A stretch of 64,000 nucleotides of DNA from positions 5,001 through 69,000 of the forward strand of contig CAUYUJ010020746.1 of assembly GCA_963575745.1 (NCBI GenBank). Reading direction: 5' to 3'. The stretch is from Prorocentrum cordatum (taxonomy: Eukaryota; Sar; Dinophyceae; Prorocentrales; Prorocentraceae). Position numbers and translations under genes: made by a program. The notes under the pieces are model-generated. The model ran no database searches. It was given only the letters and a program-made list of their open reading frames with translations, and had not been told where the DNA came from. Positions 1 through 64,000 of the stretch are shown here, one piece after another (the first letter of the stretch is position 1; each line of letters starts with the position of its first letter).

Positions 1-662
1 CCCTTCCGCCGAGGAAGAGATGACAACTCCTTGGGTCCTCGAAGGCAAGGCCCTTTTTTGGAACAGCACACCTGGAAGTACGGGAGGTTCCCTGCAGCGG
101 TCTGCACCGGGGCGCCCACGGGGGCAGGCTGCCCGCCCCCGTGGTTGCTCAGGTCGCGGCGGAAGAACCTGCGCGACTGCTCGGGCTTCCACATGCACAT
201 GACGTAGCAGCAATCCAGGGGCGGGAGGCCGACGAATCCAGGGATCCAGTGAGCCAAGCAGCCCTTCATCGCCTCCTCGGTGCACCAGGTGCACGAACCG
301 TCTGGCCCGCAGCAGAAGTCACCGTTCTCCCAGAAGGCAATGGCCAGGAAGCCGACGCAACAGCCAGCCATGCACTTGTCCTCCACGGTGCGCTGCGAGC
401 CGTCCCCTGTGATGTTTTGTGGATCTGGCGACCAACAACACAGGGACACGACGCAGCCCATGCAGCAGAGAATTTCGAGGATGAAAGCCCACAGGGCCAT
501 GCCAGAGCACATGCCCGCGGTGGGATCGCCGGTCTCATACCCCGAGATGGCACACGGCGGCAACCAGCACTTCGCGCAGAAAGATGGGGGCACCCGCGCA
601 CCGACCGTCTTACCATCACCATCCATTGTCTGCGGCATGAAGTTCGGATTTTGCTGATCCAT
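1..662 (-). CDS. Cys-rich membrane protein, 5' part (runs off the window)
   Basis: I do not recognise the family. An open frame of about 220 codons runs on the minus strand from an ATG at 660-662 to the window edge without a stop. The protein begins MDQQNPNF. It has a Cys-rich stretch (SFCAKCWLPPCAIS), then a hydrophobic helix rich in Cys (ALWAFILEILCCMGCVVSLC, about residues 57-76), a second hydrophobic stretch (CMAGCCVGFLAIAFW), and more Cys pairs (DFCCGPDGSCTWC; LDCCYVMCMW). This suggests one or two membrane segments with paired cysteines, perhaps disulfide-bonded or metal-binding. No intron is needed for at least 590 bases; a possible donor CAG|GTGTGC lies near 75-83, so the last residues before the edge may be intron. 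A DinoSL relic 92 bases upstream fits an origin from a recycled processed cDNA. Coding is well supported; function is unknown. Confidence 0.72.
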   Translation of the reverse strand, partial: MDQQNPNFMPQTMDGDGKTVGARVPPSFCAKCWLPPCAISGYETGDPTAGMCSGMALWAFILEILCCMGCVVSLCCWSPDPQNITGDGSQRTVEDKCMAGCCVGFLAIAFWENGDFCCGPDGSCTWCTEEAMKGCLAHWIPGFVGLPPLDCCYVMCMWKPEQSRRFFRRDLSNHGGGQPAPVGAPVQTAAGNLPYFQVCCSKKGPCLRGPKELSSLPRRK

Positions 663-754
663 GATGCTTGCTGCACAGGGGCGGCCTCTGAATGACCAGT
701 CTACTCACAGAACCTAGAAGTCGTGATCTGTTTCCGTGACTACTTTCCGAACGG

Positions 755-776
755 CTTGAGCCACAATGGCGACGGA
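755..776 (-). other. Relic dinoflagellate spliced-leader (DinoSL) sequence
   Basis: Read on the minus strand this 22-mer matches the canonical DinoSL at 20 of 22 positions. It keeps CCGT, GCCATT and the 3' end TGGCTCAAG; the differences are A to C and T to G. It lies in the correct orientation 92 bases upstream of the ATG at 662. Relic SLs inside genomic 5' UTRs are known in dinoflagellates as marks of trans-spliced mRNAs that were reverse-transcribed and reinserted. The match is seen; the origin is inferred. Confidence 0.7.
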
Positions 777-1085
777 TGTGTTCGCTGGATGCCGACCGCA
801 GGCACTGCAGGCCCCTTGAAGGGGAACGTCGAAGAGGGAACTGGCTCACGGAGGGGGGGCATCGAATTGGAATCGACCATAACCAACGGACCGGCAATAG
901 GCCCCCGATAACACAACGGCAAATTCCTTGGTGGGGCGGGCTGCCGACGGTTGGCGGCGCGCACAAAAGGGTAGGGAGGGAGGAAGGCTTCTCAGAAGGA
1001 CGCTGCCTCTTAAAGGCGCTGGTCCTACAGCTGTAGACAAGGACTCTGCCTCTTCAAGGCGCCGGTCCCGCACCCTCCAAGAAGC
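777..1085. other. Non-coding stretch, nothing recognised
   Basis: Mixed-composition DNA between the DinoSL relic and the C-rich minisatellite. Two short similar pieces (a module containing 'CTGCCTCTT.AAGGCGC', near 1003-1020 and 1046-1062) form a small direct repeat. No supported gene. Confidence 0.4.
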
Positions 1086-1235
1086 CTACCCTTCCCCCTA
1101 CCCCCTATACCCCCTATACCCTACCCCCTAAACCCCCTACCCCTACCCCCTACCCCTACCCTACCCTACCCCCTATCCCCTATACCCCCTATACCCCCTA
1201 CCCCCTATACCCCTACCCCCCATACCCCCCCTCTG
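1086..1235. repeat. Telomere-like C-rich minisatellite (CCCTAYCCCC type)
   Basis: Irregular tandem array of CCCTACCCC, CCCTATACCCC and one CCCTAAACCCC variant. The G-rich strand reads GGGGTAGGGGTATAGGG, close to but not identical with the TTTAGGG telomere repeat common in algae. Flanks on both sides are ordinary DNA, so this is an interstitial array. Confidence 0.75.
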
Positions 1236-1404
1236 CGCGTGGCTGCTGGTCGCCTACCTTCGAGGCCCGCGCCGCGCGGCGCGCGGCGATCTTGGCGCCC
1301 CCGCGCCGACCCCCTGCAGGGAAGAGCACCTCCGCCAGGCTGGGCCGCGGCGGACGGTGCGCAGCCCTCCTCGCGCCCCGGCGGGCGGCCGGGGGCGAGG
1401 GAGG

Positions 1405-1660
1405 GAGACGAGGAGGACGATGATGACGCTGACGATGGTGACGGTGATGCTGATGGTGATGGCGCTGATGGTGCTGGTGGTGGCGAGGACGATGGTGACG
1501 ACAGTGGTGGTGATGAGGTACGGCGGTGATGATGCCGATGGTGGCCATGACGATGACGGGGATGATGACGGTGATGGTGGTGATGGCGGGGCTGGTGAAA
1601 GTGATGATGGCGTTGCCCATGACGATGCTGATGGTGATGATGATGACGATGTTTTCCTCC
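1405..1660. repeat. Degenerate GAT/GGT microsatellite
   Basis: About 250 bases of imperfect GATGGTGAC-type trinucleotide repeat. It produces open frames in several phases (Met/Val/Asp-rich or His/Ile-rich) which I treat as spurious. Confidence 0.8.
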
Positions 1661-4600
1661 AGCGGGCCGATGGCGACGAACGAGGTGGCAATCGATGAAT
1701 CAAACGAAGTGCGGAAATAGTAGACGCATCGACCGGGACGAGCAATGCAGGCACTGGGTCAAAACAGCGCCATACCGTCGCATAGGACGGGCGCCAAGGA
1801 TAGACGAGGCAGGAGCACGCAGAACAGGAATGGAGGAGGGGGCGGCCACAAGCGACAAGCAACGCACTAAGCTCGCCACCCGGGAGAGTCGGGGAGGCAC
1901 CTCGACGGCGGCGGCGGCAAGCACGGGCGGAGGTACGCTCAAACCTGTCAAGACCCCGCGCACGGGCGAGGGCAGCCAAACGGAGCCGAGCCGATGTGCG
2001 CAGCCACAGACTGGTCGCATCAGTTGTGCGCCACGGAGGTGGGCGACCTCTAAACACACAGAGGCGATGGGGTCGGAGCTCCACCCACGGCGCTCCAGGC
2101 AGACTCTGCGACCGCCCCGAGAGAACAAGGCGGCAGCAGCATCCTGCCCACGAGCTGGTCCGAAAGGGAAGGCGGGCGGCGCGGGCCGCGGAAAGAGGGG
2201 CACTCGCGCAGCAGAGAGCGGACAGGAGAGGCTGGGCTGTCAGCTCGGAGGTCGCTTCCGAACCTCTGCGAGCCACAGCGCCCCCGAGCAGATCGGGAAC
2301 CGAAAACAAGACACCACGGCGAAGGGCAACCCAAACACCGCCAGCAGACGCGGCAAAAGCACTGCGGAGCAGCAGGCAGGAACCACGCGCAGGAGAGGAC
2401 GCGCCTCAACGGCAACAGCGACGACAGCAGAGGCAGCAGGGGACCACACAGGGGGGACACAAGAACAAACACAGACACGCTGATCCAACAAAGACAGAGA
2501 GCAAGACGCTCGAACATGTCAGGACCTCGCGCGCGCGAGGGCAATAAAAGCAAGGTAACAGCAATGTCAGATGTACCCAATTTCCGAACAGCCCACTCAA
2601 TCGAGAGCAAGCTCGAAACACCATGGGAAAAGAAGACGAGCAAGAGCGGCAAAGAGGCCAAAGAGAAGCGGCGGCACCCAGAGGGCGGTTTTCTGTTATG
2701 TTCAGCCCCGCGCCAGGGAAGCAAAACGGCAGGCGACAAAAAAGCAGGCTGCTGCGTCGACCTACGGAAAGCCACAAGCATCCACATAATCGCGGCCGAA
2801 AGCGAAAAAGAAAAAGGGCAGTGACAAAAGGGGAACAGCCGACGAAGAGGCAACACAAGCGACATATAGGCGACCGCAGACTCTTATTCACCTGACAACC
2901 GAAGAGCAGGAAGCGGAGGAGCAAGCCAGAGCGGGGGGGGGGACAAAGAGCCACGAAACAGGGGCGGGGGCAAAGCGGGAAGAGAAAGGACCAACAACTC
3001 GGCGGAGATACTTAGTAGACAACCCAGGATCGACGTTGAATCTATCTATTCGGCCACACTCCCCACCTGTCCTTCACGTTGCTTCTGGGCCCTGGCGTCA
3101 TCGACTGCCTCTGTTCAAAGAGTGCTTCCCAGCCAATATGAAAACACGTCTCCCGATAAAACACTCCACCTCTAAACACTGCTAGTTTTCTCTGGCCATG
3201 TCCTTGTAGGAAGGAAGCACCCGGCAGCGCGGTCGTACACCAGTGGCGAAACCACACTCACCACCCGAATGCACATCACGTTCAAAAAAACAACGCGAAG
3301 GGTCTGCAATCCGTCGCGTTGCTCTTTTCGCGACAGTCGGATCATTGGCCACTGCGAAAAGTAATGCGAGATCCGCTCGTGGGCGCATGATGTGGCATGC
3401 TGTGTACCTAAGCCAGCCGCAATGGCGCTGCACACGTGCAAGGTTGCTCAACACTTCGTGCCAGGGGAGGACCCACGCCAGTTCGAGAGCCTCCCTTCCG
3501 ACAGCCAGACGTCGGCCGCTGAACATAGCACGGATCACGTGCACCCAATATGGTAACAGAAACAGAGTACGAGACGGCTCGCAAAGGAAAAGCTATCAGA
3601 AGCAGCACATTCGCACGCAAACCACGCGAAGCATTGACGCACCAATGGGGAAACTCATGGGGAGAGGCAATCAATCGACAACACGTAGACTTCCGAAGCA
3701 CAGCATGCGCCCCATGCAGTGAAACCGTGGCCCTAGCCAAACGCACACTGATCAGAAGGATCCGTGATCGCAGCAACCCGGCGGCTGGAATAATTCCGAC
3801 CCCACACCGCCCACTACATTCCACACGCCCGAGAAGGCGGCGACGCCCCTACTAGATTGCACAGACTCAAGAGCCAGCCTCCCCACACCACTGAACGCAA
3901 ACTTGGCAGAAGAGGAGGGCGAAAGCGTAGAAAGGAAGATAAAGAGGCAGAGGCAAGAGCACCCAATCCCAACACCGACGTCCAACATGGAACGACAACA
4001 GGCCCAGGATGCAAAGGAAAGTGGAATCAGCGAACACCCAACCAACTCCCCTAAATAGCACAACGGGACCCCCTGCCCAGAGGAAATCTCTGGAAGCGGG
4101 AACAGGGAAAACAATATATTTGGATACTTCGTAGATAGCAGCCAGGGCACCGAGATGCCCACGCGACATCTGAATGCAGACAAACTGGCAGCGCATCGTA
4201 CGAACGCTTTTGTGCACTACTTCGCGCAATTTCACGATTGACAAATTTACCCAACAGAAAACCTACATTTGTAGTAACGACAAACAGCGGTTCCATCGGG
4301 ACGAAAGGAGAATAGCGATGCCCATTGCACCCAAAAATAGAATAATGCCTTTCGCAATCGACCGGCACACAGGAGGAAGACGCAGACCTGCGTGAGCAAA
4401 CCAGCCGCAAGAGCAGCCAGGTTGTCACAGGCTGAACTGGCCCATGACTTTGTCCACAATCAACTGTTGTCTTCATCATATCCACACATCCTCAAAGCGC
4501 CAAACGAACGAGGTCATTCGGTGCATTTGCTGACTCGAGCTGGGTTTGGCGAAGTGGAGAAGCTTCACTGCTTCACTTGTCTCACTCAGCCTTCGCTGCA

Positions 4601-5262
4601 ATTGTGAACCCGTTGCCGGCTGACAAATCTAGAGGCCACTTCGCGACGGGCGGCTTCGCACTGAGAGTGGCGTCAAGCTCGCCATGAGTCCTAGACATCA
4701 CAATGGACGGCTTGCTAGTCTCATCATCACTCAGGGTTTAAGCCGCCACCTACTGGAGCCCTTGGTGGTGGAGAACTCGAAACCGTAAGGGGAGCGTTTC
4801 CTAAACCCGTCGATGATATGGGAAGCTGCTTCTGGGGATGGGAACGCTAGAATCACTTCCTTCGAGAAGTTCTGCGGGGGTGCCCTTCGCCGCGGACTTC
4901 ACATGCTCAGTACCAATTGGGGAGAGAACTGGGACACCTGCTTCGAACAGAACTTTAAAAATGTGCTAAGCATTCAAAACCGACGAAGATGGCATGTAAC
5001 AGCAAGTCCGGAGAACCGAATCGAAGACAAGGTCTGGCCCTGGGTTTCTTAGCGGAGCTGCCGTCACCATTGCCCTCGCTGCTGACACCGAAACCGCTGC
5101 TGCTCGCACACGAAAGGAGTAAGGCAAGGCCAACTCTTTTTTCAGTGTTGGGAATGTTCGCCGTCTGTTTGTCCAGCCCAACTTGCAAAGCCTCGATGTA
5201 AGAGACAAGCACGAATCCCTAAGCCATGACCGAAGTGAGGACATCACTCATCTTGGCTACCT
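1661..5262. other. Long region with no supported gene
   Basis: GC-rich to about 2.95 kb, then closer to even composition. Open frames on both strands are of similar length and strongly Arg/Ala/Pro/Ser biased, as expected from GC-rich non-coding DNA. No domain, motif or conserved-looking frame was found. The only structure noted is a diverged repeat copy at 2236-2308, matched at 5265-5342. Confidence 0.4.
2236..2308 (+). repeat. Diverged dispersed repeat, copy 1 (partner at 5265-5342)
   Basis: Shares an ordered set of blocks with 5265-5342: GTCAGCTCGGAGGTC, then CTGCGAG, then GCCC.CGAGCAGA.. TGGGA and CCGAAAA. The two are colinear with small gaps, so they are old copies of one sequence about 75 bp long. 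Confidence 0.55.
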
Positions 5263-5264
5263 GA

Positions 5265-5342
5265 GCCGTCAGCTCGGAGGTCAACGCATCCGCGCCTGCG
5301 AGGGCCATGGGGCGCCCGAGCAGACTGGGATCCGAAAAGGTA
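5265..5342 (+). repeat. Diverged dispersed repeat, copy 2 (partner at 2236-2308)
   Basis: Contains the same blocks as copy 1 in the same order and orientation, 3 kb away. No terminal inverted repeats were seen, so the type of element is unknown. Confidence 0.55.
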
Positions 5343-5460
5343 TGAGCGGGAGCAGCAAGCAAAGAAAGGGCAGCTGTGCCCCGGTTTCGAGGAGTTCCCT
5401 TGGCTGCGAGCAAGCTCGAAGCACAAGGGAATCGTGTTTCGAACTTGAGTCGAAACGGCT

Positions 5461-5605
5461 ACTGATGATGATGATGTTGATGATGATGATGATGATGATG
5501 ATAATGAGTATGATGAAGATGCTGATTGTGGTGTTGATGATGCTGATGACGGTGATGATGATGATGCTGGTGGTGATGGCGATTGTGATGGTGATGGCGC
5601 GCCGT
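5461..5605. repeat. GAT trinucleotide microsatellite
   Basis: A near-pure (GAT)n core at 5463-5500 passes into GATGGTGAT-type degenerate repeat. It creates a Met/Val-rich frame on plus and a His-rich frame on minus, both spurious. Confidence 0.85.
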
Positions 5606-7130
5606 AGAAGGCGGGTCCTGGTTACCTTGCCCTATCACCACTTGACCAAATTGTCCTCGTCGTCTGGATGTGTATACCAGTCACTGCCATTACATGTTGT
5701 GTCATATGCCGTCGTATGTGCTGGTCTCTCGTCCTATGTGGGTTGTGTGTTGTTGTCCACCCAGAACTATCTTATCCGAATGCCCTCCCGCGCGCCGGTC
5801 TTGTTCCTGCCCTCGGGCTCCAAATCTTCAGGATGTCAAAATGGAGGAAGATGAAAAGGGGGAGGAGAGGAAGAGGAGGGGCGTGCTGGCACGCGCGGCA
5901 GTGCCGAGCCGCCTACCTACTCAGAGGCAGGTCGCTAAACTAGAGCTCAGGGCTGCCTGCGCAATTACATGCGGGCAGCCCCGATCTTGGCTCTGCGGCG
6001 TGGCCTTCCAGGGGCGGGAACGGCCAGAGCTTCGGCAAATGCGCCAGGCGCCAGGTCGCGCGATGCTCCCGTTCGTTGCTCAGGCCCTCACCCACGTGAG
6101 TCGGAGGAGGCACCAAAGGAGCCTCCTCGTCAAAGCCGAGCGTGAAGGGGCCCGCGGAGGGCGCTGCGTGCAGGGCCACACATGGCCGGCATAAGGCTAA
6201 AGGCCGAATTAGGAGGAACTAGGGGGAGCAGGCCCAGTGGTGAGTATCCGAGTGCAGTGGCCGAGCGGGTTGACACTGCCCCTGGCTGCGCGGCTGAAGC
6301 CAAGTTCTCTGTGTAGTTTGCCGCCCCGCCCCGCGACCCGCCTGCGAACCACCCGCTATACTGAGACCAAAGAGCGCCTGCGGCGGGCTGCTTTACGCTC
6401 GCTTTCGAGCCGAAACCGCCGACAGCGCCCCCTCCTCTTTTCTTATCCACGCGAACCAGCTCCGAGAAACAGCCGAACATAATGTTAGTCGAACGCGAAT
6501 CAACCGGGAATCGCATGGCTTCCTGCATGGTCCTCCACTGGCCGCATGGGATCCGATGGGTTTCCCACGCTATCCTGGATAAACACTCAATCGACGGCAA
6601 TCGAGTGCAAAGCAGACGTGGATCGAAATTTGATCACATGTAAAGCGCATGCGACCCAGGCCCACCAGCCCTCCAAACGTAGGTGGCACAAGTAATCAGC
6701 TCTTCCAAAACCCTGGCTCCCCACGACTCCCCAGGGATTTGCATCCAAAATGGCACACGATGGGTCCAAGGTGGTCTTGGGCCGGCCGAGACGACCTCCG
6801 AGTTCGCGAAGACCCTAGACGGTCCCAGATGGCCATCAACATGCCTGCAAAAGGTCCCAAGAGAGAGCACCAAGACGGTCCGACGTGGCCTCCTTGCTGC
6901 AACAAGAAAGGACACGAGTAGGGAGCGGACAGCTGCAGATGACAAAGGCGGCAGGACATGTGTGAAACCATAGAGCAAGCCTCCTCGACCAAACGATCAA
7001 CCAGGTAAATGTGTTGACCGATGAGCGTGGCCCGAGGAGACCCGCCCGACGAGGCCATGGAGCCTCCAAAAAGGCCTGCCCCCGCGAGACCCACACAACT
7101 GCGAGTTTGCTGGCGGTGAACGGTTACGTT
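5606..7130. other. Region with no supported gene; degenerate AAGANGGCC words near 6690-6900
   Basis: No coding signal recognised. From about 6690 to 6900 the words CCAAAATGG, CCAAGGTGG, CCAAGACGG and CCAGATGGCC recur loosely. The same word family is denser at 8265-8470 and 52372-52640, suggesting remnants of one short tandem repeat. Confidence 0.4.
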
Positions 7131-7132
7131 TT

Positions 7133-7300
7133 CTTATTCGGCGTTTCGACATTGGGCGGAAGGGGGGAGGTGGGGGGTCTGGCTGCGGACCTCTGCTTAA
7201 TGCGACTGTTTGCAACAGTGCGTCCTATCGGTGAGACTCCGGCAACTTGAAGCAGGCGCGAAAAAAAGAGCCAGCCGATCGGCGAAACGAGGAACCGGAA
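7133..7300 (+). repeat. Dispersed repeat R1, copy 1
   Basis: One of four copies in the window (others at 42472, 54121 and 59490). Shared landmarks in order: TATTCGGCGTTTCGACATTG, GGCGGAAGGGGGG, a G-run, CTGGCT..GGACC, CTGCTTA.TGCGACTGTTTG and GCAGTGCGTCC, then a GATCGGC word further on. It is about 110-200 bp and not a gene. It may be part of a non-autonomous element; no clear termini were identified. Confidence 0.65.
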
Positions 7301-7854
7301 AACAATCGCGTGATGCTCGCCTTCTCGCCGTTTCGCCTCCCAGTGTGTCCCCCGGGGCCTCAGGAGGTGGTCCGGCAGCTTGCCCCAGAGGGGCCTCTGG
7401 CGGGGCAGGCGGCCCCCGGGAGGCCCCCGAGGAGCACGCCGAGAGGGCGCCCCGAGAGGGCGCCGAGGGGGCGTCTGCTCTCGGGGCTCCAGGGCACACT
7501 GGCTCCGAGGACGGCCTCCAGTGCGCCCGCGAGGCCCAGGCCGGGCCCCCAATGAGAGCCCCCGCGAGGGCCCCCGGGGCTCCGAGGAGAAACTCGCAGC
7601 CTCGATGTGACTGAGGTCCCCCTCGTTGTTTCACGAATGCCCTCTACGTCCCATCTCCATCTCGCGACAGCGCGCCTGAGAATCGTTTCTGGATGGCCTG
7701 GTGGAGGGACGCAAAGCGTCAGGGATATGGCGCCCCCCAGGCGCGCGAGTGAAGCATCGCTAGGTGCGTGGCTTTTGCAAAGCGGGACTATATCCACATC
7801 CACCGTCTTGAAACCGACGTCTTGGTGCCCCAGCAGGCGCTGAATACTCATATA

Positions 7855-7855
<1 letters not shown>
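7301..7855. other. GC-rich stretch with no recognised feature
   Basis: From 7360 to 7600 the sequence is dominated by GGGGCC/GAGGGCGCC words, giving long Arg/Pro/Gly/Ala frames on both strands. No supported gene. Confidence 0.4.
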
Positions 7856-7902
<47 letters not shown>

Positions 7903-7988
7903 TATATTGTGTATATATATTCATAGATCTAAACATATATACATATATGCACATATAATATTACATATATATATATATATATATACAT
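7856..7988. repeat. TA dinucleotide microsatellite
   Basis: Two TA-rich tracts (about 7856-7920 and 7960-7988) are joined by ACATATATGCAC-type sequence. It marks a local AT-rich island in GC-rich DNA. Confidence 0.9.
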
Positions 7989-8264
7989 AGGCCCCTGGGG
8001 GGCCGAATATATCCATACCCATCGCCTGTGGAGGTCGGCAAAGACCGATCCCCCAGTCGGCGGTTATGGATAAATCCCTCCCCCCGAGCTTTGGCAGTGC
8101 TGGACACAGAGCGTTGGGCAAGTCAAAGAAAAAAGCTGGGCAGGCTATGGCAAGGAACGAGAAGCTGCCTCGCGGATGTCTACCAGACCCTGCCCAGCAC
8201 AGCTCTGGTCAGTGGCAGTCTGAGGTTATCTTGTGTTCTCTCGGGCCCCAGTGACTGTTCGGAG

Positions 8265-8470
8265 CCTCCCAAGATGGCGCTGAGACGGCTCAAGAGGACC
8301 TCAAGATGGGTCACTCAGGACCAAGACGGCCCCGAGAAGCCTCAAGTCGCCCTCAGGAGACCTCCAAGACGGCCAAGACGGGCCAAAGATGGCCGAACAT
8401 AGTTCCAACACATCCCAAGAAGCTCCGCAAAGGACCCAAGAGGGCCCCAAGAAGACCCCCGACATCATTG
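8265..8470 (+). repeat. Degenerate short tandem repeat (CCAAGANGGCC words)
   Basis: Repeated short words such as CAAGATGGCGC, AAGACGGCCCC and AAGATGGCC, at irregular spacing of about 10-20 bases. Related sequence occurs at 52372-52640, where the match includes CCAAGATGGCCC and AAGACGGCCCCAAGAGGG. Confidence 0.5.
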
Positions 8471-9748
8471 ACTTCCCTACGGACTTGGTATGAATTTGGC
8501 GTATTCGCCTCTTCGGTCTTCAGAGCGTCCATGATGGCCACGGCGCCACCAGATGACCCCAAGACACACCACCCACCCCCCTCAGAACCCCCGAGGAACG
8601 CCTAGCTCACCCTTGAACGCTGTTTGGCGCCGCGGCCTCGCGCGCAGCTTCGAGGCGTAGAACGTCCGAGAGTGAGAGGCGAAATTCGCGCGCGGCCCGC
8701 TCCTCAGAAGATGGGGCAGAAACCACACCCTGGAACACGTACTATTTGCGAAATCGCGTGCTCGCTTTCCGTGCGGGGGGGGCGCCGTGATCCGTGATTC
8801 CCGCACTGCACACTCAGAGTTGCGAATCACATCGTATCTCGGGGGTACACCGTTGGTGTCCCGCGTATATTTTTGTACTGGTCGAACCCGAGTCAAACGC
8901 CCACCACAGTGAATCGAATGCGGAAGTAGCGTGAACCGGTCTGAAACGCTCGTGGGACGCATCTGAAGGATGCAGGTGTAATGCGAATCAGGTGGGCATA
9001 AACTCGCACTTCGTGCAGCAAAGTATATCTGACTGTGCGAATCACCTGTGAAGCGATGTGAGTCTGACTTGATATGCTGCGCATCATTAAGGAGCCACCT
9101 TGCCATTCACATGCAGATCTCATGTGTAATCGATGTGAGGGACGTGGTGCCGTGGTGGCATTGTCGCCATACGTCGCACTGTCTCGGCGCCTGCGTAAAA
9201 TGATATGGCACGCGACCCATCAGAGTGAAGCGTGTCCCGAATCAAAACCGCACGCGCGCAAAATCTTGTTGGTATTACGAGCTGTATGTAGTAAGCACGA
9301 AGCTATACAATCTCATTTAGGTCAAACATGAATCAGATGTTTATCAAATGGGCATCAATGGGGAATCACATGTGTCTGACATGTGGTCCGCTTTGGTAAT
9401 CCCGAACCCCAGAAGGATGGCCTCTCTTGGAGCGGTAAGGGCAACTGCTGTTTACGCTGGCGTTTCGCTAGCTTCCACCAGCAGAGCACCCTTGTCTCGT
9501 CTTGATTCCGTCACCTTCCGCTGGCCATCAACTAGCACTTCCCGAGAGCGAGAGGTCAACTTCTTGATGACCCGGCGGCGAGGTCAGCTCTGGAGCGCCC
9601 CACATGGTTGTGGCATGTGACCCACAGCTCTGCACCCGCGCTCCAGGCGTTCAGCATCCCATCCATCCTCATCCGTTGTGCCAGCCAGGCCAGTGTTCTG
9701 ACGGACTGGCAGCATCCGATCTCCTTCTCCCTCGGTAACTTTGAAGAA
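8471..9748. other. Region with no supported gene
   Basis: Near 8800-9390 loosely repeated words such as GAATCACATGTG, GAATCAGATG and GCGAATCAGGTG occur on both strands, but too diverged to define a unit. No gene, RNA or element end recognised. Confidence 0.35.
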
Positions 9749-9930
9749 CGGACAACACACACCCATACCCATATGGGGGTCGGCGGGAGGCGGCGGGAGG
9801 ACTTGCTATGGGTATGGGTGCGGGTTGTCGGACCGCGGGGGAGGCTCCCGTTCGAGCGGGGACCCTCGTCCGACAACACGCACCCATAGCCCCCTCCGTC
9901 CTCCCTATGGGTCTGGGTGCGCGTTGTTCG
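9749..9930. repeat. Four alternating inverted copies of a ~25-bp module
   Basis: The module CTATGGGTATGGGTGCGGGT-TGTCGG occurs forward at 9806-9831 and 9905-9930, and inverted at about 9749-9774 and 9869-9889. The alternating orientation means the segment can fold into two successive hairpins. Confidence 0.65.
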
Positions 9931-10162
9931 TTCGTCAAACTTCCCTCGCTCTTCCGCTCGCCCCTCCTCTGGCAAGTCTGCCTCCTGCTCGGCGCCTCGC
10001 CGCGGGCGGCGGCCCGTGCGGTCGGGCAGGGGCGAAGCCCGCGGCGCCTCCGCAGAGGTATATCCGCCCCCCTGGCGGATCGCGGCGCCGTGCGCAGGAT
10101 GGGCGCTCGGGGCTCTCGACGCCATAGCGAGAAGGGCGCTCGCACGCGCCATGCCCTGTTTT

Positions 10163-10330
10163 GACTACCTACCAGACCACCCCAACCCAACCCGAAGACC
10201 CCAATTTCGGGTTGGGGGGGGTATGGGTTCCATACGTGTTTTTTCCATGTTCCCCGACCCCCCCCCAACTGGAAATGGAGGGCAAATTGAGGCCTTCGGG
10301 TTGGGTTGGGGTGGGTTGGTGGGTGGTGAT
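10163..10330. repeat. Fold-back element with ~35-bp inverted arms
   Basis: A perfect 21-bp inverted pair lies at 10177-10197 and 10294-10314 (core CCCCAACCCAACCCGAAG), and weaker pairing extends outward to about 10163 and 10330. The ~95-bp centre is itself partly palindromic. Size and shape fit a MITE or fold-back insertion. Confidence 0.65.
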
Positions 10331-10811
10331 GTTTGGACTCCCTCCAGGCCCCCGTCCAGCGCGGGGCTGTGCACAGTTCCGTCGGCTCCAGGGGCCGAAC
10401 AAAACGATGCTCCGGGAGACGATGACGCCTCGGGAGGCGCCAACGCGGCACGGTGCATACAGGTCGTCCGCAGAACCACCTTCAGGTCGCCCAGCTGCTG
10501 GGGGCCAGATCGACCTGTGAGCGCCCCAAGGCGCGGAGCGCCAACGCCCGCCGTGAGTTTTCGCAGCGCCTGGACGTTAGGGTCGGTAGTGCACGGGGGG
10601 CCTCCACGGGGGGTGAGCCCGGGGAGACGGCCGCAAGGAGAAAAAGCAGCATAGACATCTAAACTCTCGAATTCCGCGCGGGCTTCTCGGATCGGCGCTG
10701 GACCACCCTCAGAACGATCACCCCGACAAGGAAAGCCCCTTCAGTGAACGCACCTAGGGAAGAGATTCGAACAAGGCAGGGCTGTTCAACAAACGCCTGG
10801 GGCCGCTTGGT
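10331..10811. other. Region with no supported gene; partial MITE-A arm near 10645-10710
   Basis: A half copy of the MITE-A arm (TAAACTCTCGAATTCCGCGC, then GGCTTCTCGGATCGGCGCTGG) is visible near 10658-10706 without a matching second arm. Nothing else recognised. Confidence 0.4.
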
Positions 10812-11010
10812 AAGCGTAACATATGGGGTCGGAGTGTTCTTAGAGAACTGCATAGACATGAACTGTCGAAGTTCCGAGCGGATTTATTGGATCTACGCTG
10901 GGCCCCCCTCCCTGGCGCGCGGGGCGCGCCAGGGGTGGCGCTGTAGGCGCCGCCAGGGGGGCCCAGGCGCCTATCCAAGAAATCCGCGAGGAGCGCCGAA
11001 AGTTTACACA
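10812..11010 (-). mobile_element. MITE-A copy 1 with conserved flank
   Basis: Inverted arms: AACTGTCGAAGTTCCGAGCG at 10861 and, inverted, GGAGCGCCGAAAGTTTA ending about 11006. Both arms continue with the block GGATTTATTGGATC / GATCCAAGAAATCC. The centre is a GGCGCGCCAGG-rich palindrome. The outside flank at 10812-10850 (CATATGGGGTCGGAGTGTTC and following bases) matches, inverted, 30574-30606 beside copy 4, so the real mobile unit may be longer than the arms. Confidence 0.7.
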
Positions 11011-11070
11011 AGTATCATATTTCTCTTCTTCGAGATTTGCACCCTTTGAATAATTAACAGCGGAGGAGGA

Positions 11071-11197
11071 CCCTGACCATCCAGGAGGGCTAAAAAATAG
11101 CACCTGGACCTGGATACCCAAATTCCAGCCGAGGTTTGAAGCAGTCCAGATAGGTCCATAGGTCTGCAGTGTTTTTTAGCACTCTGGCAGGTCAGGG
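11071..11197 (-). mobile_element. MITE-F copy 1 (127 bp)
   Basis: Ends in CCCTGACCATCCAG at 11071 and the inverted CTGGCAGGTCAGGG ending at 11197. The interior (GGACTGCTTCAAACCTCGGC and TGGAATTTGGGTATCCAGG on minus) matches the copy at 41172-41303. A third copy lies inverted near 12646-12802. Confidence 0.72.
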
Positions 11198-11270
11198 GAG
11201 GAGGAGGAGGAGGAGGAGGAGGAGGAGGAGGAGGAGGAGGAGGAGGAGGAGGAGGAGGAGGAGGAGGGGA
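11198..11270. repeat. GGA trinucleotide microsatellite
   Basis: Near-perfect (GGA)n of about 70 bases abutting the end of MITE-F copy 1. Confidence 0.92.
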
Positions 11271-11448
11271 GTAAGTATGTGCTCACACGAGTGGTAAAGC
11301 CAATCCTAACTACTAGCGTCCGCGCCCCCGGCGCGCCCTTCGCTGCCAGGGCACGCAGAGCTCCCACTCGCAACTCAAGCCCTCACCCACGTGAGTCAGA
11401 GAAGGCACCCTGACCCAGACCTCCAACAGAAGAAAAAACAAAAAACGC

Positions 11449-11598
11449 AATAAACATACACTGTTGGCGCTCCGCACGGATTTCTTGGATCCGCGTGGGG
11501 CCCCCCTATCTGGTGCGCGGAGCGCGCCATGGGCGCCGCCTGGGGGCCCAGCGCAGAGCCAAGGAATCTGCGCGGAGCGCCAGAAGCTTATGTTTATG
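11449..11598. mobile_element. MITE-A copy 2
   Basis: Left arm TAAACATACACTGTTGGCGC then TCCGCACGGATTTCTTGGATC; right arm is its inverse, ending CCAGAAGCTTATGTTTA. About 150 bp, with a GCGCGGAGCGCGCC palindromic centre. Confidence 0.75.
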
Positions 11599-11599
11599 G

Positions 11600-12048
11600 C
11601 GTTCTTCTTCGTCGATCCGACGCACTGAGAAATTCAATGTTTCGGCACGGGGGCCCTTTGTCGGCCCCCGGGACCATGAAGAAACGACTCTGGACGAAAC
11701 GCCGATCCCAGGGGAACGGGCCGAGGCCTCCGGGGCCCCCTTGCTGAAAAGAGCCATGCGCCGGACCTCCGGGGAGAGGCCTCCTCGTCAGAGCCGGGCG
11801 AGGAAAACGCCTGCGAGGGGCGATGCCACGGGCAGGGCCGCCACGGCCGCGAATGCTCGGAGGCGCTGCGCCCGATCAGGAGCAAGAGACGGGCACCCCA
11901 GGGGGCACGAGCAGCCCTGGAGGAGGGAAAAAACCTGCCAGCACCGACGCCTCTGGTGCCTGCGGCGCCCGCTGCTCTCCTGGGCTGGGAAGGCCGCCGA
12001 GCAGGTCGGGGCCCCCTGGGAAACGATGCCAGAGGAACAAAAACCGGC
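11600..12048. other. GC-rich spacer between MITE-A copies
   Basis: Long frames here are Arg/Pro/Gly/Ala-rich on both strands and I do not accept them as genes. No other feature seen. Confidence 0.35.
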
Positions 12049-12211
12049 GCCAACATCGTTTTTCGAAGGGCCGCGCGGATTCCTCGGATCGGCGCTGGAC
12101 CGACGTCCCCAGCGCGCTCCGCACGCCAGGGGCGGCGCTGGAAGCGCCGCCAGGGGGGGCCGAGCGCCGATCCGAGAAATCCGCGCGGAGCTTCGAGAGC
12201 TTAATGTTTAC
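12049..12211. mobile_element. MITE-A copy 3
   Basis: Left arm includes CGCGCGGATTCCTCGGATCG then GCGCTGG; right arm includes GCCGATCCGAGAAATCCGCG then CGGAGCTTCGAGAGCTTAATG. Same arm order and size as copies 1, 2, 4 and 5. Confidence 0.72.
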
Positions 12212-12645
12212 GCCTTTTGTTGTTCCCCGATGCTTTCCCGAGCCAGCAACGCCACTGTGCAAGTGGGCCCCCCCCAGGAAGCGATCCCAAAGGAGGTGAG
12301 GAGCAGCGATGCGGGGGGACTGGCACAAGGGGGGGAACATCAACCTGGAATCAGCGATATATCCCCGATAGATCGGCGATCGGCCCCGATCGTGAATCCG
12401 CACGTTCCTGGGCAAGCTGGGGCCATCGGGCCCCCATCGGCGATGCATGTGCGATGGGGGGTCGCTGAATCCCCCCCTAAGCCTATACCCCCCCTGACGT
12501 TGCCCCGTAGCTGTCTGGTCATGACTCGGCTCTTCGGCAGCCGTTCGGGACGATCCGGACACCCCCGGAACGGCCTCCGCGAGGCACAGCCACTGGCACG
12601 CACCCTGAGCCTGGAAGACCGCCGACAGCAACAGTGCACGAGCCC
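12212..12645. other. Spacer with no supported gene
   Basis: GC-rich; a short GATCGGCGAT / ATCGCCGATC-like dyad near 12355-12450. No recognised gene. Confidence 0.35.
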
Positions 12646-12802
12646 CCCCCTGACCCTGACCCCGACCGCCGACAGCAAGAATGCTGAAACGTATAGCACT
12701 CATGTGCTGAAGCATATAGCACTCCGGGCTGCTTAAAACCTCGACTTGAATTTTGGGTACCAGGGCCTGGTGCTCTGATGTAGCCCTCCTGGATGGTCAG
12801 GG
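12646..12802 (+). mobile_element. MITE-F copy 2 (left end degraded)
   Basis: The right half GGCTGCTTAAAACCTCGACT ... GCCCTCCTGGATGGTCAGGG is clear and inverted relative to copy 1. The homology continues past the end (12803-12862 pairs with 11010-11070), giving inverted arms of roughly 120 bp about 1.7 kb apart. The left terminus is only suggested by CCCTGACC at 12646. Confidence 0.6.
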
Positions 12803-12882
12803 CCCTCCTCCGCCGTTGTTCAAAATATGCAAATCTCGAAGAAGAGAAATATGATTTGAGGGAGTTTCTGTGGAACTACCGT

Positions 12883-13478
12883 CATCCTCACAAAACCGGC
12901 CCCGGGGGAGGTGCCCAGAGGAGCCCAGAGCGGCCTCCGGCACCGTTTCCGGACAGATCCGGTGGATCCGGTGGATCCGGTGGATCCGCCGACGAATCCC
13001 GAACCAGCGCCCTCGCTTGAGACATCCTCATAAAACCGGCCCCGGGGGAGGTGCCCAGAGGAGCCCAGAGCGGCCTCCGGCACCGTTTCCGGACAGATCC
13101 GGTGGATCCGGTGGATCCGGTGGATCCGCCGACGAATCCCAAACCGGCGCCCTCGCTTAAGACATCCTCACAAAACCGGCCCCGGGGGAGGTGCCCAGAG
13201 GGGCCCAGAGCGGCCTCGGGCACCGTTTCCGGACAGATCCGGTGGATCCGCCGACGAATCCCAAACCGGCGCCCTCGCTTGAGACATCCTCACAAAACCG
13301 GCCCCGGGGGAGGTGCCCAGAGGAGCCCAGAGCGGCCTCCGGCACCGTTTCCGGACAGATCCGGCGGATCGGGTGGATCTGGTGGATCCGGTGGATCTGC
13401 CGACGAGTCCCAAACCGGCGCCCTCGCTTGAGACATCCTCACAAAACCGGCCCCGGGGGAGGTGCCCAGAGGAGCCCA
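12883..13478. repeat. GGATCC minisatellite, left array
   Basis: Four and a bit units of about 121-147 bp, each starting CATCCTCACAAAACCGGCCC. Each holds one to four tandem copies of the 9-mer GGTGGATCC. Unit starts are near 12883, 13023, 13165, 13286 and 13433. The last unit is cut at 13478 inside GAGGAGCCCA and resumes at 27487, where the rest of the unit begins. Open frames occur in every phase and are not genes. Confidence 0.92.
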
Positions 13479-13502
13479 CTTTGGTGATGGCGTTGACGTA
13501 TG
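13479..13502 (+). repeat. Left terminal inverted repeat of the 14-kb element
   Basis: CTTTGGTGATGGCGTTGAC then GTATG. Preceded directly by the target dinucleotide CA (13477-13478). Confidence 0.9.
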
Positions 13503-13629
13503 TTACATGCTGCACGTATGTTACTTCTTCTTACTTATATCTAGCATCTTCATCAAAACTAGTTTACTTATATCTTACTTATATGTAACTTATATCTAAT
13601 TTATAAGTCCGATAAGTCTGCTTTTTCGT
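13503..13629. repeat. Left subterminal AT-rich tail with 26-bp inverted repeat
   Basis: Contains several ACTTATATCT-like words and ends in a 26-base block (13604-13629, TAAGTCCGATAAGTCTGC then TTTTTCGT) that recurs perfectly inverted at 27202-27227. Such repeats near transposon ends usually bind transposase. Confidence 0.8.
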
Positions 13630-13742
13630 ATGGAAAATGGGGGGCGGGGGCGCTTTCAAAAACGCGTCGGCGTCGCCATCGATCCGTGCAGCCTGCGGGG
13701 CCCCGCTCCCGTTCCCCTCCTCTCCGTCCCTCCTTTTCCCCA

Positions 13743-13824
13743 GGCGGGATGCCGCCAGGCGGGCTACCGCCGCGCGAACGTGATTTTTTACAACAGGCGG
13801 CCCACCGCCAGGCGGTGCACCGCC
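13743..13824. repeat. Palindrome cluster P6 (3' end of gene E)
   Basis: Four 14-mers of the form GGCGG-NNNN-CCGCC at 13743, 13758, 13796 and 13811; the last is the exact palindrome GGCGGTGCACCGCC. It lies between the end of gene E and the left tail. Confidence 0.8.
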
Positions 13825-13907
13825 GCGCGCGCGCGTTTTACACCAGCGCGCGGACCGAGCCGTCCTCGGCTCGGCGGGTGTACGCCGCAGGCGCCCGCGG
13901 GGCGTCC

Positions 13908-16149
13908 TCAGCAGCCAGCGCGCCGCATCCTATGGGGCGGCGGCGTAGTGGGCCATCCCATCCTCCTCGTCCCCCTCCTCCTCCCCTCCTCCTCGTCCCC
14001 CTGTTCCTCCTCCTCCCCCTCCCTCCCCTCCTCCCCCCCCCTCCTCCTTGCACAGCTCGGTCCTCCTCGTGGCCGCCACGCGGACTCCCCAGGCGCAGGC
14101 CGCGACGCCAGGTCCAGCGGCTCCACGATGAGGTAGGAGCGCCCCGCGGCCACCGCCACGCAGTGGACGTGGAACGCGGCGTCGCCCTCGAGCCACACGT
14201 CCCCGCTGCCGTAGACGAGGCCGCCGACAGCAGCTCGACGACAAGTGATGGCGCCGTGCCTGGATAGGCCCTGGTGCACGTGCGAGCCTCGGCGTTGCCC
14301 CGAGAGGCGCCCCCGCAGGCGCGCCCCCCGTGGAGGCTCGCGCGTGCACCAAAGCCCATTTGGCCCCAACCGCGCTGCCCGATGATCCCGTCGAGCTCAG
14401 GGGTCGGCCACCATTTGTGCGACTGGCGCGGCGCGGCCGAGGACTCGTGCAAGTACGTAGCCACAACTTGGGTGATCACATCCTTGTCCATGCCGCCCAA
14501 GCGGTCGTAGTGCTCCGCGGTGTCCTTGATGAGCTTGTGTTTTCGCTCGAGCACGAAACAGTCGAGCATCAACCCATCCTCCGCCGCCTGCACAGCTGCG
14601 TGCCAAAGATAATGATGCTTAGGCACGATCCACGCGTCCGTGTAGGCCCGCACGTGTTTCCTGAGCGCCAACCCGACATGGCGCTTGAAATCAACATCGA
14701 ACGTGTCTGGGCAGCCGCCGCGTTTCGCCGCCAGGTACAGTTCCATGACGGCATACATGGCCTCAAAGGACCGCGCCTGGGGCAGGAACGGCGCGTGATG
14801 CGGCAAGAAATCCACGTGCAGCCAGTTCCTGAGGAACGGCAGGACGGCGAGGCAGTCCGACGCGGAGCCGACGAAATGCCCTGCCTCGACGCAGGCTTTC
14901 TTCCTGGCAGGGGAGAAGAGATGCACGGGAGCTTTCCCTCCGCCGCGGCCTGGAGCCCAGCGCTGGAAATCGGTTCGCCACCGATCCCACACGTCTGGAA
15001 TCACGCGCGCCACTGCTTTGTGCAGGCAGAACACCTCCACCTGGAACGTGCCTCCGCTCGCCAGGATGATGTGCATCGGGTCGCGCGTGTACATGTCCAG
15101 CGAGCAAACGCGTCGGAGTTCGACGTCGGCCATCAACGAGAACTCGTTCACAGTGATGCCGTACGCGGATTGGAGATTCTGGAAGGCCACTGCACTCGCC
15201 GCGCGTTGAAGTTCCACGAGTTCGTCGTACCCCTTCGCGAACTCCTTGGCGGGAGCCGGCCGAGCGAACTCCGCTCGCGAATTCCAGGGAGTTCGCGAAG
15301 TCCGTTCGTGAACTCTCTGGACTCGCCGAGCGTCGGCCGCGCATTGCCCGCCCCCGACGCCTCCGCAGTCATCGGGTCGAACCTCGAGGCGTCGACGCAA
15401 GCGATGCCCACCAGGTAACCAGACGGGTCCCAACGGCTGAGGGTGCCAGTCCCCTGGTCGAGCACGACGTTCTTGCAGTTGCAGCAGGGCCGCCAACCGC
15501 TGGAGCCCTTGTACGAGAAGGTGTCCTTGCCCGCGCTTTCGTCCATGATCAGCCTGTGGCACTTGAAATGCAACCGAGACGCGCCGACGTCGAAACCGCC
15601 GCCTCCTGGCCCGAGGAAGAGGCGCCGCAGGATGGCCCTCACCACGCCCGCTGCGGTGATATCCTTCTTGTCCTCTGACCGAAGGACTCCCAGCGGGAGC
15701 CAGGCGCCCTCTTCTTGAAGGTATGTGCCCAGCTCCAAAAAACTAATGTACACAACAATGGACGTCCTGCGGTTTGCAGCTTTGAGCTGCGCGCCGACGA
15801 CCACGTCGTCGTGGTAGAGCAGCATCCGCCACGGTTGCGATGGCGACGAAGGAAACACCCGCATCGCCGCCCAGAACCGATCACTCCAAGGCCCCGCCGC
15901 GTGGGCCAGCTTGGGGACGATCTTGTCAGGCAAACATACAGCCCACCTGAACGCTGGGCCACCGTCTCGGCGCGGCAATTCGATAACATCCAGAAGCGGC
16001 GCCACCGCGCGAGCCACGTCGGCGCCCACGGTCGCCGCCGCCACGTGCTCGTCGTCGTCCTGCAGCAGGACGCGAGCCACCCTGCGCGGGGAAGGCGGGT
16101 GGAGATCGGTTGGGCATTTTGAAAAGAAAAAGCCGACCAAACAAAACAT
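13908..16149 (-). CDS. Gene E: putative transposase (CACTA/Tnp2-like motifs), three or more exons
   Basis: Probable catalytic gene of the element. First exon about 16149-15361 (start uncertain; a 3' splice site CCGCGCAG near 16090 could precede the conserved part). It encodes HFKCHRLIMDESAG and the Cys cluster RPCCNCKNVV (15472-15492), then FDPMTAE. A GC-AG intron at 15245-15360 (116 bp) rejoins the frame at EFAKGYDELVELQ. The second exon has DPMHIILASGGTFQVEVF (near 15070), PKHHYLWH (14600-14624) and CFVLERKHKLIK (14534-14560). A D-x-MH motif followed by PKxHYxxH and E-x-KH is typical of Tnp2/CACTA-type and similar dinoflagellate transposases; D and E would be two of the acidic triad. A GA-AG intron at 14260-14387 may lead to a third exon (GDVWLEGDAAFHVHC, SYLIVEPLDL). 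The 3' end is unresolved. Family assignment is inferred. Confidence 0.6.
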
Positions 16150-16204
16150 CCTTCAAACACATTGCGCATTATGATTTTTGGATTCCGTGCACCTGTCCAG
16201 CGCC

Positions 16205-16405
16205 GCCCGCGATACGCCCCGCAGAAGCGCTGCCTCCTGCAGCCTCTGACGCTTGCCAGGAGGCCATCGCTCGGCCATGGCGCCGCCCCCGCCTGGCGCG
16301 CCGCCGCGGGCGCAGAAGCGCTGCCCCCTGCAGCCTCTGACGCTCGGCAGGGGGCCATCGCTCGGCCATGGCGCCGCCCCCGCCTGGCGCGCCGCCGCGG
16401 GCGCC
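16205..16405. repeat. Two ~100-bp direct repeats upstream of gene E
   Basis: The block AGAAGCGCTGCC.CCTGCAGC then CTCTGACGCT, GGCCATCGCTCGGCCATGGC and a GCGCGCCGCCGCGGGCGC end occurs at about 16222-16312 and 16315-16405. Confidence 0.75.
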
Positions 16406-16487
16406 CTTCGAGCCGTTGAAGTAGGGTGGGTGAGGCGGTGGAAAAGGTTGACAACGGATGACGGATGGGTGACAACGGATGACGGAT

Positions 16488-16757
16488 GGCGGGGTACCGC
16501 CGACGACGGATGGCTGACAACAGGCGGTGCACCGCCAGAAGACTCCTGAGCATGGACAGGAAGCGGAGTACCGCCGACGACGGATGGCTGCACACGGGCG
16601 GTGCACCGCCAGAAGAGTGCGGGGCATGGACAGGAGGCGGAGTACCGCCGTCGGCGGATGGCTGGCAACGGGCGGTGTACCGCCAGAAGAGTGCGGGGTG
16701 TGGACAGGAGGCAAACTACCGCCGTCGGCGGATGCTGCCCATGGGCGGTGCACCGCC
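16488..16757. repeat. Palindrome cluster P5 (5' of gene E)
   Basis: Alternating GGCGG(G/A)GTACCGCC-like and GGCGGTGCACCGCC palindromes in about four units of ~82 bp. Units also share GACGACGGATGGCTG and AGAAGAGTGCGGGGCATGGA. Sits about 340-610 bases upstream of the gene E frame and downstream of the gene D stop. Confidence 0.85.
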
Positions 16758-16944
16758 AGAAATAAGAGGAGCATGTCTACAAGGACGCCGTGCACGAGGA
16801 AAGGGAGGCGGACCACGGAGGAATATAGTTTTTGTCTAAGCGAGGGAAGTCTGCGCGGGCGGGGGCAGACTTCCAGCGCGCCTCCAGCGCGCCCCAGCGC
16901 GCGTCGCAGCGGCTAGGGACTGAGCAGGGCAGCCGCCGCCGAGC

Positions 16945-19358
16945 TCAGTCCCTCGAGGTGTTCTTCTTGCTGTACTTCTTGGCCTGTAGAAGGATGATCG
17001 GGACGCAAACGCGATCGATCGGCGGTCGAACGCGATCGATCGGCGGTCGATCGCGATCGAACGGCGCTCGATCGGCGGTCGATCGATCGATCGGCGGTCG
17101 ACCGATCCGAACGCGATCGGTCGGCGGTCGATCGGCGAAATCCTCGATGGGTCGAGCGGTCGATCAGCAAAATCTTCGATCGATCGATCGGCAGTCGAGC
17201 GGTCGATCGGCGGAGCACCGCCATCCACGATGGATGAAAAGGCCGTTGAGCAGCTCGCGTGCTCGATGGCCGAACGCAGGCCACCGACAGCGGTCTTTGC
17301 GTCGGCGAGGGCTGCCTCCAAGGCCTTCGCCTCGTACGGCAAGCTCGCCCTGGGGTCCTCGAGCGCGGTCTTCGCGGCCTCCCTGAGCTTCGAGAGATCC
17401 TTGTGGCTGTCCTTCGCGTTCTTCACCGCCCAGGTCGGCACCCTGGAGCAGTCCTCGTCGTCGAGGAGCGATGCGAGCTGCACGTCCCAGGACCCCGTCT
17501 TTTCCAGCGTCTTCATCGCCAACGCCTTGCGGTCCTTGATGGCCTTCTGGACACGCTTCTGCTCGCTGCGTTCCCTCCTGATGCGACTGCGCGAGTCCCT
17601 CCCTTTCTTGCCGTGGTCGTTGCGGCTCCTCGAGCGCTGCTTCTCGCGAGACTGGGAGCGACCCGTCTTGCGGCTGTCCTTCTTGCTGTGCGCCCTGCGG
17701 CTCCTCGAGCGGGCCTTGTCCTTCTTGCTGTGCGCCCTGCGGCTCCTCGAGCGGGCCTTCTCCTTCTTGCTGTGCGCCCTGCGGCTCCTCGAGCGGCGGC
17801 CCTTCGCGTCGGCTCTGCGGGAACCTCTGGAAGAGCGGTGCTTCTGGCGGCTGTCCGCCCTGCGGCCGCGGCTGCTGCGCTTGCGGCCGCGGCTGGGGAA
17901 GCGGTCCGCGCCGTCGCCGCTGCTGGAGTGGCCCCGCTTCAGCTGGCGGTTCTGCGAACAGTCGCTGTCGCCGCTCCGACTCGTCGAACGGCGACCAGCG
18001 CTTGTGGGGCCCTCGTAGCCACCGCTCGGCGAGCGGTGCGTCTTTTGCGGGAGTGGCTCCACGGCTCTCTCATGCTTCGGTGGGGATGGCCTCGGCGGCT
18101 TCCTGTTCTGGCGGAGCTCCTGCCTCACTGTCTCTTCGATGTTCTCCTGCCTGCTGCCCTCGATGCGGATGCGGTAACAATCCTGCTTCAAGTCGGAATT
18201 GTACCTCACGTCGTTGTTGGCACGGACGGCGTCCGCGTCGTACCCCTCCTGGGCCCAGACGGACAAGGGCTTCCAATCCCCGCCCTTGGTCTCCGTGAGG
18301 CGTTCCTTCCTCGAGACGCTGAGGACCCTCACCAGCTCCTCTTCGAACTGAGCGTTGTTCTCAATGGAAGGGTCGTCCATCGAGCGCCAGAACGCCTGCT
18401 GGTCCGCCTTGCGCATGAGAGCGAACGAGCGCGGTGGCCAGTGCGCATAGCAGCGCTGCACCATCGAACTCTTGCTGTTGCAGCTCCCACACCACCACGT
18501 GTTGGCGCTCTTCTGGGCGAGCCTGAAGCGGACGCTCTCCGCATCCCGACCGCACTTGGCGCACGTCGGGCCTGGACAGGGTGGGTCGTAGCCCGTCGTG
18601 AAGCGGCCGTAGTCATCTTTTGCTTCGTCCGTGGCGGCCTCGAACGTGTCTGAGGGCGCGGCCTGCGGCTCCTCTGCTGCCGCCTCTGCCTCCGTCGGCG
18701 CTGCATCCTGACGCTGCTGCTGTGGCTCTGCATCCTCCTCCGCTGCCGGCGGTGCTTGCGAGGCTGCAACCGACTTCTTGTCGTGCTGCGTCTGGGCCTG
18801 CTGCTGTGGCTCTGCCTCGTCCGCCCCTGCTGCTGCGTCCTCCGCCGTCGAAGGTGCCGCCGCTGCTGGCTTCTTCTTCGCTTTCTGTTTGGCCTTTGCC
18901 TTGGGCTCCGCGCTCGCCTTTGCCTTCGCAGGCGGCGCGCCGCCGCCCTTCTTCGCGGTCAAGAACTGAGAAAGCGAGCGCTGCGACGGGGGCTGCTTGG
19001 CGGGCGGCACGGCGGCGGGGCGCCTGAGGAGAGGCCGCCCCGCCTTCCCCGCCTTTGGTTTCGCAGCGGCCGCGACCTCCTCAGGCACGCGCTGCGGGGG
19101 CTCCTGCGGAGTCGCAGGCGAGGAGGCCTTGGGCCAAGGCGGAGCTGCACTGGCCTCCGCCGAGGTGTCGCCTTCCTCGGCCTTCACAGAACCAAGCTCC
19201 CGCGGCCTCGAGCCTGCTTCCTGCGGCTCGCTCTTGAACGAGTCTGCTGCCTGCGGCCTCGAGCCTTCTTCCTGCGAGCTGTCTTCGGACGGCACGGGTG
19301 ACTTGACGCCCTCGTGCAAGAAGGGGGGCGCGGGCGACTCCTCCTCGGCGGCCGCCAT
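16945..19358 (-). CDS. Gene D: zinc-binding, Arg/Ser-rich protein of the 14-kb element (~722 aa)
   Basis: Function unknown. Start ATG at 19358 (MAAAEEESPAPP). One long exon 19358-17229, a 245-bp GT-AG intron (16984-17228), and a 39-bp last exon 16983-16945 encoding AKKYSKKNTSRD-stop; the frame is phase 0 on both sides. Residues 1-250 are acidic, Ala/Pro/Gln-rich, with QRSLSQFL near residue 125, which resembles a PCNA-interacting (PIP) box. Around residues 260-300 is a probable zinc finger (CAKCGRD ... WWCGSCNSKSSMVQRCYAHWP). Residues about 470-575 are RS/RRAHSKK repeats like SR-type nuclear proteins, with the unit RSRSRRAHSKK repeated three times. A basic tail follows. It suggests a nuclear nucleic-acid-binding accessory protein. 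The intron holds a CGATCGATCGGCGG repeat array. Without that splice the frame would run on to 16836. Confidence 0.62.
16995..17224. repeat. GATCGATCGGCGGTCGATCG repeats inside the gene D intron
   Basis: At least eight overlapping copies of the partial palindrome GATCGATCGGCGGTCGATCG fill the intron. The copy next to the donor is GGCGGAGCACCGCC (17211-17224), a member of the element's palindrome family. Confidence 0.8.
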
Positions 19359-19544
19359 GGCCCGCGGCGCCGCGGCCCCCGCGGCCGCGCGCGCGGCCCC
19401 CGCGGCCGCGCGCCAGCACAAAACGGCAGTCGAGGACACGGCGCGAGGATGAAAGGGAACAAGGGGCAAGGCGGATGAGAGAGCAGGTTGGTTCTGGAGA
19501 AGTGGACAAGGCTGCGCAACACAGCCTACACAATTGGAACAACA

Positions 19545-20075
19545 GGCGGTGCGCCGCCGAAAACGCGCGGCGCGATGCGACAGCCGCGACAAGGAAAACA
19601 AATGATCGGCGTGGCGCTCACGAATATACATGCAAACAATGGGCGGTGCGCCGCCGACGACGAGGATCGATGGGCGGTGCGCCGCCGACGAACTTGTCTA
19701 ACCATGCAATGGGCGGTGTGCCGCCGACAACGACGATCGAAGGGCGGTGCGCCGCCGACGAAATTGTGCAACCATACAATGCGCGCTGCGCCGCCGACAA
19801 CGACGACCGATTGGCGGTGCACCGCCGACGAGATTGCCCAATCATAAATTGGGCGGTGCGCCGCCGACAAGTCCAACCGATGGGCGGTGCACCGCCGACG
19901 AAATTGTCTAATCATACAATGGGCGGTGCGCCGCCGACAACGACGATCCATGGGCGGTGCGCCGCCGACGAAATTGTGCAACCAGGCAATGGGCGGTGCA
20001 CCGCCGACGGAAACGTCAAACAAAACAAAGGGCGGAGCACAGCGGACAAGTCCAACCGATGGGCGGTGCGCCGCC
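19545..20075. repeat. Palindrome cluster P4 (5' of gene D)
   Basis: About 14 copies of GGCGGTGCGCCGCC or GGCGGTGCACCGCC (two mutated), spaced about 30-40 bases, each followed by GACGA or GACAA. Spacers carry AATTGTGCAACCAT-like words. Lies 187-717 bases upstream of the gene D ATG. Confidence 0.92.
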
Positions 20076-20099
20076 GACGACTACGTGGTGGTAAGGTTG

Positions 20100-20277
20100 T
20101 GATGCTGATGGCGGTGACGACGATGATGCTGGTGGTGACGATGATGGTGGTGGCGAGGTGCTGACGATGATTTCTGGTGATGGTGAGGTGGTGATGGCGA
20201 GGTGGCGATGGTGATGTGGTGGTGAAGGTGAGATGGCGAGATGGCGATGGTGATGGTGATGGCGATTCCGACGAATC
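20100..20277. repeat. GATGGTGA-type microsatellite
   Basis: Degenerate GGTGATGGCGAT tract immediately left of the fold-back at 20278. No gene. Confidence 0.75.
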
Positions 20278-20601
20278 GGAACGAGCTCGGCGCGGCTGCG
20301 CTGAGGGCTGCGTTCCTGCGCCGCGTATCGCGGCGTATCCTGGCGTATCCTGGCGTATCGCGCTCCGCGGCACCCCGCGATACGCCAGGATACGCCAGGA
20401 TACGGCAGGATACGGGCGTATCCTGGCGTATCCTGGCGTATCGCGGCGTATCTTGGCGTATCCTGGCGTATCGCGTCGCGCCGTCGCGCGATACGCCGCG
20501 ATACGCCAGGATACGCCAGGATACGCCAGGATACGCCAGGATACGCCGCGATACGCGGCGCAGGAAACCAGCCCTCATCGCAGCCGCGCCGAGATCGTTC
20601 C
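20278..20601. repeat. Large fold-back (324 bp) built of GCGTATCCTG repeats
   Basis: The outer arms GGAACGAGCTCGGCGCGGCT and its inverse AGCCGCGCCGAGATCGTTCC are nearly identical and continue into arrays of GCGTATCCTG on the left and CAGGATACGC on the right. Two further internal orientation switches near 20380 and 20490 would give nested hairpins. Confidence 0.85.
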
Positions 20602-20960
20602 CTCTCCTCCTCCTCATCCTCATTCTCTTTCCTCACCACTCCTCCTCCTGCTGCTCCTCCTCCTCCTCCTCCCCCTCCTCCTCCGATGGTGGTGATCGGA
20701 ATGATGATGGTGAGAATGATGATGAAAAATGGTGGGGAAGGACTCCTCCCCCCCCCTTCCTCCTCCTCCTCCTCCTCCTCATTCCCCTCCTCCTCTTCCT
20801 CGCCCTCTCCTCGCCACCACTCCTCCTCTTCCTTCTCCTCCTATGGGGGTGATCGGAATGATGAGGATGAGAATGGCAATGCTACTCATGATGATGATGA
20901 TGATGATGATGATGATGGTGGTGATGTTGATGACGATGATGTTGATGATGATGATCGCAG
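20602..20960. repeat. CCT and GAT microsatellites
   Basis: (CCT)n-rich tracts at 20602-20690 and 20745-20850, and (GAT)n at 20885-20960. Between this and gene C (20961-21362) no feature was recognised. Confidence 0.85.
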
Positions 20961-21362
20961 TTTTCCAAGAAAGAATGGCGGACCCGCCAAAGATAAGAGT
21001 GCGCGCACGGCCCGCGCGCGCGCGAGCGACCGCGCGGATGCGCCGAAGAGTTGCGGGGGTCAGAAGCCGACCGACAGCCTTTCCGCCCCACCCCGATTCT
21101 CATGCCCCTCCCCATGCCGCACCCCCCTCCCATGCTCCTCTCCATGCCCCTTCCCTCCGCACCTCCCTCACCGTGCCCCTCCCCGATCTGTCAGTCGGCG
21201 TCGAACCCCCGCGGGGCCCAAGGCGGCCTACGCGGCCGATGCAAGCCCTGCGCGGGCGGCGCGGCGGGCTGCTAGGCCGACGAGGCGGCCGAAGAGGGCG
21301 GCCGACGAGGCGGCCGAAGGGGGCGGCCGACGCCGCCGCGACGGGAGGACCCCAACGTGGCC

Positions 21363-22103
21363 TCACGACGCGTTGTTGGAGAGCCAGCTGGCCAGCGTCT
21401 CCTGCAGGTCGGCGAGGGCCGCCTGCTCGGCGCGGAACGCCACGGCCGACCGCTCCGCCACTGCCAGGCAGGCCGCCGAGCACATCCTCGCCCTCGTGAC
21501 GCTGTCGAGGATCACCTGCGCCTGCGCTGAGTTCAGCTGCACGGTGGCCTCGGGCGCGATGTTGGCGCTGACGGGCGAGCTCGCTCCGCTCATGTTGAGC
21601 TGAAGCGGACCGCCCTTGCCGCTGCCCTTCGGGAAGGCCGCCGCCACTGCACTCTGGCTGAGTGGAGCGACCTGCTCGGGAGGCTGGTACGGCGCACTGC
21701 GAGCGCCACGGCGGCGGTTGTTCTTGCACCACTGCTCGTCGTTGGCCTTCTGCCAGCGCTCCCACTCGTCCGTGTCCTCAGTCCACTCCTCGACCTTCAA
21801 GCGCGCCCCGCGATCGCTCGCGCCATTCGTCGAACCTCGAAGGCGCTCGGACCTCGGTGAGCCGAGCGCCACCGAGGTTCGCCGAAAGACGTGGGCAAGC
21901 AATCGTTTGGGCGCGCCGACCTCGGCGATGGCCAGTTGAAGATCCGCGTCGACATCCTCGAGGAGGTGGTAGCTCGACTTCACCAAGTGCGTCTTGAGCC
22001 TCGACAGGGCCTCATCTCGCGACGCGCCCTTGAAGAAACTCCCGCGTTTCGAGCAGGTCCCCGACAACGGGCACGTGCACCCGAAGACGCTGATCATGGG
22101 CAT
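21363..22103 (-). CDS. Gene C: 246-aa protein of the 14-kb element, N-terminal Cys motif
   Basis: A single uninterrupted exon from ATG at 22103 to the stop at 21363. It starts MPMISVFGCTCPLSGTCSKR, giving C-x-C-x6-C that could bind metal. A basic/helical segment follows (DEALSRLKTHLVKSSYHLLE), then an acidic Trp-rich stretch (VEEWTEDTDEWERWQKANDE, about residues 113-132). The C-terminal third is Ala-rich and helical (AQAQVILDSVTRARMCSAAC, about residues 192-211), likely a dimerisation helix. I do not recognise the family; by position it is an accessory gene of the element. Start chosen because the upstream frame is low-complexity and palindrome cluster P3 lies 235-356 bases upstream. Confidence 0.6.
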   Translation of the reverse strand: MPMISVFGCTCPLSGTCSKRGSFFKGASRDEALSRLKTHLVKSSYHLLEDVDADLQLAIAEVGAPKRLLAHVFRRTSVALGSPRSERLRGSTNGASDRGARLKVEEWTEDTDEWERWQKANDEQWCKNNRRRGARSAPYQPPEQVAPLSQSAVAAAFPKGSGKGGPLQLNMSGASSPVSANIAPEATVQLNSAQAQVILDSVTRARMCSAACLAVAERSAVAFRAEQAALADLQETLASWLSNNAS

Positions 22104-22337
22104 CTCGCGAAGAGAAGAGCTCGATGGCGCACTGGAGGCCCGCGATCGAGAGCGCGCCAAAGACGGCGCGAAGGGAGGCGGCCGCGAAGGCTGCGAGAGC
22201 GCGCCGAGGACGGCGGACGGGCGCCCGCGAAGGCGCGCGCGGGAAAAGCGCGGCGCAAGCGCAGCCTGGAGCCTGCGGCTGCGGAAAACATCATAAGAGG
22301 AATGGAGGAGGCGTGCAGGGAGCGTGGAGCACGCACA

Positions 22338-22459
22338 GGCGGTACACCGCCGAAGCTGAATGGGGGGGGAGTGATGGGAGTCCAGCGCGCGCGGGCGGTG
22401 CACCGCCGAAGTTAGGCGGAGCGCCGCCGACGAGAGCCCATGACAGGCGGTGCCCCGCC
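22338..22459. repeat. Palindrome cluster P3 (5' of gene C)
   Basis: Four palindromes: GGCGGTACACCGCC (22338), GGCGGTGCACCGCC (22394), GGCGGAGCGCCGCC (22415) and GGCGGTGCCCCGCC (22446). Confidence 0.88.
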
Positions 22460-22730
22460 GATTTTTTGCCGGCGACGCGCGCAAAAGGATATTCGCGAAC
22501 GGTCCCGCGAGCGCGGCGCACGCCTACCGCGACAGCCGCCAGCGGCGAAGAACGGCACCTGAAAATCGGAAAATCAGATGCCGACTGAAACTTCCACCCC
22601 GCTCTCTTTCCATTTGTCTCCTGGCTCACCGTCCATCACCTCTCCGCTCTCACGTCCCCCCGCCCCTCATGGATGTTTCAGTCGGCGTCTGACCTCCGAG
22701 GGGGTTGTCAAAGCCCGCGGCCCGCGAGTC

Positions 22731-23937
22731 TCAGAGGTACAGCCCGCGGTTCTTGGAAGGCATCGCCTTGACCGTCAGGGGCAGTGGAGGCGGCCGCACG
22801 GCCGCTGCCTTTGCCGCGGGCGCCGAACTCGCGGCCGTCGGCCGCGGGGGCGGCGGTGGCGGCGGTGGCGGCGGCGGCGTCGGCGCGAGGCACGGGCCGC
22901 CGCCGCTGTCCTGGAGCGAGCGGCGCGGTGGCGCGCGGCCGTATTTGGAGGCGTACCACTCCGACTTGGGGCCTGAACCACCACGGTTGCCCCAGCGCTT
23001 CCCGCTATTGCGCCACGTCTGGCCGCGCCAGAATTGCGGGCCACCGTGCATGGGCGCGGGCGGCCCCCTGCTGGCGCGACCCCAGATGCCGACGTAGCGC
23101 TGCAGCAGTTCCAGTGGCTCCTGGACGCGCTTGGAGTTCCAGGCGATCGGCGCGCTCTCGCTCAGCAGCGAGCGCAAGAACTTGTACGCCTGCACCACGT
23201 CCTCTGGCGCCGCAGACGCTTTCGGCACTTCGGGTACCTTGGCGACGAAGGCGCCCACGTTGGGCGCGCCTGAGGCGCCCACGTTGGGCGCGCCTGCTGG
23301 CGGTTGCGCCTGGCGCCACGGCGGCTGAGGCTTCTCCGACGGCGGCTGCTGCTGCTGCTGCTGCACCTCCTGCTGCTGCTGCTGCTGCTCCGCCCGCCAC
23401 GTGCCGCCAGCGTCTCGGGTGCGACGTGGCGGCGACTTCGGCGCCGCGCCCTGATTGTGGACGGGGATGAGCGTCGGTCCTTGCTTCGCCTCTGGCGAGG
23501 GGTCGCTGCTGCTGCTGCCAGGGCACTCCGCCGTCTGCCAGCCTGGCGGCGCGGGATCGGCGATGATGTCATCCATGCCTGCCTCCTGCGCAAGGCAAGG
23601 TAAACGCCGAGAGCACCGTCGCTTCTGGGCCCTGCCCCGCCGCCGCCTGCATCCAGGCCAACGCGGGCGAACGGGGGCGGGGCCGCATGGGCGTCGGGCG
23701 CGCTCGATCCGTTTCCCTCGAGCCTGGGCGAACATCTCGAAGAGGTTCAAGGCTTCGGCGACCTGCTCGAAAAGCGACTGGCTCGCATCTGAAGCCGCCG
23801 TGTGCACCTCAACAGGAATCCAGGAAATCAGCCTGCACTGCCCAAGCGGACGCTTCGGGCTGAGCAGGCGTTTTCTGAATTCCCAGCGCCTCCGCGGAGT
23901 TGTCCATGGCGCTGCTGGCCGCGCCCTCGCTCGCCAT
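22731..23937 (-). CDS. Gene B: Pro/Gln-rich protein of the 14-kb element
   Basis: The last exon 23585-22731 is clear: EAGMDDIIADPAPPGWQTAE, then poly-Gln tracts, a helical segment (DVVQAYKFLRSLLSESAPIA), basic Gly/Arg/Trp-rich sequence (RGQTWRNSGKRWGNRGGSG), a poly-Pro run and the end KAMPSKNRGLYL. A GC-AG intron of 138 bp (23586-23723) joins it in phase 0 to an upstream exon ending SLFEQVAEALNLFEMFAQ. Further 5', MASEGAASSAMDNSAEALGI (ATG at 23937) reads in another frame, so either a small intron or a 1-base shift near 23800 separates them; the N-terminus is unresolved. Function unknown; low-complexity composition suggests a scaffold or nucleic-acid-associated accessory factor. Confidence 0.5.
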
Positions 23938-24112
23938 GCGCCCGCGAAGCGCCCGCGGCCGCTGGCGGCAGCGGCGCGGGGAGGGGCGCCGCGGGACCCG
24001 CGGGGAGGGCTGCTTGAATTGAAAAGGCGCGGGGGGAGCGGCGGAGGGAGGCGGGCAAGGGCGAGGCAGCGGTCAGAGAAATGAGAACGCCCATGGTAAT
24101 GGAACCAGCGAA

Positions 24113-24153
24113 GGCGGAACACCGCCGACAACAGATGGAGGCGGTGCACCGCC
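24113..24153. repeat. Palindrome cluster P2 (5' of gene B)
   Basis: GGCGGAACACCGCC at 24113 and GGCGGTGCACCGCC at 24140, in the 400-base gap between the gene A stop (24338) and the gene B start. Confidence 0.85.
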
Positions 24154-24337
24154 AGGCAAACCTTCCAATAAATACGAAGAACCGCCTGAGCAGCGCAAGG
24201 ACAAGCAAGGCCCGATGAGATTACGATCCGATTTCGATCCGAGTTCCTTGTTTTCTGAACGCAGGCTGCGCGCCCCACGCGCCGCCCGCGGCAAATCCGA
24301 CTGAGAGTCATGCATCGCGCCACCGAAGCAGGTCGCC

Positions 24338-26343
24338 TCAGAACTCGCCCTTGCGAGCCTCCAGCTCGCTCTGCACCAGCGCCTTGGCCCAGGCGATGGC
24401 GGCCTCCTGAGTGGCAGATGAAAACCGTCATAAACGCAAAGTGGCCCGCGGGGTCTCTTTGCGCATATGATTGGAGCGAGGCCACGCGCGGCCGCAACAA
24501 CGCGCTCCGCCGCCGCGCATCGAGCCCCGTGGCCACGCCGATTGGAGGAGATGGGACCCAAAAGTGTCCTTCTCCTTGCCGTTCCTGTACTTCTTGCTCT
24601 TGGTGCCGCCTGGCCCGCTGCGCCCGCTCCTGAAGAGAATCTGGCTGCGAGTGGTCTCGTCGTCATACCGCGGTGCTTTCAGCTTGCATGCTGCCGCCTT
24701 CGCCTTCGCAATCTTCTTCGGTGTTGCCTCGGCTTTTGCCTTTGCCCTTGCCTTCGCCGCCGATGGCTTCGCCGTGCCATCTGAAGCCTTTGTCTTCGCC
24801 AAGGCCGCCACTGCGTCGGACTTCCTCCGCTTCTTCTCGCCCTTCTCCGCTTTCCAGCCAGAGGAAGTACGTTGCCCCGCCGCTTGGAGGAGAACCAGGG
24901 CAGCGTCGGCAGGCAGCTTCGCCAGCGGCAGTGTCGGATCCACCTTGACAGCGGCAAGTGGCAATAACCAATCGCCGCGCCTGCGACGCCCCGCAGAGGG
25001 CGCGCCGCTGCCTTGGGCAGAGGCGCGCCCCCGTGAATCGCGGAGGCCGCGGAGGCGGGCCCAGGTTACCGTCCAAAAACCTTTGCCTTCTTCTGCGGCG
25101 CCCCCTTCGCGTCCACCTCGGACTCGCTCGAGCTCAGCACCATGACGTCAACGGCCGATGCCTTGACCTTGGCGCCACCGCCCAACTTTGAGGCCGCGGC
25201 CGCAGGCGCCGCTCCCGACATCGCGGCAGGCTTGCCCGCGGGAGCTGCTGGAGTGGGAGTCGTCGGCCCGCGCTGCGAGACGAGGGCGGCCGCCGCTGGG
25301 TTCGGCCACCCGCCGCGGGTGTTGTGCGTTGGGATCACCCCCAACGGCAACGCCGCTGGCGTCGCGGCTCCCAAGGGAGGCGTCGCGGCAATCGTCGCGG
25401 CTGCAACCGCAACGCTTTGCATCGGAGAAGGCGGCGGCAGAGGCGCGAAGGCGATCGGCGGCAACGCCGCCCGCTGCGGCGTTGCCTGGGCGCCGAGCGC
25501 TGCGTTCCTGTTGCCGCGCAAGCTGATGAGCTTCCCGAGGATCTGCGTCTCGAGAAGCCCAATTGTCGGCTGCGCGGGCCCCTCCGAGGCGAACGCCTGC
25601 TCGTACAGCGTCGGCCTCTCCTGCTGGAACAGCGCCGCCGAGGGGGAGAGCGCGCCGACAAACTCGGTCGCCTTGCCTCGAGCAGCTGTGTAGGCAGGGG
25701 AACGCCACGTGGTCTTCACCAACTGCAAGTACACGTCCAAGAGCTGCGGAGTCGGCGAATTCTTCTCGATGCCTGATCGCTGGCACGCCAGGAACATGAA
25801 CGCGGCTAGCATGCCAAACGTCGGCTCGGAAGGGTTCCGGAGCCCGAGGCGCTCCAAGTGGCGCATCAACATGACAAATTTCGAAGCGAACGACTCGGTT
25901 GGGCTCAGCAGCACGTGCCACGTGGAGGCAGTAAGCAACTCCACGAAGCACTCGTAACTTTGCCCTTTGGCCTTCGTGCGCCTCCCGCAGAGCCACTCGG
26001 TCGCGGCGCCGACCAAATCGTGACTGAACCCCGTCTGCCCGAGCTCGGTCAGCAGCTGCCCTTTCTCCGTGGCCGTCCACCTGCAAAACGACGGGGGAAT
26101 GTTAGACGGCGGGGAGGAGGGGGGAGCGGGCGGCGTTCCGCCGAACGGAGGCGGGGACCTCCTCGAAGGGGGAACGGATGGCCTCTCGCCCGTACGGGAT
26201 CTTTGACCCGAGCCTCACCTCTGGCCTTCGATGAGCGCGCGCACCTTCCCGAAGTGCAGCTGCTCTGCAGCGCCCCTGGAAGGCCCGCTCGCCGCTGCAA
26301 GCGCCGCGGCTGCCTCGCCCAGGGCAGCCTGGACGCGCTCCAT
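24338..26343 (-). CDS. Gene A: first gene of the 14-kb element, four exons, 522 aa
   Basis: Exons 26343-26219, 26080-25081, 24943-24569 and 24406-24338 total 1569 bases, exactly 523 codons. Introns: 26081-26218 (138 bp, GT-AG), 24944-25080 (137 bp, GT-AG, AAGGT on both sides), 24407-24568 (162 bp, GA-AG). ATG at 26343 sits in GCGCGATGG; an in-frame ATG at 26448 is an alternative. The N-terminal half is helical (WTATEKGQLLTELGQTGFSH; SFASKFVMLMRHLERLGLRN); the middle is Ala/Pro-rich with SSSESE; then a Lys/Ala-rich basic stretch. The end, TRSQILFRSGRSGPGGTKSK followed by KYRNGKEKEAAIAWAKALVQ, is a compact basic domain, probably DNA-binding. I know no name for it. Being first and farthest from gene E, it is an accessory or regulatory gene by position. 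Confidence 0.68.
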
Positions 26344-26500
26344 CGCGCCGCGGCGCGTCGGGGGGCGCCCGCCCCGCGGCCCCTCCAGAAGCGCTCGGTG
26401 GGACAGGGGCAGCGTATTGTGGCGAAGGGAAATGGCATGGCCCTTCACGTCTTCCTTCTGCTATCCTCTCCTCCCCCCTCTCCCCTCCTCCCCCCTCCTG

Positions 26501-27017
26501 GGCGGTGCGCCGCCAATGCGACCAATCAAACGGTATATGATGAAACGTGCGCCGAAGGCGGTGCACCGCCAACGAATGCAGAAACACCTCGCGCAATCAA
26601 GGTGACGTGGGCGGTGGGCCGCCAAATGCGATGACAAACTCGGGCGAAGCATGCGCCGCGGGCGGTGCACCGCCAACGCGAAAGAAACGCATCGCGCAAT
26701 CACGGGGACGTGGGCGGTGTACCGCCAAATTCGATGACGAATTCGGATGAAACGTGCTGCGTGGGCGGTGCTCCGCCGATGCGTGAAGAAACGATTCGCG
26801 CAATCAAGGGAACGTGGGCGGTGCACCGCCAACGCGACGAAACTTCAATCAACATGTGCAAAACGTACAAATTGCAATACGCGGGCAAAACATAGCGATG
26901 GGCGGTGCGCCGCCAATGCGATAAAACTGCTCAGAATTTGCAAGACGTGGGCGGTGGGCCGCCGAAACGAATCACATCAGAACGCGCCGCGATGAGAAGT
27001 GCGGGCGGTGTGCCGCC
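26501..27017. repeat. Palindrome cluster P1 (5' of gene A)
   Basis: Ten palindromes GGCGGTGNNCCGCC. The first seven are spaced about 52 bp in units that also carry CGCGCAATCAAGG and GACGTG before the palindrome. One more, GGCGGCGTTCCGCC (26129-26142), lies in gene A intron 1. Confidence 0.92.
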
Positions 27018-27201
27018 AATGCGCATGGCATCCCCTCCCGATCCCCCCCCCGCCATTCCCGCCCCCTCTCTCCTACCCCCCAGGCTGCGCGGGTTGAGCT
27101 CGGTGATGAACGGCCTTCTCGGTCGCCTGGCGCCTGGCGAAACACTGTGCTGAAGAAAACCTGCGCGTTTTTCGGTGTCCGACCCCCTTTTCAAAAAGCA
27201 G

Positions 27202-27462
27202 ACGAAAAAGCAGACTTATCGGACTTAAACTTATCTTATTTATAAGTATAACTACAAGTAACTTATAAGTATGGCAATTGGGTGCACACAAGTAACATAT
27301 GTTCTACATGTGATTTAAGTATATATGTTAATGACTTAAGTTAGATGTGGATGGTAGTTGCAGGATCTTAACATATCTCACTACAAGTGATTTCAAGTTA
27401 CTTACAAATAACTTCATATATAATTGAAGTAACTTATAAGTGACTTCATCTGACATAAATCT
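27202..27462. repeat. Right subterminal AT-rich tail with 26-bp inverted repeat
   Basis: Begins with the inverse of the left 26-bp block (27202-27227), followed by about 235 bases rich in AAGTAACTTATAAG and ACTTATA words. Twice as long as the left tail. Confidence 0.8.
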
Positions 27463-27486
27463 CATATGTCAACGCCATCACCAAAG
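27463..27486 (-). repeat. Right terminal inverted repeat of the 14-kb element
   Basis: CATAT then GTCAACGCCATCACCAAAG, the inverse of the left TIR with one mismatch. Followed directly by the duplicated CA (27487-27488). Confidence 0.9.
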
Positions 27487-30148
27487 CAGAGCGGCCTCCG
27501 GCACCGTTTCCGGACAGATCCGGTGGAGCCGGTGGATCCGGTGGATCCGGTGGATCCGCCGACGAATCCCAAACCGGCGCCCTCGCTTGAGACATCCTCA
27601 CAAAACCGGCCCCGGGGGAGGTGCCCAGAGGAGCCCAGAGCGGCCTCCGGCACCGTTTCCGGACAGATCCGGTGGATCCGCTGGATCCGCTGGATCCGGT
27701 GACGAATCCCAAACCGGCGCCCTCGCTTGAGACATCCTCACAAAACCGGCCCCGGGGGAGGTGCCCAGAGGAGCCCAGAGCGGCCTCCGGCACCGTTTCC
27801 GGACAGATCCGGTGGATCCGGTGGATCCGCCGACGAATCCCAAACCGGCGCCCTCGCTTGAGACATCCTCACAAAACCGGCCCCGGGGGAGGTGCCCAGA
27901 GGAGCCCAGAGCGGCCTCCGGCACCGTTTCCGGACAGATCCGTGGATCCGGTGGATCCGCCGACGAATCCCAAACCGGCGCCCTCGCTTGAGACATCCTC
28001 ACAAAACCGGCCCCGGGGGAGGTGCCCAGAGGAGCCCAGAGCGGCCTCCGGCACCGTTTCCGGACAGATCCGGCCCCGGTGGATCCGACGAATCCCAAAC
28101 GAGAGGATGTGCCCAGAGGAGCCCAGAGCGGCCTCCGGCACGTTTCCGGACAGATCCGGTGGATCGGTGGATCCGGTGGATCCGCCGACGAATCCCAAAC
28201 CGGCGCCCTCGCTTGAGACATCCTCACAAAACCGGCCCCGGGGGAGGTGCCCAGAGGAGCCCAGAGCGGCCTCCGGCACCGTTTCCGGACAGATCCGGTG
28301 GATCCGGTGGATCCGGTGGATCCGGTGGATCCGCCGACGAATCCCAAACCGGCGCCCTCGCTCGAGACATCCTCACAAAACCGGCCCCGGGGGAGGTGCC
28401 CAGAGGAGCCCAGAGCGGCTCCGGCACCGTTTCCGGACAGATCCGGTGGATCCGGTGGATCCGGTGGATCCGCCGACGAATCCCAAACCGGCGCCCTCGC
28501 TTGAGACATCCTCACAAAACCGGCCCCGGGGGAGGTGCCCAGAGGAGCCCAGAGCGGCCTCCGGCACCGTTTCCGGACAGATCCCGGTGGATCCGGTGAC
28601 GAATCCCAAACCGGCGCCCTCGCTTGAGACATCCTCACAAAACCGGCCCCGGGGGAGGTGCCCAGAGGAGCCCAGAGCGGCCTCCGGCACCGTTTCCGGA
28701 CAGAAATCCGGTGGATCCGCCGACGAATCCCAAACTGGCGCCCTCGCTTGAGACATCCTCACAAAACCGGCCCCGGGGGAGGTGCCCAGAGGAGCCCAGA
28801 GCGGCCTCCGGCACCGTTTCCGGGGGAGATCCGGTGGATCCGTGGATCCGCCGACGAATCCCAAACCGGCGCCCTCGCTTGAGACATCCTCACAAAACCG
28901 GCCCCGGGGGAGGTGCCCAGAGGAGCCCAGAGCGGCCTCCGGCACCGTTTCCGGACAGATCCGCTGGATCCGGTGGATCCGCCGACGAATCCCAAACCGG
29001 CGCCCTCGCTTGAGACATCCTCACAAAACCGGCCCCGGGGGAGGTGCCCAGAGGAGCCCAGAGCGGCCTCCGGCACCGTTTCCGGACAGATCCGCTGGAT
29101 CCGGTGGATCCGCCGACGAATCCCAAACCGGCGCCCTCGCTTGAGACATCCTCACAAAACCGGCCCCGGGGGAGGTGCCCAGAGGAGCCCAGAGCGGCCT
29201 CCGGCACCGTTTCCGGACAGATCCGGTGGATCCGCTGGATCCGCTGGATCCGGTGACGAATCCCAAACCGGCGCCCTCGCTTGAGACATCCTCACAAAAC
29301 CGGCCCCGGGGGAGGTGCCCAGAGGAGCCCAGAGCGGCCTCCGGCACCGTTTCCGGACAGATCCGGTGGATCCGCTGGATCCGGTGACGAATCCCAAACC
29401 GGCGCCCTCGCTTGAGACATCCTCACAAAACCGGCCCCGGGGGAGGTGCCCAGAGGAGCCCAGAGCGGCCTCATCCAATGGATCCGCCGACGAATCCCAA
29501 ACTGGCGCCCTCGCTTGAGACATCCTCACAAAACCGGCCCCGGGGGAGGTGCCCAGAGGAGCCCAGAGCGGCCTCCGGCACCGTTTCCGGACAAATCCGC
29601 TGGATCCGGTGGATCCGCCGACGAATCCCAAACCGGCGCCCTCGCTTGAGACATCCTCACAAAACCGGCCCCGGGGGAGGTGCCCAGAGGAGCCCAGAGC
29701 GGCCTCCGGCACCGTTTCCGGACAGATCCGGTGGATCCGGTGGATCCGCCGACGAATCCCAAACCGGCGCCCTCGCTTGAGACATCCTCACAAAACCGGC
29801 CCCGGGGGAGGTGCCCAGAGGAGCCCAGAGCGGCCTCCGGCACCGTTTCCGGACAGATCCGGTGGATCCGGATGACGAATCCCAAACCGGCGCCCTCGCT
29901 TGAGACATCCTCACAAAACCGGCCCCGGGGGAGGTGCCCAGAGGAGCCCAGAGCGGCCTCCGGCACCGTTTCCGGACAGATCCGCTGGATCCGGATCCGC
30001 CGACGAATCCCAAACCGGCGCCCTCGCTTGAGACATCCTCACAAAACCGGCCCCGGGGGAGGTGCCCAGAGGAGCCCAGAGCGGCCTCCGGCACCGTTTC
30101 CGGACAGATCCGGACAGATCCGGTGGATCCGCGCCCCGGGGGAGGTGC
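27487..30148. repeat. GGATCC minisatellite, right array (~20 units)
   Basis: Same unit as 12883-13478, about 20 copies. Units vary mainly in the number of GGTGGATCC or GCTGGATCC 9-mers (one to four) and in small indels; two units near 28077-28130 and 29470 are truncated. Long frames on both strands come from the repeat and are not genes. Confidence 0.95.
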
Positions 30149-30333
30149 CCAGAGGAGGAATGAGGAGGAGGAGGAGGAGGAGGAGGAGGAGGAGGAGGAG
30201 GAGGAGGAGGAGGAGGAGGAGGAGAAGATGATGGAGCTGCGGGGTGGAGGAGGACAGACGGAGGCAAGAGAAGGATGGAGGAGGAGGAGGAGGAGGAGGA
30301 GGAGGAGGAGGAGGAGGAGGAGGAGGAAGCTCA
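30149..30333. repeat. GGA microsatellite at the end of the minisatellite
   Basis: Two (GAG)n tracts (30160-30225, 30275-30333) separated by about 50 bases. The join follows a GAGGTGCCCAGAGGAG piece of the minisatellite, so the microsatellite probably grew from it. Confidence 0.9.
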
Positions 30334-30414
30334 TCCTCACCCTCGCCAACAGGCGCACGCACCTTCTTCTATATACAGAAACTCCCGATCAACCGCAGAG
30401 CGGCCGGCTAAAAA

Positions 30415-30606
30415 AAGTTGTAAGTTTTCGGCGTTCCGCGCGGATTTCTCGGATCGGCGCCAGGGCCTCCCTGGCGGCGCCTCCAGCGCCACCCCTGGCG
30501 CGCTCCGCGCCAGGGAGGAAGGCCCAGTGCAGATCCAATAAATCCGCGCGGAACTTCGACAGTTTATGCTAACGCTGTTCTCTAAGACCACTCCGACCCC
30601 ATATGT
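30415..30606 (+). mobile_element. MITE-A copy 4 with conserved flank
   Basis: Arms TAAGTTTTCGGCGTTCCGCG then CGGATTTCTCGGATC, and inverse GATCCAATAAATCCGCGCGG then AACTTCGACAGTTTATG. The right flank (30574-30606, GTTCTCTAAGACCACTCCGA then CCCCATATGTTAC) matches copy 1's flank in inverted orientation. Confidence 0.75.
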
Positions 30607-30884
30607 TACTGTTTAGCCCCATCCTGGATGGCCAGGGTTTTCCTGGCGATCTTCCCCCTCTCCTCGCAAGGCACCCCTCCCAGACCTCCCAACGACGCGC
30701 TCCGACCAGGATGCCGAGGCGGAGACAACCCGAGGCGATGAGCCTCCCCGGAGGTCCACGAAGAGAGGGCCCCCAAGGACCCTGACTGGCATCTGGGCAT
30801 ATACATAGACATACATACATATACCTCTATATATGTATATTCGGCATCGCGGTCAACGTCATCGAGCTTCGCAACCTCGGCATC
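30607..30884. other. Spacer before the LINE 3' end
   Basis: No gene recognised; a short TA/CATA-rich stretch at 30800-30840. Confidence 0.35.
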
Positions 30885-30889
30885 AGAGA

Positions 30890-31110
30890 GGCGAGGGCAG
30901 CGCGACATGATCCATTCCTGGCACTTCGGGCGCCTCGAATCCGAGACGCGGGCAATCAGTCGCAATCGCTGGACAAAGTCTGTGCCACAGGCGGGGCACG
31001 TCGATCCAGCCAAATAGCAGCGGATCTGATGCCTAACTCCGTGCTTGGCTCGCTGATGGCTCTGCAGGCCCCAGGCTGAAGTGAATGCGGCACCACAGTG
31101 GCATACATGG
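30890..31110 (-). pseudogene. LINE-1 ORF2 C-terminal zinc-finger region
   Basis: Reads HVCHCGAAFTSAWGLQSHQR then AKH, and downstream TCPACGTDFVQRLRLIARVS then DSRRPKCQEW. This gives a C-x-C...H-x4-H finger and a C-x2-C...C knuckle, the usual C-terminal nucleic-acid-binding end of LINE ORF2. It is out of frame with the RT upstream, so it belongs to a broken copy. Confidence 0.65.
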
Positions 31111-31311
31111 GACTCGCGCCCTGGGGGTGGGGTTCGGTGCTGCGCTGGCGTCGCATACCGAATCGCAAAAGAAAATGCGAGCCACCGGCACCTTCCAGGA
31201 GCGCTCGTCCTGCATCAGGTGCATCCATGCCTTAGGATCCTCAGTCAGAGCACGGAAGCCGTCAGGGAGGAGGGGCCGAAGGAAACCAGCATCGTGCTCT
31301 CAGGCTTGGAT

Positions 31312-33871
31312 CTACCGCAATTTGTGCCCTCGGGGTCTCGCACTGAACAGCGCGAGCAAAGACAAAGGCCTAATGTGGTGCAGCCGAGCACAATACTTCA
31401 AGCGAAGGCGGGCGACCAGACATTCAATCCCCGGTTGACGCAACGCCTCGCGCACCTCACGATCGGCATGCCCCACATGCAGACAGCGAGGCTCGTCGAA
31501 AATACGACGAAGCATCGTCATGTACACACTATTCAGCCGCTTCAAATGCCGAGCCGACGGCGCTAGCACATGCACCCTGAACATAAGCTTGGACAAAAGC
31601 AAAGAATGCATGAAACATAGCTTGTGCGGGAGCTCAACACATGGGGAACCAAAGACGTTGTACGACAACGGCGCATACGCAGCAAGAGTCGTGGCTGCCT
31701 TCGCATTCGCATCAGCTATGGCACCAGCCCTGTGGGAGGTGGCAGCACCAAGGTGCTCATAAGAGCTCACAACACGGATGCGCACATTTCCCGGGATTTG
31801 CACACTGAGCTGGCCACTCGTATCACGGCGAGCCTCTCTACAGGCAGTGGCCTTAGGACCGCGATACTCCAAAAGGGCCTCAGTCTTTCCGGGGGAAGCG
31901 TTGAGCTGCAAATGCACGTTTCCAAACGTAGAAACAAAAAGAACCTCGAGAAGCACACCGATGCTTTGATCAAGTTGCTGAGGGGTCGAGGCCACTATCG
32001 CAAGGGCTTCATCGTCGATGAAAGCCGCATCCAACGCAGACTCCGCGCTCGCACCCCCGGGGGAGGGGGCCCAGAAAAAGTCCGCGGGAGGGGTCAACCG
32101 AAGAGCCACGCCCTTCTCTTGGAGCTGTCTGGGAACAATGTTTAAAGCGATGCCGTGGACACCATTAAAAGTTAGTGCACCTAGCTTGCACCCCTGGCGC
32201 CCCCCAGCGCGGTTCGTGACACATGTGGGCAAACAAAGACAGCAACCCAGGCACCTTCATGCAAGGTGCGCATCATGCGTGCAACAGCCTCGTCCACACC
32301 CCACTGCTGGAGGAGATGTCCATGCTGGCCGAGATACTCGAGAATCCAGTCAGCGGCAGACTCGGAAACTCCAAGCGAAAGAATATGGGCGCGATGCTTG
32401 GACTGCGGCGGGGAGCCCCAACCGCACATGACCTGCCGCACTACTCTGTCAAACGTTTTTGTGCGATCGACGTACAACGCAAAAATCGATAGACCTGCCA
32501 GGCTGGCGTGATCAATGATCGAACGCAGCACGCGAGACGCCATATCGGTACCGCGGCCCGGGATGCCGCCATACTGCGAGGAAGGCTGGTGCGCAACATA
32601 AGCAGGCGTCACCGCCTGTTGCAGCATGCCGGTGAGACCTTTACCGGCATGGCCTGCTAGCAAAATGTTCCGGTAATCGTCCGTGTTCAGGGGGCCCCCT
32701 TTATGCTTGAAAACTTCTTGGGGACGCCCCCCTCGCCACTGAGTCGCCCAGGCACCCGTGGCCTTCGTGCGCTCGTTGACGGCAGAGAACTTGCATGCTG
32801 ATGCCGACCCCCTGCCTGAAGCAACTCCGCAGGAACCCCATCATAGCCGACGCCTTCTTTGCGGCTGAAGGTGCGATAGGCACAGCGCGTCGCCTCGGGG
32901 CCGACATCCAAACTAGACGGCATGGGAGGAGGGGGAAGGGGAAAGGGAGGGGGGGAAGGGGGGGGAGGGGCAAATAAGTCAGTGCCACCCTGAATGGCAG
33001 GCTCCGGCATGACTTGGCGAAGGGAAGTGTTTCCCACAACTTCACCGCAGAACACTTTCTGGACACGATCCTGCCACACCTGCTTGACCTGCTCTGTAAT
33101 GGACGTCAGCACGCCCTGAGAATCGCGCAGACACTGACTCGGGCGAGTGGCGCGCGCTCCCAAGGCTCGCACCACAGCGAACGCCTGGCGAGCATCGTGC
33201 GCCTCGATCGCACGCGATGCATTGGCAGCAAGAGAGCCCAGATACGCACGCCGATCCTCATCTAAAATTGGGCGCGCGCACTTCTGCAAGCGAAACATGT
33301 AGGCTGTGACGCAGGCCTCTTGTTGGAAACATCGCCACACCTCAGCCCCCAACCCCAAAGACAAGCAAAAGTTCCTGTTGAACCTCATGCTACAGCACTC
33401 CTCACGCCAGGAACGCAGAAAGAAGGCAAGGAAGCAAAGCTGTCGATGCTTGGTGGCGTTAAACCTGGGGCGCCTCAGCGGGGCGACGTGCTGGATGACC
33501 TGCCACGCTCGCGGAGACAGCCATGCCTTCCGGGGCTGCTTTTCGGGTCGCCCGAAACTGACCAAGGCAGCCCACCGAGTCCACGAATTCAACAGCTCTA
33601 CGTGGTCGTCGATGTGAAGGGAAGGACAGACAGGAGGAAAAAGCCACATAAGCCGCTGGAGAAGATCGCAACACGAAACCAACTTCAAATTATGCTGATT
33701 AAATTTGAATGCAGGGTTCACAGAATGCTGCGCATCGGATGGGACAGCCTCCGCACGCAGCATCACTGCGTGATAATCTTTTTTGGCCGTGAGGGTCAGA
33801 TCAATCGCGCGGTCAACTTCGCAGCACTCGATGCGCGCAAAAAATCGTTTCTGGCACAGGCACATAATCAA
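31312..33871 (-). pseudogene. LINE-1 reverse transcriptase (frameshifted)
   Basis: Fragments in different frames make up one RT. 33871-32830: linker ending GVGYDGVPAELLQAGG, the start of the RT fold. 32663-32181: QYGGIPGRGTDMASRV and YVDRTKTFDRV, the first catalytic-Asp motif. 32232-31312: GGRQGCKLGALTFN and FIDDEALAIV, where FIDD replaces the common YxDD, followed by thumb/connection sequence. Frame changes fall near 32830, 32690 and 32225. Too damaged to work; the catalytic Asp residues are still present. Confidence 0.8.
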
Positions 33872-33931
33872 TGCGAGAGGTGGTAGCGTAGGAAGACACC
33901 CACGTGTAGCCGCCCTCCCCCCACGTACTGC

Positions 33932-34525
33932 TCAGCCGCAGTTGAAACTGATCAGCAAAGGTGCGCAAAAAAAACTACCGCTCGAATTTTCAAGCGCTGG
34001 CTGGCTAGGGCCCACCGAACGAGACGGCACTAAACCGACGCGACCGTTCGCATCGATCAGAGAGATTATTTGGACAGGATGAGACTTGAGAAGTTGCGCT
34101 TGGACTCGTGAGAGCTCCGCCCACCACGAGACACGAACTGCCTCCTTGGTCTGCGAGTGCGGGGCATGCGCTACCAAGAAGCCGAGCTCAAGCTGAGCAA
34201 TGCGGATCACGGCGTGAAGTATGCGAGAACAGACAGCACTCCAAAAACGGACGCGCGCACGAGAGTGCACCCAGCACTGCACGCCAAGCGATCCATCCGG
34301 CGCAGCAGCAGAGGATAGCATAGTGTAATGCTGGCCTTCGGTCTGCTCCGAAGTCGGGGATCTGCCTTCCTGAACTCCAACAGCGTCAATGGATCGTTCG
34401 TGGAATTGCTGCTCAAGGAGAGTAATCCTGCTGCGCATTCACACCCCGCTGACGTTCGCATAAGAATGTGAAAGCTGATGCGGGCAGAGAGCCATGACGT
34501 TGGCAGTGGCGCACGCGAAAGCAAC
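33932..34525 (-). pseudogene. LINE-1 APE-like endonuclease (in-frame stop)
   Basis: Target-nicking domain of ORF2. In one frame: ATANVMALCPHQ (the N-terminal Asn motif), a TGA at 34441-34439, then SRITLLEQQFHERSIDAVGV followed by QEGR (catalytic Glu), LGFLVAHAPHS, and IISLIDANGRVG (Asp-x-Asn). The order matches exonuclease-endonuclease-phosphatase LINE endonucleases. The C-terminal His motif was not found in this fragment. Confidence 0.75.
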
Positions 34526-34596
34526 AGATGTTGGATCCGCGTGTCGACTCATGGTGGTGTCGTGTTGCCTCCGTTCGTGCGGGTGCGGTGGCTCCG

Positions 34597-35724
34597 TCAC
34601 ATGTCGCTGATGTCGTCGGGGTCCTTCTGAAAAACTTGAAAGTCCTTGGACGCACGCGTAAACCAATCCGCGATGTACCTTCTTGGCGCCTGCTTGCCAT
34701 TGCGCCGCAAGGGCAGCATTGTCGGTGCCCGGCGCGGAAGGCTGGTGTGGACAGCGTGTTCGAGCGTAGCCTTGAACTTGGCTAGGATGGCCTCCGACTG
34801 CGCCTGCGCCTCGCGCAATGCCTCGGGGGACACACTGCCGAACTGGGCCAGCTCGTGCACCGCCGCCTCCATCTGCTTCGTGAGCTCGTCAATCGTCAAC
34901 TTGGCAGGCGGCGCCGGAGCCGTGGGAGGAGGAGGAGCTGCCGCCACCTGCTTCTCCAGCTCCGCGACGTCCTTCCGGAGCTGGGCGACTTCGTCGGCAG
35001 CCGTCTTCACCGCCTGCGTTGCAAGCTGGAGGCTCTCCTCCGCAGTCGCGTGCCTCTTCTGAGCGCGCTCGGGGGCAGCCCGGGCCCCGTCGAGACGCTC
35101 GCCGAGAGGGCGAAGATCGCCCAGCTGCTCCCGCTTGGACTCGAGCTGGAACTGCATCGCAGCCCTCGCCCCATCGAGGGACGAATCCTGCGGGAGCGTA
35201 CTCAAGGAAGCCTCCAGCTGCTTGATGGATTCGACCAGCGCCCCGCGTGTGGTCGACGTATCCTCCGGCGCTGCAGGCCCACCACCCGGAGGGGAGGCAG
35301 CTGCGGCCGGTGGGACCACAGGCGAGGGCGAGAGAGAAGACATCCCCGCGCTCTTGGCCAGCTTCTCGGCAACGACCTTGAGTTGTTGCTGGACCTGGTT
35401 TCCGGTTGACGTTTGTGTAGGCGAAGTGGACGCGTTGCCAGTGCCATCCTGCTGGGGCGGCGAAGGATGTGAGTTCTTCACAGCCTCCGCCCATGCACGG
35501 CGCATCCCACACGTAGTGCACGCGTTCTTCGAGTGGTTCGTGGACTTGCACCCCGCACACGTCCACATGCGATGCGCTGGGCCCGTCTGGCTGCGCACTC
35601 CCACGTAGTGCCAGAGGCAGGACGGGTCGCGCTTCCACTCGGACGTCGAGGGCGAGTACTGCTGCGCTCGATGCGTAGAGGATCCTTTCCCATGCCACTG
35701 CTGCCATTGCGTCATGTCGAGCAC
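34597..35724 (-). CDS. LINE-1 ORF1 protein, 375 aa
   Basis: RNA-binding ORF1 protein of the LINE, intact. Start ATG at 35724 (MLDMTQWQQWHGKG). Residues about 54-77 hold a RanBP2-like zinc finger (WTCAGCKSTNHSKNACTTCG then MRRAW). Residues about 155-320 form long helices with coiled-coil character (ALVESIKQLEASLSTLPQDS; DEVAQLRKDVAELEKQVAAA). The tail FTRASKDFQVFQKDPDDISDM is acidic. It ends 72 bases before the endonuclease frame begins. Zinc finger plus coiled coil fits an ORF1p that packages element RNA. Confidence 0.8.
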   Translation of the reverse strand: MLDMTQWQQWHGKGSSTHRAQQYSPSTSEWKRDPSCLWHYVGVRSQTGPAHRMWTCAGCKSTNHSKNACTTCGMRRAWAEAVKNSHPSPPQQDGTGNASTSPTQTSTGNQVQQQLKVVAEKLAKSAGMSSLSPSPVVPPAAAASPPGGGPAAPEDTSTTRGALVESIKQLEASLSTLPQDSSLDGARAAMQFQLESKREQLGDLRPLGERLDGARAAPERAQKRHATAEESLQLATQAVKTAADEVAQLRKDVAELEKQVAAAPPPPTAPAPPAKLTIDELTKQMEAAVHELAQFGSVSPEALREAQAQSEAILAKFKATLEHAVHTSLPRRAPTMLPLRRNGKQAPRRYIADWFTRASKDFQVFQKDPDDISDM

Positions 35725-35813
35725 CAGCTCAACAGAAGAAGCAATAAGCGCACACGTGTAAGCACGATGAAGGGGGAGTTGGGATGTAGTCTTACAACTG
35801 TCTCAAGCCAGCG

Positions 35814-35830
35814 CTTGAGCCAAAATGAAT

Positions 35831-35835
<5 letters not shown>
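35814..35835 (-). other. Relic DinoSL at the 5' end of LINE-1
   Basis: On minus, 20 of 22 bases match the dinoflagellate spliced leader: TCCGTA, then TT for GC, then CATTTTGGCTCAAG. It lies 90 bases upstream of the ORF1 ATG, in sense orientation, directly after a TA microsatellite. Confidence 0.82.

Positions 35836-35867
<32 letters not shown>
35836..35867. repeat. TA microsatellite
   Basis: Short (AT)n tract abutting the DinoSL relic; it may mark the LINE 5' junction. Confidence 0.88.
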
Positions 35868-35869
<2 letters not shown>

Positions 35870-36067
35870 GGGGGCCACCAGGCTGCAGGGCGAAGGTTCG
35901 CAGTTCCCTGTGCCAGTTGCAGCTTCCAGCTACCACTGTAACAGGTTTGCTTTTGCTGCTTACTGTTCCTTGTTGATGGACCGCGCGATGGGGGGGGAGG
36001 CCCACACGGGGAGGTTTAGCACGCCCAAAACGTGTGCTCTGAATTGCGGGGGTGGGTAAAAATTGAA

Positions 36068-36605
36068 ACCCCTCACGCAGATCGGCGGGGTCAGGGTCTA
36101 AAATCACAAGGGATTTGCCACGTTTCTGACATTCGGTGGCACCCCTCACGCAGATCGGCGGGGTCAGGGTGCAAAAACAACTAGGAAATGCCACATTTCT
36201 GAAATTTGCTGGCACCCCTCTCGCAGATCGGCGGGGTCAGGGCCCAAAAACAAAAGGAGTTTGCCACATTTCTGACATCCGGTGGCACCCCTCACGCAGA
36301 TCGGCGGGATCAGGGTGCAAAAAAACAACGGATTTGCAACATTTCTGAAATCGTTCCCACCCGTCACGCAGATCGGCGGGGTCAGGGCCCAAAAACACAG
36401 GAATTTGCCACATGTCTGAAATCCGGTGACACCCCTCACGCAGATCGGCGGGGTCAGAGTCCAAAAACACAAGGAATTCGCCACATGTCTGACATCCGGT
36501 GGCACCCCTCATGCAAATCGGCGTGGTCAGGTGCAAAAACAAAAGAATTTGCCACATATCTGAAATCCGGTGGCACCCTGGACGCAGATCCGTAGGGGTC
36601 AGGGA
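36068..36605 (+). repeat. 72-bp tandem repeat, about 8 copies
   Basis: Each unit contains CACCCCTCACGCAGATCGGC, GGGGTCAGGG, an AAAAACA run, TTTGCCACAT and TCTGAAATCCGGTGG. Starts fall at about 36068, 36140, 36212, 36285, 36358, 36430, 36502 and 36573. Stop-free frames of up to ~139 codons arise from the repeat and are not genes. Confidence 0.92.
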
Positions 36606-36721
36606 CGAAAAACAAACAGGTCCCGACACTGCTTCACGGCGGCGCCAAGTCCTCATGTTTTAGCTCTTGCATCTTCCATTATCCGAGAGAGGGGGCCGGC
36701 GGCATGGGGCGAAGCCCTTAC

Positions 36722-36723
36722 TG

Positions 36724-36755
<32 letters not shown>

Positions 36756-37234
36756 TATATGTGTGTGTATGTACATATATATGTATATATAGCATATATA
36801 TGTATTATATGCATACATACATACATACATACATACATGCATGCATGCATGCATGCATGCATACATACATGCATACATACATACATCCATACATACATAT
36901 ATGTGCACACATGCCCACATACCTACATACTGGCATATCTACATACATAGATACATACAAACATATATACATACATACACACATATATACATACATACAT
37001 ACAAACATACATACATACATACATGCATACATACATACATACATACATGCATACATACATACGTACATACATGCATGCATGCATACAGACATACATACAT
37101 ACATACACACATACATACATATACACACATACATACATACATACACACATACATACATACATACATACATACATGCATGCATACATACATACATACATAC
37201 ATACATACATACATACATACATACATACATACAC
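36722..37234. repeat. TA then CATA tetranucleotide microsatellite
   Basis: TA-rich start (36722-36800), then more than 400 bases of ACAT repeat with ATGC and ACAC variants. Frames read Tyr/Ile/His/Thr or Met/Tyr/Val/Cys repeats and are spurious. Confidence 0.95.
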
Positions 37235-37589
37235 ATGGACGCCCCCTGGCATCATACCCTTTCCCTTTTTTTCCGTTCGTCGTCCCCTCTCGGCGTTTCT
37301 TTCTTTGCGTGGTCTCCCCTCTCATGTCCCTTTCGTCGCCCGCCTCTGCGTTTCTTCCTTTGCCGCACTGTCTCCCCTCATATCCCGCGGGCGGAGATCT
37401 CCCGCCCGCCACTGCAAGGAAGGCCCGAGGGGCCGAGAGAGAACGGACAAATAAGGGAAGACTGAGAGACAGAAAGAAATGCTTCCGCAAGGAAAACAGG
37501 AAAACAACTCAGTCTCCGAAGGCGGGGAGGGGGGAAATATGGACAACAAAACGTTCCACTGGGGGAGACGGAAAGGGAAGAAGGGGAGG
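37235..37589. other. Spacer with direct-repeat TTTC/CCGTT words
   Basis: Contains loosely repeated blocks such as GTCTCCCCTC and GCGTTTCTTTC/GCGTTTCTTCC. No supported gene. Confidence 0.4.
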
Positions 37590-38070
37590 AGCATGAGGAG
37601 CAGGAGGAGGAGGAGGAGGAGGAGGAGGAGGAGGAGGTGGAGGAGGAGGAGGAGGAGGGGGAGGGGAGGAGGAGGAGGAGGAGGAGGAGGAGGAGGACGA
37701 GGAGGAGGAGGAGGAGGAGACGAGGAGGAGGAGGAGGCGGGGAGGCGGAGTTTTTTCTTTTTTCATGTGACAAACAGGTCGTTGCCTCTTTTCATGTTTC
37801 CCTCTTTTCCCTCTCTCGCTCGGCCCCGTCGGGCGCCCCCCGCCACCCCCGGGAAGGCCCAGAAAAAAACAAAAGCTTCCATCGAGAAAAAGGCCACAAA
37901 CAATCAGCCTCCGAAGGCGGCGGGGAAGGGGGGGGAGGGGGGAGACGGAGGAGGAGGAGGAGGATGAGGAGGAGGAAAAGAAGGAGGAGGAGGAGGAGGA
38001 GGAGGAGGAGGGAGGAGGAGGAGGAGGAGGAGGAGGAGGAGGAGGAGGAGGAGGGAGGAGGACGGGCAGA
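37590..38070. repeat. GGA microsatellites (two tracts)
   Basis: (GGA)n at 37590-37745 and 37940-38070. The intervening sequence and the following 60 bases repeat pieces of 37500-37550 (TCAG.CTCCGAAGGCGG), so the whole is a diverged duplication. Confidence 0.88.
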
Positions 38071-38461
38071 GAAAAAGGAGAATGTTTTTTTTTGGCCTCC
38101 TCGCCGCCTGCAGAGGCGGATTTTTCCCGCTACGGCGGAGAGGGACAGGACGCGACGAGCGCCGGTTTTCAATCGCCTCTACGAGGACAAGCACGAACAA
38201 CGCAGCTGTAGACTGGGATGGACTCGTCGTCGCGCAACAAGCACAAGCATTGTGGATGGCTGAACCGCACCCCTTGGAAAATCTAGAAGGCATCCTTTGG
38301 GTGGCTGAAGAGCACTGCGCGGCAGAATGAACGCGAACTAACTTATAACAACCTGCGCGGCCTCCAGCCGCTAACGCCACGCAGAAGTTACACCCAAGTC
38401 CAAAAGAGCAGCGCTCCCATTACCCCGCTGGCACATGCCCTAGCTCATCGCCAACCTACGC
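38071..38461. other. Spacer, nothing recognised
   Basis: Moderate GC with no motif; downstream flank of the coiled-coil gene. Confidence 0.35.
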
Positions 38462-39297
38462 ATCGCCTCCATCGATCACCACCACCGACATCGTCACATC
38501 CCGCTTGTCCCCCGTCGAGCGCAGCGTCTTCCGCACCTTGGTCAAGGTGCCCCGTGTCTTGACGAGCTCCGAATTCTTGTCGATGAGTTCCTCGCCACTC
38601 TTTTTCACGTCTTCCTCGCGTCTCCACTTCTCCTTGCGGAGCGCGCAACCCGAGGCTCGCGCAGCGCACATGGCACTCGGCACGACGCAGCCCCCGACGC
38701 GACCCACAGCCCCCTTCACGGCACCTGACGGCAAATCGCGGCACGTGCACGGCACGGCACACGGCACGGCGCACAGCAGCGTACTCGCGAGTTTCAGGTT
38801 GCACGCCCGTGCTCCTCCAGGTAAACCTTTTTTCCACATCTTGGCCTCCTGCCAACCCAGTTTGTTGTCCTCTGCTAACTTCTTGTTCTGCTGCTTCTTT
38901 TTGTTGGCGGCCCGCATGTGCTGGTTAGAACGCCTCCTGTGGGATCACGCAGGTTCCCATTCCACGTGACTTTCAGCACGGCGCGCGGCACGGCACACAG
39001 CACCGCGCACGACACAGCATCCGACAAAGCACGGCAAGCGGCAACGCACTCGACACGGCACGGCGCGGCTCCTTGGGAGACGGCTCGGTCCCGAATGGTC
39101 CGGACCTCGTCGGCCTGGTGGCAGAACTCCACCGCTGCCGCGCGCAGCCGTCCAGCGGCCGCGCGCGCTCCCGCCGCCATGATGTGGAGCGCGCGTGGCT
39201 GCGCAAGGAAAGCAGCCACGCGCTTCCTCGCGGTGCGTTCTTCGTTCGTTTCCAACTTGCGCTGGTAAGCGGGGGCTCCTTTCTTAGGAGACCCCAT
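38462..39297 (-). CDS. Small lysine-rich coiled-coil protein, about three exons
   Basis: Unrecognised. ATG at 39297: MGSPKKGAPAYQRKLETNEE then RTARKRVAAFLAQ and HQADEVRTIRDRA, to about 39075. A second exon near 38917-38825 (MRAANKKKQQNKKLAEDNKL then GWQEAKMWKK) follows the acceptor TTCTAACCAG. The third exon, 38646-38462 (EKWRREEDVKKSGEELIDKN then SELVKTRGTL, ending SVVVIDGGDA), follows CGCAAG. Exact donors are unsure. The exons are charged and helical, as in a short coiled coil, and differ from the two gaps, which are GCACGGCAC-type repeats and read Cys/Ala/Val. The gaps look like introns of one repeat family. Confidence 0.5.
38655..39065. repeat. GCACGGCACACGGC repeats in both introns of the coiled-coil gene
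   Basis: Clusters of GGCACGGCACACGGCAC-type sequence at about 38680-38790 and 38975-39065, one in each presumed intron. Confidence 0.65.
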
Positions 39298-39369
39298 GAC
39301 TTGATCGCGACGTGGCTAGAACATGAAAGCGCGGTTAAGAAGGATAACGGGATGAGAGCGGGGGCTGCG

Positions 39370-39655
39370 GGGGATGAAGATGAAGAGGAGCAGGCGAGGG
39401 AGGAGGAGGAGGAGCAGGAGGAGCAGGAGGAGGAGAGGAGGAGGAGGAAGAGGAATGGGCGAAGGAGGAGGAGGAGGAGGAGGATGAAGAGAAGCAGGCG
39501 ATTGAGGAGGAGGAGGAGGAGAAGGAGGAGGAGGAGGAGCAGGAGGAGGAGGAGAGGAGGAGCAGGAGGAGGAGGAGGATGAAGAAGAGCAGGCGAGTGA
39601 GGAGGACGAGGAGGAGAAGTTGGAGGAGGAGAGGAGGAGTAGGAGGATGATATTG
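39370..39655. repeat. GGA microsatellite, degenerate
   Basis: About 290 bases of (GGA)n interrupted by AAGAGG, AGCAGG and GATGAAGA. The GATGAAGAGGAGCAGGCGA block recurs at 39378, 39483 and 39579, showing a ~100-bp higher-order repeat. Confidence 0.9.
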
Positions 39656-39715
39656 GAGATTCGAAATGGGAACGAAAGCCGATGGTATGATACTGGAGGG
39701 GGCGAGCAGACATAT

Positions 39716-39722
39716 CTATATC

Positions 39723-39753
<31 letters not shown>

Positions 39754-40826
39754 GTGTACGTACGCACGTGCGTACTGACGTATGTGTGTATGCATGCATG
39801 CATGCATGTATGTATGTGTATGTGTATGTATGTGTATGTACATGTGCGTGTCCATATGCATATGTAAATGTATATGTGTATGTAAATGTTTATGTATATA
39901 TGGCTATGTATATGTATGTGTATGTGTATATGTGTATGTATACGTATGTGTGTATGTATATGTGCATGTGCATGTATATGCATATATATATATGTATCTG
40001 AATATGTAAATGTACACATATGTATGTATGTGTGTGAGTGTGGATGTTTGTGTGTGTATGTGTATGTGTGTATGTGTGTATGTGTGCATGTATGTATGTA
40101 TGTATGTATACATGTATGTATGGATGTATGCATGCATGTCTGCATGTATATATGAATGTATGTGTGTATGTTTGTATGTACGTATGTATGTATGTATGTA
40201 TGTATGTATGTATGTATGTATGTGCGTGTGTATGTATATATGTATGTATGTATGTAACGTTGTGCGTATGTATGTATGTATGTGTGTATGCATGAGTGTA
40301 TGTATGTATGTATGTATGCTTGTATGTATGTATGTATGTATGTATGTATGGGTGTATGCATGCATGCATGCATATCTGTATGTATGTATGTATGTATGTC
40401 TGTCTGTCTGTATGCATGCATGTATGTATGTATGTATGTATGCATGCATGTATGCATGTGTGTATGCATGTATGTATGTATGCATGTGTGTGTATGTATG
40501 TATGTATGTACGTATGTATGTATGTACGTATGTACGTACGTACGTATGTATGTATGTATGTATGTATGTGTGTATGTATGCATGCATGCATGCCTGCATG
40601 CATGCATGCATGTATGCATGCATGTATGGGTGTATGTATGTATGTGTATGTATGGATGGATGGATGGATGGATGGATGGATGGATGCATGTATGTATGTA
40701 TGTATGTATGCATGTATGTATGTATGTATGTATGTATGTGTATGTACGTGCTTTATTTGAATATGTATCCGTATACATATGTACACGTAGTTGCATGCAT
40801 CTATCTGTATATGTGTATATAGGTCT
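39716..40826. repeat. TATG tetranucleotide microsatellite, ~1.1 kb
   Basis: TA start, then TATG with TGTA, CATG and GGAT variants. On this strand it is the inverse of the CATA tract 2.5 kb away (36810-37234). Frames are spurious. Confidence 0.95.
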
Positions 40827-41171
40827 GGGGAGCCTCTCCCCCAGCATCGCTGCCCCCGAGGAGGCCTCCGAGCGGCGCCGGCACGGCGGGCGGCCACGGC
40901 GAGGGCCCCGCGCCCTCGCCGCCAAGCCCCCACGCCGCCAAGCCGTGCAAGCCGGGAGGCATGCGCGGCGGGCCGGGCACCTCGGCGCCGGCGGCCGCGC
41001 AGTGGGGCGCCGCGCTCGGCGGCTGCGTCTGGCCCGGCGGCCGACCCAGACGTGCGGCGTCCCAGACAGATCGAGGCGGGCGCGTTTTCAGCGTGCTCGG
41101 CCTCGCGGGGCCCTCGTACCCTCACAGGGCCTCGGGGCCGCCGGAGCAGGTGCCGGGGAGGCGTTCGAGAG
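40827..41171. other. GC-rich spacer, no supported gene
   Basis: Pro/Ala/Arg-rich frames on both strands; nothing recognised. Confidence 0.35.
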
Positions 41172-41303
41172 CCCTGACCTTCCAGAGCGCTAGAAAGTAG
41201 CACTCCAAACCTATAGACCTATAGCTGGACTGCTTGAAGCCTCGACTGGAATTTGGGCACCTAGGTCCAGGTGCGATCTCGCAGCCCTCCTGGAAGGTCA
41301 GGG
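41172..41303 (+). mobile_element. MITE-F copy 3 (132 bp, perfect 14-bp TIRs)
   Basis: Starts CCCTGACCTTCCAG and ends CTGGAAGGTCAGGG, exact inverses. The interior (CTATAGCTGGACTGCTTGAA, then GCCTCGACTGGAATTTGGG) matches copies 1 and 2. Confidence 0.85.
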
Positions 41304-41589
41304 AGGTCGGGGGCCCGTGCCTCGAAACATCGAGGCGCCGCATGTCTGGGGTCCGGGGGGGAGCGAGGTCAGCGCCCTGCCCCGCCAGAGCCTCCGCGCC
41401 GGCAGGGCACGCCCAGGAGGGCCGAGCGGCCCCTGGCCGAGGGAAGGCGCCAGCGGCACAGGCTGCCGCCGTGAGCGCGAGGGCGTCCGTCTGCTCCTGC
41501 CCCAGCCTGTGCGGCGACGCGGCGCTCTTCACCTCGATCCACTTCCCGTGGATGCTGTGGTGCTGGTACCTCGGTGGGCCCTGGAAGAG

Positions 41590-41775
41590 ACGGGGCCGCT
41601 TTTGTTACCGACTCCGTCTTGCCGCTTTTGTTGCCGGTTCCGACGCCGTTTTGTCTTGCCGGTTCCGACGCCGCTTTTTGAACGGTTCCGTCGCCGCTGC
41701 TGTACCGGTTCCGGCTCCAGCTCCAATCCTGGAGCCGTCTTCGTTGCAGTTTCCGGTCGCCTTTTTTAGCCCTTT
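41590..41775. repeat. Degenerate CCGGTTCCGACGCCGTTTT repeat
   Basis: Irregular direct repeats of TTGCCGGTTCCGACGCCG and TTTTGT, about 15-45 bases apart, just 3' of the RRM gene. Confidence 0.6.
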
Positions 41776-41837
41776 CCACTTTCAAGAGACACTCTCTCGG
41801 AAACGGTAAAAAACGGCTCTGCCGTTTCCGGGGCCCA

Positions 41838-42279
41838 CTAAGTCTGGTACTGCTCCAGCGCCGACTCGAGCGCCACCGCTCCCTCCTGGCCGGGGCAGAA
41901 GCACACGAAACCGAAGCCTCGCGAGCGGCTCGTCGAGGGATCGATCATCACGACCGCGTCCGAGACGACGCCATAGGCCTCGAAGTGCTCCCGAAGCTCA
42001 GCGGCTGTGGCATTCTGCGGCAGGCCCCCCACGAACAGCTTGTTCGTGCCCGGAACGGCTCGCTTCACATCCACGGGGCGCCCACCGAGGGCGTGGCGCG
42101 TACGCAGCACGGCCGCAACCGCCGAGGCCTCCTCGAAGGTCACGTACCCGAAGCCCCGGGAGCGGCCGTCCGCCCACTGCAGGACGACGGCGTCGGCGAG
42201 GGCGCCGAAGCGCGCAAAGTGGAGCCTGAGGTCCTCAGTGGTCGTGTCGCTGGAGAGGCCTCCGATGAAGATCTTCCTC
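41838..42279 (-). CDS. Two-RRM RNA-binding protein (hnRNP A/Musashi-like), 5' end interrupted
   Basis: Cytoplasmic or nuclear RNA-binding protein with two RRM folds. RRM1 shows RNP2 KIFIGGL and RNP1 RGFGYVTF; RRM2 shows KLFVGGL and RGFGFVCF. The linker is RPVDVKRAVPGTN, close to hnRNP A, DAZAP1 and Musashi. The protein ends right after RRM2 (SALEQYQT-stop), shorter than most family members. The frame stays open upstream to an ATG at 42356, but those residues come from MITE-G (42280-42451), so I start the gene-derived part at the MITE edge, three codons before KIFIGGL. Removing the MITE with one copy of its target duplication restores an open frame (LLLPRKIFIGGL). The MITE is therefore either an intron or a disruption. 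Confidence 0.8.
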
Positions 42280-42451
42280 TCGGGGATGGACAGACCCCCC
42301 TTCAGTAAAACGTGGTTTAGTGAAAACGACCTAAGGCCCAAACTTGGCGGGCGCAAGCCTGGAAAATAACGGCCACGGCGCCCTCTCGAGAACCGAAAAC
42401 GGACAATTCACTAATCGACGTGTCATTGTTGGGGGTTCTGTCCACCCCCGA
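42280..42451. mobile_element. MITE-G copy 1 (172 bp) at the 5' edge of the RRM gene
   Basis: TIRs TCGGGGATGGACAGACCCCC and inverse of TCGGGGGTGGACAGAACCCC. Flanked by a 5-bp target duplication TCCTC (42275-42279 and 42452-42456). About 95% identical over its length to copy 2 at 52201, so transposition was fairly recent. Confidence 0.88.
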
Positions 42452-42471
42452 TCCTCGGGAGAAGCAGGTGT

Positions 42472-42690
42472 TTCTTTCTATTCGGCGTCTCGGCACTGGG
42501 CGGAAAGGGGGGAGCGGGGGGGGGGATCCGGCTCCAGACCTCTGCTTAGTGCGACTGTTTGCAGCAGTGCGTCCACCAGGGGGGAGGCCCCGCCTGCTTG
42601 AGACAGGCGCCAAAAGACAGCCAAGATCTACTCCCCATGGTGAGGGGAGGGGGTGATGGGGGCCCGCCCCGATCGGCAAAGCAATGAATA
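42472..42690 (+). repeat. Dispersed repeat R1, copy 2
   Basis: TATTCGGCGTCTCGGCACTG, GGCGGAAAGGGGGG, CTGCTTAGTGCGACTGTTTG and GCAGCAGTGCGTCC, continuing to GATCGGCAAAGCAATG. Longest match is with copy 3 at 54121. Confidence 0.7.
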
Positions 42691-43048
42691 AAAAACGATC
42701 ACAAGAAACAGAGGACGAAAAAGAAACCATGAGAGAGAGGGAGCGGAGCGGTCTTACAGCATGTCTGGGTGCGTGGCTGAAGTGCGGTTCTGCGGGGCGG
42801 ATTAGTGTTGTTCTTGTTGCTGCTGCTGCTGCTGGTGCGTTTGTTGTCCTAGCACCCCCTGCGACCCCCACACGACCCAACCGCGACCCACCCCGCGACC
42901 GCCCCCCCCCACCCCCGACCCGCCCGCGCCCCACCCGCGACCCATCCCGCGCCCGCTACCCCACTTTTATCCGCATTTGCGGGGTGCCAGAGAGCTGTCT
43001 GGATATGAACTTTCGGAGGTCCGGGCCGAATTCTTGGATCGACGCGGG
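42691..43048. other. Spacer; truncated MITE-A-like arm at 43005-43046
   Basis: A CCCCACCCGCGACCC-type degenerate tract lies at 42850-42950. GGATATGAACTTTCGGAGGT then CCGGGCCGAATTCTTGGATC resembles one MITE-A arm without a partner. No gene. Confidence 0.4.
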
Positions 43049-43515
43049 GCCCCCGAGGCGCGCACCTGTAGTTACCCCTGACTGCCCCCCGCCCTGCCGA
43101 TTCGGGAGGGTTATCAACGCCCGAGCTATCCAGGAGAACTGCGGTCCATGGCAGCTCCAGTTTGGGCCCCCGAGGCGAGAACCTGTAGTTACCCCTGACC
43201 GCCCCCAGCCCGAATGGTTCGGGAGGGTTGGACGCCCGAGCTATCCAGGAGAACTGCGGTCCAGGGCAACTCCGGTTTGGGCCCCCGAGGCGCGACACTG
43301 TCGCTACCCCTGACCGCCCCCAGGCCTGATGATTCGGGTGGGATATCAACGCCCGAGCTCTCCGGGAGAACTGCGGTCTGGGGTATAACTCCGGTTTGGA
43401 CCCCCGAAGCGCGACGCTGTCGTTACCCCTGACCGCCCCCAGAGGGCGATCAACGCCCGAGCTCTCCGGGAGAACTGCGGTCGAGGGGGTAACTCCGGTT
43501 TGGGCCCCCGAGGCG
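43049..43515. repeat. ~115-bp tandem repeat, four units plus a fifth start
   Basis: Unit starts GGGCCCCCGAGGCG, at 43049, 43167, 43280, 43397 and 43500. Other landmarks: GTTACCCCTGACCGCCCCC, ATCAACGCCCGAGCT and GGGAGAACTGCGGTC. A fragment recurs at 50995-51035. Confidence 0.88.
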
Positions 43516-43575
43516 GACACCGGAGGAGGGGGAGGGGGAGGAGGAGGAGGAGGAGGAGGAGGAGGAGGAGGAGGG
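43516..43575. repeat. GGA microsatellite
   Basis: (GGA)n replacing the rest of the fifth unit of the tandem repeat. Confidence 0.9.
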
Positions 43576-43825
43576 TTTTTTCTTCTGCGAGCCAGTGGGC
43601 AGGACCGAGGGCGGCGACAGTTCGCCGACTCGCGCACAAAGCGTGCGCCGTTGAGGCCATGCACGGTGACCAACTTGTTAGGCCACGCACAGCCCAAACG
43701 AAAACACAAAAATCCACGCCCGTCGGCATAGCGAGCGGGGCCTTGCCCGCGGATGGGGCAAGGGGTGTGGACCTGCCGCGGGCCTGCTCCCACGTCAAGA
43801 GCGAACGAAGGCAGCCTAAACAATG

Positions 43826-44195
43826 AGGCGTGCCACGCACACGCGACAGAGATGTTGGGGCCCTGAACCTAAGCTCAAGGGCCGCAGCAACATCGGACAA
43901 GCAACTGTCGGGATGAAGTCATCCCCGTGCTCGGAAATAGAAGACGCGCACCCTCGGTGTGCATGCTCCTTCCCCCAGAACTGGGGTGCCTGACACGCGT
44001 GCACGAAGACGCGTGCCACACACGAGCGACAGTAGATGTTAGGGCCCTGAACCAAAGCTCAAGGGCCTCAGCAACACCAAAGAGCAACTGTCGGGACGGA
44101 GTCGTCCCCGTGCTCGAGACTGGAAGCCGCGCACCCAGGTTTGCATGCTCCTTCCCCCAGATGTGGGGTGCCTGACACGCGTGCACGACGAGCGC
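43826..44195. repeat. Two ~185-bp direct repeats
   Basis: Units at about 43826-44010 and 44011-44195. Shared blocks: GGGCCCTGAACC.AAGCTCAA, GCAACTGTCGGGA, GTCCCCGTGCTCG, TGCATGCTCCTTCCCCCAGA and TGCCTGACACGCGTGCACGA. Confidence 0.88.
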
Positions 44196-44246
44196 ACGCA
44201 CCACGAGAACGTACGCCAACGAACAGGATAAGATTCGACCCACCAC

Positions 44247-44540
44247 ACAAGGACGACGAGCCCAAGGTCCCTGGTGCAGCCAGCGCCAGGACGACCATCA
44301 GGCTCGTCCCAGATGTGGGGTATAGCACGGATGCCTGCCAAAAGGGTCAGTCGCATCGGGCCGTGCTGAGCATAAACGGAAAAGGCGAACCCTCGCCACT
44401 GGGAAGAATCGACCACCCACACAAGGACGACGAGGCCAGAACCCCTGGTGCAGGAAGCGCCAGGACGGCTACAAGACTCGCCCCAGATGTGGGGTAAGCA
44501 CGGATGCCTGCCAAAAGGGTCAGTCGCATCGGGCCGTGCA
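44247..44540. repeat. Two ~170-bp direct repeats
   Basis: Units at about 44247-44367 and 44416-44540. Shared blocks: CACACAAGGACGACGAG, GCGCCAGGACG, CCCAGATGTGGGGTA and CACGGATGCCTGCCAAAAGG then GTCAGTCGCATCGGGCCGTG. The array abuts the LINE-2 3' end. Confidence 0.85.
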
Positions 44541-44591
44541 ATAAAGTGACAAATGACAGGCGTACTTGCGCCTCAAGATCAAGCTAGACTG

Positions 44592-45500
44592 TCAAACTGT
44601 GTCGGGCTGTGGGTTACTCCCGCGCGCCCTTTCCCGAGCCTGGATGCGCGCCAGGACCGCCAGCATCCCAGGCGTCTGAACCAATCCCTCCATCCCGAAA
44701 GCAGGTCTTGTGACCTCTGGGGGAGGCGGAGCGGTGGCCGCGTAGCAAAGATAGTTCACTCCCCTTCGAGAAGTGGCCGAAACACGATCATCCTCGTTTC
44801 TATAGTGAGGGTGGAGGCCAGCCATGATCCTAGGGAGGGTCGTCTTAGCCCCTGGAAGCCTCTTGCCGATACATTCTTGACCGAGCTTGAAGCAGCGTCG
44901 GGACGTATACGCCCCGCACGCGGTGCAAAACATCATGCTAGAAACTTTACGCTTGCGCGTGACGAACGTGTGCGCAAGGGTGTGCCCTTTAGTGAAGTCG
45001 AGGACCCCTTTCCATGTGCTATTCGGCCCTCGGCAGCCCAGTTCAGGCCGACTGTCAGGGTCGCCACTAAAAAGCAGGCAACGCAAACATCTGGCACTGC
45101 CCCCGTCGAGTTTTTCCCAATGGTGCCAGCCTCCAGTCCGTAAAAACTTACATCTCGGTCCAGACTGAGGCCGTTCGAATTGCTCGACGGGGAAAACGCA
45201 CAAAACTTTGGCCATGACCTTGGCCGCGAACACTAATTTATCTATATCATCGCTAACTTCTTGGTACTCCGCGGGAGAGGCCTGAGGGTGGAGGAGGAGG
45301 GTTTGCTTGGCTAAAGCATCAGCGGCTTGGTTACCTATAGCGATCCTTCTCTCAGGCCCTGGGAGGCTATCGATGACCGCTTGAGAGCGGTGGGCAGGCG
45401 TGTGAATGACTCTGTACTCATGGCCCTGCTTCTCGTGCAGAGACGCCCCACGTCGCATTCCCGCATAGCGGTGTCTACTCGAGATCTGAAGCTGCACAGG
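44592..45500 (-). pseudogene. LINE-2 RNase H C-terminal part and tail
   Basis: Contains YRVIHTPAHRSQAVIDSLPG then PERRIAIGNQAADALAKQ, the His and final Asp (GN-x-x-AD) motifs of RNase H. The following 240 residues include CLRCLLFSG and FCTACGAYTSRRCFKLGQEC, Cys pairs of the type seen at the end of several dinoflagellate and algal LINEs. The frame ends at 44592 (SNPQPDTV). The N-terminal half of RNase H is in another frame upstream. Confidence 0.7.
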
Positions 45501-45504
45501 AGTG

Positions 45505-46161
45505 TTACAACTTAGTAACGGTGGCACTGTTCGAGTAACGATCCCCGCTACGCTCAACAAACAAAGGGACCAGTGCCATGGCCTGGTGTTCGGCCGCCTG
45601 CGGGGTCTGCTGGAGCACGTCCAGCACCGTTCCTTGAGCATAAGCAACAATTGACCCTGTCAGGTCCAAAAAGACCCAAGCGTAGGCGGCCCGAGACAAC
45701 TCCCTCACAACATGGCGAGCACAAGAACCGTCCATACAAATGTCCAGGCCCTGGAGGCCAATGGAATCCCAAACAATTTCCTGCCCCTCGGGGTTGAACA
45801 ACTTCGGGTTGGGGTCGTTACTAGGGGGGGGGGAAGCTTCGACCCAGGATGGTCCATCTTGAGCTCGTCCCAGAAGCAGCGATCCGTGCTCTCGGTCGCC
45901 TCCAGCAACCATTCGGGTGATCGACAGCCGCATCTCTTCGAGCCTGGACAGCTTCGTGGTGTCGGCATTCCCAAACGCGGTGCCTGATTCCATCAGGTTC
46001 GCCACAGAGTGAGCACCTGCCGTCACTGACGTAACCTGCAGCTCTGGCTCTGGCCCTGGTCCAGAGCCCCTCGCAAAAAAACAGTGGTGACAATGCATCT
46101 TTCCCTCGGGGCCAACTTTTTGGACTCGGGGCACAACAAACGGGCCAGGGGTTCGGTACAC
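45505..46161 (-). pseudogene. LINE-2 RNase H N-terminal part
   Basis: DICMDGSCARHV supplies the first Asp and AEHQAMALV the Glu of RNase H. The third acidic motif is lost at the frame break (DRYSNSATVTKL-stop). Upstream in an overlapping frame (near 46060-45960) is CSLCGEPDGIRHRVWEC, a C-x2-C-x7-H-x4-C knuckle that usually lies between RT and RNase H. Confidence 0.72.
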
Positions 46162-47831
46162 ACGCGCGTCCCGTTGAAGGGCGGCAAAATCCTCGCCAAA
46201 ACTCTCTCATGGTGTCTTTGTGTGCCGAACTGCAGCAACTGACCTATGAGAGCAGGCGAGTTATACCCAAGGTGCACGACGCTTTCAGCGTCGTCCAGCC
46301 ACGTCAAGGCAGACACACTGCGCCACCCGGTACGATTTAACGACAGATGCATTCTCTGGATGGGCCCTCGTGAACTCTTCCACGTGACCCCTTCATCCAT
46401 GGGAACAGCACCCCACATCTGACACATTTCCTTAACGTTATAGTACGAGGAGGAGGGGGAGGTGAGGGCAGCCCAAACGATGTGCGCCCAGTGCAACGCT
46501 GGCGCCACTCCCGCTCTCCAAACAGGGTCCCCCATGAGCGCTAACTTAGCATGAAACGACACCCCGCGGTGATAAGGGGGTTTGTAGGTCAACATGACTC
46601 TTTGAGCTTCCTGAAGCTCGGTGTCGTTAAGCCCGCCGACGGCCGCCCCAAACGTAGCAGCAGGGGAAACACCCGCAACGTAAATCTTGTCAATCCGTCC
46701 CTTCTGGCGAGGCAAGCGGCCACGGTACCTTTTCAAAATCTTGTGCCGAGCGCGCATATGCCTGAGACGCTGCCGACGTTTCCACCCCGCGTTTTTGGCT
46801 CCCCGACGCTGTCCTGTGGCCAGGCCCGCGCCCAGCACCACCGCACTATTGGTGACCGTGCCCGCCATGCCACCGAGCAGCTTGCCAAGCTTACGTGCAA
46901 GAGGCAACGGGCTAGCGAATGTGGTAAGCTTGTCCGCCTGCAGCTGCACCTTCAAATAATCACGAAAGGTAATGTACATGGCCGCTGCAGCCTTGCACAT
47001 TCGGTCGAGAAGCTCGGTCTCCGACTCACCTTCCGTAGTGAGGGAGTCGTCGTCAACATAGCTGCTCAAAGGGACCAGCGGGTGCTCCAAAGCGAACTGG
47101 TCGAAAGCCTCTATGCTATACACCTTAACAAACAAATCATTGAATATGTCACCCGCTGGCAACCCCGACTGGGCAAAAACAGGGGCGTCGGCGCACTGGG
47201 CGCCCAGTCTCAGGAGCCTGGGTCCTCGCCAGAAATTGTACGTCGTTTTGACAATCACAGGGTTAAAACCGTGGACCAACGCGCGCTTCTTCGACAAATC
47301 CAAGTCGAAACTCTCATAGTATTTGGTCCCATCCCAAATCACCCCAACCGTTTGCTTGCCAGAATGCGCCGCCACCTCGGCCCTGGCAGCCTGATGCCAC
47401 ACCGCATCTTCCGCACTACGACCAGAACCGAAAGCCCAGAAACGGCGGGGATATTTGTCGCTAAAGCTGAGAAGCTCAGGTCTTCTCAATCTCTCCCAAA
47501 CGCGAACAGGCCCAGCACACAGCAAGATAGGCCGAAGCCCACCTTTCGGTTTTTCGAGCAGGGGGAAGAGCATCCAAAACAGTTGCTTGGGAAAGAGGCC
47601 AAGGCTTTCCACAGCTTGGCACAGCGCCGACAAAGTTTCAAGAGCCGCGTCCGACACCAGCGACAAGTGACGAGGATGCACTCCATCTAACGATTGGGCC
47701 GTGAGGGGAGAAAAACTAGCACTGGCACTGCGAATAGCTTCAGGCGAGGCCCTAGGAAGGTGCATGCGGTCGGGGACATCAACGAGCGCAGGCCTGTCAG
47801 AAGCATGCCAAAAAACCAGAGAGCGTATCAC
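46023..47831 (-). CDS. LINE-2 reverse transcriptase, 602-codon open frame
   Basis: RT domain in one long open frame. Motifs in order: SFSPLTAQSLDGVHPRHLSL (start of fold), GGLRPILL, WDGTKYYESFDLDLSKKRAL (first Asp; reads D-G-T-K-Y-Y-E-S-F-D), SGLPAGDIFNDLF, and SYVDDDSL, the intact catalytic YxDD. Thumb and connection follow (KLGKLLGGMAGTVTNSAVVL). Frame breaks at both ends separate it from endonuclease and RNase H, but the RT core itself has no stop. Targets its own RNA for reverse transcription at a nicked chromosomal site. Confidence 0.82.
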   Translation of the reverse strand: MIRSLVFWHASDRPALVDVPDRMHLPRASPEAIRSASASFSPLTAQSLDGVHPRHLSLVSDAALETLSALCQAVESLGLFPKQLFWMLFPLLEKPKGGLRPILLCAGPVRVWERLRRPELLSFSDKYPRRFWAFGSGRSAEDAVWHQAARAEVAAHSGKQTVGVIWDGTKYYESFDLDLSKKRALVHGFNPVIVKTTYNFWRGPRLLRLGAQCADAPVFAQSGLPAGDIFNDLFVKVYSIEAFDQFALEHPLVPLSSYVDDDSLTTEGESETELLDRMCKAAAAMYITFRDYLKVQLQADKLTTFASPLPLARKLGKLLGGMAGTVTNSAVVLGAGLATGQRRGAKNAGWKRRQRLRHMRARHKILKRYRGRLPRQKGRIDKIYVAGVSPAATFGAAVGGLNDTELQEAQRVMLTYKPPYHRGVSFHAKLALMGDPVWRAGVAPALHWAHIVWAALTSPSSSYYNVKEMCQMWGAVPMDEGVTWKSSRGPIQRMHLSLNRTGWRSVSALTWLDDAESVVHLGYNSPALIGQLLQFGTQRHHERVLARILPPFNGTRVCTEPLARLLCPESKKLAPRERCIVTTVFLRGALDQGQSQSCRLRQ

Positions 47832-48225
47832 GCTCAGCCCTCAGCAACGCCTGAGGATCACTACTAAACTGTCCTGGGGCCGACTCGACAACCGTGGGGA
47901 TCCATTTCTGTTTCAACTTAGTGAGTCTACGCATGGCCCTGGCACCCCCTTTCAACGCCTTCTCCTGCCATTCATCCCAAGAGTCCTGCTTGGCCTTCCC
48001 GAGGCCCCTCTGCGCTGCTACGCGGTCGCCCTCCCACGAGTCGAGGTACTCGCGCAGCTCTTGCACCCATCTCTCGAGCGAGGACGGAGGCCATTGCCGC
48101 AAGAGAGTCCTAGCCGACTGGACCGTCGCGTCCAGCCTTGCCGACAAGCCCTCACCAGGGCACGGTTCGTTTAAAAGTTGTTGCACCTGCTGTGCGGTGT
48201 CGTTCGCCAAGCTCTCGCCACGCAC
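47797..48225 (-). pseudogene. LINE-2 linker between endonuclease and RT
   Basis: Helical sequence including SLERWVQELREYLDSWEGDR and WDEWQEKALKGGARAMRRLT, ending ALLRAERDTLSGFLACF. Colinear with neighbouring parts but in a different frame. Confidence 0.55.
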
Positions 48226-48254
48226 AGTGTCCGTCGAAGAGTCTTGCGCGGCCG

Positions 48255-49350
48255 TCAGCAGCCGATTCGCCGCTCCAAGAGTCTCTGAAACATGCTGCGA
48301 TAACCAAACCCACCCGTGGTTAACCAGCTCGGCGCAAGCACTTTAGGGGTGGAAAAGATGGGAGCCCAAACAGCTTTAGTGGCCACGCCTTTGAGACCTT
48401 TATCCTTAATCGGCGCCCCCAAGAAACTTTCGAGCTCAAGCTCGAAGCAATTAGAAAACGACTGCCACGCCTTGGCGAGGAGTTCCCAGGCGAATCCAAC
48501 GGGGCTCTCGAGGGCAGCTCGCGCCGCGGTTTCGGCCATATCCCTGGGGGTGCTCCAATCCTGTGGCTGAGGCTGCGGCCCGTAAGGAAGCTCGACGGGA
48601 AGCTTCTGATGACAACGATAAACAAGCTGATACAGGCGCGTGGCCTGATCTTTGAGCTGTAATCTCACTGGATGGTGCGGTCGAGAGCTCCAACTGCGAT
48701 CACACTCGACCTTGCTCACGGCTCGGGAGAAGGTCGCACTGCACAGAAAGAAATCAATAGTGCTAAGAGCATTGGCACTGACACACGTCTTACCAGGAGG
48801 AACAAAAAGCAACGAGCCGAGACGTCTCGACAGACCTGACATTTCAACCAGGGCAGGGTCCAAATTCCAGTCCCCGCCGACGACAAAAAGCTTGTCATGC
48901 TCTAAAGTTCGTCCGATGGCTTTCAGATAAGACACGTTCCGATCACACATGCCCGTGCCGCTCTTCAGGTACACACAAACAACGGACAGAGGGGGTCACT
49001 GGGGTATATCCACGATCACTTTGATGATTCGAGATGGCACAATGACGCCACCGCCGAAAGGCCATCTTAGGCCGATGCGGGCCCGCACCAGAATCGCCAC
49101 CCCCCATTTAGGCCTACCTTTGGCCCCGAACGTCGACGGGGAAGCCAGCATTTTCCACCCCAGCTTCCCCACAGCCGCGCATTTCTCCCCAAAGGTGTCC
49201 TCCGTGAAACCAACCTCTTGGGCCAGAAAAATGAGGGCCGAACTGACGGCCAACCTGTCCCTCAGGGTCCCCCAAGAGTTGCCGTTATAGGACTCAACCA
49301 CTTCACCATAGCCAGGCGAGCCCTCACAGTCGGGGTCGAGGCGAGGAGGA
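48255..49350 (-). pseudogene. LINE-2 endonuclease (frameshifted)
   Basis: The N-terminal part reads SALIFLAQEVGF (Gln-Glu motif) and WGVAILVR up to a stop near 48996. After a frame break it continues with KLFVVGGDWNLDPALVE (GGDWN, Asp-x-Asn motif) and STIDFFLCS. The final SDH motif is replaced by RPHHPVRL, keeping His but not the Asp. Order and spacing match APE-like LINE endonucleases. Confidence 0.75.
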
Positions 49351-49419
49351 GCGGGGGGAGGCTGGACCGTGCCTGTGCTTGACAAGCGAAAACCACAGCA
49401 CCTAGGTAAAAGCGGTGGG

Positions 49420-50682
49420 TTACCCCAAGCGCTGTCGCTTGGCCAACAAATCTGCAAGCTGCGCGTGGAAATTGCGCTTGCCCACACGCTGCGCTGCCCA
49501 GAAGAGCGCGTCCATCTCCTGGTCCAGCTCGGAATCTGGCGGTACTTCTTGATGCATGCCTCCGAGGTCGCCTCCTCCTCCAGCTGCTGCTGTGTTGCCA
49601 GCTGCGGCTGTCGGTGTACTTGGCGCAGCTGGAGGCGTGCACGTTCCATCATGGGTGGTCGCGGCCGGTGGTGTGCCGCTGGCGGTAGCTGCGTCACGTG
49701 CCGCTGCAGGTGCCTCGCTCCGCTGGCCCATCCGAACATCACCGTCTTGATCAGAGGGCGAAGTCGCAGCCCGAGAGCTGCTCTGCTTCGCCTTGGCCTT
49801 CCTCGCGAGGGCCTCCTGGTAGAGCTTGAAATGGGAAGACTGGGAGAGCGCCTCGAGCTGAGCTTGCTCCTCGTCGTTCTCCGCCAAATCCTGCATATCG
49901 AGTCCAACGTCTTTCTGGGCCACAGAGGAAGGTAGCGTCGCCACAAGCTCACCTCGTAGTTGCTCCACCTCTTTTGACGCCAGCAGGTGTTGGGACTGTA
50001 GGCTGTCCAATTTCTCTTGAGCCAATCGAAGCACATCGATCTGTTCGGAAACCTGAGTCGACATCTTCTCAACCTTGGCCTCAGCCCGCTGCAAACGATG
50101 TCCGATGTTAGTGTGGACCGTAAGCTCAGGCTTGAGGCTCGATAACTGCTTGCGCGCTTCGGACAACTGTGCGTCCAGAACTGCCTTGGCCTCGTCACAA
50201 TTGGGCACCTTCTCCACTGCGGTGCGTGCCTGTTCCAGCTGCTTAATATTGTCTCGAATCGCATGTTCTTTACGTTCACTCTCACTCTGTTCTGGTGGAG
50301 CACCTGTGCTGACGGACCCGCCAGCGTTGTTAGTACTGCCACCAGTGCCACTCCCGACCAACTCATCATACTTCTTCTGTAGTTCGGCAAGCTGCTTCGA
50401 GAGCTTCGCCGATGTGATACTGCCTGAGCGGGCCCCGAGCAACTGACGAGACTGGAGGCCACCAGCAGGACCACGTTGAGCACGTTTTGCATTCCCACGG
50501 GCTGCCTTGGCCACCGCCGCGGGGGCGGGTTTGCCGCAGCGGCAAACCAGGCGCGATGCCCAGTTTGACGAGAGCCCACAGGAACAAGGCCAGAATGGAG
50601 TGCGCGGACCTGGCAAGACGTCGACGCCATCTGCCATGGGGCGCTCCTCTGGCACGGATAGGGAAGCCTCAAGGAGGCGCAA
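49420..50682 (-). CDS. LINE-2 ORF1 protein, 420 aa
   Basis: RNA-binding ORF1 protein, intact frame. Start ATG at 50682, with a second ATG 15 codons on (MADGVDVLPGPRTPFWPCSC). Near residues 31-50, CSCGLSSNWASRLVCRCG forms a C-x-C...C-x-C zinc ribbon-like motif. Residues about 90-260 are heptad-rich coiled coil (LSKQLAELQKKYDELVG; AEAKVEKMSTQVSEQIDVLR; EKLDSLQSQHLLASKEVEQL). The Ala/Pro/Thr-rich segment about 310-375 is disordered, and the tail WAAQRVGKRNFHAQLADLLA is helical. Architecture parallels LINE-1 ORF1 (zinc motif plus coiled coil) without sequence similarity. Confidence 0.8.
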   Translation of the reverse strand: MRLLEASLSVPEERPMADGVDVLPGPRTPFWPCSCGLSSNWASRLVCRCGKPAPAAVAKAARGNAKRAQRGPAGGLQSRQLLGARSGSITSAKLSKQLAELQKKYDELVGSGTGGSTNNAGGSVSTGAPPEQSESERKEHAIRDNIKQLEQARTAVEKVPNCDEAKAVLDAQLSEARKQLSSLKPELTVHTNIGHRLQRAEAKVEKMSTQVSEQIDVLRLAQEKLDSLQSQHLLASKEVEQLRGELVATLPSSVAQKDVGLDMQDLAENDEEQAQLEALSQSSHFKLYQEALARKAKAKQSSSRAATSPSDQDGDVRMGQRSEAPAAARDAATASGTPPAATTHDGTCTPPAAPSTPTAAAGNTAAAGGGGDLGGMHQEVPPDSELDQEMDALFWAAQRVGKRNFHAQLADLLAKRQRLG

Positions 50683-50767
50683 TCACTCTGTTGCCACAAT
50701 GACTCGCAGCAGCGGCTGCCGCTCTGAAGACTGCTGCTGCAAGCCCAAAAACTTGGGCCAGAACGGC

Positions 50768-50996
50768 TGAGGAGGAGGAGGGGGAGGAGGAGGAGGAGGA
50801 GGAGGAGGAGGAGGAGGAAGAGGAGGAGGAGGAGGAGGAGGAGGAGGGGAGGAGGGGGAGGGGGAGGGGGAGAGGAGGAGGGGAGGAGGAGGAGGAGAGG
50901 AGGAGGAGGAGGAGGAGGAGGAGGAGGAGGAGGAGGAGGAGGAGGGGGAGGGGGAGGAGGAGGGAGGAGGAGGAGGGGGAGGAGGGGGAGGAGGAG
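50768..50996. repeat. GGA microsatellite
   Basis: (GGA)n with GGGGGA interruptions, ending in a fragment of the 43049 tandem unit (GTTACCCCTGACCGCCCCCG). Confidence 0.93.
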
Positions 50997-51035
50997 TTAC
51001 CCCTGACCGCCCCCGGCCCTGAGGATTCGGTGCTC

Positions 51036-51929
51036 TGATCCTGGACTGGCACTGGTCCTCCCGTGCGGCGCCCTCCGTCGCCGCCGGCGCGCGCCGCCGG
51101 CGCGCGTCGCCGCAGGCACTCCGCCTCGCCCCGTCCCTGCCCGGCCTGCCCTTGGCGGCGTCGTCCTTCGGCGGCGAGCGAGGCGGGGAGGCGCGGAGGA
51201 GGAGACCTCCTCGGAGGGCGGCGGGACTTCTCGGAGGCCCCCTCGCGCCTCCCGAGGAGTGGTCTCGGTGCCTGCTGGGAAGGCTCTGGGGAAACTTCTC
51301 GGGAGGCCGGAGGACGGCCCAGAAGGGGGGGAAGGAGCGCTCCTGAAGTCCGGGGCGCGCAGACATGGATGAGCGATCCGTGGATTTTGAAGGGGAACTG
51401 GGACACACAAATAAATACACACAAATAAAAATATCCCCCATATTTTCCCATATTTTCTGGGTTTTTGTCTTCCCCCCCACTTCCCATATTTTCCCATATT
51501 TTCTGGGAATCGCCGATTAATTGTGTCTGTGTGTTTTTTCCCCTCCTGAGATTTGGCGCGCGGTCGCCAAATCCATGGATCTGGGGAGATGCCCTCCCCA
51601 AAATGCGGCCGGTGCCGCCTCGCTCGGCGGCGGAAATCCGCGATTTCCCATGGAAAAGGGACCCGTCGCCAATCCACGCCCCCTTGATCTATGTTTGCGA
51701 TCGCCTGGTGAAGGGAGGATATGAGAATTCTCACTTCCCCCCAGGGCCCCCCGCCGAATCCTGGTGCACGAACGCCTTCCTGTCCCGGGTGGGCGCCATA
51801 TGGCGCCTCGTGCGCGCGCGCAACAAGGGGAAACGCGGCGCGCGGCCAGCAGCACGCCCCCCGTGCCTGTCTAATCCCGACAGCCCCCGCTGGGCAAGAG
51901 TGGTTCCGAGAGCTCGTTCTGTTACGCTT
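51036..51929. other. Spacer; direct repeat CCCATATTTTCCCATATTTT at 51438 and 51482
   Basis: The 25-base block CCCATATTTTCCCATATTTT then CTGGG occurs twice about 44 bases apart. The remainder is GC-rich with spurious Arg/Pro frames. No gene recognised. Confidence 0.45.
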
Positions 51930-52086
51930 AGGTCGGGCGCGTCCTCCTACAGGCGGATTTTGGACGAAACGTTACAAACAGTCAAAAAAACGTTGGCAAC
52001 ACAAATATCCAAAAAAGCTCAGAACTCGTGCCCTGACTATTTGTTGACTATGTTCGAAGATTCCTCCCGTGGGGGCACGCCCGACT
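51930..52086. mobile_element. MITE-H copy 1
   Basis: Arms AGGTCGGGCGCGTCCTCCTA then CAGGCGGATTTTGGA, and the inverse GAAGATTCCTCCCGTGGGGG then CACGCCCGACT. About 157 bp with an A-rich middle (CAAAAAAACG, CCAAAAAAGC). Confidence 0.75.
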
Positions 52087-52200
52087 TGCTGCTGCGCCCC
52101 GTCTCTCTCCTCTGGGGCGGGGCCTCCCCCTCCCCCCCCCATCCCCCACCCCTGGGCCTGGACGGGGGGAGGGGCCACGAGGCGTTGGAGATTGCTCCAA

Positions 52201-52371
52201 TCGGGGATGGACAGACCCCCTTTAGTAAAACGTGGTTTAGTGAAAACGACCCGAGGCCCAAACCTGGCGGGCGCATGCCTGGAAAATGACGGCCACGGCG
52301 CCCTCTCGAGAACCGAAAACGGACAATTCACTAATCGACGTGTCACTGTTGGGGGTTCTGTCCACCCCCGA
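52201..52371. mobile_element. MITE-G copy 2 (171 bp)
   Basis: Same TIRs as copy 1. Flanked by a 5-bp duplication TCCAA (52196-52200 and 52372-52376), different from copy 1's TCCTC, which shows independent insertion. Confidence 0.9.
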
Positions 52372-52640
52372 TCCAAGATGGCCCAAGACGGCCCCAAGAG
52401 GGGCCCAATAGGGGCCCAATGCGGCCCCAAGGGAGTCCCAGAGCGGCCCACAAGGGTATTCTTCTGAGTGACTGATCGGCCTCCAGGGAGGGGGACGCTG
52501 ATAAGAGAGACGTCCCATTTTCGAACCGATGGCCTCGAAGAATACGACGGCCCCAAGGGACCCCCAAAAAGTGGAGACGAGAGAGCCCCAAACTTAGCCG
52601 CCGAGGCCTCCAAAAGTAGCCCCGAGAGGGCCCCACGATG
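52372..52640. repeat. Degenerate short tandem repeat (CCAAGANGGCCC words)
   Basis: Starts with CCAAGATGGCCCAAGACGGC and continues with CCCCAAGAGGGGCCCAATAG-like words. Related to 8265-8470. Confidence 0.55.
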
Positions 52641-53191
52641 CCTCCAGTAGGCTCCGGGCGACTGCATGCTGCTACACATCCCTGATCAGGGCAACTCGCT
52701 TGGTGATTGTTTTGAGGATGAGCGGGTGGGGATACGCGAAGCGTCAAGAAATTGGCGAGCCCCGCCTAGTGCATGAGCCCCTGGTTCGGCCAAAACGGTC
52801 TGAGCCCAAACGGCTACAGAGTCGGAGGGCTGGGGGACTAATGGCAACTGTCTCCATACCTTCCTTCAAAAGTGACCCCCTGGCGGGCTCCTGCGCAGAC
52901 TCACCGGGGCGACGACTAAGCCTTCAGGGGCACTAGCGCCCGCGGCGACCTCGCTTCCCATGACCGCTGCATGCTTCTCGCTCATCTGCTGACACAAGAC
53001 ATGCTCTGTCATCTAACAGAAGGTATGGCGACCCCCATCCCAGAATCTGCAGGTTCTCGAAAGGACATAACACTCGACGCAAAACTCGGGGATATACGAC
53101 TGGTGGGCATCAATCATCAATAGGGGTGCGTCTGAACTCCCCTCCTTCTCTGAACGGCGTAGCTTTTCGGTCGGGACTCGGGGATTGGGGT
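52641..53191. other. Spacer, no supported gene
   Basis: Nothing recognised except a weak spliced-leader-like string near 52799-52818, which I do not accept. Confidence 0.35.
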
Positions 53192-53346
53192 TAGGTCGTG
53201 CACGTCCTCCTACAGGCGGATCTTGGAAGAAAGATAAAAATAGTCAGAACATGCACGAAGAGTTCCAAAACAATTGAATGTTCTTCCCCAGGCCATTCTT
53301 GCTGACTGCTCTTAAACATTCTGCCTGTAGGGGGGCAGGTCCGACT
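53192..53346. mobile_element. MITE-H copy 2
   Basis: AGGTCGTGCACGTCCTCCTA then CAGGCGGATCTTGGA, ending CTGCCTGTAGGGGGGCAGGT then CCGACT. The interior has diverged from copies 1, 3 and 4. Confidence 0.72.
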
Positions 53347-53447
53347 TAAGATTGGGGCCGATGATAGGGAAACGAACTCTGTACACCGACGCTTTTCCCG
53401 ACCCTGCGCTGAAATTCGCATAGGAACGCGAATTCAGGTGCATACGG

Positions 53448-53515
53448 GATCCTGGTGTATACATGTTTCGTCGCTTTCCCAGGACATCGGGGAAAAAAGT
53501 ATACACCACACCACC
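53448..53515. repeat. Short hairpin (GGTGTATAC / GTATACACC)
   Basis: Perfect 9-bp inverted pair about 45 bases apart around a GGACATCGGGGAAAA loop. The TATACACC word also appears in the element at 57140, but no wider similarity was seen. Confidence 0.5.
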
Positions 53516-53637
53516 CCATCGTCGTCCCCGACCCTCGAAAAGTCCGGGGATTCAAGAAACAGCCCGCCACTGGTAATGTTGACGTCCCAGTCCCCGAGAT
53601 GAGCCGCACACGATCCTCGCGAGCGGCGCCAACCCTA

Positions 53638-53792
53638 AGTCGGGCCTGTCCCCCTACAGGCGGATTTTGGAGGGAAAATGAAAAATGGTCCACAAATGCG
53701 CCAAAATGGGCAAACAATGCTTAAACAAATCGTCCCACGACTATTGTTTGACTATCTTTGAAGATTCCTCCTGTGGAGGGACAGGCCCGACG
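53638..53792. mobile_element. MITE-H copy 3
   Basis: AGTCGGGCCTGTCCCCCTAC then AGGCGGATTTTGGA; ends GATTCCTCCTGTGGAGGGAC then AGGCCCGACGT. The best preserved arms of the family (about 25 bp). Confidence 0.8.
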
Positions 53793-53886
53793 TAAGGCCA
53801 ACCGCGGAAAGCGCTCGGCCTGCGCCCGAGCCGCTCCGAGGCGCGGGGCCGCGCAGGGGCCGACCGTCCGGGCACTCCTACGGTGA

Positions 53887-54032
53887 AGTCGGGCGTGTTC
53901 CCCATGTTCGACGAAAACTTTAAAAAAAAAAAAAAACTCCAAAAATGCTCCAAAATGGGCAAGAATACTCGAAGAATAGTCCCCAGACTATGTTTTGACT
54001 ATGTTTGAAGATTCTCCCTGCAGAAAGACAGG
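53887..54032. mobile_element. MITE-H copy 4
   Basis: Starts AGTCGGGCGTGTTCCCCATG, and has an A14 run then GGGCAAGAATACTCGAAGAA and GACTATGTTTTGACTATGTT as in copies 1 and 3. Ends AAAGACAGGCCCGACA. Confidence 0.72.
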
Positions 54033-54120
54033 CCCGACAGAATCCGATGGGCATACCACGACACGTTCTTGGAACCCACAAGTGTTCTCAGGCCAAAAAC
54101 AATGTTGTGAGCGCTTTTTT

Positions 54121-54350
54121 TTTCATTCGGCGTTCCGACATTGGGCGGAAAGTGGGGGGGCGGGGGGGGGGGGCGGTCTGGCTCTGGACCTCTGCTCAGT
54201 GCGTCTGTTTGCAGCAGTGCGTCCATCATGGGGGAGGCTCCACCTTTTCGAAACAATCGCCAACAACAGCCAAGATCTACCTCAGGGGGGAAGGGGGGGG
54301 GCGAGGGCCCGCGCCGATCGGCAAAACAACGGGTAAAAACACGATCACGC
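54121..54350 (+). repeat. Dispersed repeat R1, copy 3
   Basis: CATTCGGCGTTCCGACATTG, GGCGGAAAG, CTGGCTCTGGACCTCTGCTC and GCAGCAGTGCGTCCATCATG, continuing through CAACAGCCAAGATCTACC to GCCGATCGGCAAAACAACGG and ACGATCAC, as in copy 2. Confidence 0.72.
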
Positions 54351-55348
54351 TTGCTTAGAACATCAACCCGATGTGTCAAAGCAAGACAAGTCTCAGTCAG
54401 AAGAATTCTGAGACCATCTCGTGCAGATCACAAAAAGGTTCTCAGAGCATTCTCTGGCGGGCCTCTCTGGGCAAGCCGGGACGCCTCGCCTCTGCCTGGC
54501 GGAGGGGGGGCACGCGCCCCCGGCCGTAGGCGCCCTCGCTTCCCCAGGCAGGCGAGCACACGTCTGCGCCTTCGAGGTGGTATGGACGGCCCCAGGGCTG
54601 GACCCAAACGCTGTTATTCGTTTTGCTTTCGTTTTGTTGTTCGTTTTGCTCTACCCGTCGTCCTGCACATCCCTGCCAATAACGAAAAACGAAACACAGC
54701 CGAAGTGCAGCAAAACAGCGTCTAGGTCCAGCACTGGACGGCCCCAGAGGTCTGTTTGTCAGCAGCGAGAGCGGACACCGACGCATTCGAATAGCCGACG
54801 GGCCGCGCTGCGCTATATAAGCTGTAGACACACTGGGACACGGGGAACAGAAGAGGGGAGCCGCAGAGGAGGATGCAGGGGGAGGCTTCAGGCGTAGAGT
54901 CTTTCGACGCCATGAGGAAAGCGTAGGCACCCAGAGCTGGTGCGAACAGGCTCCAGAAGCTCTGAACCCCCACAAAAATCTCTTTGGGGGGCATGCTTCG
55001 CTGCCGCCGGCTTCTGCTGGCCTTCCGCCGGCCTCCACTGGCGAATCCGCCCCCGTTTTGCGTCCGCCACCTTCCGCCAAGGATGAGATGTCAACTTCTG
55101 GATCCCTCGGAGACAAGGCCCTGCCGAGGCCCCCCCCAAGAGAGAGACGCCCCTCAACCACGATCCTCATCCCCAGACTGCCACTCTCTCAGATCATGCT
55201 TCGTGTTTTTCGTGGAGGCCTTGGCTGACGCCCCCGCCGAAGAAAAAAGTGCGGGGTTGCAGTGCTTCGTTCCCGGGCGCTTCCACAGACATTTGCCCAT
55301 GGCTTGCTTGCGGTCCTGGCGTTCCTACAAAAGAAAAAACAAAAACAA
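54351..55348. other. Spacer, no supported gene
   Basis: Contains one TTCGTTTTGCTTTCGTTTTG-type imperfect repeat near 54618-54650. Frames of 90-240 codons on both strands show no recognisable domain. Confidence 0.35.
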
Positions 55349-55510
55349 TAAACATAAGCTGTCGGCACTCCGCGCGGATTTCTTGGATCTGCGCTGGATC
55401 CACCTCCCCGGCGCGCGGAGCGAGCCCGGGGAGGCGCCGTAGGCGCCGCCGGGAGGGCCCAGCGCGGATCCAAGAAATCCGCGGGGAGCGCCCAAAGTTT
55501 ATGTTTGTGG
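55349..55510. mobile_element. MITE-A copy 5
   Basis: TAAACATAAGCTGTCGGCAC then TCCGCGCGGATTTCTTGGATC, and inverse GATCCAAGAAATCCGCGGGG then AGCGCCCAAAGTTTATG. The centre GGCGCCGTAGGCGCC is palindromic. Closest to copy 2. Confidence 0.8.
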
Positions 55511-55714
55511 CGTTTTCCGCCGAATGCATCCTCTTCAAACCAAAGCGTCGCCTCCAAGATAATTCTATGGGAGCGGCGCCTTCGCCACATGCAGTCGGAC
55601 CGTCGGACCTGGGCCAGAAAGCAGCCATCGAGAACATGAGACCCTCCATGGGCCAAAACAAACAGAACATCCAAGGACACCCTCCCAAGGACACACAAGA
55701 GCATCTAATCATAG

Positions 55715-55950
55715 AGGCCTCCTAGATAGGGTCCGAGTAGATGAGGTCAGAGGATCGCGCCGCATCGCCGATACATCGGCGGTGCATCGCCGATGCATCG
55801 CGGATGCATCGGCGATACAGTGGCGATGCACCGGCGACGTCGGCGATGCATCGGCGACGTCGACGTGAAGCATCGAGCCGCATCGCCGATGCATCGGCGA
55901 TGCGGCACGATCCTCCGACCCCATCTACTACGACCCCATCTAGGAGGCCT
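55715..55950. mobile_element. 236-bp fold-back element with GCATCGCCGATGC core
   Basis: Termini AGGCCTCCTAGAT and ATCTAGGAGGCCT are perfect inverses, and the arms stay paired for about 60 bases (GTAGATGAGGTCAGAGGATC against its inverse GATCCTCCGACCCCATCTAC). The centre is an array of CGATGCATCGGCGATGCATC-type palindromes, so the whole forms one long hairpin. Confidence 0.85.
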
Positions 55951-56159
55951 TGAAACCAACACGAAGAACACTGGGGCACCCTCCCGGAACCGACCTCGAT
56001 CTCAAACCTCGGCCCGACTGCACCAGTCTGCGGAAACAAGCACACGACAGCACCCCCCTGCGTGCTCCCCGCTCCTCCCCTGGCCCGCCGCTTGCCCTCC
56101 CGCCAAACCGGCGGCTGCACCGCCCTCGGCCGAGCCGAGGGAATCAGAGGACCAGCCCA

Positions 56160-56375
56160 GCCCAGCTCCTCCTTCCTCCTCCTCCTCCTCCTCCTCCTCC
56201 TCCTCCGCCTCCTCCTCCTCCTCCTCCTCCTCCTCCCTCCTCCTCCTCCTCCCTCCTCCCTCCTCCTCCTCCTCCTCCTCCTCTCCTCCTCCCCTCCTCC
56301 CTCCTCCTCCTCCTCCTCCTCCTCCTCCTCCTCCTCCTCCTCCTCCTCCTCCGCCTTCTCCTCCTCCTCCTCCGA
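56160..56375. repeat. TCC microsatellite
   Basis: (TCC)n of about 215 bases with CTCC interruptions. Inverse in sense to the GGA tract at 56480, so the two could pair. Confidence 0.94.
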
Positions 56376-56431
56376 TCAGTACTATCGAAGCCCGGACGAA
56401 GATAAACTCCGGGTGAACATAAGTCGGGAAT

Positions 56432-56486
56432 CTCGGGCGCCGCGGCCTTCCCAGAGCGTCCCTGAACGCTCTGAGAGCGTTCCGTG
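56432..56486 (+). repeat. Dispersed GAACGCTCTGAGAGCGTTC repeat, copy 1
   Basis: TCTCGGGCGCCGCGGCCTTC then CCAGAGCGTCCCTGAACGCT and CTGAGAGCGTTCCGTG. The same sequence occurs at 59158-59224. It contains the dyad GAACGCTCTGAGAGCGTTC. Confidence 0.75.
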
Positions 56487-56830
56487 ACAAGGAGGAGGAG
56501 GGAGGAGGAGGAGGAGGAGGAGGAGGAGGAGAAGGGAGGAGGAGAAGGGGAGGAGGAGGAGGAGGAGGAGGAGGAGAAGGAGGAGAAGGGTGGAGGGTGG
56601 AGGAGGAGGAGGAGGAAGGAGGAGGAAGAAGGCGGAGGAGGAGGGGGAGGAGGAGGAGGAAGAGGAGAGAGGAAAGGGCGGAGCAGTAGAGGATAAGATG
56701 GGAAGAGGAGAGGAAGAGATGGGAGGATACGGCAGATGAGGAAGAGGAGGAGGAGGAGAAGGAAGGAGAGGAGGGGGAGGACGAAGAGGAGATGATGAGG
56801 AGGAGGGCGCGTGAGGAGGGGCAGGGGATG
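56487..56830. repeat. GGA microsatellite
   Basis: About 340 bases of GGA repeat with AAG and GGGT interruptions. Confidence 0.93.
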
Positions 56831-56955
56831 CGTACAGGGAGGGAGCGGACGTGTTTATCGAGCCCCAGTGCTCCCGTTCGAAGGCTCTCCTTAGGGCGCG
56901 GGACGGCCTCGAGCGGGCCAAACTGCCCTCCGCGCGGCGCCCCCGAAAGCGGCCC

Positions 56956-56957
<2 letters not shown>

Positions 56958-57009
<52 letters not shown>

Positions 57010-57035
57010 CGACGGCGACGACGACACCGACGAGG
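56958..57035. repeat. GAC microsatellite
   Basis: (GAC)n with a GGC interruption; encodes poly-Asp or poly-Arg in spurious frames. Confidence 0.92.
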
Positions 57036-57139
57036 ACGTCGACAACGAAGACGGTCATCTTGCGAACACGTGACCAAACCAGCTGTGTTGACCTTCGTGT
57101 GCTTCTTCCTCCCCCCTTGCACCCGCCCACGAAGTCTTA

Positions 57140-57301
57140 GGAGGGCACCATCTATACACCGACACCGATCCTGGCCAGGGTCACCCTGGGCCCAGGATCG
57201 ATGTATACACCCTCCTGCCTCGGGCAGAACGCATATACACCGATCCTGGGCCTAGGATCGGCCTGGCCAGGCTCGGTGTAGGTGTATAGCTGGTGCCCTC
57301 C
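57140..57301. mobile_element. 162-bp TIR element with 7-bp flanking repeat
   Basis: Arms GGAGGGCACCATCTATACAC and the inverse of GGAGGGCACCAGCTATACAC, paired for about 27 bases. Flanked by GAAGTCT on both sides (57131-57137 and 57302-57308), with two extra bases TA at the left. The interior holds GATCCTGG.CCAGGATCG dyads. Confidence 0.78.
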
Positions 57302-57344
57302 GAAGTCTATGAGCCAGAATTGGCCTCGGATCAAGCAGAGCTGA

Positions 57345-57424
57345 ACCGGCTTAAGCGGGATTAAGCGGGATTAAGCCGTATTAAGCGGGATCAAGCGGGA
57401 TGAAGTCGGATTAAGCGGGATTTC
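57345..57424. repeat. GGATTAAGCG 10-bp tandem repeat
   Basis: Seven or eight imperfect copies of GGATTAAGCG (variants CGTATTAAGC, GGATCAAGCG, GGATGAAGTC). Confidence 0.85.
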
Positions 57425-58265
57425 GGGCCAGGGCTGAGTCAGAACTTGACCTCCCAGGAACTGCATCCGAACAAGTCTATAGCCACCCCCCCGTCATCGG
57501 GGGGGCTCCCTTTCCTGGCAGCTCCCTGGAGAAGAACACTCGGCCGCGCATGCTCTGCGTGCGCCCCGCGCCGGCAGGACCCGTCGCGTGAGCCAGCGCG
57601 CCCGCGAGCGAGCTGCGGGGAGGTCGCGGCAGAGAGCGCTGCTCCTCGGCTTTCGGGGGGCCTGCAGGGCGTCGAGGGGTAAACTGGCTGGAGATAGCGA
57701 GCGGGAGCCGTCGTCAACGCAGCTGCGCCTGCGCCAGAGCGAAGGAACTGCGAGGACGTCCTGGACGAGAGAGCCGCTCCTGAGCGCAATCGCGGAGCTC
57801 AGCAGGAAATGTCGGGAAGGAGCCGCTGTGTCCCCAACTTGACAGAATCGCGAGAAGGTCTCAGGCGAGAGCGCCGTTCCTGAGTTTGGGGGACCTCTCT
57901 GGACAGGTGGTGTGGGGAGGTATGGACGCAGGAGTGGTTGCGGGGAGGCACGGAGGCATGGGCCATTCTCAGAGCAGGGTGTGGGGAGGTATGGAGCGGG
58001 AGCCGTTGTCGTCGGAGTTGGGCCTTCACCGACTTGGGCGAAATGCGAGGAAGTCGGGAGCGTGAGCGCCGTCCCTGAGTTCGGGAGCCTCTCTGGCCAG
58101 GGTTTCTCTGAGTAAATTGTGCGGAAGTATTGAGCGGGAGCCGATTTCGTCGTAGCTGGGGCTTCAAAGACGAGGATTGAAGACCAAGACCACGCTCGAG
58201 CGGTAGCGTCGGTTTCAAAGAAAACAGGACGGGAATCGAGGTGAGAGCGCCAGAACCGCTAGATC
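57425..58265. other. Spacer with degenerate direct repeats, no supported gene
   Basis: From 57840 to 58150, pieces such as GTGTGGGGAGGTATGGA, GCGGGAGCCGTTGTCGTCG and GCGAGGAAGTCGGGAGCGTG recur two or three times at 60-120 base spacing. No recognised domain. Confidence 0.45.
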
Positions 58266-58690
58266 AACAACAACTGGAGGAGGAAGAGAAGGAGGAGGAG
58301 GAGGACGACGACGACGACGGCGGCTGCGGCGGCGGCGACGGCGACTGCGACGGCGACAACAACGACTACGAGCAATTACCTCGACGATCACGACGATCCC
58401 GCCGACGACGACGAAGACGGCGAACACAACGAAGACGACGAAGACGACGGCTGAGGCGGAGGCGACGGCGATGGCGGCAACGGCGACGGCGGCGAAGGAA
58501 GCGGCGGCGGCGGTGACGGCGATGGCGGCGGTGACGGCGGCGGAGGCGACGGCGGCAGCGTCGACGAGAACTAGGACGAGAAGGCGAGCGACGAAGACGA
58601 ACACAACGGCCAAGGCAACGACCACGACGACCACGACCACCACAACGACAGAGAGACAAAAACGACGGAAAAAGACGAGGACGAGCTTCC
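58266..58690. repeat. GAC/GGC/ACG triplet microsatellite
   Basis: About 420 bases of degenerate triplet repeat (GACGACGACGGCGGCTGCGG, later ACGACCACGACCACCACAAC). Confidence 0.85.
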
Positions 58691-59157
58691 ATGAAGGAAA
58701 CGGGTCATGAGGAAAGCGGGGCCTGGACCCCGGGGCCCTCCCCCAGGAACAACTCGCCAACCTGGGCGCTCCTTGACGGCCCACGGGGCCCTGTGAAAGC
58801 TCCGCGTGCCCGCACCCGTTCCCATCGAACCCCCCCTGAGATCCGCCGCTGCAGCAAAAACACCAAACATCTAAACAAATGACCACTGGAGCCCCAAGAA
58901 CTTAAGACGAAGCCAAGACAAGGAACAAATCAGGTGAGGATACAAAAGGGGCTCGACCACAAGAAACTTTCCACAATAAACACATACCTGAGACCCCAAG
59001 ACATCCATTGCTTTTTCGTGTGGGCACGTCACGCTTTCCATTGCAAAACCGTCGAACCCAAGAAACCCAGAGCACCCTGGAGGCAAGCAAGGTGTTTCTT
59101 GGCATGGATCTCCACTGTAAAGAGAGAATATCTGAGATCCGGCGGCTCCGGAGGACG
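58691..59157. other. Spacer, no supported gene
   Basis: Mixed composition; short frames without domains. Confidence 0.35.
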
Positions 59158-59224
59158 TCTCGGGCGCCGCGGCCTTCTCAGAGCGTTCCAGAACGCTCTG
59201 AGAGCGTTCTGGAACGGTCTGGAA
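59158..59224 (+). repeat. Dispersed GAACGCTCTGAGAGCGTTC repeat, copy 2
   Basis: Extends copy 1 with GTTCCAGAACGCTCTGAGAG then CGTTCTGGAACGGTCTGGAACG, so the palindrome is longer and better preserved here. Confidence 0.78.
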
Positions 59225-59489
59225 CGTATTCATCATCGTCCTTGCCCCGTCGGAGAACCCCATCTCTCAGCCCATTTCCGGGCCGGATCGATCTGTGATG
59301 TCCCCGCGCCCCGAAACTGGGCGTAAAACACCTGGCGCGGAAAAAGAATCCCAGACCTTCGACGATCAGCGTCTCGTTGTTTTCGACGCACGGGCCCCCG
59401 ACCTCGCGACCACTTCCCCACGACAGATGTTTCACCCCGAATCTTTTTGACGCTCCCGAAGCCTGGTAAGGGCCCCGAGACGGCGAGCG

Positions 59490-59595
59490 TGTTTTTATTC
59501 GGCCTTTCGACGTTGAGCGAAGCAGGGGGGAGGGGGGGGATCTGGCTCCGGACCACTGCTTAGTGCGACTGTTTGCGACGGTTACGGGGCCGAAC
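59490..59595 (+). repeat. Dispersed repeat R1, copy 4 (short)
   Basis: TTTTTATTCGGCCTTTCGAC, a GGGGGG run, CTGGCTCCGGACCACTGCTT and AGTGCGACTGTTTGCGACGG. Ends before the GATCGGC part found in copies 2 and 3. Confidence 0.62.
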
Positions 59596-59719
59596 CCCCC
59601 ACCTGCGCTTTTGAAGTTCTTGGCTTGCTGTTCGGTTTCGTTTTTTTTGTGGTTGGGGCGTTCGTTTTTTTCCCACATCCAAAGTGGGGTTCTTGTTCCC
59701 CACATCCAAAGTGGGGTTC

Positions 59720-60746
59720 TTGTTTTCTCTGGACACCCCGCGCAGGAACAGGAACCCACCATCATCATCATCACTCATTCCTCACTCACTCACTCACTCA
59801 TCATCCCTCACACACACACTCACTCACTCACTCACTCACTCACTCACCAGCACTCACATATGATGATGATGAGTGTGCGCGTGAGCGGGTGTGATGATCA
59901 TCATCATCACCAGTCAGTCAGTCACTCACTCACTCACTCACTCACTCACTCACTCACCTTGGGCCTCGTCTGTGATCGAATTGCGAGGAAGTCTCAAGCG
60001 GGAGCCCCCTCCCTATGGGGCCCGCGGATCATGTTACTAGTCCGAGCGGGCCATCCAATTCCAGTAACTGTCGCCACTTGTTGGGCTCCCGCGCTGCCAG
60101 GACGCCGTTCCCAGGCCAAATGTGTGAGTGAATTGCGAGGAAGTCTCAAGCGGGAGCCCCCTCCCTATGGGGCCCGCGGATCATGTTACTAATCCGAGCG
60201 GGCCATCCAATTCCAGTAACTGTCGCCACTTGTTGGGCTCCCGCGCTGCCAGAACGCCATTCCCAGGCCAAATGTGTGAGTGAATTGCGAGGAATTCTCA
60301 AGCGGGAGCCCCCTCCCTATGGGGCCCGCGGATCATGTTACCAATCCGAGCGGGTCATCCAATTCCTCTAACTCTCGCCACTTCGTGTTCTTCGTGCTCC
60401 CAGAACACCATTCCAGGGCCACATTTTGAATGCCCGGAGCCAGCTGTAGGCCACTTAGTGTTCTTCGTGTTCCCAGAACACCACTCCCAAGCCACTCTCT
60501 GAATGTCCGGAGCCAAAACAGGAGGGCGAGGTCGGGGGCCACGTAGGGAGCGGGGGGAGGACCCGCGCCAGGGCGAGAAGAAATATACGCAGAAGAAACA
60601 GCCAGGACGCCTCACCAACCACGAGGACGACGGTGAGGGCTTTTTCCAGATTCGCCCAGAGGATTCTCATGTGGGGTCCTTCCGTCGGAATAATTTTCTC
60701 TGGACACCCCGCGCAGGAACAGGAACCCACCACCATCATCATCATT

Positions 60747-60801
<55 letters not shown>

Positions 60802-60962
60802 CTCATTCCTCACTCATTCCTCACTCACTCACTCACTCACTCACTCACTCACTCACTCACTCATCATCCCTCACACACACTCTTTCACTCACTCACTCAC
60901 TCACTCACTCACTCACCAGCACTCACATATGATGATGATGAGTGCGCGCGTGAGCGAGTGTG

Positions 60963-60996
<34 letters not shown>

Positions 60997-61560
60997 CCAG
61001 TCAGTCAGTCAGTCAGTCAGTCACTCACTCACTCACTCACTTACTCGCCTTGGGCCTCGTCTGTGATCGAACTGCGAGGAAGTCTCAAGCGGGAGCCCCC
61101 TCCCTATGGGGCCCGCGGATCATGTTACTAATCCGAACGGGTCATCCAATTCCTCTAACTGTCGCCACTTTTGGGCTCTCGCGCTGCCAGAACGCCACTC
61201 CCAGGCCACATGTTGAATGCCCGGAGCCAACTGTAAGCCACTTCGTGTTCTTCGACCTCCCAGAACACCACTCCCGGGCCACATTTTGAATGCCCGGAGC
61301 CAACTGTAGGCCACTTATTCTTCGGGTTCCCAGAACACCACTCCCAGGCCACTTTCTGAATGTCCGGAGCCAAAACAGGAGGGCGAGGTCGGGGGCAACG
61401 TAGGGAGCGGGGGGAGGGCCCGCGCCAGGGCAAGAAATATACGCAGAAGAGACAGCCAGGACGCCTCACCAACCACGAGGACGACGGTGAGGGCTTTTTC
61501 CAGATTCGCCCAGAGGATTCTCATGCGGGGTCCTTCCGTCGGAGTAATTCTTTTTTGGGG
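59720..61560. repeat. Two-copy ~0.98-kb tandem duplication with nested repeats
   Basis: TCTCTGGACACCCCGCGCAG then GAACAGGAACCCACC begins at 59721 and again at 60703. Each copy then has (TCA)n, a (CACT)n tract, CACATATGATGATGATGAGT, CAGTCAGT, CACT again and GGGCCTCGTCTGTGATCGAA. Then come 157-bp repeats (GCGAGGAAGTCTCAAGCGGG; three at 59980, 60137 and 60287 in copy 1, one at 61073 in copy 2), 58-60-bp repeats with GAATGCCCGGAGCCA, and an end block GGAGGGCGAGGTCGGGG through CCAGATTCGCCCAGAGGATT. No genes. Confidence 0.88.
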
Positions 61561-61794
61561 TGGGGGGGGGGGGTTGTCTGAATCGTTTCCGATTCTGTTT
61601 GCGTCGCGGCCCACGTGCGTTGCGTTTCCGTTTGCGTCGCAACCCCGCAGAGTCGTGGCCAAAGGGGAATGGTTTACAACCTGGGGGGGGGGGCGGAAAA
61701 AAGGGAAATATAGTGTTTTTTGTTTTGTTTTCCATTTTTGTTTGCCCGCCCCCCTCCTCCTCCCCCTCTGCCATCTCCCCCAAACTCCCACTTC
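61561..61794. other. Spacer with Gs and T-rich runs
   Basis: Starts the compositional change to lower GC. Contains TTTGCGTCGC repeated twice. No gene. Confidence 0.4.
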
Positions 61795-63825
61795 TATAGT
61801 ATTGTAGTGGCGGTACTTTACTAGTCGTAGAACAGTACTGTAGCAGCAGTACAGCAGCAGTGGTATTCTTAGTATTGTACTAGTGGTACCCTCGTACCGT
61901 GCTAAGCCAGTAGTAGTACTGCAGCATTGAAGTGGCAGCACTGTAGTGGTCCTGTAGTTGCAATCGTCATCGTAAAAATAATAGTGCAACCTGGGTGGGT
62001 GGGGGGCGAACACAAAAACATAATGAACTCATGTATTTTCTTTCTTCTTTGCCCCCCCTCCTCCCCCTCTCCCATCCCCCCCAACCTCCCATTGATGTAG
62101 TGCAGTACAGCAGTAGTGGTACTCTTAATATTGTACTAGTGGTACTCTCGTACCGTGCTAAGCCAGTAGTAGAATTGCAATATTGAAGAGGCAGCAATGT
62201 AGTAGTCCTGTAGTTGCAATCGTAATCGTAAAAATAGTAATGCAACCTGGGCGGGCGAAAAACATAGAATGACAAACACCCCCAAAAAAACATGGTGAAC
62301 TCATTTGCCCTCTCCACTCCCCTCCTCCACCTTTCCCATCCCCCCCCCCAAGCCTCCCGCTGCTGTAGTGCTGTAGTGGTGGCACTGTACAAGTCCTAGA
62401 ACAATAGTGTAGCAGCAGTACAGTAGCAGTGGTACTCTTAGTATTGTACGAGTGGTACTCTCATACCGTGCTAGCCCAGTAGTAGTCTTGCATTATTGAA
62501 GTAGCAGCATTGTAGTAAACCTGTAGCTGCAGTGGTAATAGTAAAAGTACTAGTGCCCAGGCTGCCCAGTAAATGCCAGATTCTAATGCTCGCTTTAGTA
62601 GTCGCACCGTCGTACTGCAGTAGAAGTAGCTAACTACTGTCATGCTCCGGCACAATAGCAGTACCCTCGAACTGCAGGTGGTTTAGTGGTCGCGGCGTAG
62701 GAAAAGCGATGTACGATTGTGGAGTGGCGCTGCACTGTTGTAGCGGTAGCACTGTAGAAGCAATACTCTAGTACATTATTCGTACGAGTGGCACTCTACT
62801 GTTGCCTGCAGTCTGTGTACCACTGAACTGCAATAAGAACACTCAAATGCCGTCGTATCGCAGCATGGCTATACTATCTTAATACTGTAGCGTTGTAGCG
62901 GTGACGCTGCAATAGTTGTAGAACCGTACTTTCGCAGTAGTACTGCAGTAGTGTCACGCGAGTACCGTACTGGTGGTACGTTGATAAGTGCTAAGCCAAT
63001 CGTAGTAGTGCAAGAAGAAAGTGGCAGCACTGTTTTAGTCGTGTAGTTGCAGGTGGTAGCACGCAGGTCTTGCAGCAAAGATCAGACTCTAGTACTGGAT
63101 GTAGTAGTCGCACAGTATTGTTATGATAGAAGTAGTCCAATACTGTAGCACTCGAGCACAGTCGGTATCCTCGAACTGTGGTGGTTTAGTGGTACTACTG
63201 TAGAAACAATGCTGTACTAGTGTGGAATAGTGCTGAATTGCAGCAGTGGCGCTGTAGAAGCAGGACTCTAGTACAGCATTCGTACGAGCCGCATTCTACG
63301 GCTGCCTGCTGCGAGTGTGATACGGTATCGTAGTAGGAATAATCCAACACCGTATTATCGCAGCACGGTTGCAGTACTCTAGTACTGTAGCGCCGTAGTG
63401 GTGGCGCTGTGATAGTCGCAGCACAGCGCTGGAGCAGTAGCACTGCAGTAGCGGTACTCTAGTTCTGTACTGGTAGTACTCTGACACTGGCAGTCGTAGT
63501 AGTGGAGCTTTAAACTTGGAGTACTCAAGCACGGAAGCCGTACCCTAGTACTGTAGTGCCGCAGCAGTACTGTATTAGTAGAATTGTGTTGAAGTCGAAG
63601 TAATACTTTGGCACAGTAGTAGCGGTAAAACTGTAGTGGTGGCTGGGATGAGCAGTACAGCGTTGCAATATTCTCATAGTGTAGCAGCATAATGCTACGG
63701 ACGTATTGTTGTAGTAATCCTACTGTTGTGGGAGTAGTAATCCAATCGTACGTTCGTAGTAGTATTGTTGTAGTACTGTGGTAGTAGTAATACCCGAGTA
63801 TTGTAGTGGCAATAGTAGGGATGAG
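61795..63825. repeat. Degenerate TAGTACTGTAGTGG satellite
   Basis: About 2 kb dominated by words like GTAGTACTGTAG, AGCAGCAGT, GTGGTACTCT and TACTAGTGGTAC. In 61795-62520 a higher-order unit of about 250-300 bp recurs three times, with TACCGTGCTAAGCCAGTAGT, GTAGTTGCAATCGT, CGTAAAAATA.TA.TGCAACC and a C-rich TCCCCCTC.CCATC block. Farther right only the short words persist. Short frames are spurious. Confidence 0.8.
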
Positions 63826-64000
63826 GCTCAGGCTGGGCTTTGGCTGAGGCGGAGGCCGAGGCAAGGTTTAGGCTGAGACTTCGGCTGAGCCTTATGCTGG
63901 GCTGAGGCTGAGGCTTAGACTGAGACTGAGGACTAGGCTAGGCTGAGGCTTAGGATGGGCTGCGGCTACGCTTTTAGGCTAGGCTGAGGCTAGGGCTTGG
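63826..64000. repeat. GAGGCTTAGGCT 6-bp-type tandem repeat (runs off the window)
   Basis: Imperfect GGCTGAGGCTTAGGCTGAG repeats from 63826 to the edge, with variants GGGCTGCGGCT and TTTAGGCTAGGCT. G-rich on plus. Confidence 0.85.

Follow-up and report, generated by a model that had tools for sequence, protein, structure and literature searches.

A 14,008-bp segment of the genome of the red-tide alga Prorocentrum cordatum, bounded by inverted repeats and lodged within a minisatellite, raises the question of whether a multi-gene DNA element of this size is a transposon and, if so, of what kind. With a probability of roughly 87% for the reading as a whole, we interpret the segment as one complete member of a 14-kb family with recent activity, in an apparently undescribed five-gene lineage, which would move by the mechanism proposed below.

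Ends and insertion site of the element

The element occupies positions 13479–27486 of the window, the 64,000-nucleotide stretch of DNA that was analysed. A preliminary description of the locus had reported exact 19-bp inverted ends, a perfect 26-bp inverted pair near the ends, and an interrupted minisatellite unit that closes when 14,008 bases and one CA are removed; all three observations held. The 24-bp terminal inverted repeats differ at a single position and are identical over the first 19: CTTTGGTGATGGCGTTGACGTATG at 13479–13502 on the plus strand, the 3' end in the direction of the genes, and CTTTGGTGATGGCGTTGACATATG on the minus strand at 27463–27486, the 5' end. As a degenerate 24-mer with up to three mismatches, the end is found in the 64 kb at just these two places, and in 0 of 100 shuffles. 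The subterminal 26-bp blocks, at 13604–13629 on the plus strand and 27202–27227 on the minus strand, are perfect inverted partners; of 10 other copies, six have both blocks without a mismatch and the rest show 1–7 mismatches.

A CA target-site duplication (13477–13478 and 27487–27488) separates the element from the two parts of its target, a plus-strand minisatellite at 12883–13478 (unit ~122–140 bp) and 27487–30132. The array closes cleanly once the element and one CA are taken out, and 15 places in the flanking array agree with the rejoined site at 1–5 mismatches per 90 bases, the empty site seen being a minisatellite repeat unit only. This location is incidental for the family. Judged by eye, three other copies (C13289, C15556 and C3883) seemingly lie in the same minisatellite.

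A family of closely similar copies

Among the genome matches listed for the exact 19-bp end, 76 of 100 places pair up, giving at least 38 pairs; at up to two mismatches, the 19-mer end yields 122/118 genome matches versus 26/28 for the reversed control. The 38 exact pairs among the matches listed, together with the window's own pair, form a set of 39 copies. As the preliminary description had anticipated, these are of similar length (34 of 39 at 13.9–14.33 kb, median 14,176) and 34 of 39 are flanked by a 2-bp duplication, against a mean of 5.1 and a maximum of 14 when the flanks are shuffled. A third matching flank base occurs in just two copies, and the duplicated copies sit mostly in flanks that differ from copy to copy. 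Five copies have no confirmed duplication, one of which has an N in its flank.

Ten full-length copies read are 96.3–99.8% identical to the window copy, which suggests recent activity of the family. Genes A and D are present in all 39 copies, and in several copies stops or frame changes affect one or other of the genes. The paired ends and the duplication of fixed length are those of a cut-and-paste DNA transposon with terminal inverted repeats, and the copy family supports the earlier proposal of a single, complete, multi-gene element of this type with a 2-bp target duplication.

Five predicted genes on one strand

Five same-strand genes, A-B-C-D-E, are recognised in both families read end to end, the window family and the sister family designated I. 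Long open stretches occur on both strands, those of the minus strand with codon-position GC periodicity, and the assignment of gene strand therefore rests on homology. The preliminary description had counted five genes in one direction with a transposase-like gene last. The collinear A–E homologues in the sister family bear out this order, while the count of five itself is an interpretation, which these homologues support.

All gene calls lie on the minus strand. Gene A (25066–26121, ~350 aa) has no Pfam match and is conserved in the sister families. It is followed by a Lys/Ala-rich open stretch (24480–25000) that may be either its second exon or a small gene in its own right, and for which family I showed no counterpart. 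Gene B (approximately 22731–23900) is the weakest call, a low-complexity sequence with one conserved GGPxxWRGQxWR block, and gene C (21363–22103, ~246 aa) has a short conserved block containing Cys/His; the stretch conserved between families is short for both (39 aa in B and 54 aa in C). Gene D, at ~17240–19400 within an open stretch at 16836–19697, combines a Cys4 zinc-ribbon-like core with an Arg/Ser-rich tail. NCBI lists a protein of 100% identity as 'unnamed protein product, partial [Prorocentrum cordatum]', and a protein-database search with gene D returned three proteins, all named Prorocentrum cordatum, from 8000 scored candidates, which the Arg/Ser-rich tail probably swamped. The ten open stretches scanned have no Pfam match at E≤1, and neither an Rfam search nor a scan of GTDB genome contigs gave anything useful. 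Within-family dN/dS values are scattered, some above 1, as expected of copies drifting after insertion; they are uninformative, and the argument for selection on genes A–D therefore rests on between-family conservation.

Copies of the palindrome GGCGGTGCACCGCC punctuate the genes. Counted at up to one mismatch, five lie between genes D and E (16523–17222), 11 upstream of gene D (19545–20075), three between genes B and C (22338–22459) and seven upstream of gene A (26501–26914), and one stands between genes A and B (24140–24153). They are found at every gene boundary and are likely binding or transcript-processing sites.

Gene E, a putative DDE transposase

Gene E is read on the minus strand from a first recognised exon at 15361–16080 (an upstream start exon was not found), which carries D89 in an LYHDD motif, D178 and C197/C200, numbered as in the homologue-search query. 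A probable 116-bp GC-AG intron (15245–15360) separates it from the later exon or exons (14050–15244), which hold DPMH, HHYLWH and ERKH motifs and have an unsure 3' end. The intron is preferred to a frameshift, since the 11 fully read copies all have it, one of them with 18 bp deleted from it, and splicing it out gives a reading that fits the homologues. One homologue, P0005, weakly suggests a short C-terminal exon at ~14064–14198 (E 0.022).

Eleven relatives were found among 8000 scored candidates, and a second search round added no new proteins. D89, C197, C200, D308, H311, H463, H464, H468 and E486 are kept in all sequences covering them, and D178 is replaced by G in one diverged family I copy. 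The motifs follow the pattern D-D-C(2)C-H(3-4)H-E, with 19 residues from D178 to C197 and then C(2)C. From this pattern we infer an RNase-H-like DDE transposase with D89, D178 and E486 as its probable catalytic residues, the choice of the second aspartate included; C(2)C and H(3-4)H would form a zinc-binding insertion as in CACTA, Transib and RAG1. At E≤10, none of the 12 members (gene E plus relatives) has a match to a Pfam transposase family; the only matches at that threshold, each weak and in a single member, are GASA (0.024) and DUF4635 (0.16). The best PDB sequence match, SHIP2, is at chance level (E 0.75).

Sister families in the same genome

The family I copy read spans 11,234 bp, with 33-bp identical ends and a TA duplication. 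Its ends have 38 genome matches (0/0 in the control), 36 of which form 18 pairs; 15 of the 18 span 11.2–11.44 kb, and all contain a family I transposase, which is 33–39% identical to that of the window family. By tblastn, genes A to E are recognisable in this copy in the same order and on the same strand (E values 1e-10, 7e-5, 1e-5, 6e-24 and 7e-34), while the same search gave no matches in window positions 1–12800 and 30201–64000 or in reversed sequence. The co-occurrence of genes, which the preliminary description had proposed to look for in other dinoflagellate genomes, is found within the P. cordatum genome: A, D and E occur together across copies, and all of A–E in one sister copy.

Family II comprises four end pairs at ~10.3–10.5 kb, and the two bases beyond its end vary as expected of a duplication, with the mismatch cut restricting the 5' ends found to those with flank CA. 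A reading of its end as CACTGG, a CACTA-like terminus, was dropped because the first two bases vary between copies and constitute the duplication. Family III keeps A, D and E. Among its A matches listed, 47 of 66 lie upstream of D on the same strand, none stands in the wrong order or on the opposite strand relative to D, and the other 19 have no D among the D matches listed. Its end is seen on one side only, with a last base that differs between its two copies. CT..AG stands at both ends of the window family, of family I and of the four family II pairs, and each of the three sister families has its own ends. P. cordatum houses a larger, apparently undescribed lineage of at least four families with 5'-CT..AG-3' ends and 2-bp duplications.

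Competing explanations

Captured genes are a known cargo of large CACTA elements, and the element could accordingly be an ordinary CACTA/EnSpm (CMC) transposon with host passenger genes, moved by E alone. In how its C(2)C and H(3-4)H motifs are arranged, gene E indeed fits the CACTA/EnSpm-Mirage-Chapaev-Transib group as characterised in sections of Kojima 2025 (PMC12730594). However, the order A–E recurs in family I, and A, D and E are likewise collinear in family III, although the family I transposase shares just 33–39% of its residues with that of the window family; passengers would be unlikely to stay in order for so long. The termini are CT..AG rather than CAC..GTG, there is no Pfam CACTA match, and we consider this explanation unlikely.

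Far less probable still are two other readings. The 14-kb size, several genes and inverted ends would also suit a Polinton- or virophage-like integrated virus, but the ten open stretches scanned contain no Pfam match to capsid, polymerase B, ATPase or protease (E≤1), the 2-bp duplications and DDE-type motifs of gene E point elsewhere, and IMG/VR contigs hold no gene E relative and no copy of the end. An assembly artefact, either a chimera or one locus assembled many times, would explain why the copies are nearly identical, and the assembly probably combines short and long reads, according to the portions of PMC10666404 that concern it. Two copies (C16400b and C17145) lack a duplication and each have one flank in common with another copy, as chimeric joins would. 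Against this stand the matching duplications in 34 of 39 copies, the mostly different flanks and the separate ends of three sister families. A chimera of the two arrays and the interior, which the preliminary description had named as a possible objection, is ruled out because copies stand in many different flanks.

The element most likely belongs to a new lineage of DDE cut-and-paste transposons that duplicate 2 bp of target and carry a set of five genes, as judged from sequence. The earlier statement that no described family with such an architecture is known agrees with our scans of open-licence literature and Pfam, in which none was found. Even odds are what we would give the stronger claim of a new superfamily, in which movement needs a five-protein set (a CACTA/Transib/RAG1-type DDE transposase and four partners) as well as the family-specific palindromes punctuating the genes, and in which full-length copies have multiplied recently.

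Proposed mechanism and significance

In the proposed mechanism, the gene E protein would bind the terminal inverted repeats, and perhaps also the 26-bp subterminal blocks, excise the element and reinsert it at target sites cut 2 bp apart, with a preference for C|YR|G. Genes A–D would encode accessory proteins carried by the element and retained through selection, and would probably be needed for recognising the ends, for targeting or regulation, or for evading host control; the zinc-ribbon-like core of gene D may bind DNA or RNA.

Most eukaryotic cut-and-paste transposons have one or two genes. Here five genes are ordered alike in families whose transposases differ at about two-thirds of positions, which argues that the extra proteins serve the element. 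Bacterial Tn7 offers a comparison for an element that needs several proteins, and the present one could make transposition by several proteins testable in eukaryotes. With it comes a further lineage that apparently operates in the manner of CACTA, Transib and RAG1; it also suggests that DNA transposons have moved recently in the giant genome of a dinoflagellate. Annotators could now recognise nameless proteins, such as the gene D product, as transposon parts.

Comparison with known systems

The element resembles Polintons/Mavericks as a large element with terminal inverted repeats and several genes. Polintons/Mavericks make 6-bp duplications and carry capsid and protein-primed polymerase genes, none of which is found in the element. 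RAG1 acts together with RAG2, whereas the element carries partners other than RAG2, and the overall sequence of gene E has no recognisable similarity to RAG1. The order D-D-CxxC-HxxxxH-E is nevertheless that of the RAG1 catalytic core, as is the distance of 19 residues from the second D to the first C, corresponding to D708 and C727/C730 in the relevant part of PMC4914335.

The PHIS group (PIF/Harbinger, ISL2EU and others), as outlined in parts of PMC4482050, often has two ORFs and, like the element, makes short duplications (2 bp in ISL2EU). Each PHIS group keeps to one target motif (AT, TWA, CWG and similar), unlike the element, and gene E has no Harbinger Pfam match. The CACTA/EnSpm-Mirage-Chapaev-Transib group, to the extent that excerpts of Kojima 2025 (PMC12730594) describe it, mostly has CA..TG ends; the element differs in its CT..AG ends, in lacking a Pfam transposase match, in its five-gene set and in duplicating many sequences beyond TA. 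Duplications in that group measure 2–5 bp (2 bp in PlavakaA, TA in ESTA), a range that includes the 2 bp of the element.

Ends, target and copies of the element

The 14,008-bp element belongs to a genuine lineage of multi-gene DNA transposons with recent activity, which carries a five-gene set (A-E), is cut-and-paste by all signs seen and encodes a transposase recognised by no Pfam model. The boundaries in the preliminary description, 13479-27486, are exact. The 24-bp ends (13479-13502 and 27463-27486) are identical at 23 of 24 positions, including all of the first 19, and the degenerate end pattern, allowing up to 3 mismatches, has no other site in the 64 kb and occurs in 0 of 100 shuffles. 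Subterminally, a 26-bp block recurs in inverted orientation, ~125 bp in from the left end and ~260 bp in from the right. Deleting the 14,008 bp plus one CA restores the interrupted minisatellite unit, just as had been claimed, and the restored unit has 15 counterparts in the flanking arrays, each with 1-5 mismatches per 90 bases. By eye, the copy G000:C3883:6483-20588 (sequences L051 and L052) apparently sits in the minisatellite unit at the same base as the window copy, in the opposite orientation, so this unit may be a preferred target of the element. Also by eye, AT-rich stretches with repeated AACTTATA-like motifs (13503-13603 and 27230-27462) lie directly inside the terminal inverted repeats, in contrast to the GC-rich interior, and comparable runs occur near the ends of sister families I and II. 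Long CATA and TATG tetranucleotide arrays are found elsewhere in the window (36812-37233, 39719-40739).

Across the 4.13-Gb assembly (21,875 contigs), the 19-bp end has 122 forward and 118 reverse matches with up to 2 mismatches, the reversed control having 26 and 28. Pairing was done on 100 listed matches out of the 240, all 100 exact; 76 of those listed pair up, giving at least 38 pairs, and 24 are unpaired. The preliminary description had named further copies of similar length, flanked by 2-bp duplications, as support for its reading, and both are present. Including the window copy, at least 39 paired copies span 13,283-16,902 bp (median 14,176), with 34 of the 39, among the matches listed, measuring 13.9-14.33 kb. 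No short deleted derivatives occur among the exact end pairs of the matches listed. Ten copies compared from end to end share 96.3-99.8% identity with the window copy, and genes A and D are both present in all 39 copies of the window family.

Identical dinucleotides flank 34 of the 39 copies, whereas 2,000 rounds of redealing the flanks produced 5.1 matching copies on average and never more than 14; a third flanking base matches in only 2 copies. The duplicated target is variable (CA 7, TG 6, TA 5, TC 3, GA 3, GG 3, CG 3 and four others once each), with C commonest before it and G commonest after it, a palindromic C|YR|G tendency. Five copies have no confirmed duplication: C10735 (one flank N), C16400b, C17145, C6345 and C3217. 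Two of these, C16400b and C17145, have a flank in common with C6315 and C15578, respectively, the pattern expected from recombination or chimeric assembly. Sharing of one flank and not the other is seen across several places (C16400b/C1, in L001; C6315; C17145/C15578; C5881/C10890), which suggests that copies have recombined or that the assembly contains chimeric joins.

Sister families and conservation of gene order

A protein relative of gene E, P0005, has 86 matches in the same genome, falling into several groups distinct from the window family. In family I, between-copy homology ends at a terminus reading CTTGGATGGCCGACAGAG, which has 20 forward and 18 reverse matches (control 0 and 0). 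Of these 38, 36 form 18 pairs of 11,203-13,747 bp, 15 of them 11.2-11.44 kb, and all 18 enclose the family transposase, whose identity to gene E of the window family is 33-39%. One copy selected without regard to gene content, C19922, is 11,234 bp from end to end; its ends are identical over 33 bp, and its target duplication is TA. When it was searched by tblastn with the window genes, all five were found on one strand: A at 1196 (E value 1e-10), B at 3488 (7e-5), C at 4506 (1e-5), D at 6499 (6e-24) and E at 8876-10309 (7e-34). At a threshold of 1e-3, control searches gave no match in window positions 1-12800 and 30201-64000 or in reversed sequence, and tblastn found no counterpart of the Lys/Ala-rich stretch in C19922.

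The family II end pattern has 32 and 23 matches (control 0 and 0). Its two outermost bases differ between copies in the way expected of a duplication, and four end pairs measure ~10.3-10.5 kb, 5' ends being detectable only where the flank is CA. Genome-wide gene searches covered A, D and E. In family III, 47 of the 66 A matches listed are followed 6.66-6.80 kb downstream by D on the same strand, the other 19 lying beyond the reach of the D matches listed; opposite order or strand is never seen among the A matches listed. Gene E follows D by ~3.0-3.4 kb (low-coordinate distance) in 10 cases. That gene order persists between families so diverged speaks for A-D as integral parts of the element and against their being recent passengers.

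Genes and spacers

Codon-position GC periodicity in five regions is consistent with minus-strand genes. No Pfam family was found at E≤1 among the ten open stretches scanned, a set that leaves out the Lys/Ala-rich stretch at 24428-25147. Gene E has 11 relatives among 8000 scored candidates; these align at 16080-15361 and then 15259-14378, and one aligns weakly at 14198-14064. Excising a probable 116-bp GC-AG intron (15360..15245) brings the first two parts into frame in agreement with the relatives, and the interruption is common to 11 of 11 copies, one with an 18-bp deletion inside it. Gene D matches three NCBI proteins named Prorocentrum cordatum, and the NCBI protein model likewise ends D ahead of its palindrome. 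A C-x2-C ... C-x2-C core in D, zinc-ribbon-like by our reading, is kept in the C19922 alignment, as is a short Cys/His block in gene C; the searches made found no relative of gene A outside this lineage. Within the family, nonsynonymous/silent ratios are scattered, some exceeding 1, and in several copies one or other of the genes contains stops or frame changes, the pattern to be expected if copies drift once inserted.

The palindrome GGCGGTGCACCGCC, with at most one mismatch, occurs 28 times within the element and once in the remaining 50 kb. On the approximate gene map, palindromes mark each gene boundary and also lie beyond the two outermost genes, and none of the 28 overlaps mapped coding stretches, an outcome shared by 162 of 14,008 circular shifts. 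Spacers of families I, II and III carry other short hairpins, read by eye; those in L088, L105 and L107 (AGCGGTTCAACCGCT, AGCGATTGAATCGCT and GGCGGATATGCCGCC) are unlike GGCGGTGCACCGCC in sequence but, by eye, alike in plan. We infer that such palindromes and hairpins may serve the accessory proteins as sites or act as signals within a polycistronic transcript. Between C and D, a dense nest of inverted 10-bp GATACGCC/GGCGTATC repeats (20278-20601) has arms of up to 82 nt that are 95% complementary; the other ten copies compared end to end each have an extra 111-193 bp here relative to the window copy.

Comparison with known transposases

No published description of the lineage was found in the open-licence literature, a scope outside which Repbase, Dfam and most subscription papers fall. 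Positions D89, D178, C197, C200, D308 and H311 (DPMH), H463/H464/H468 and E486 of gene E are kept in every covering sequence, the one exception being D178, which is replaced by G in a single diverged copy of family I. Kojima 2025 (PMC12730594) characterises the CMCT group by two motifs that lie between the second D and E, C(2)C and H(3-4)H, and gives it target duplications of 2-5 bp. Gene E is not filed as a CMCT or RAG1 member because the likeness lies in motifs, Pfam gave no transposase match to E or its relatives (two weak unrelated matches in single relatives), PDB sequence searches reached a best E value of 0.75, and the termini are not CA..TG. RAG1 has catalytic residues D600, D708 and E962 and zinc ligands C727/C730 and H937/H942, according to PMC4914335. 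On that account, the second D precedes the first C by 19 residues in both proteins, a C(2)C follows the second D in both, and the last H precedes the E residue by 20 residues in RAG1 and 18 in gene E. These motifs suggest that gene E would work like RAG1/CMCT-type transposases.
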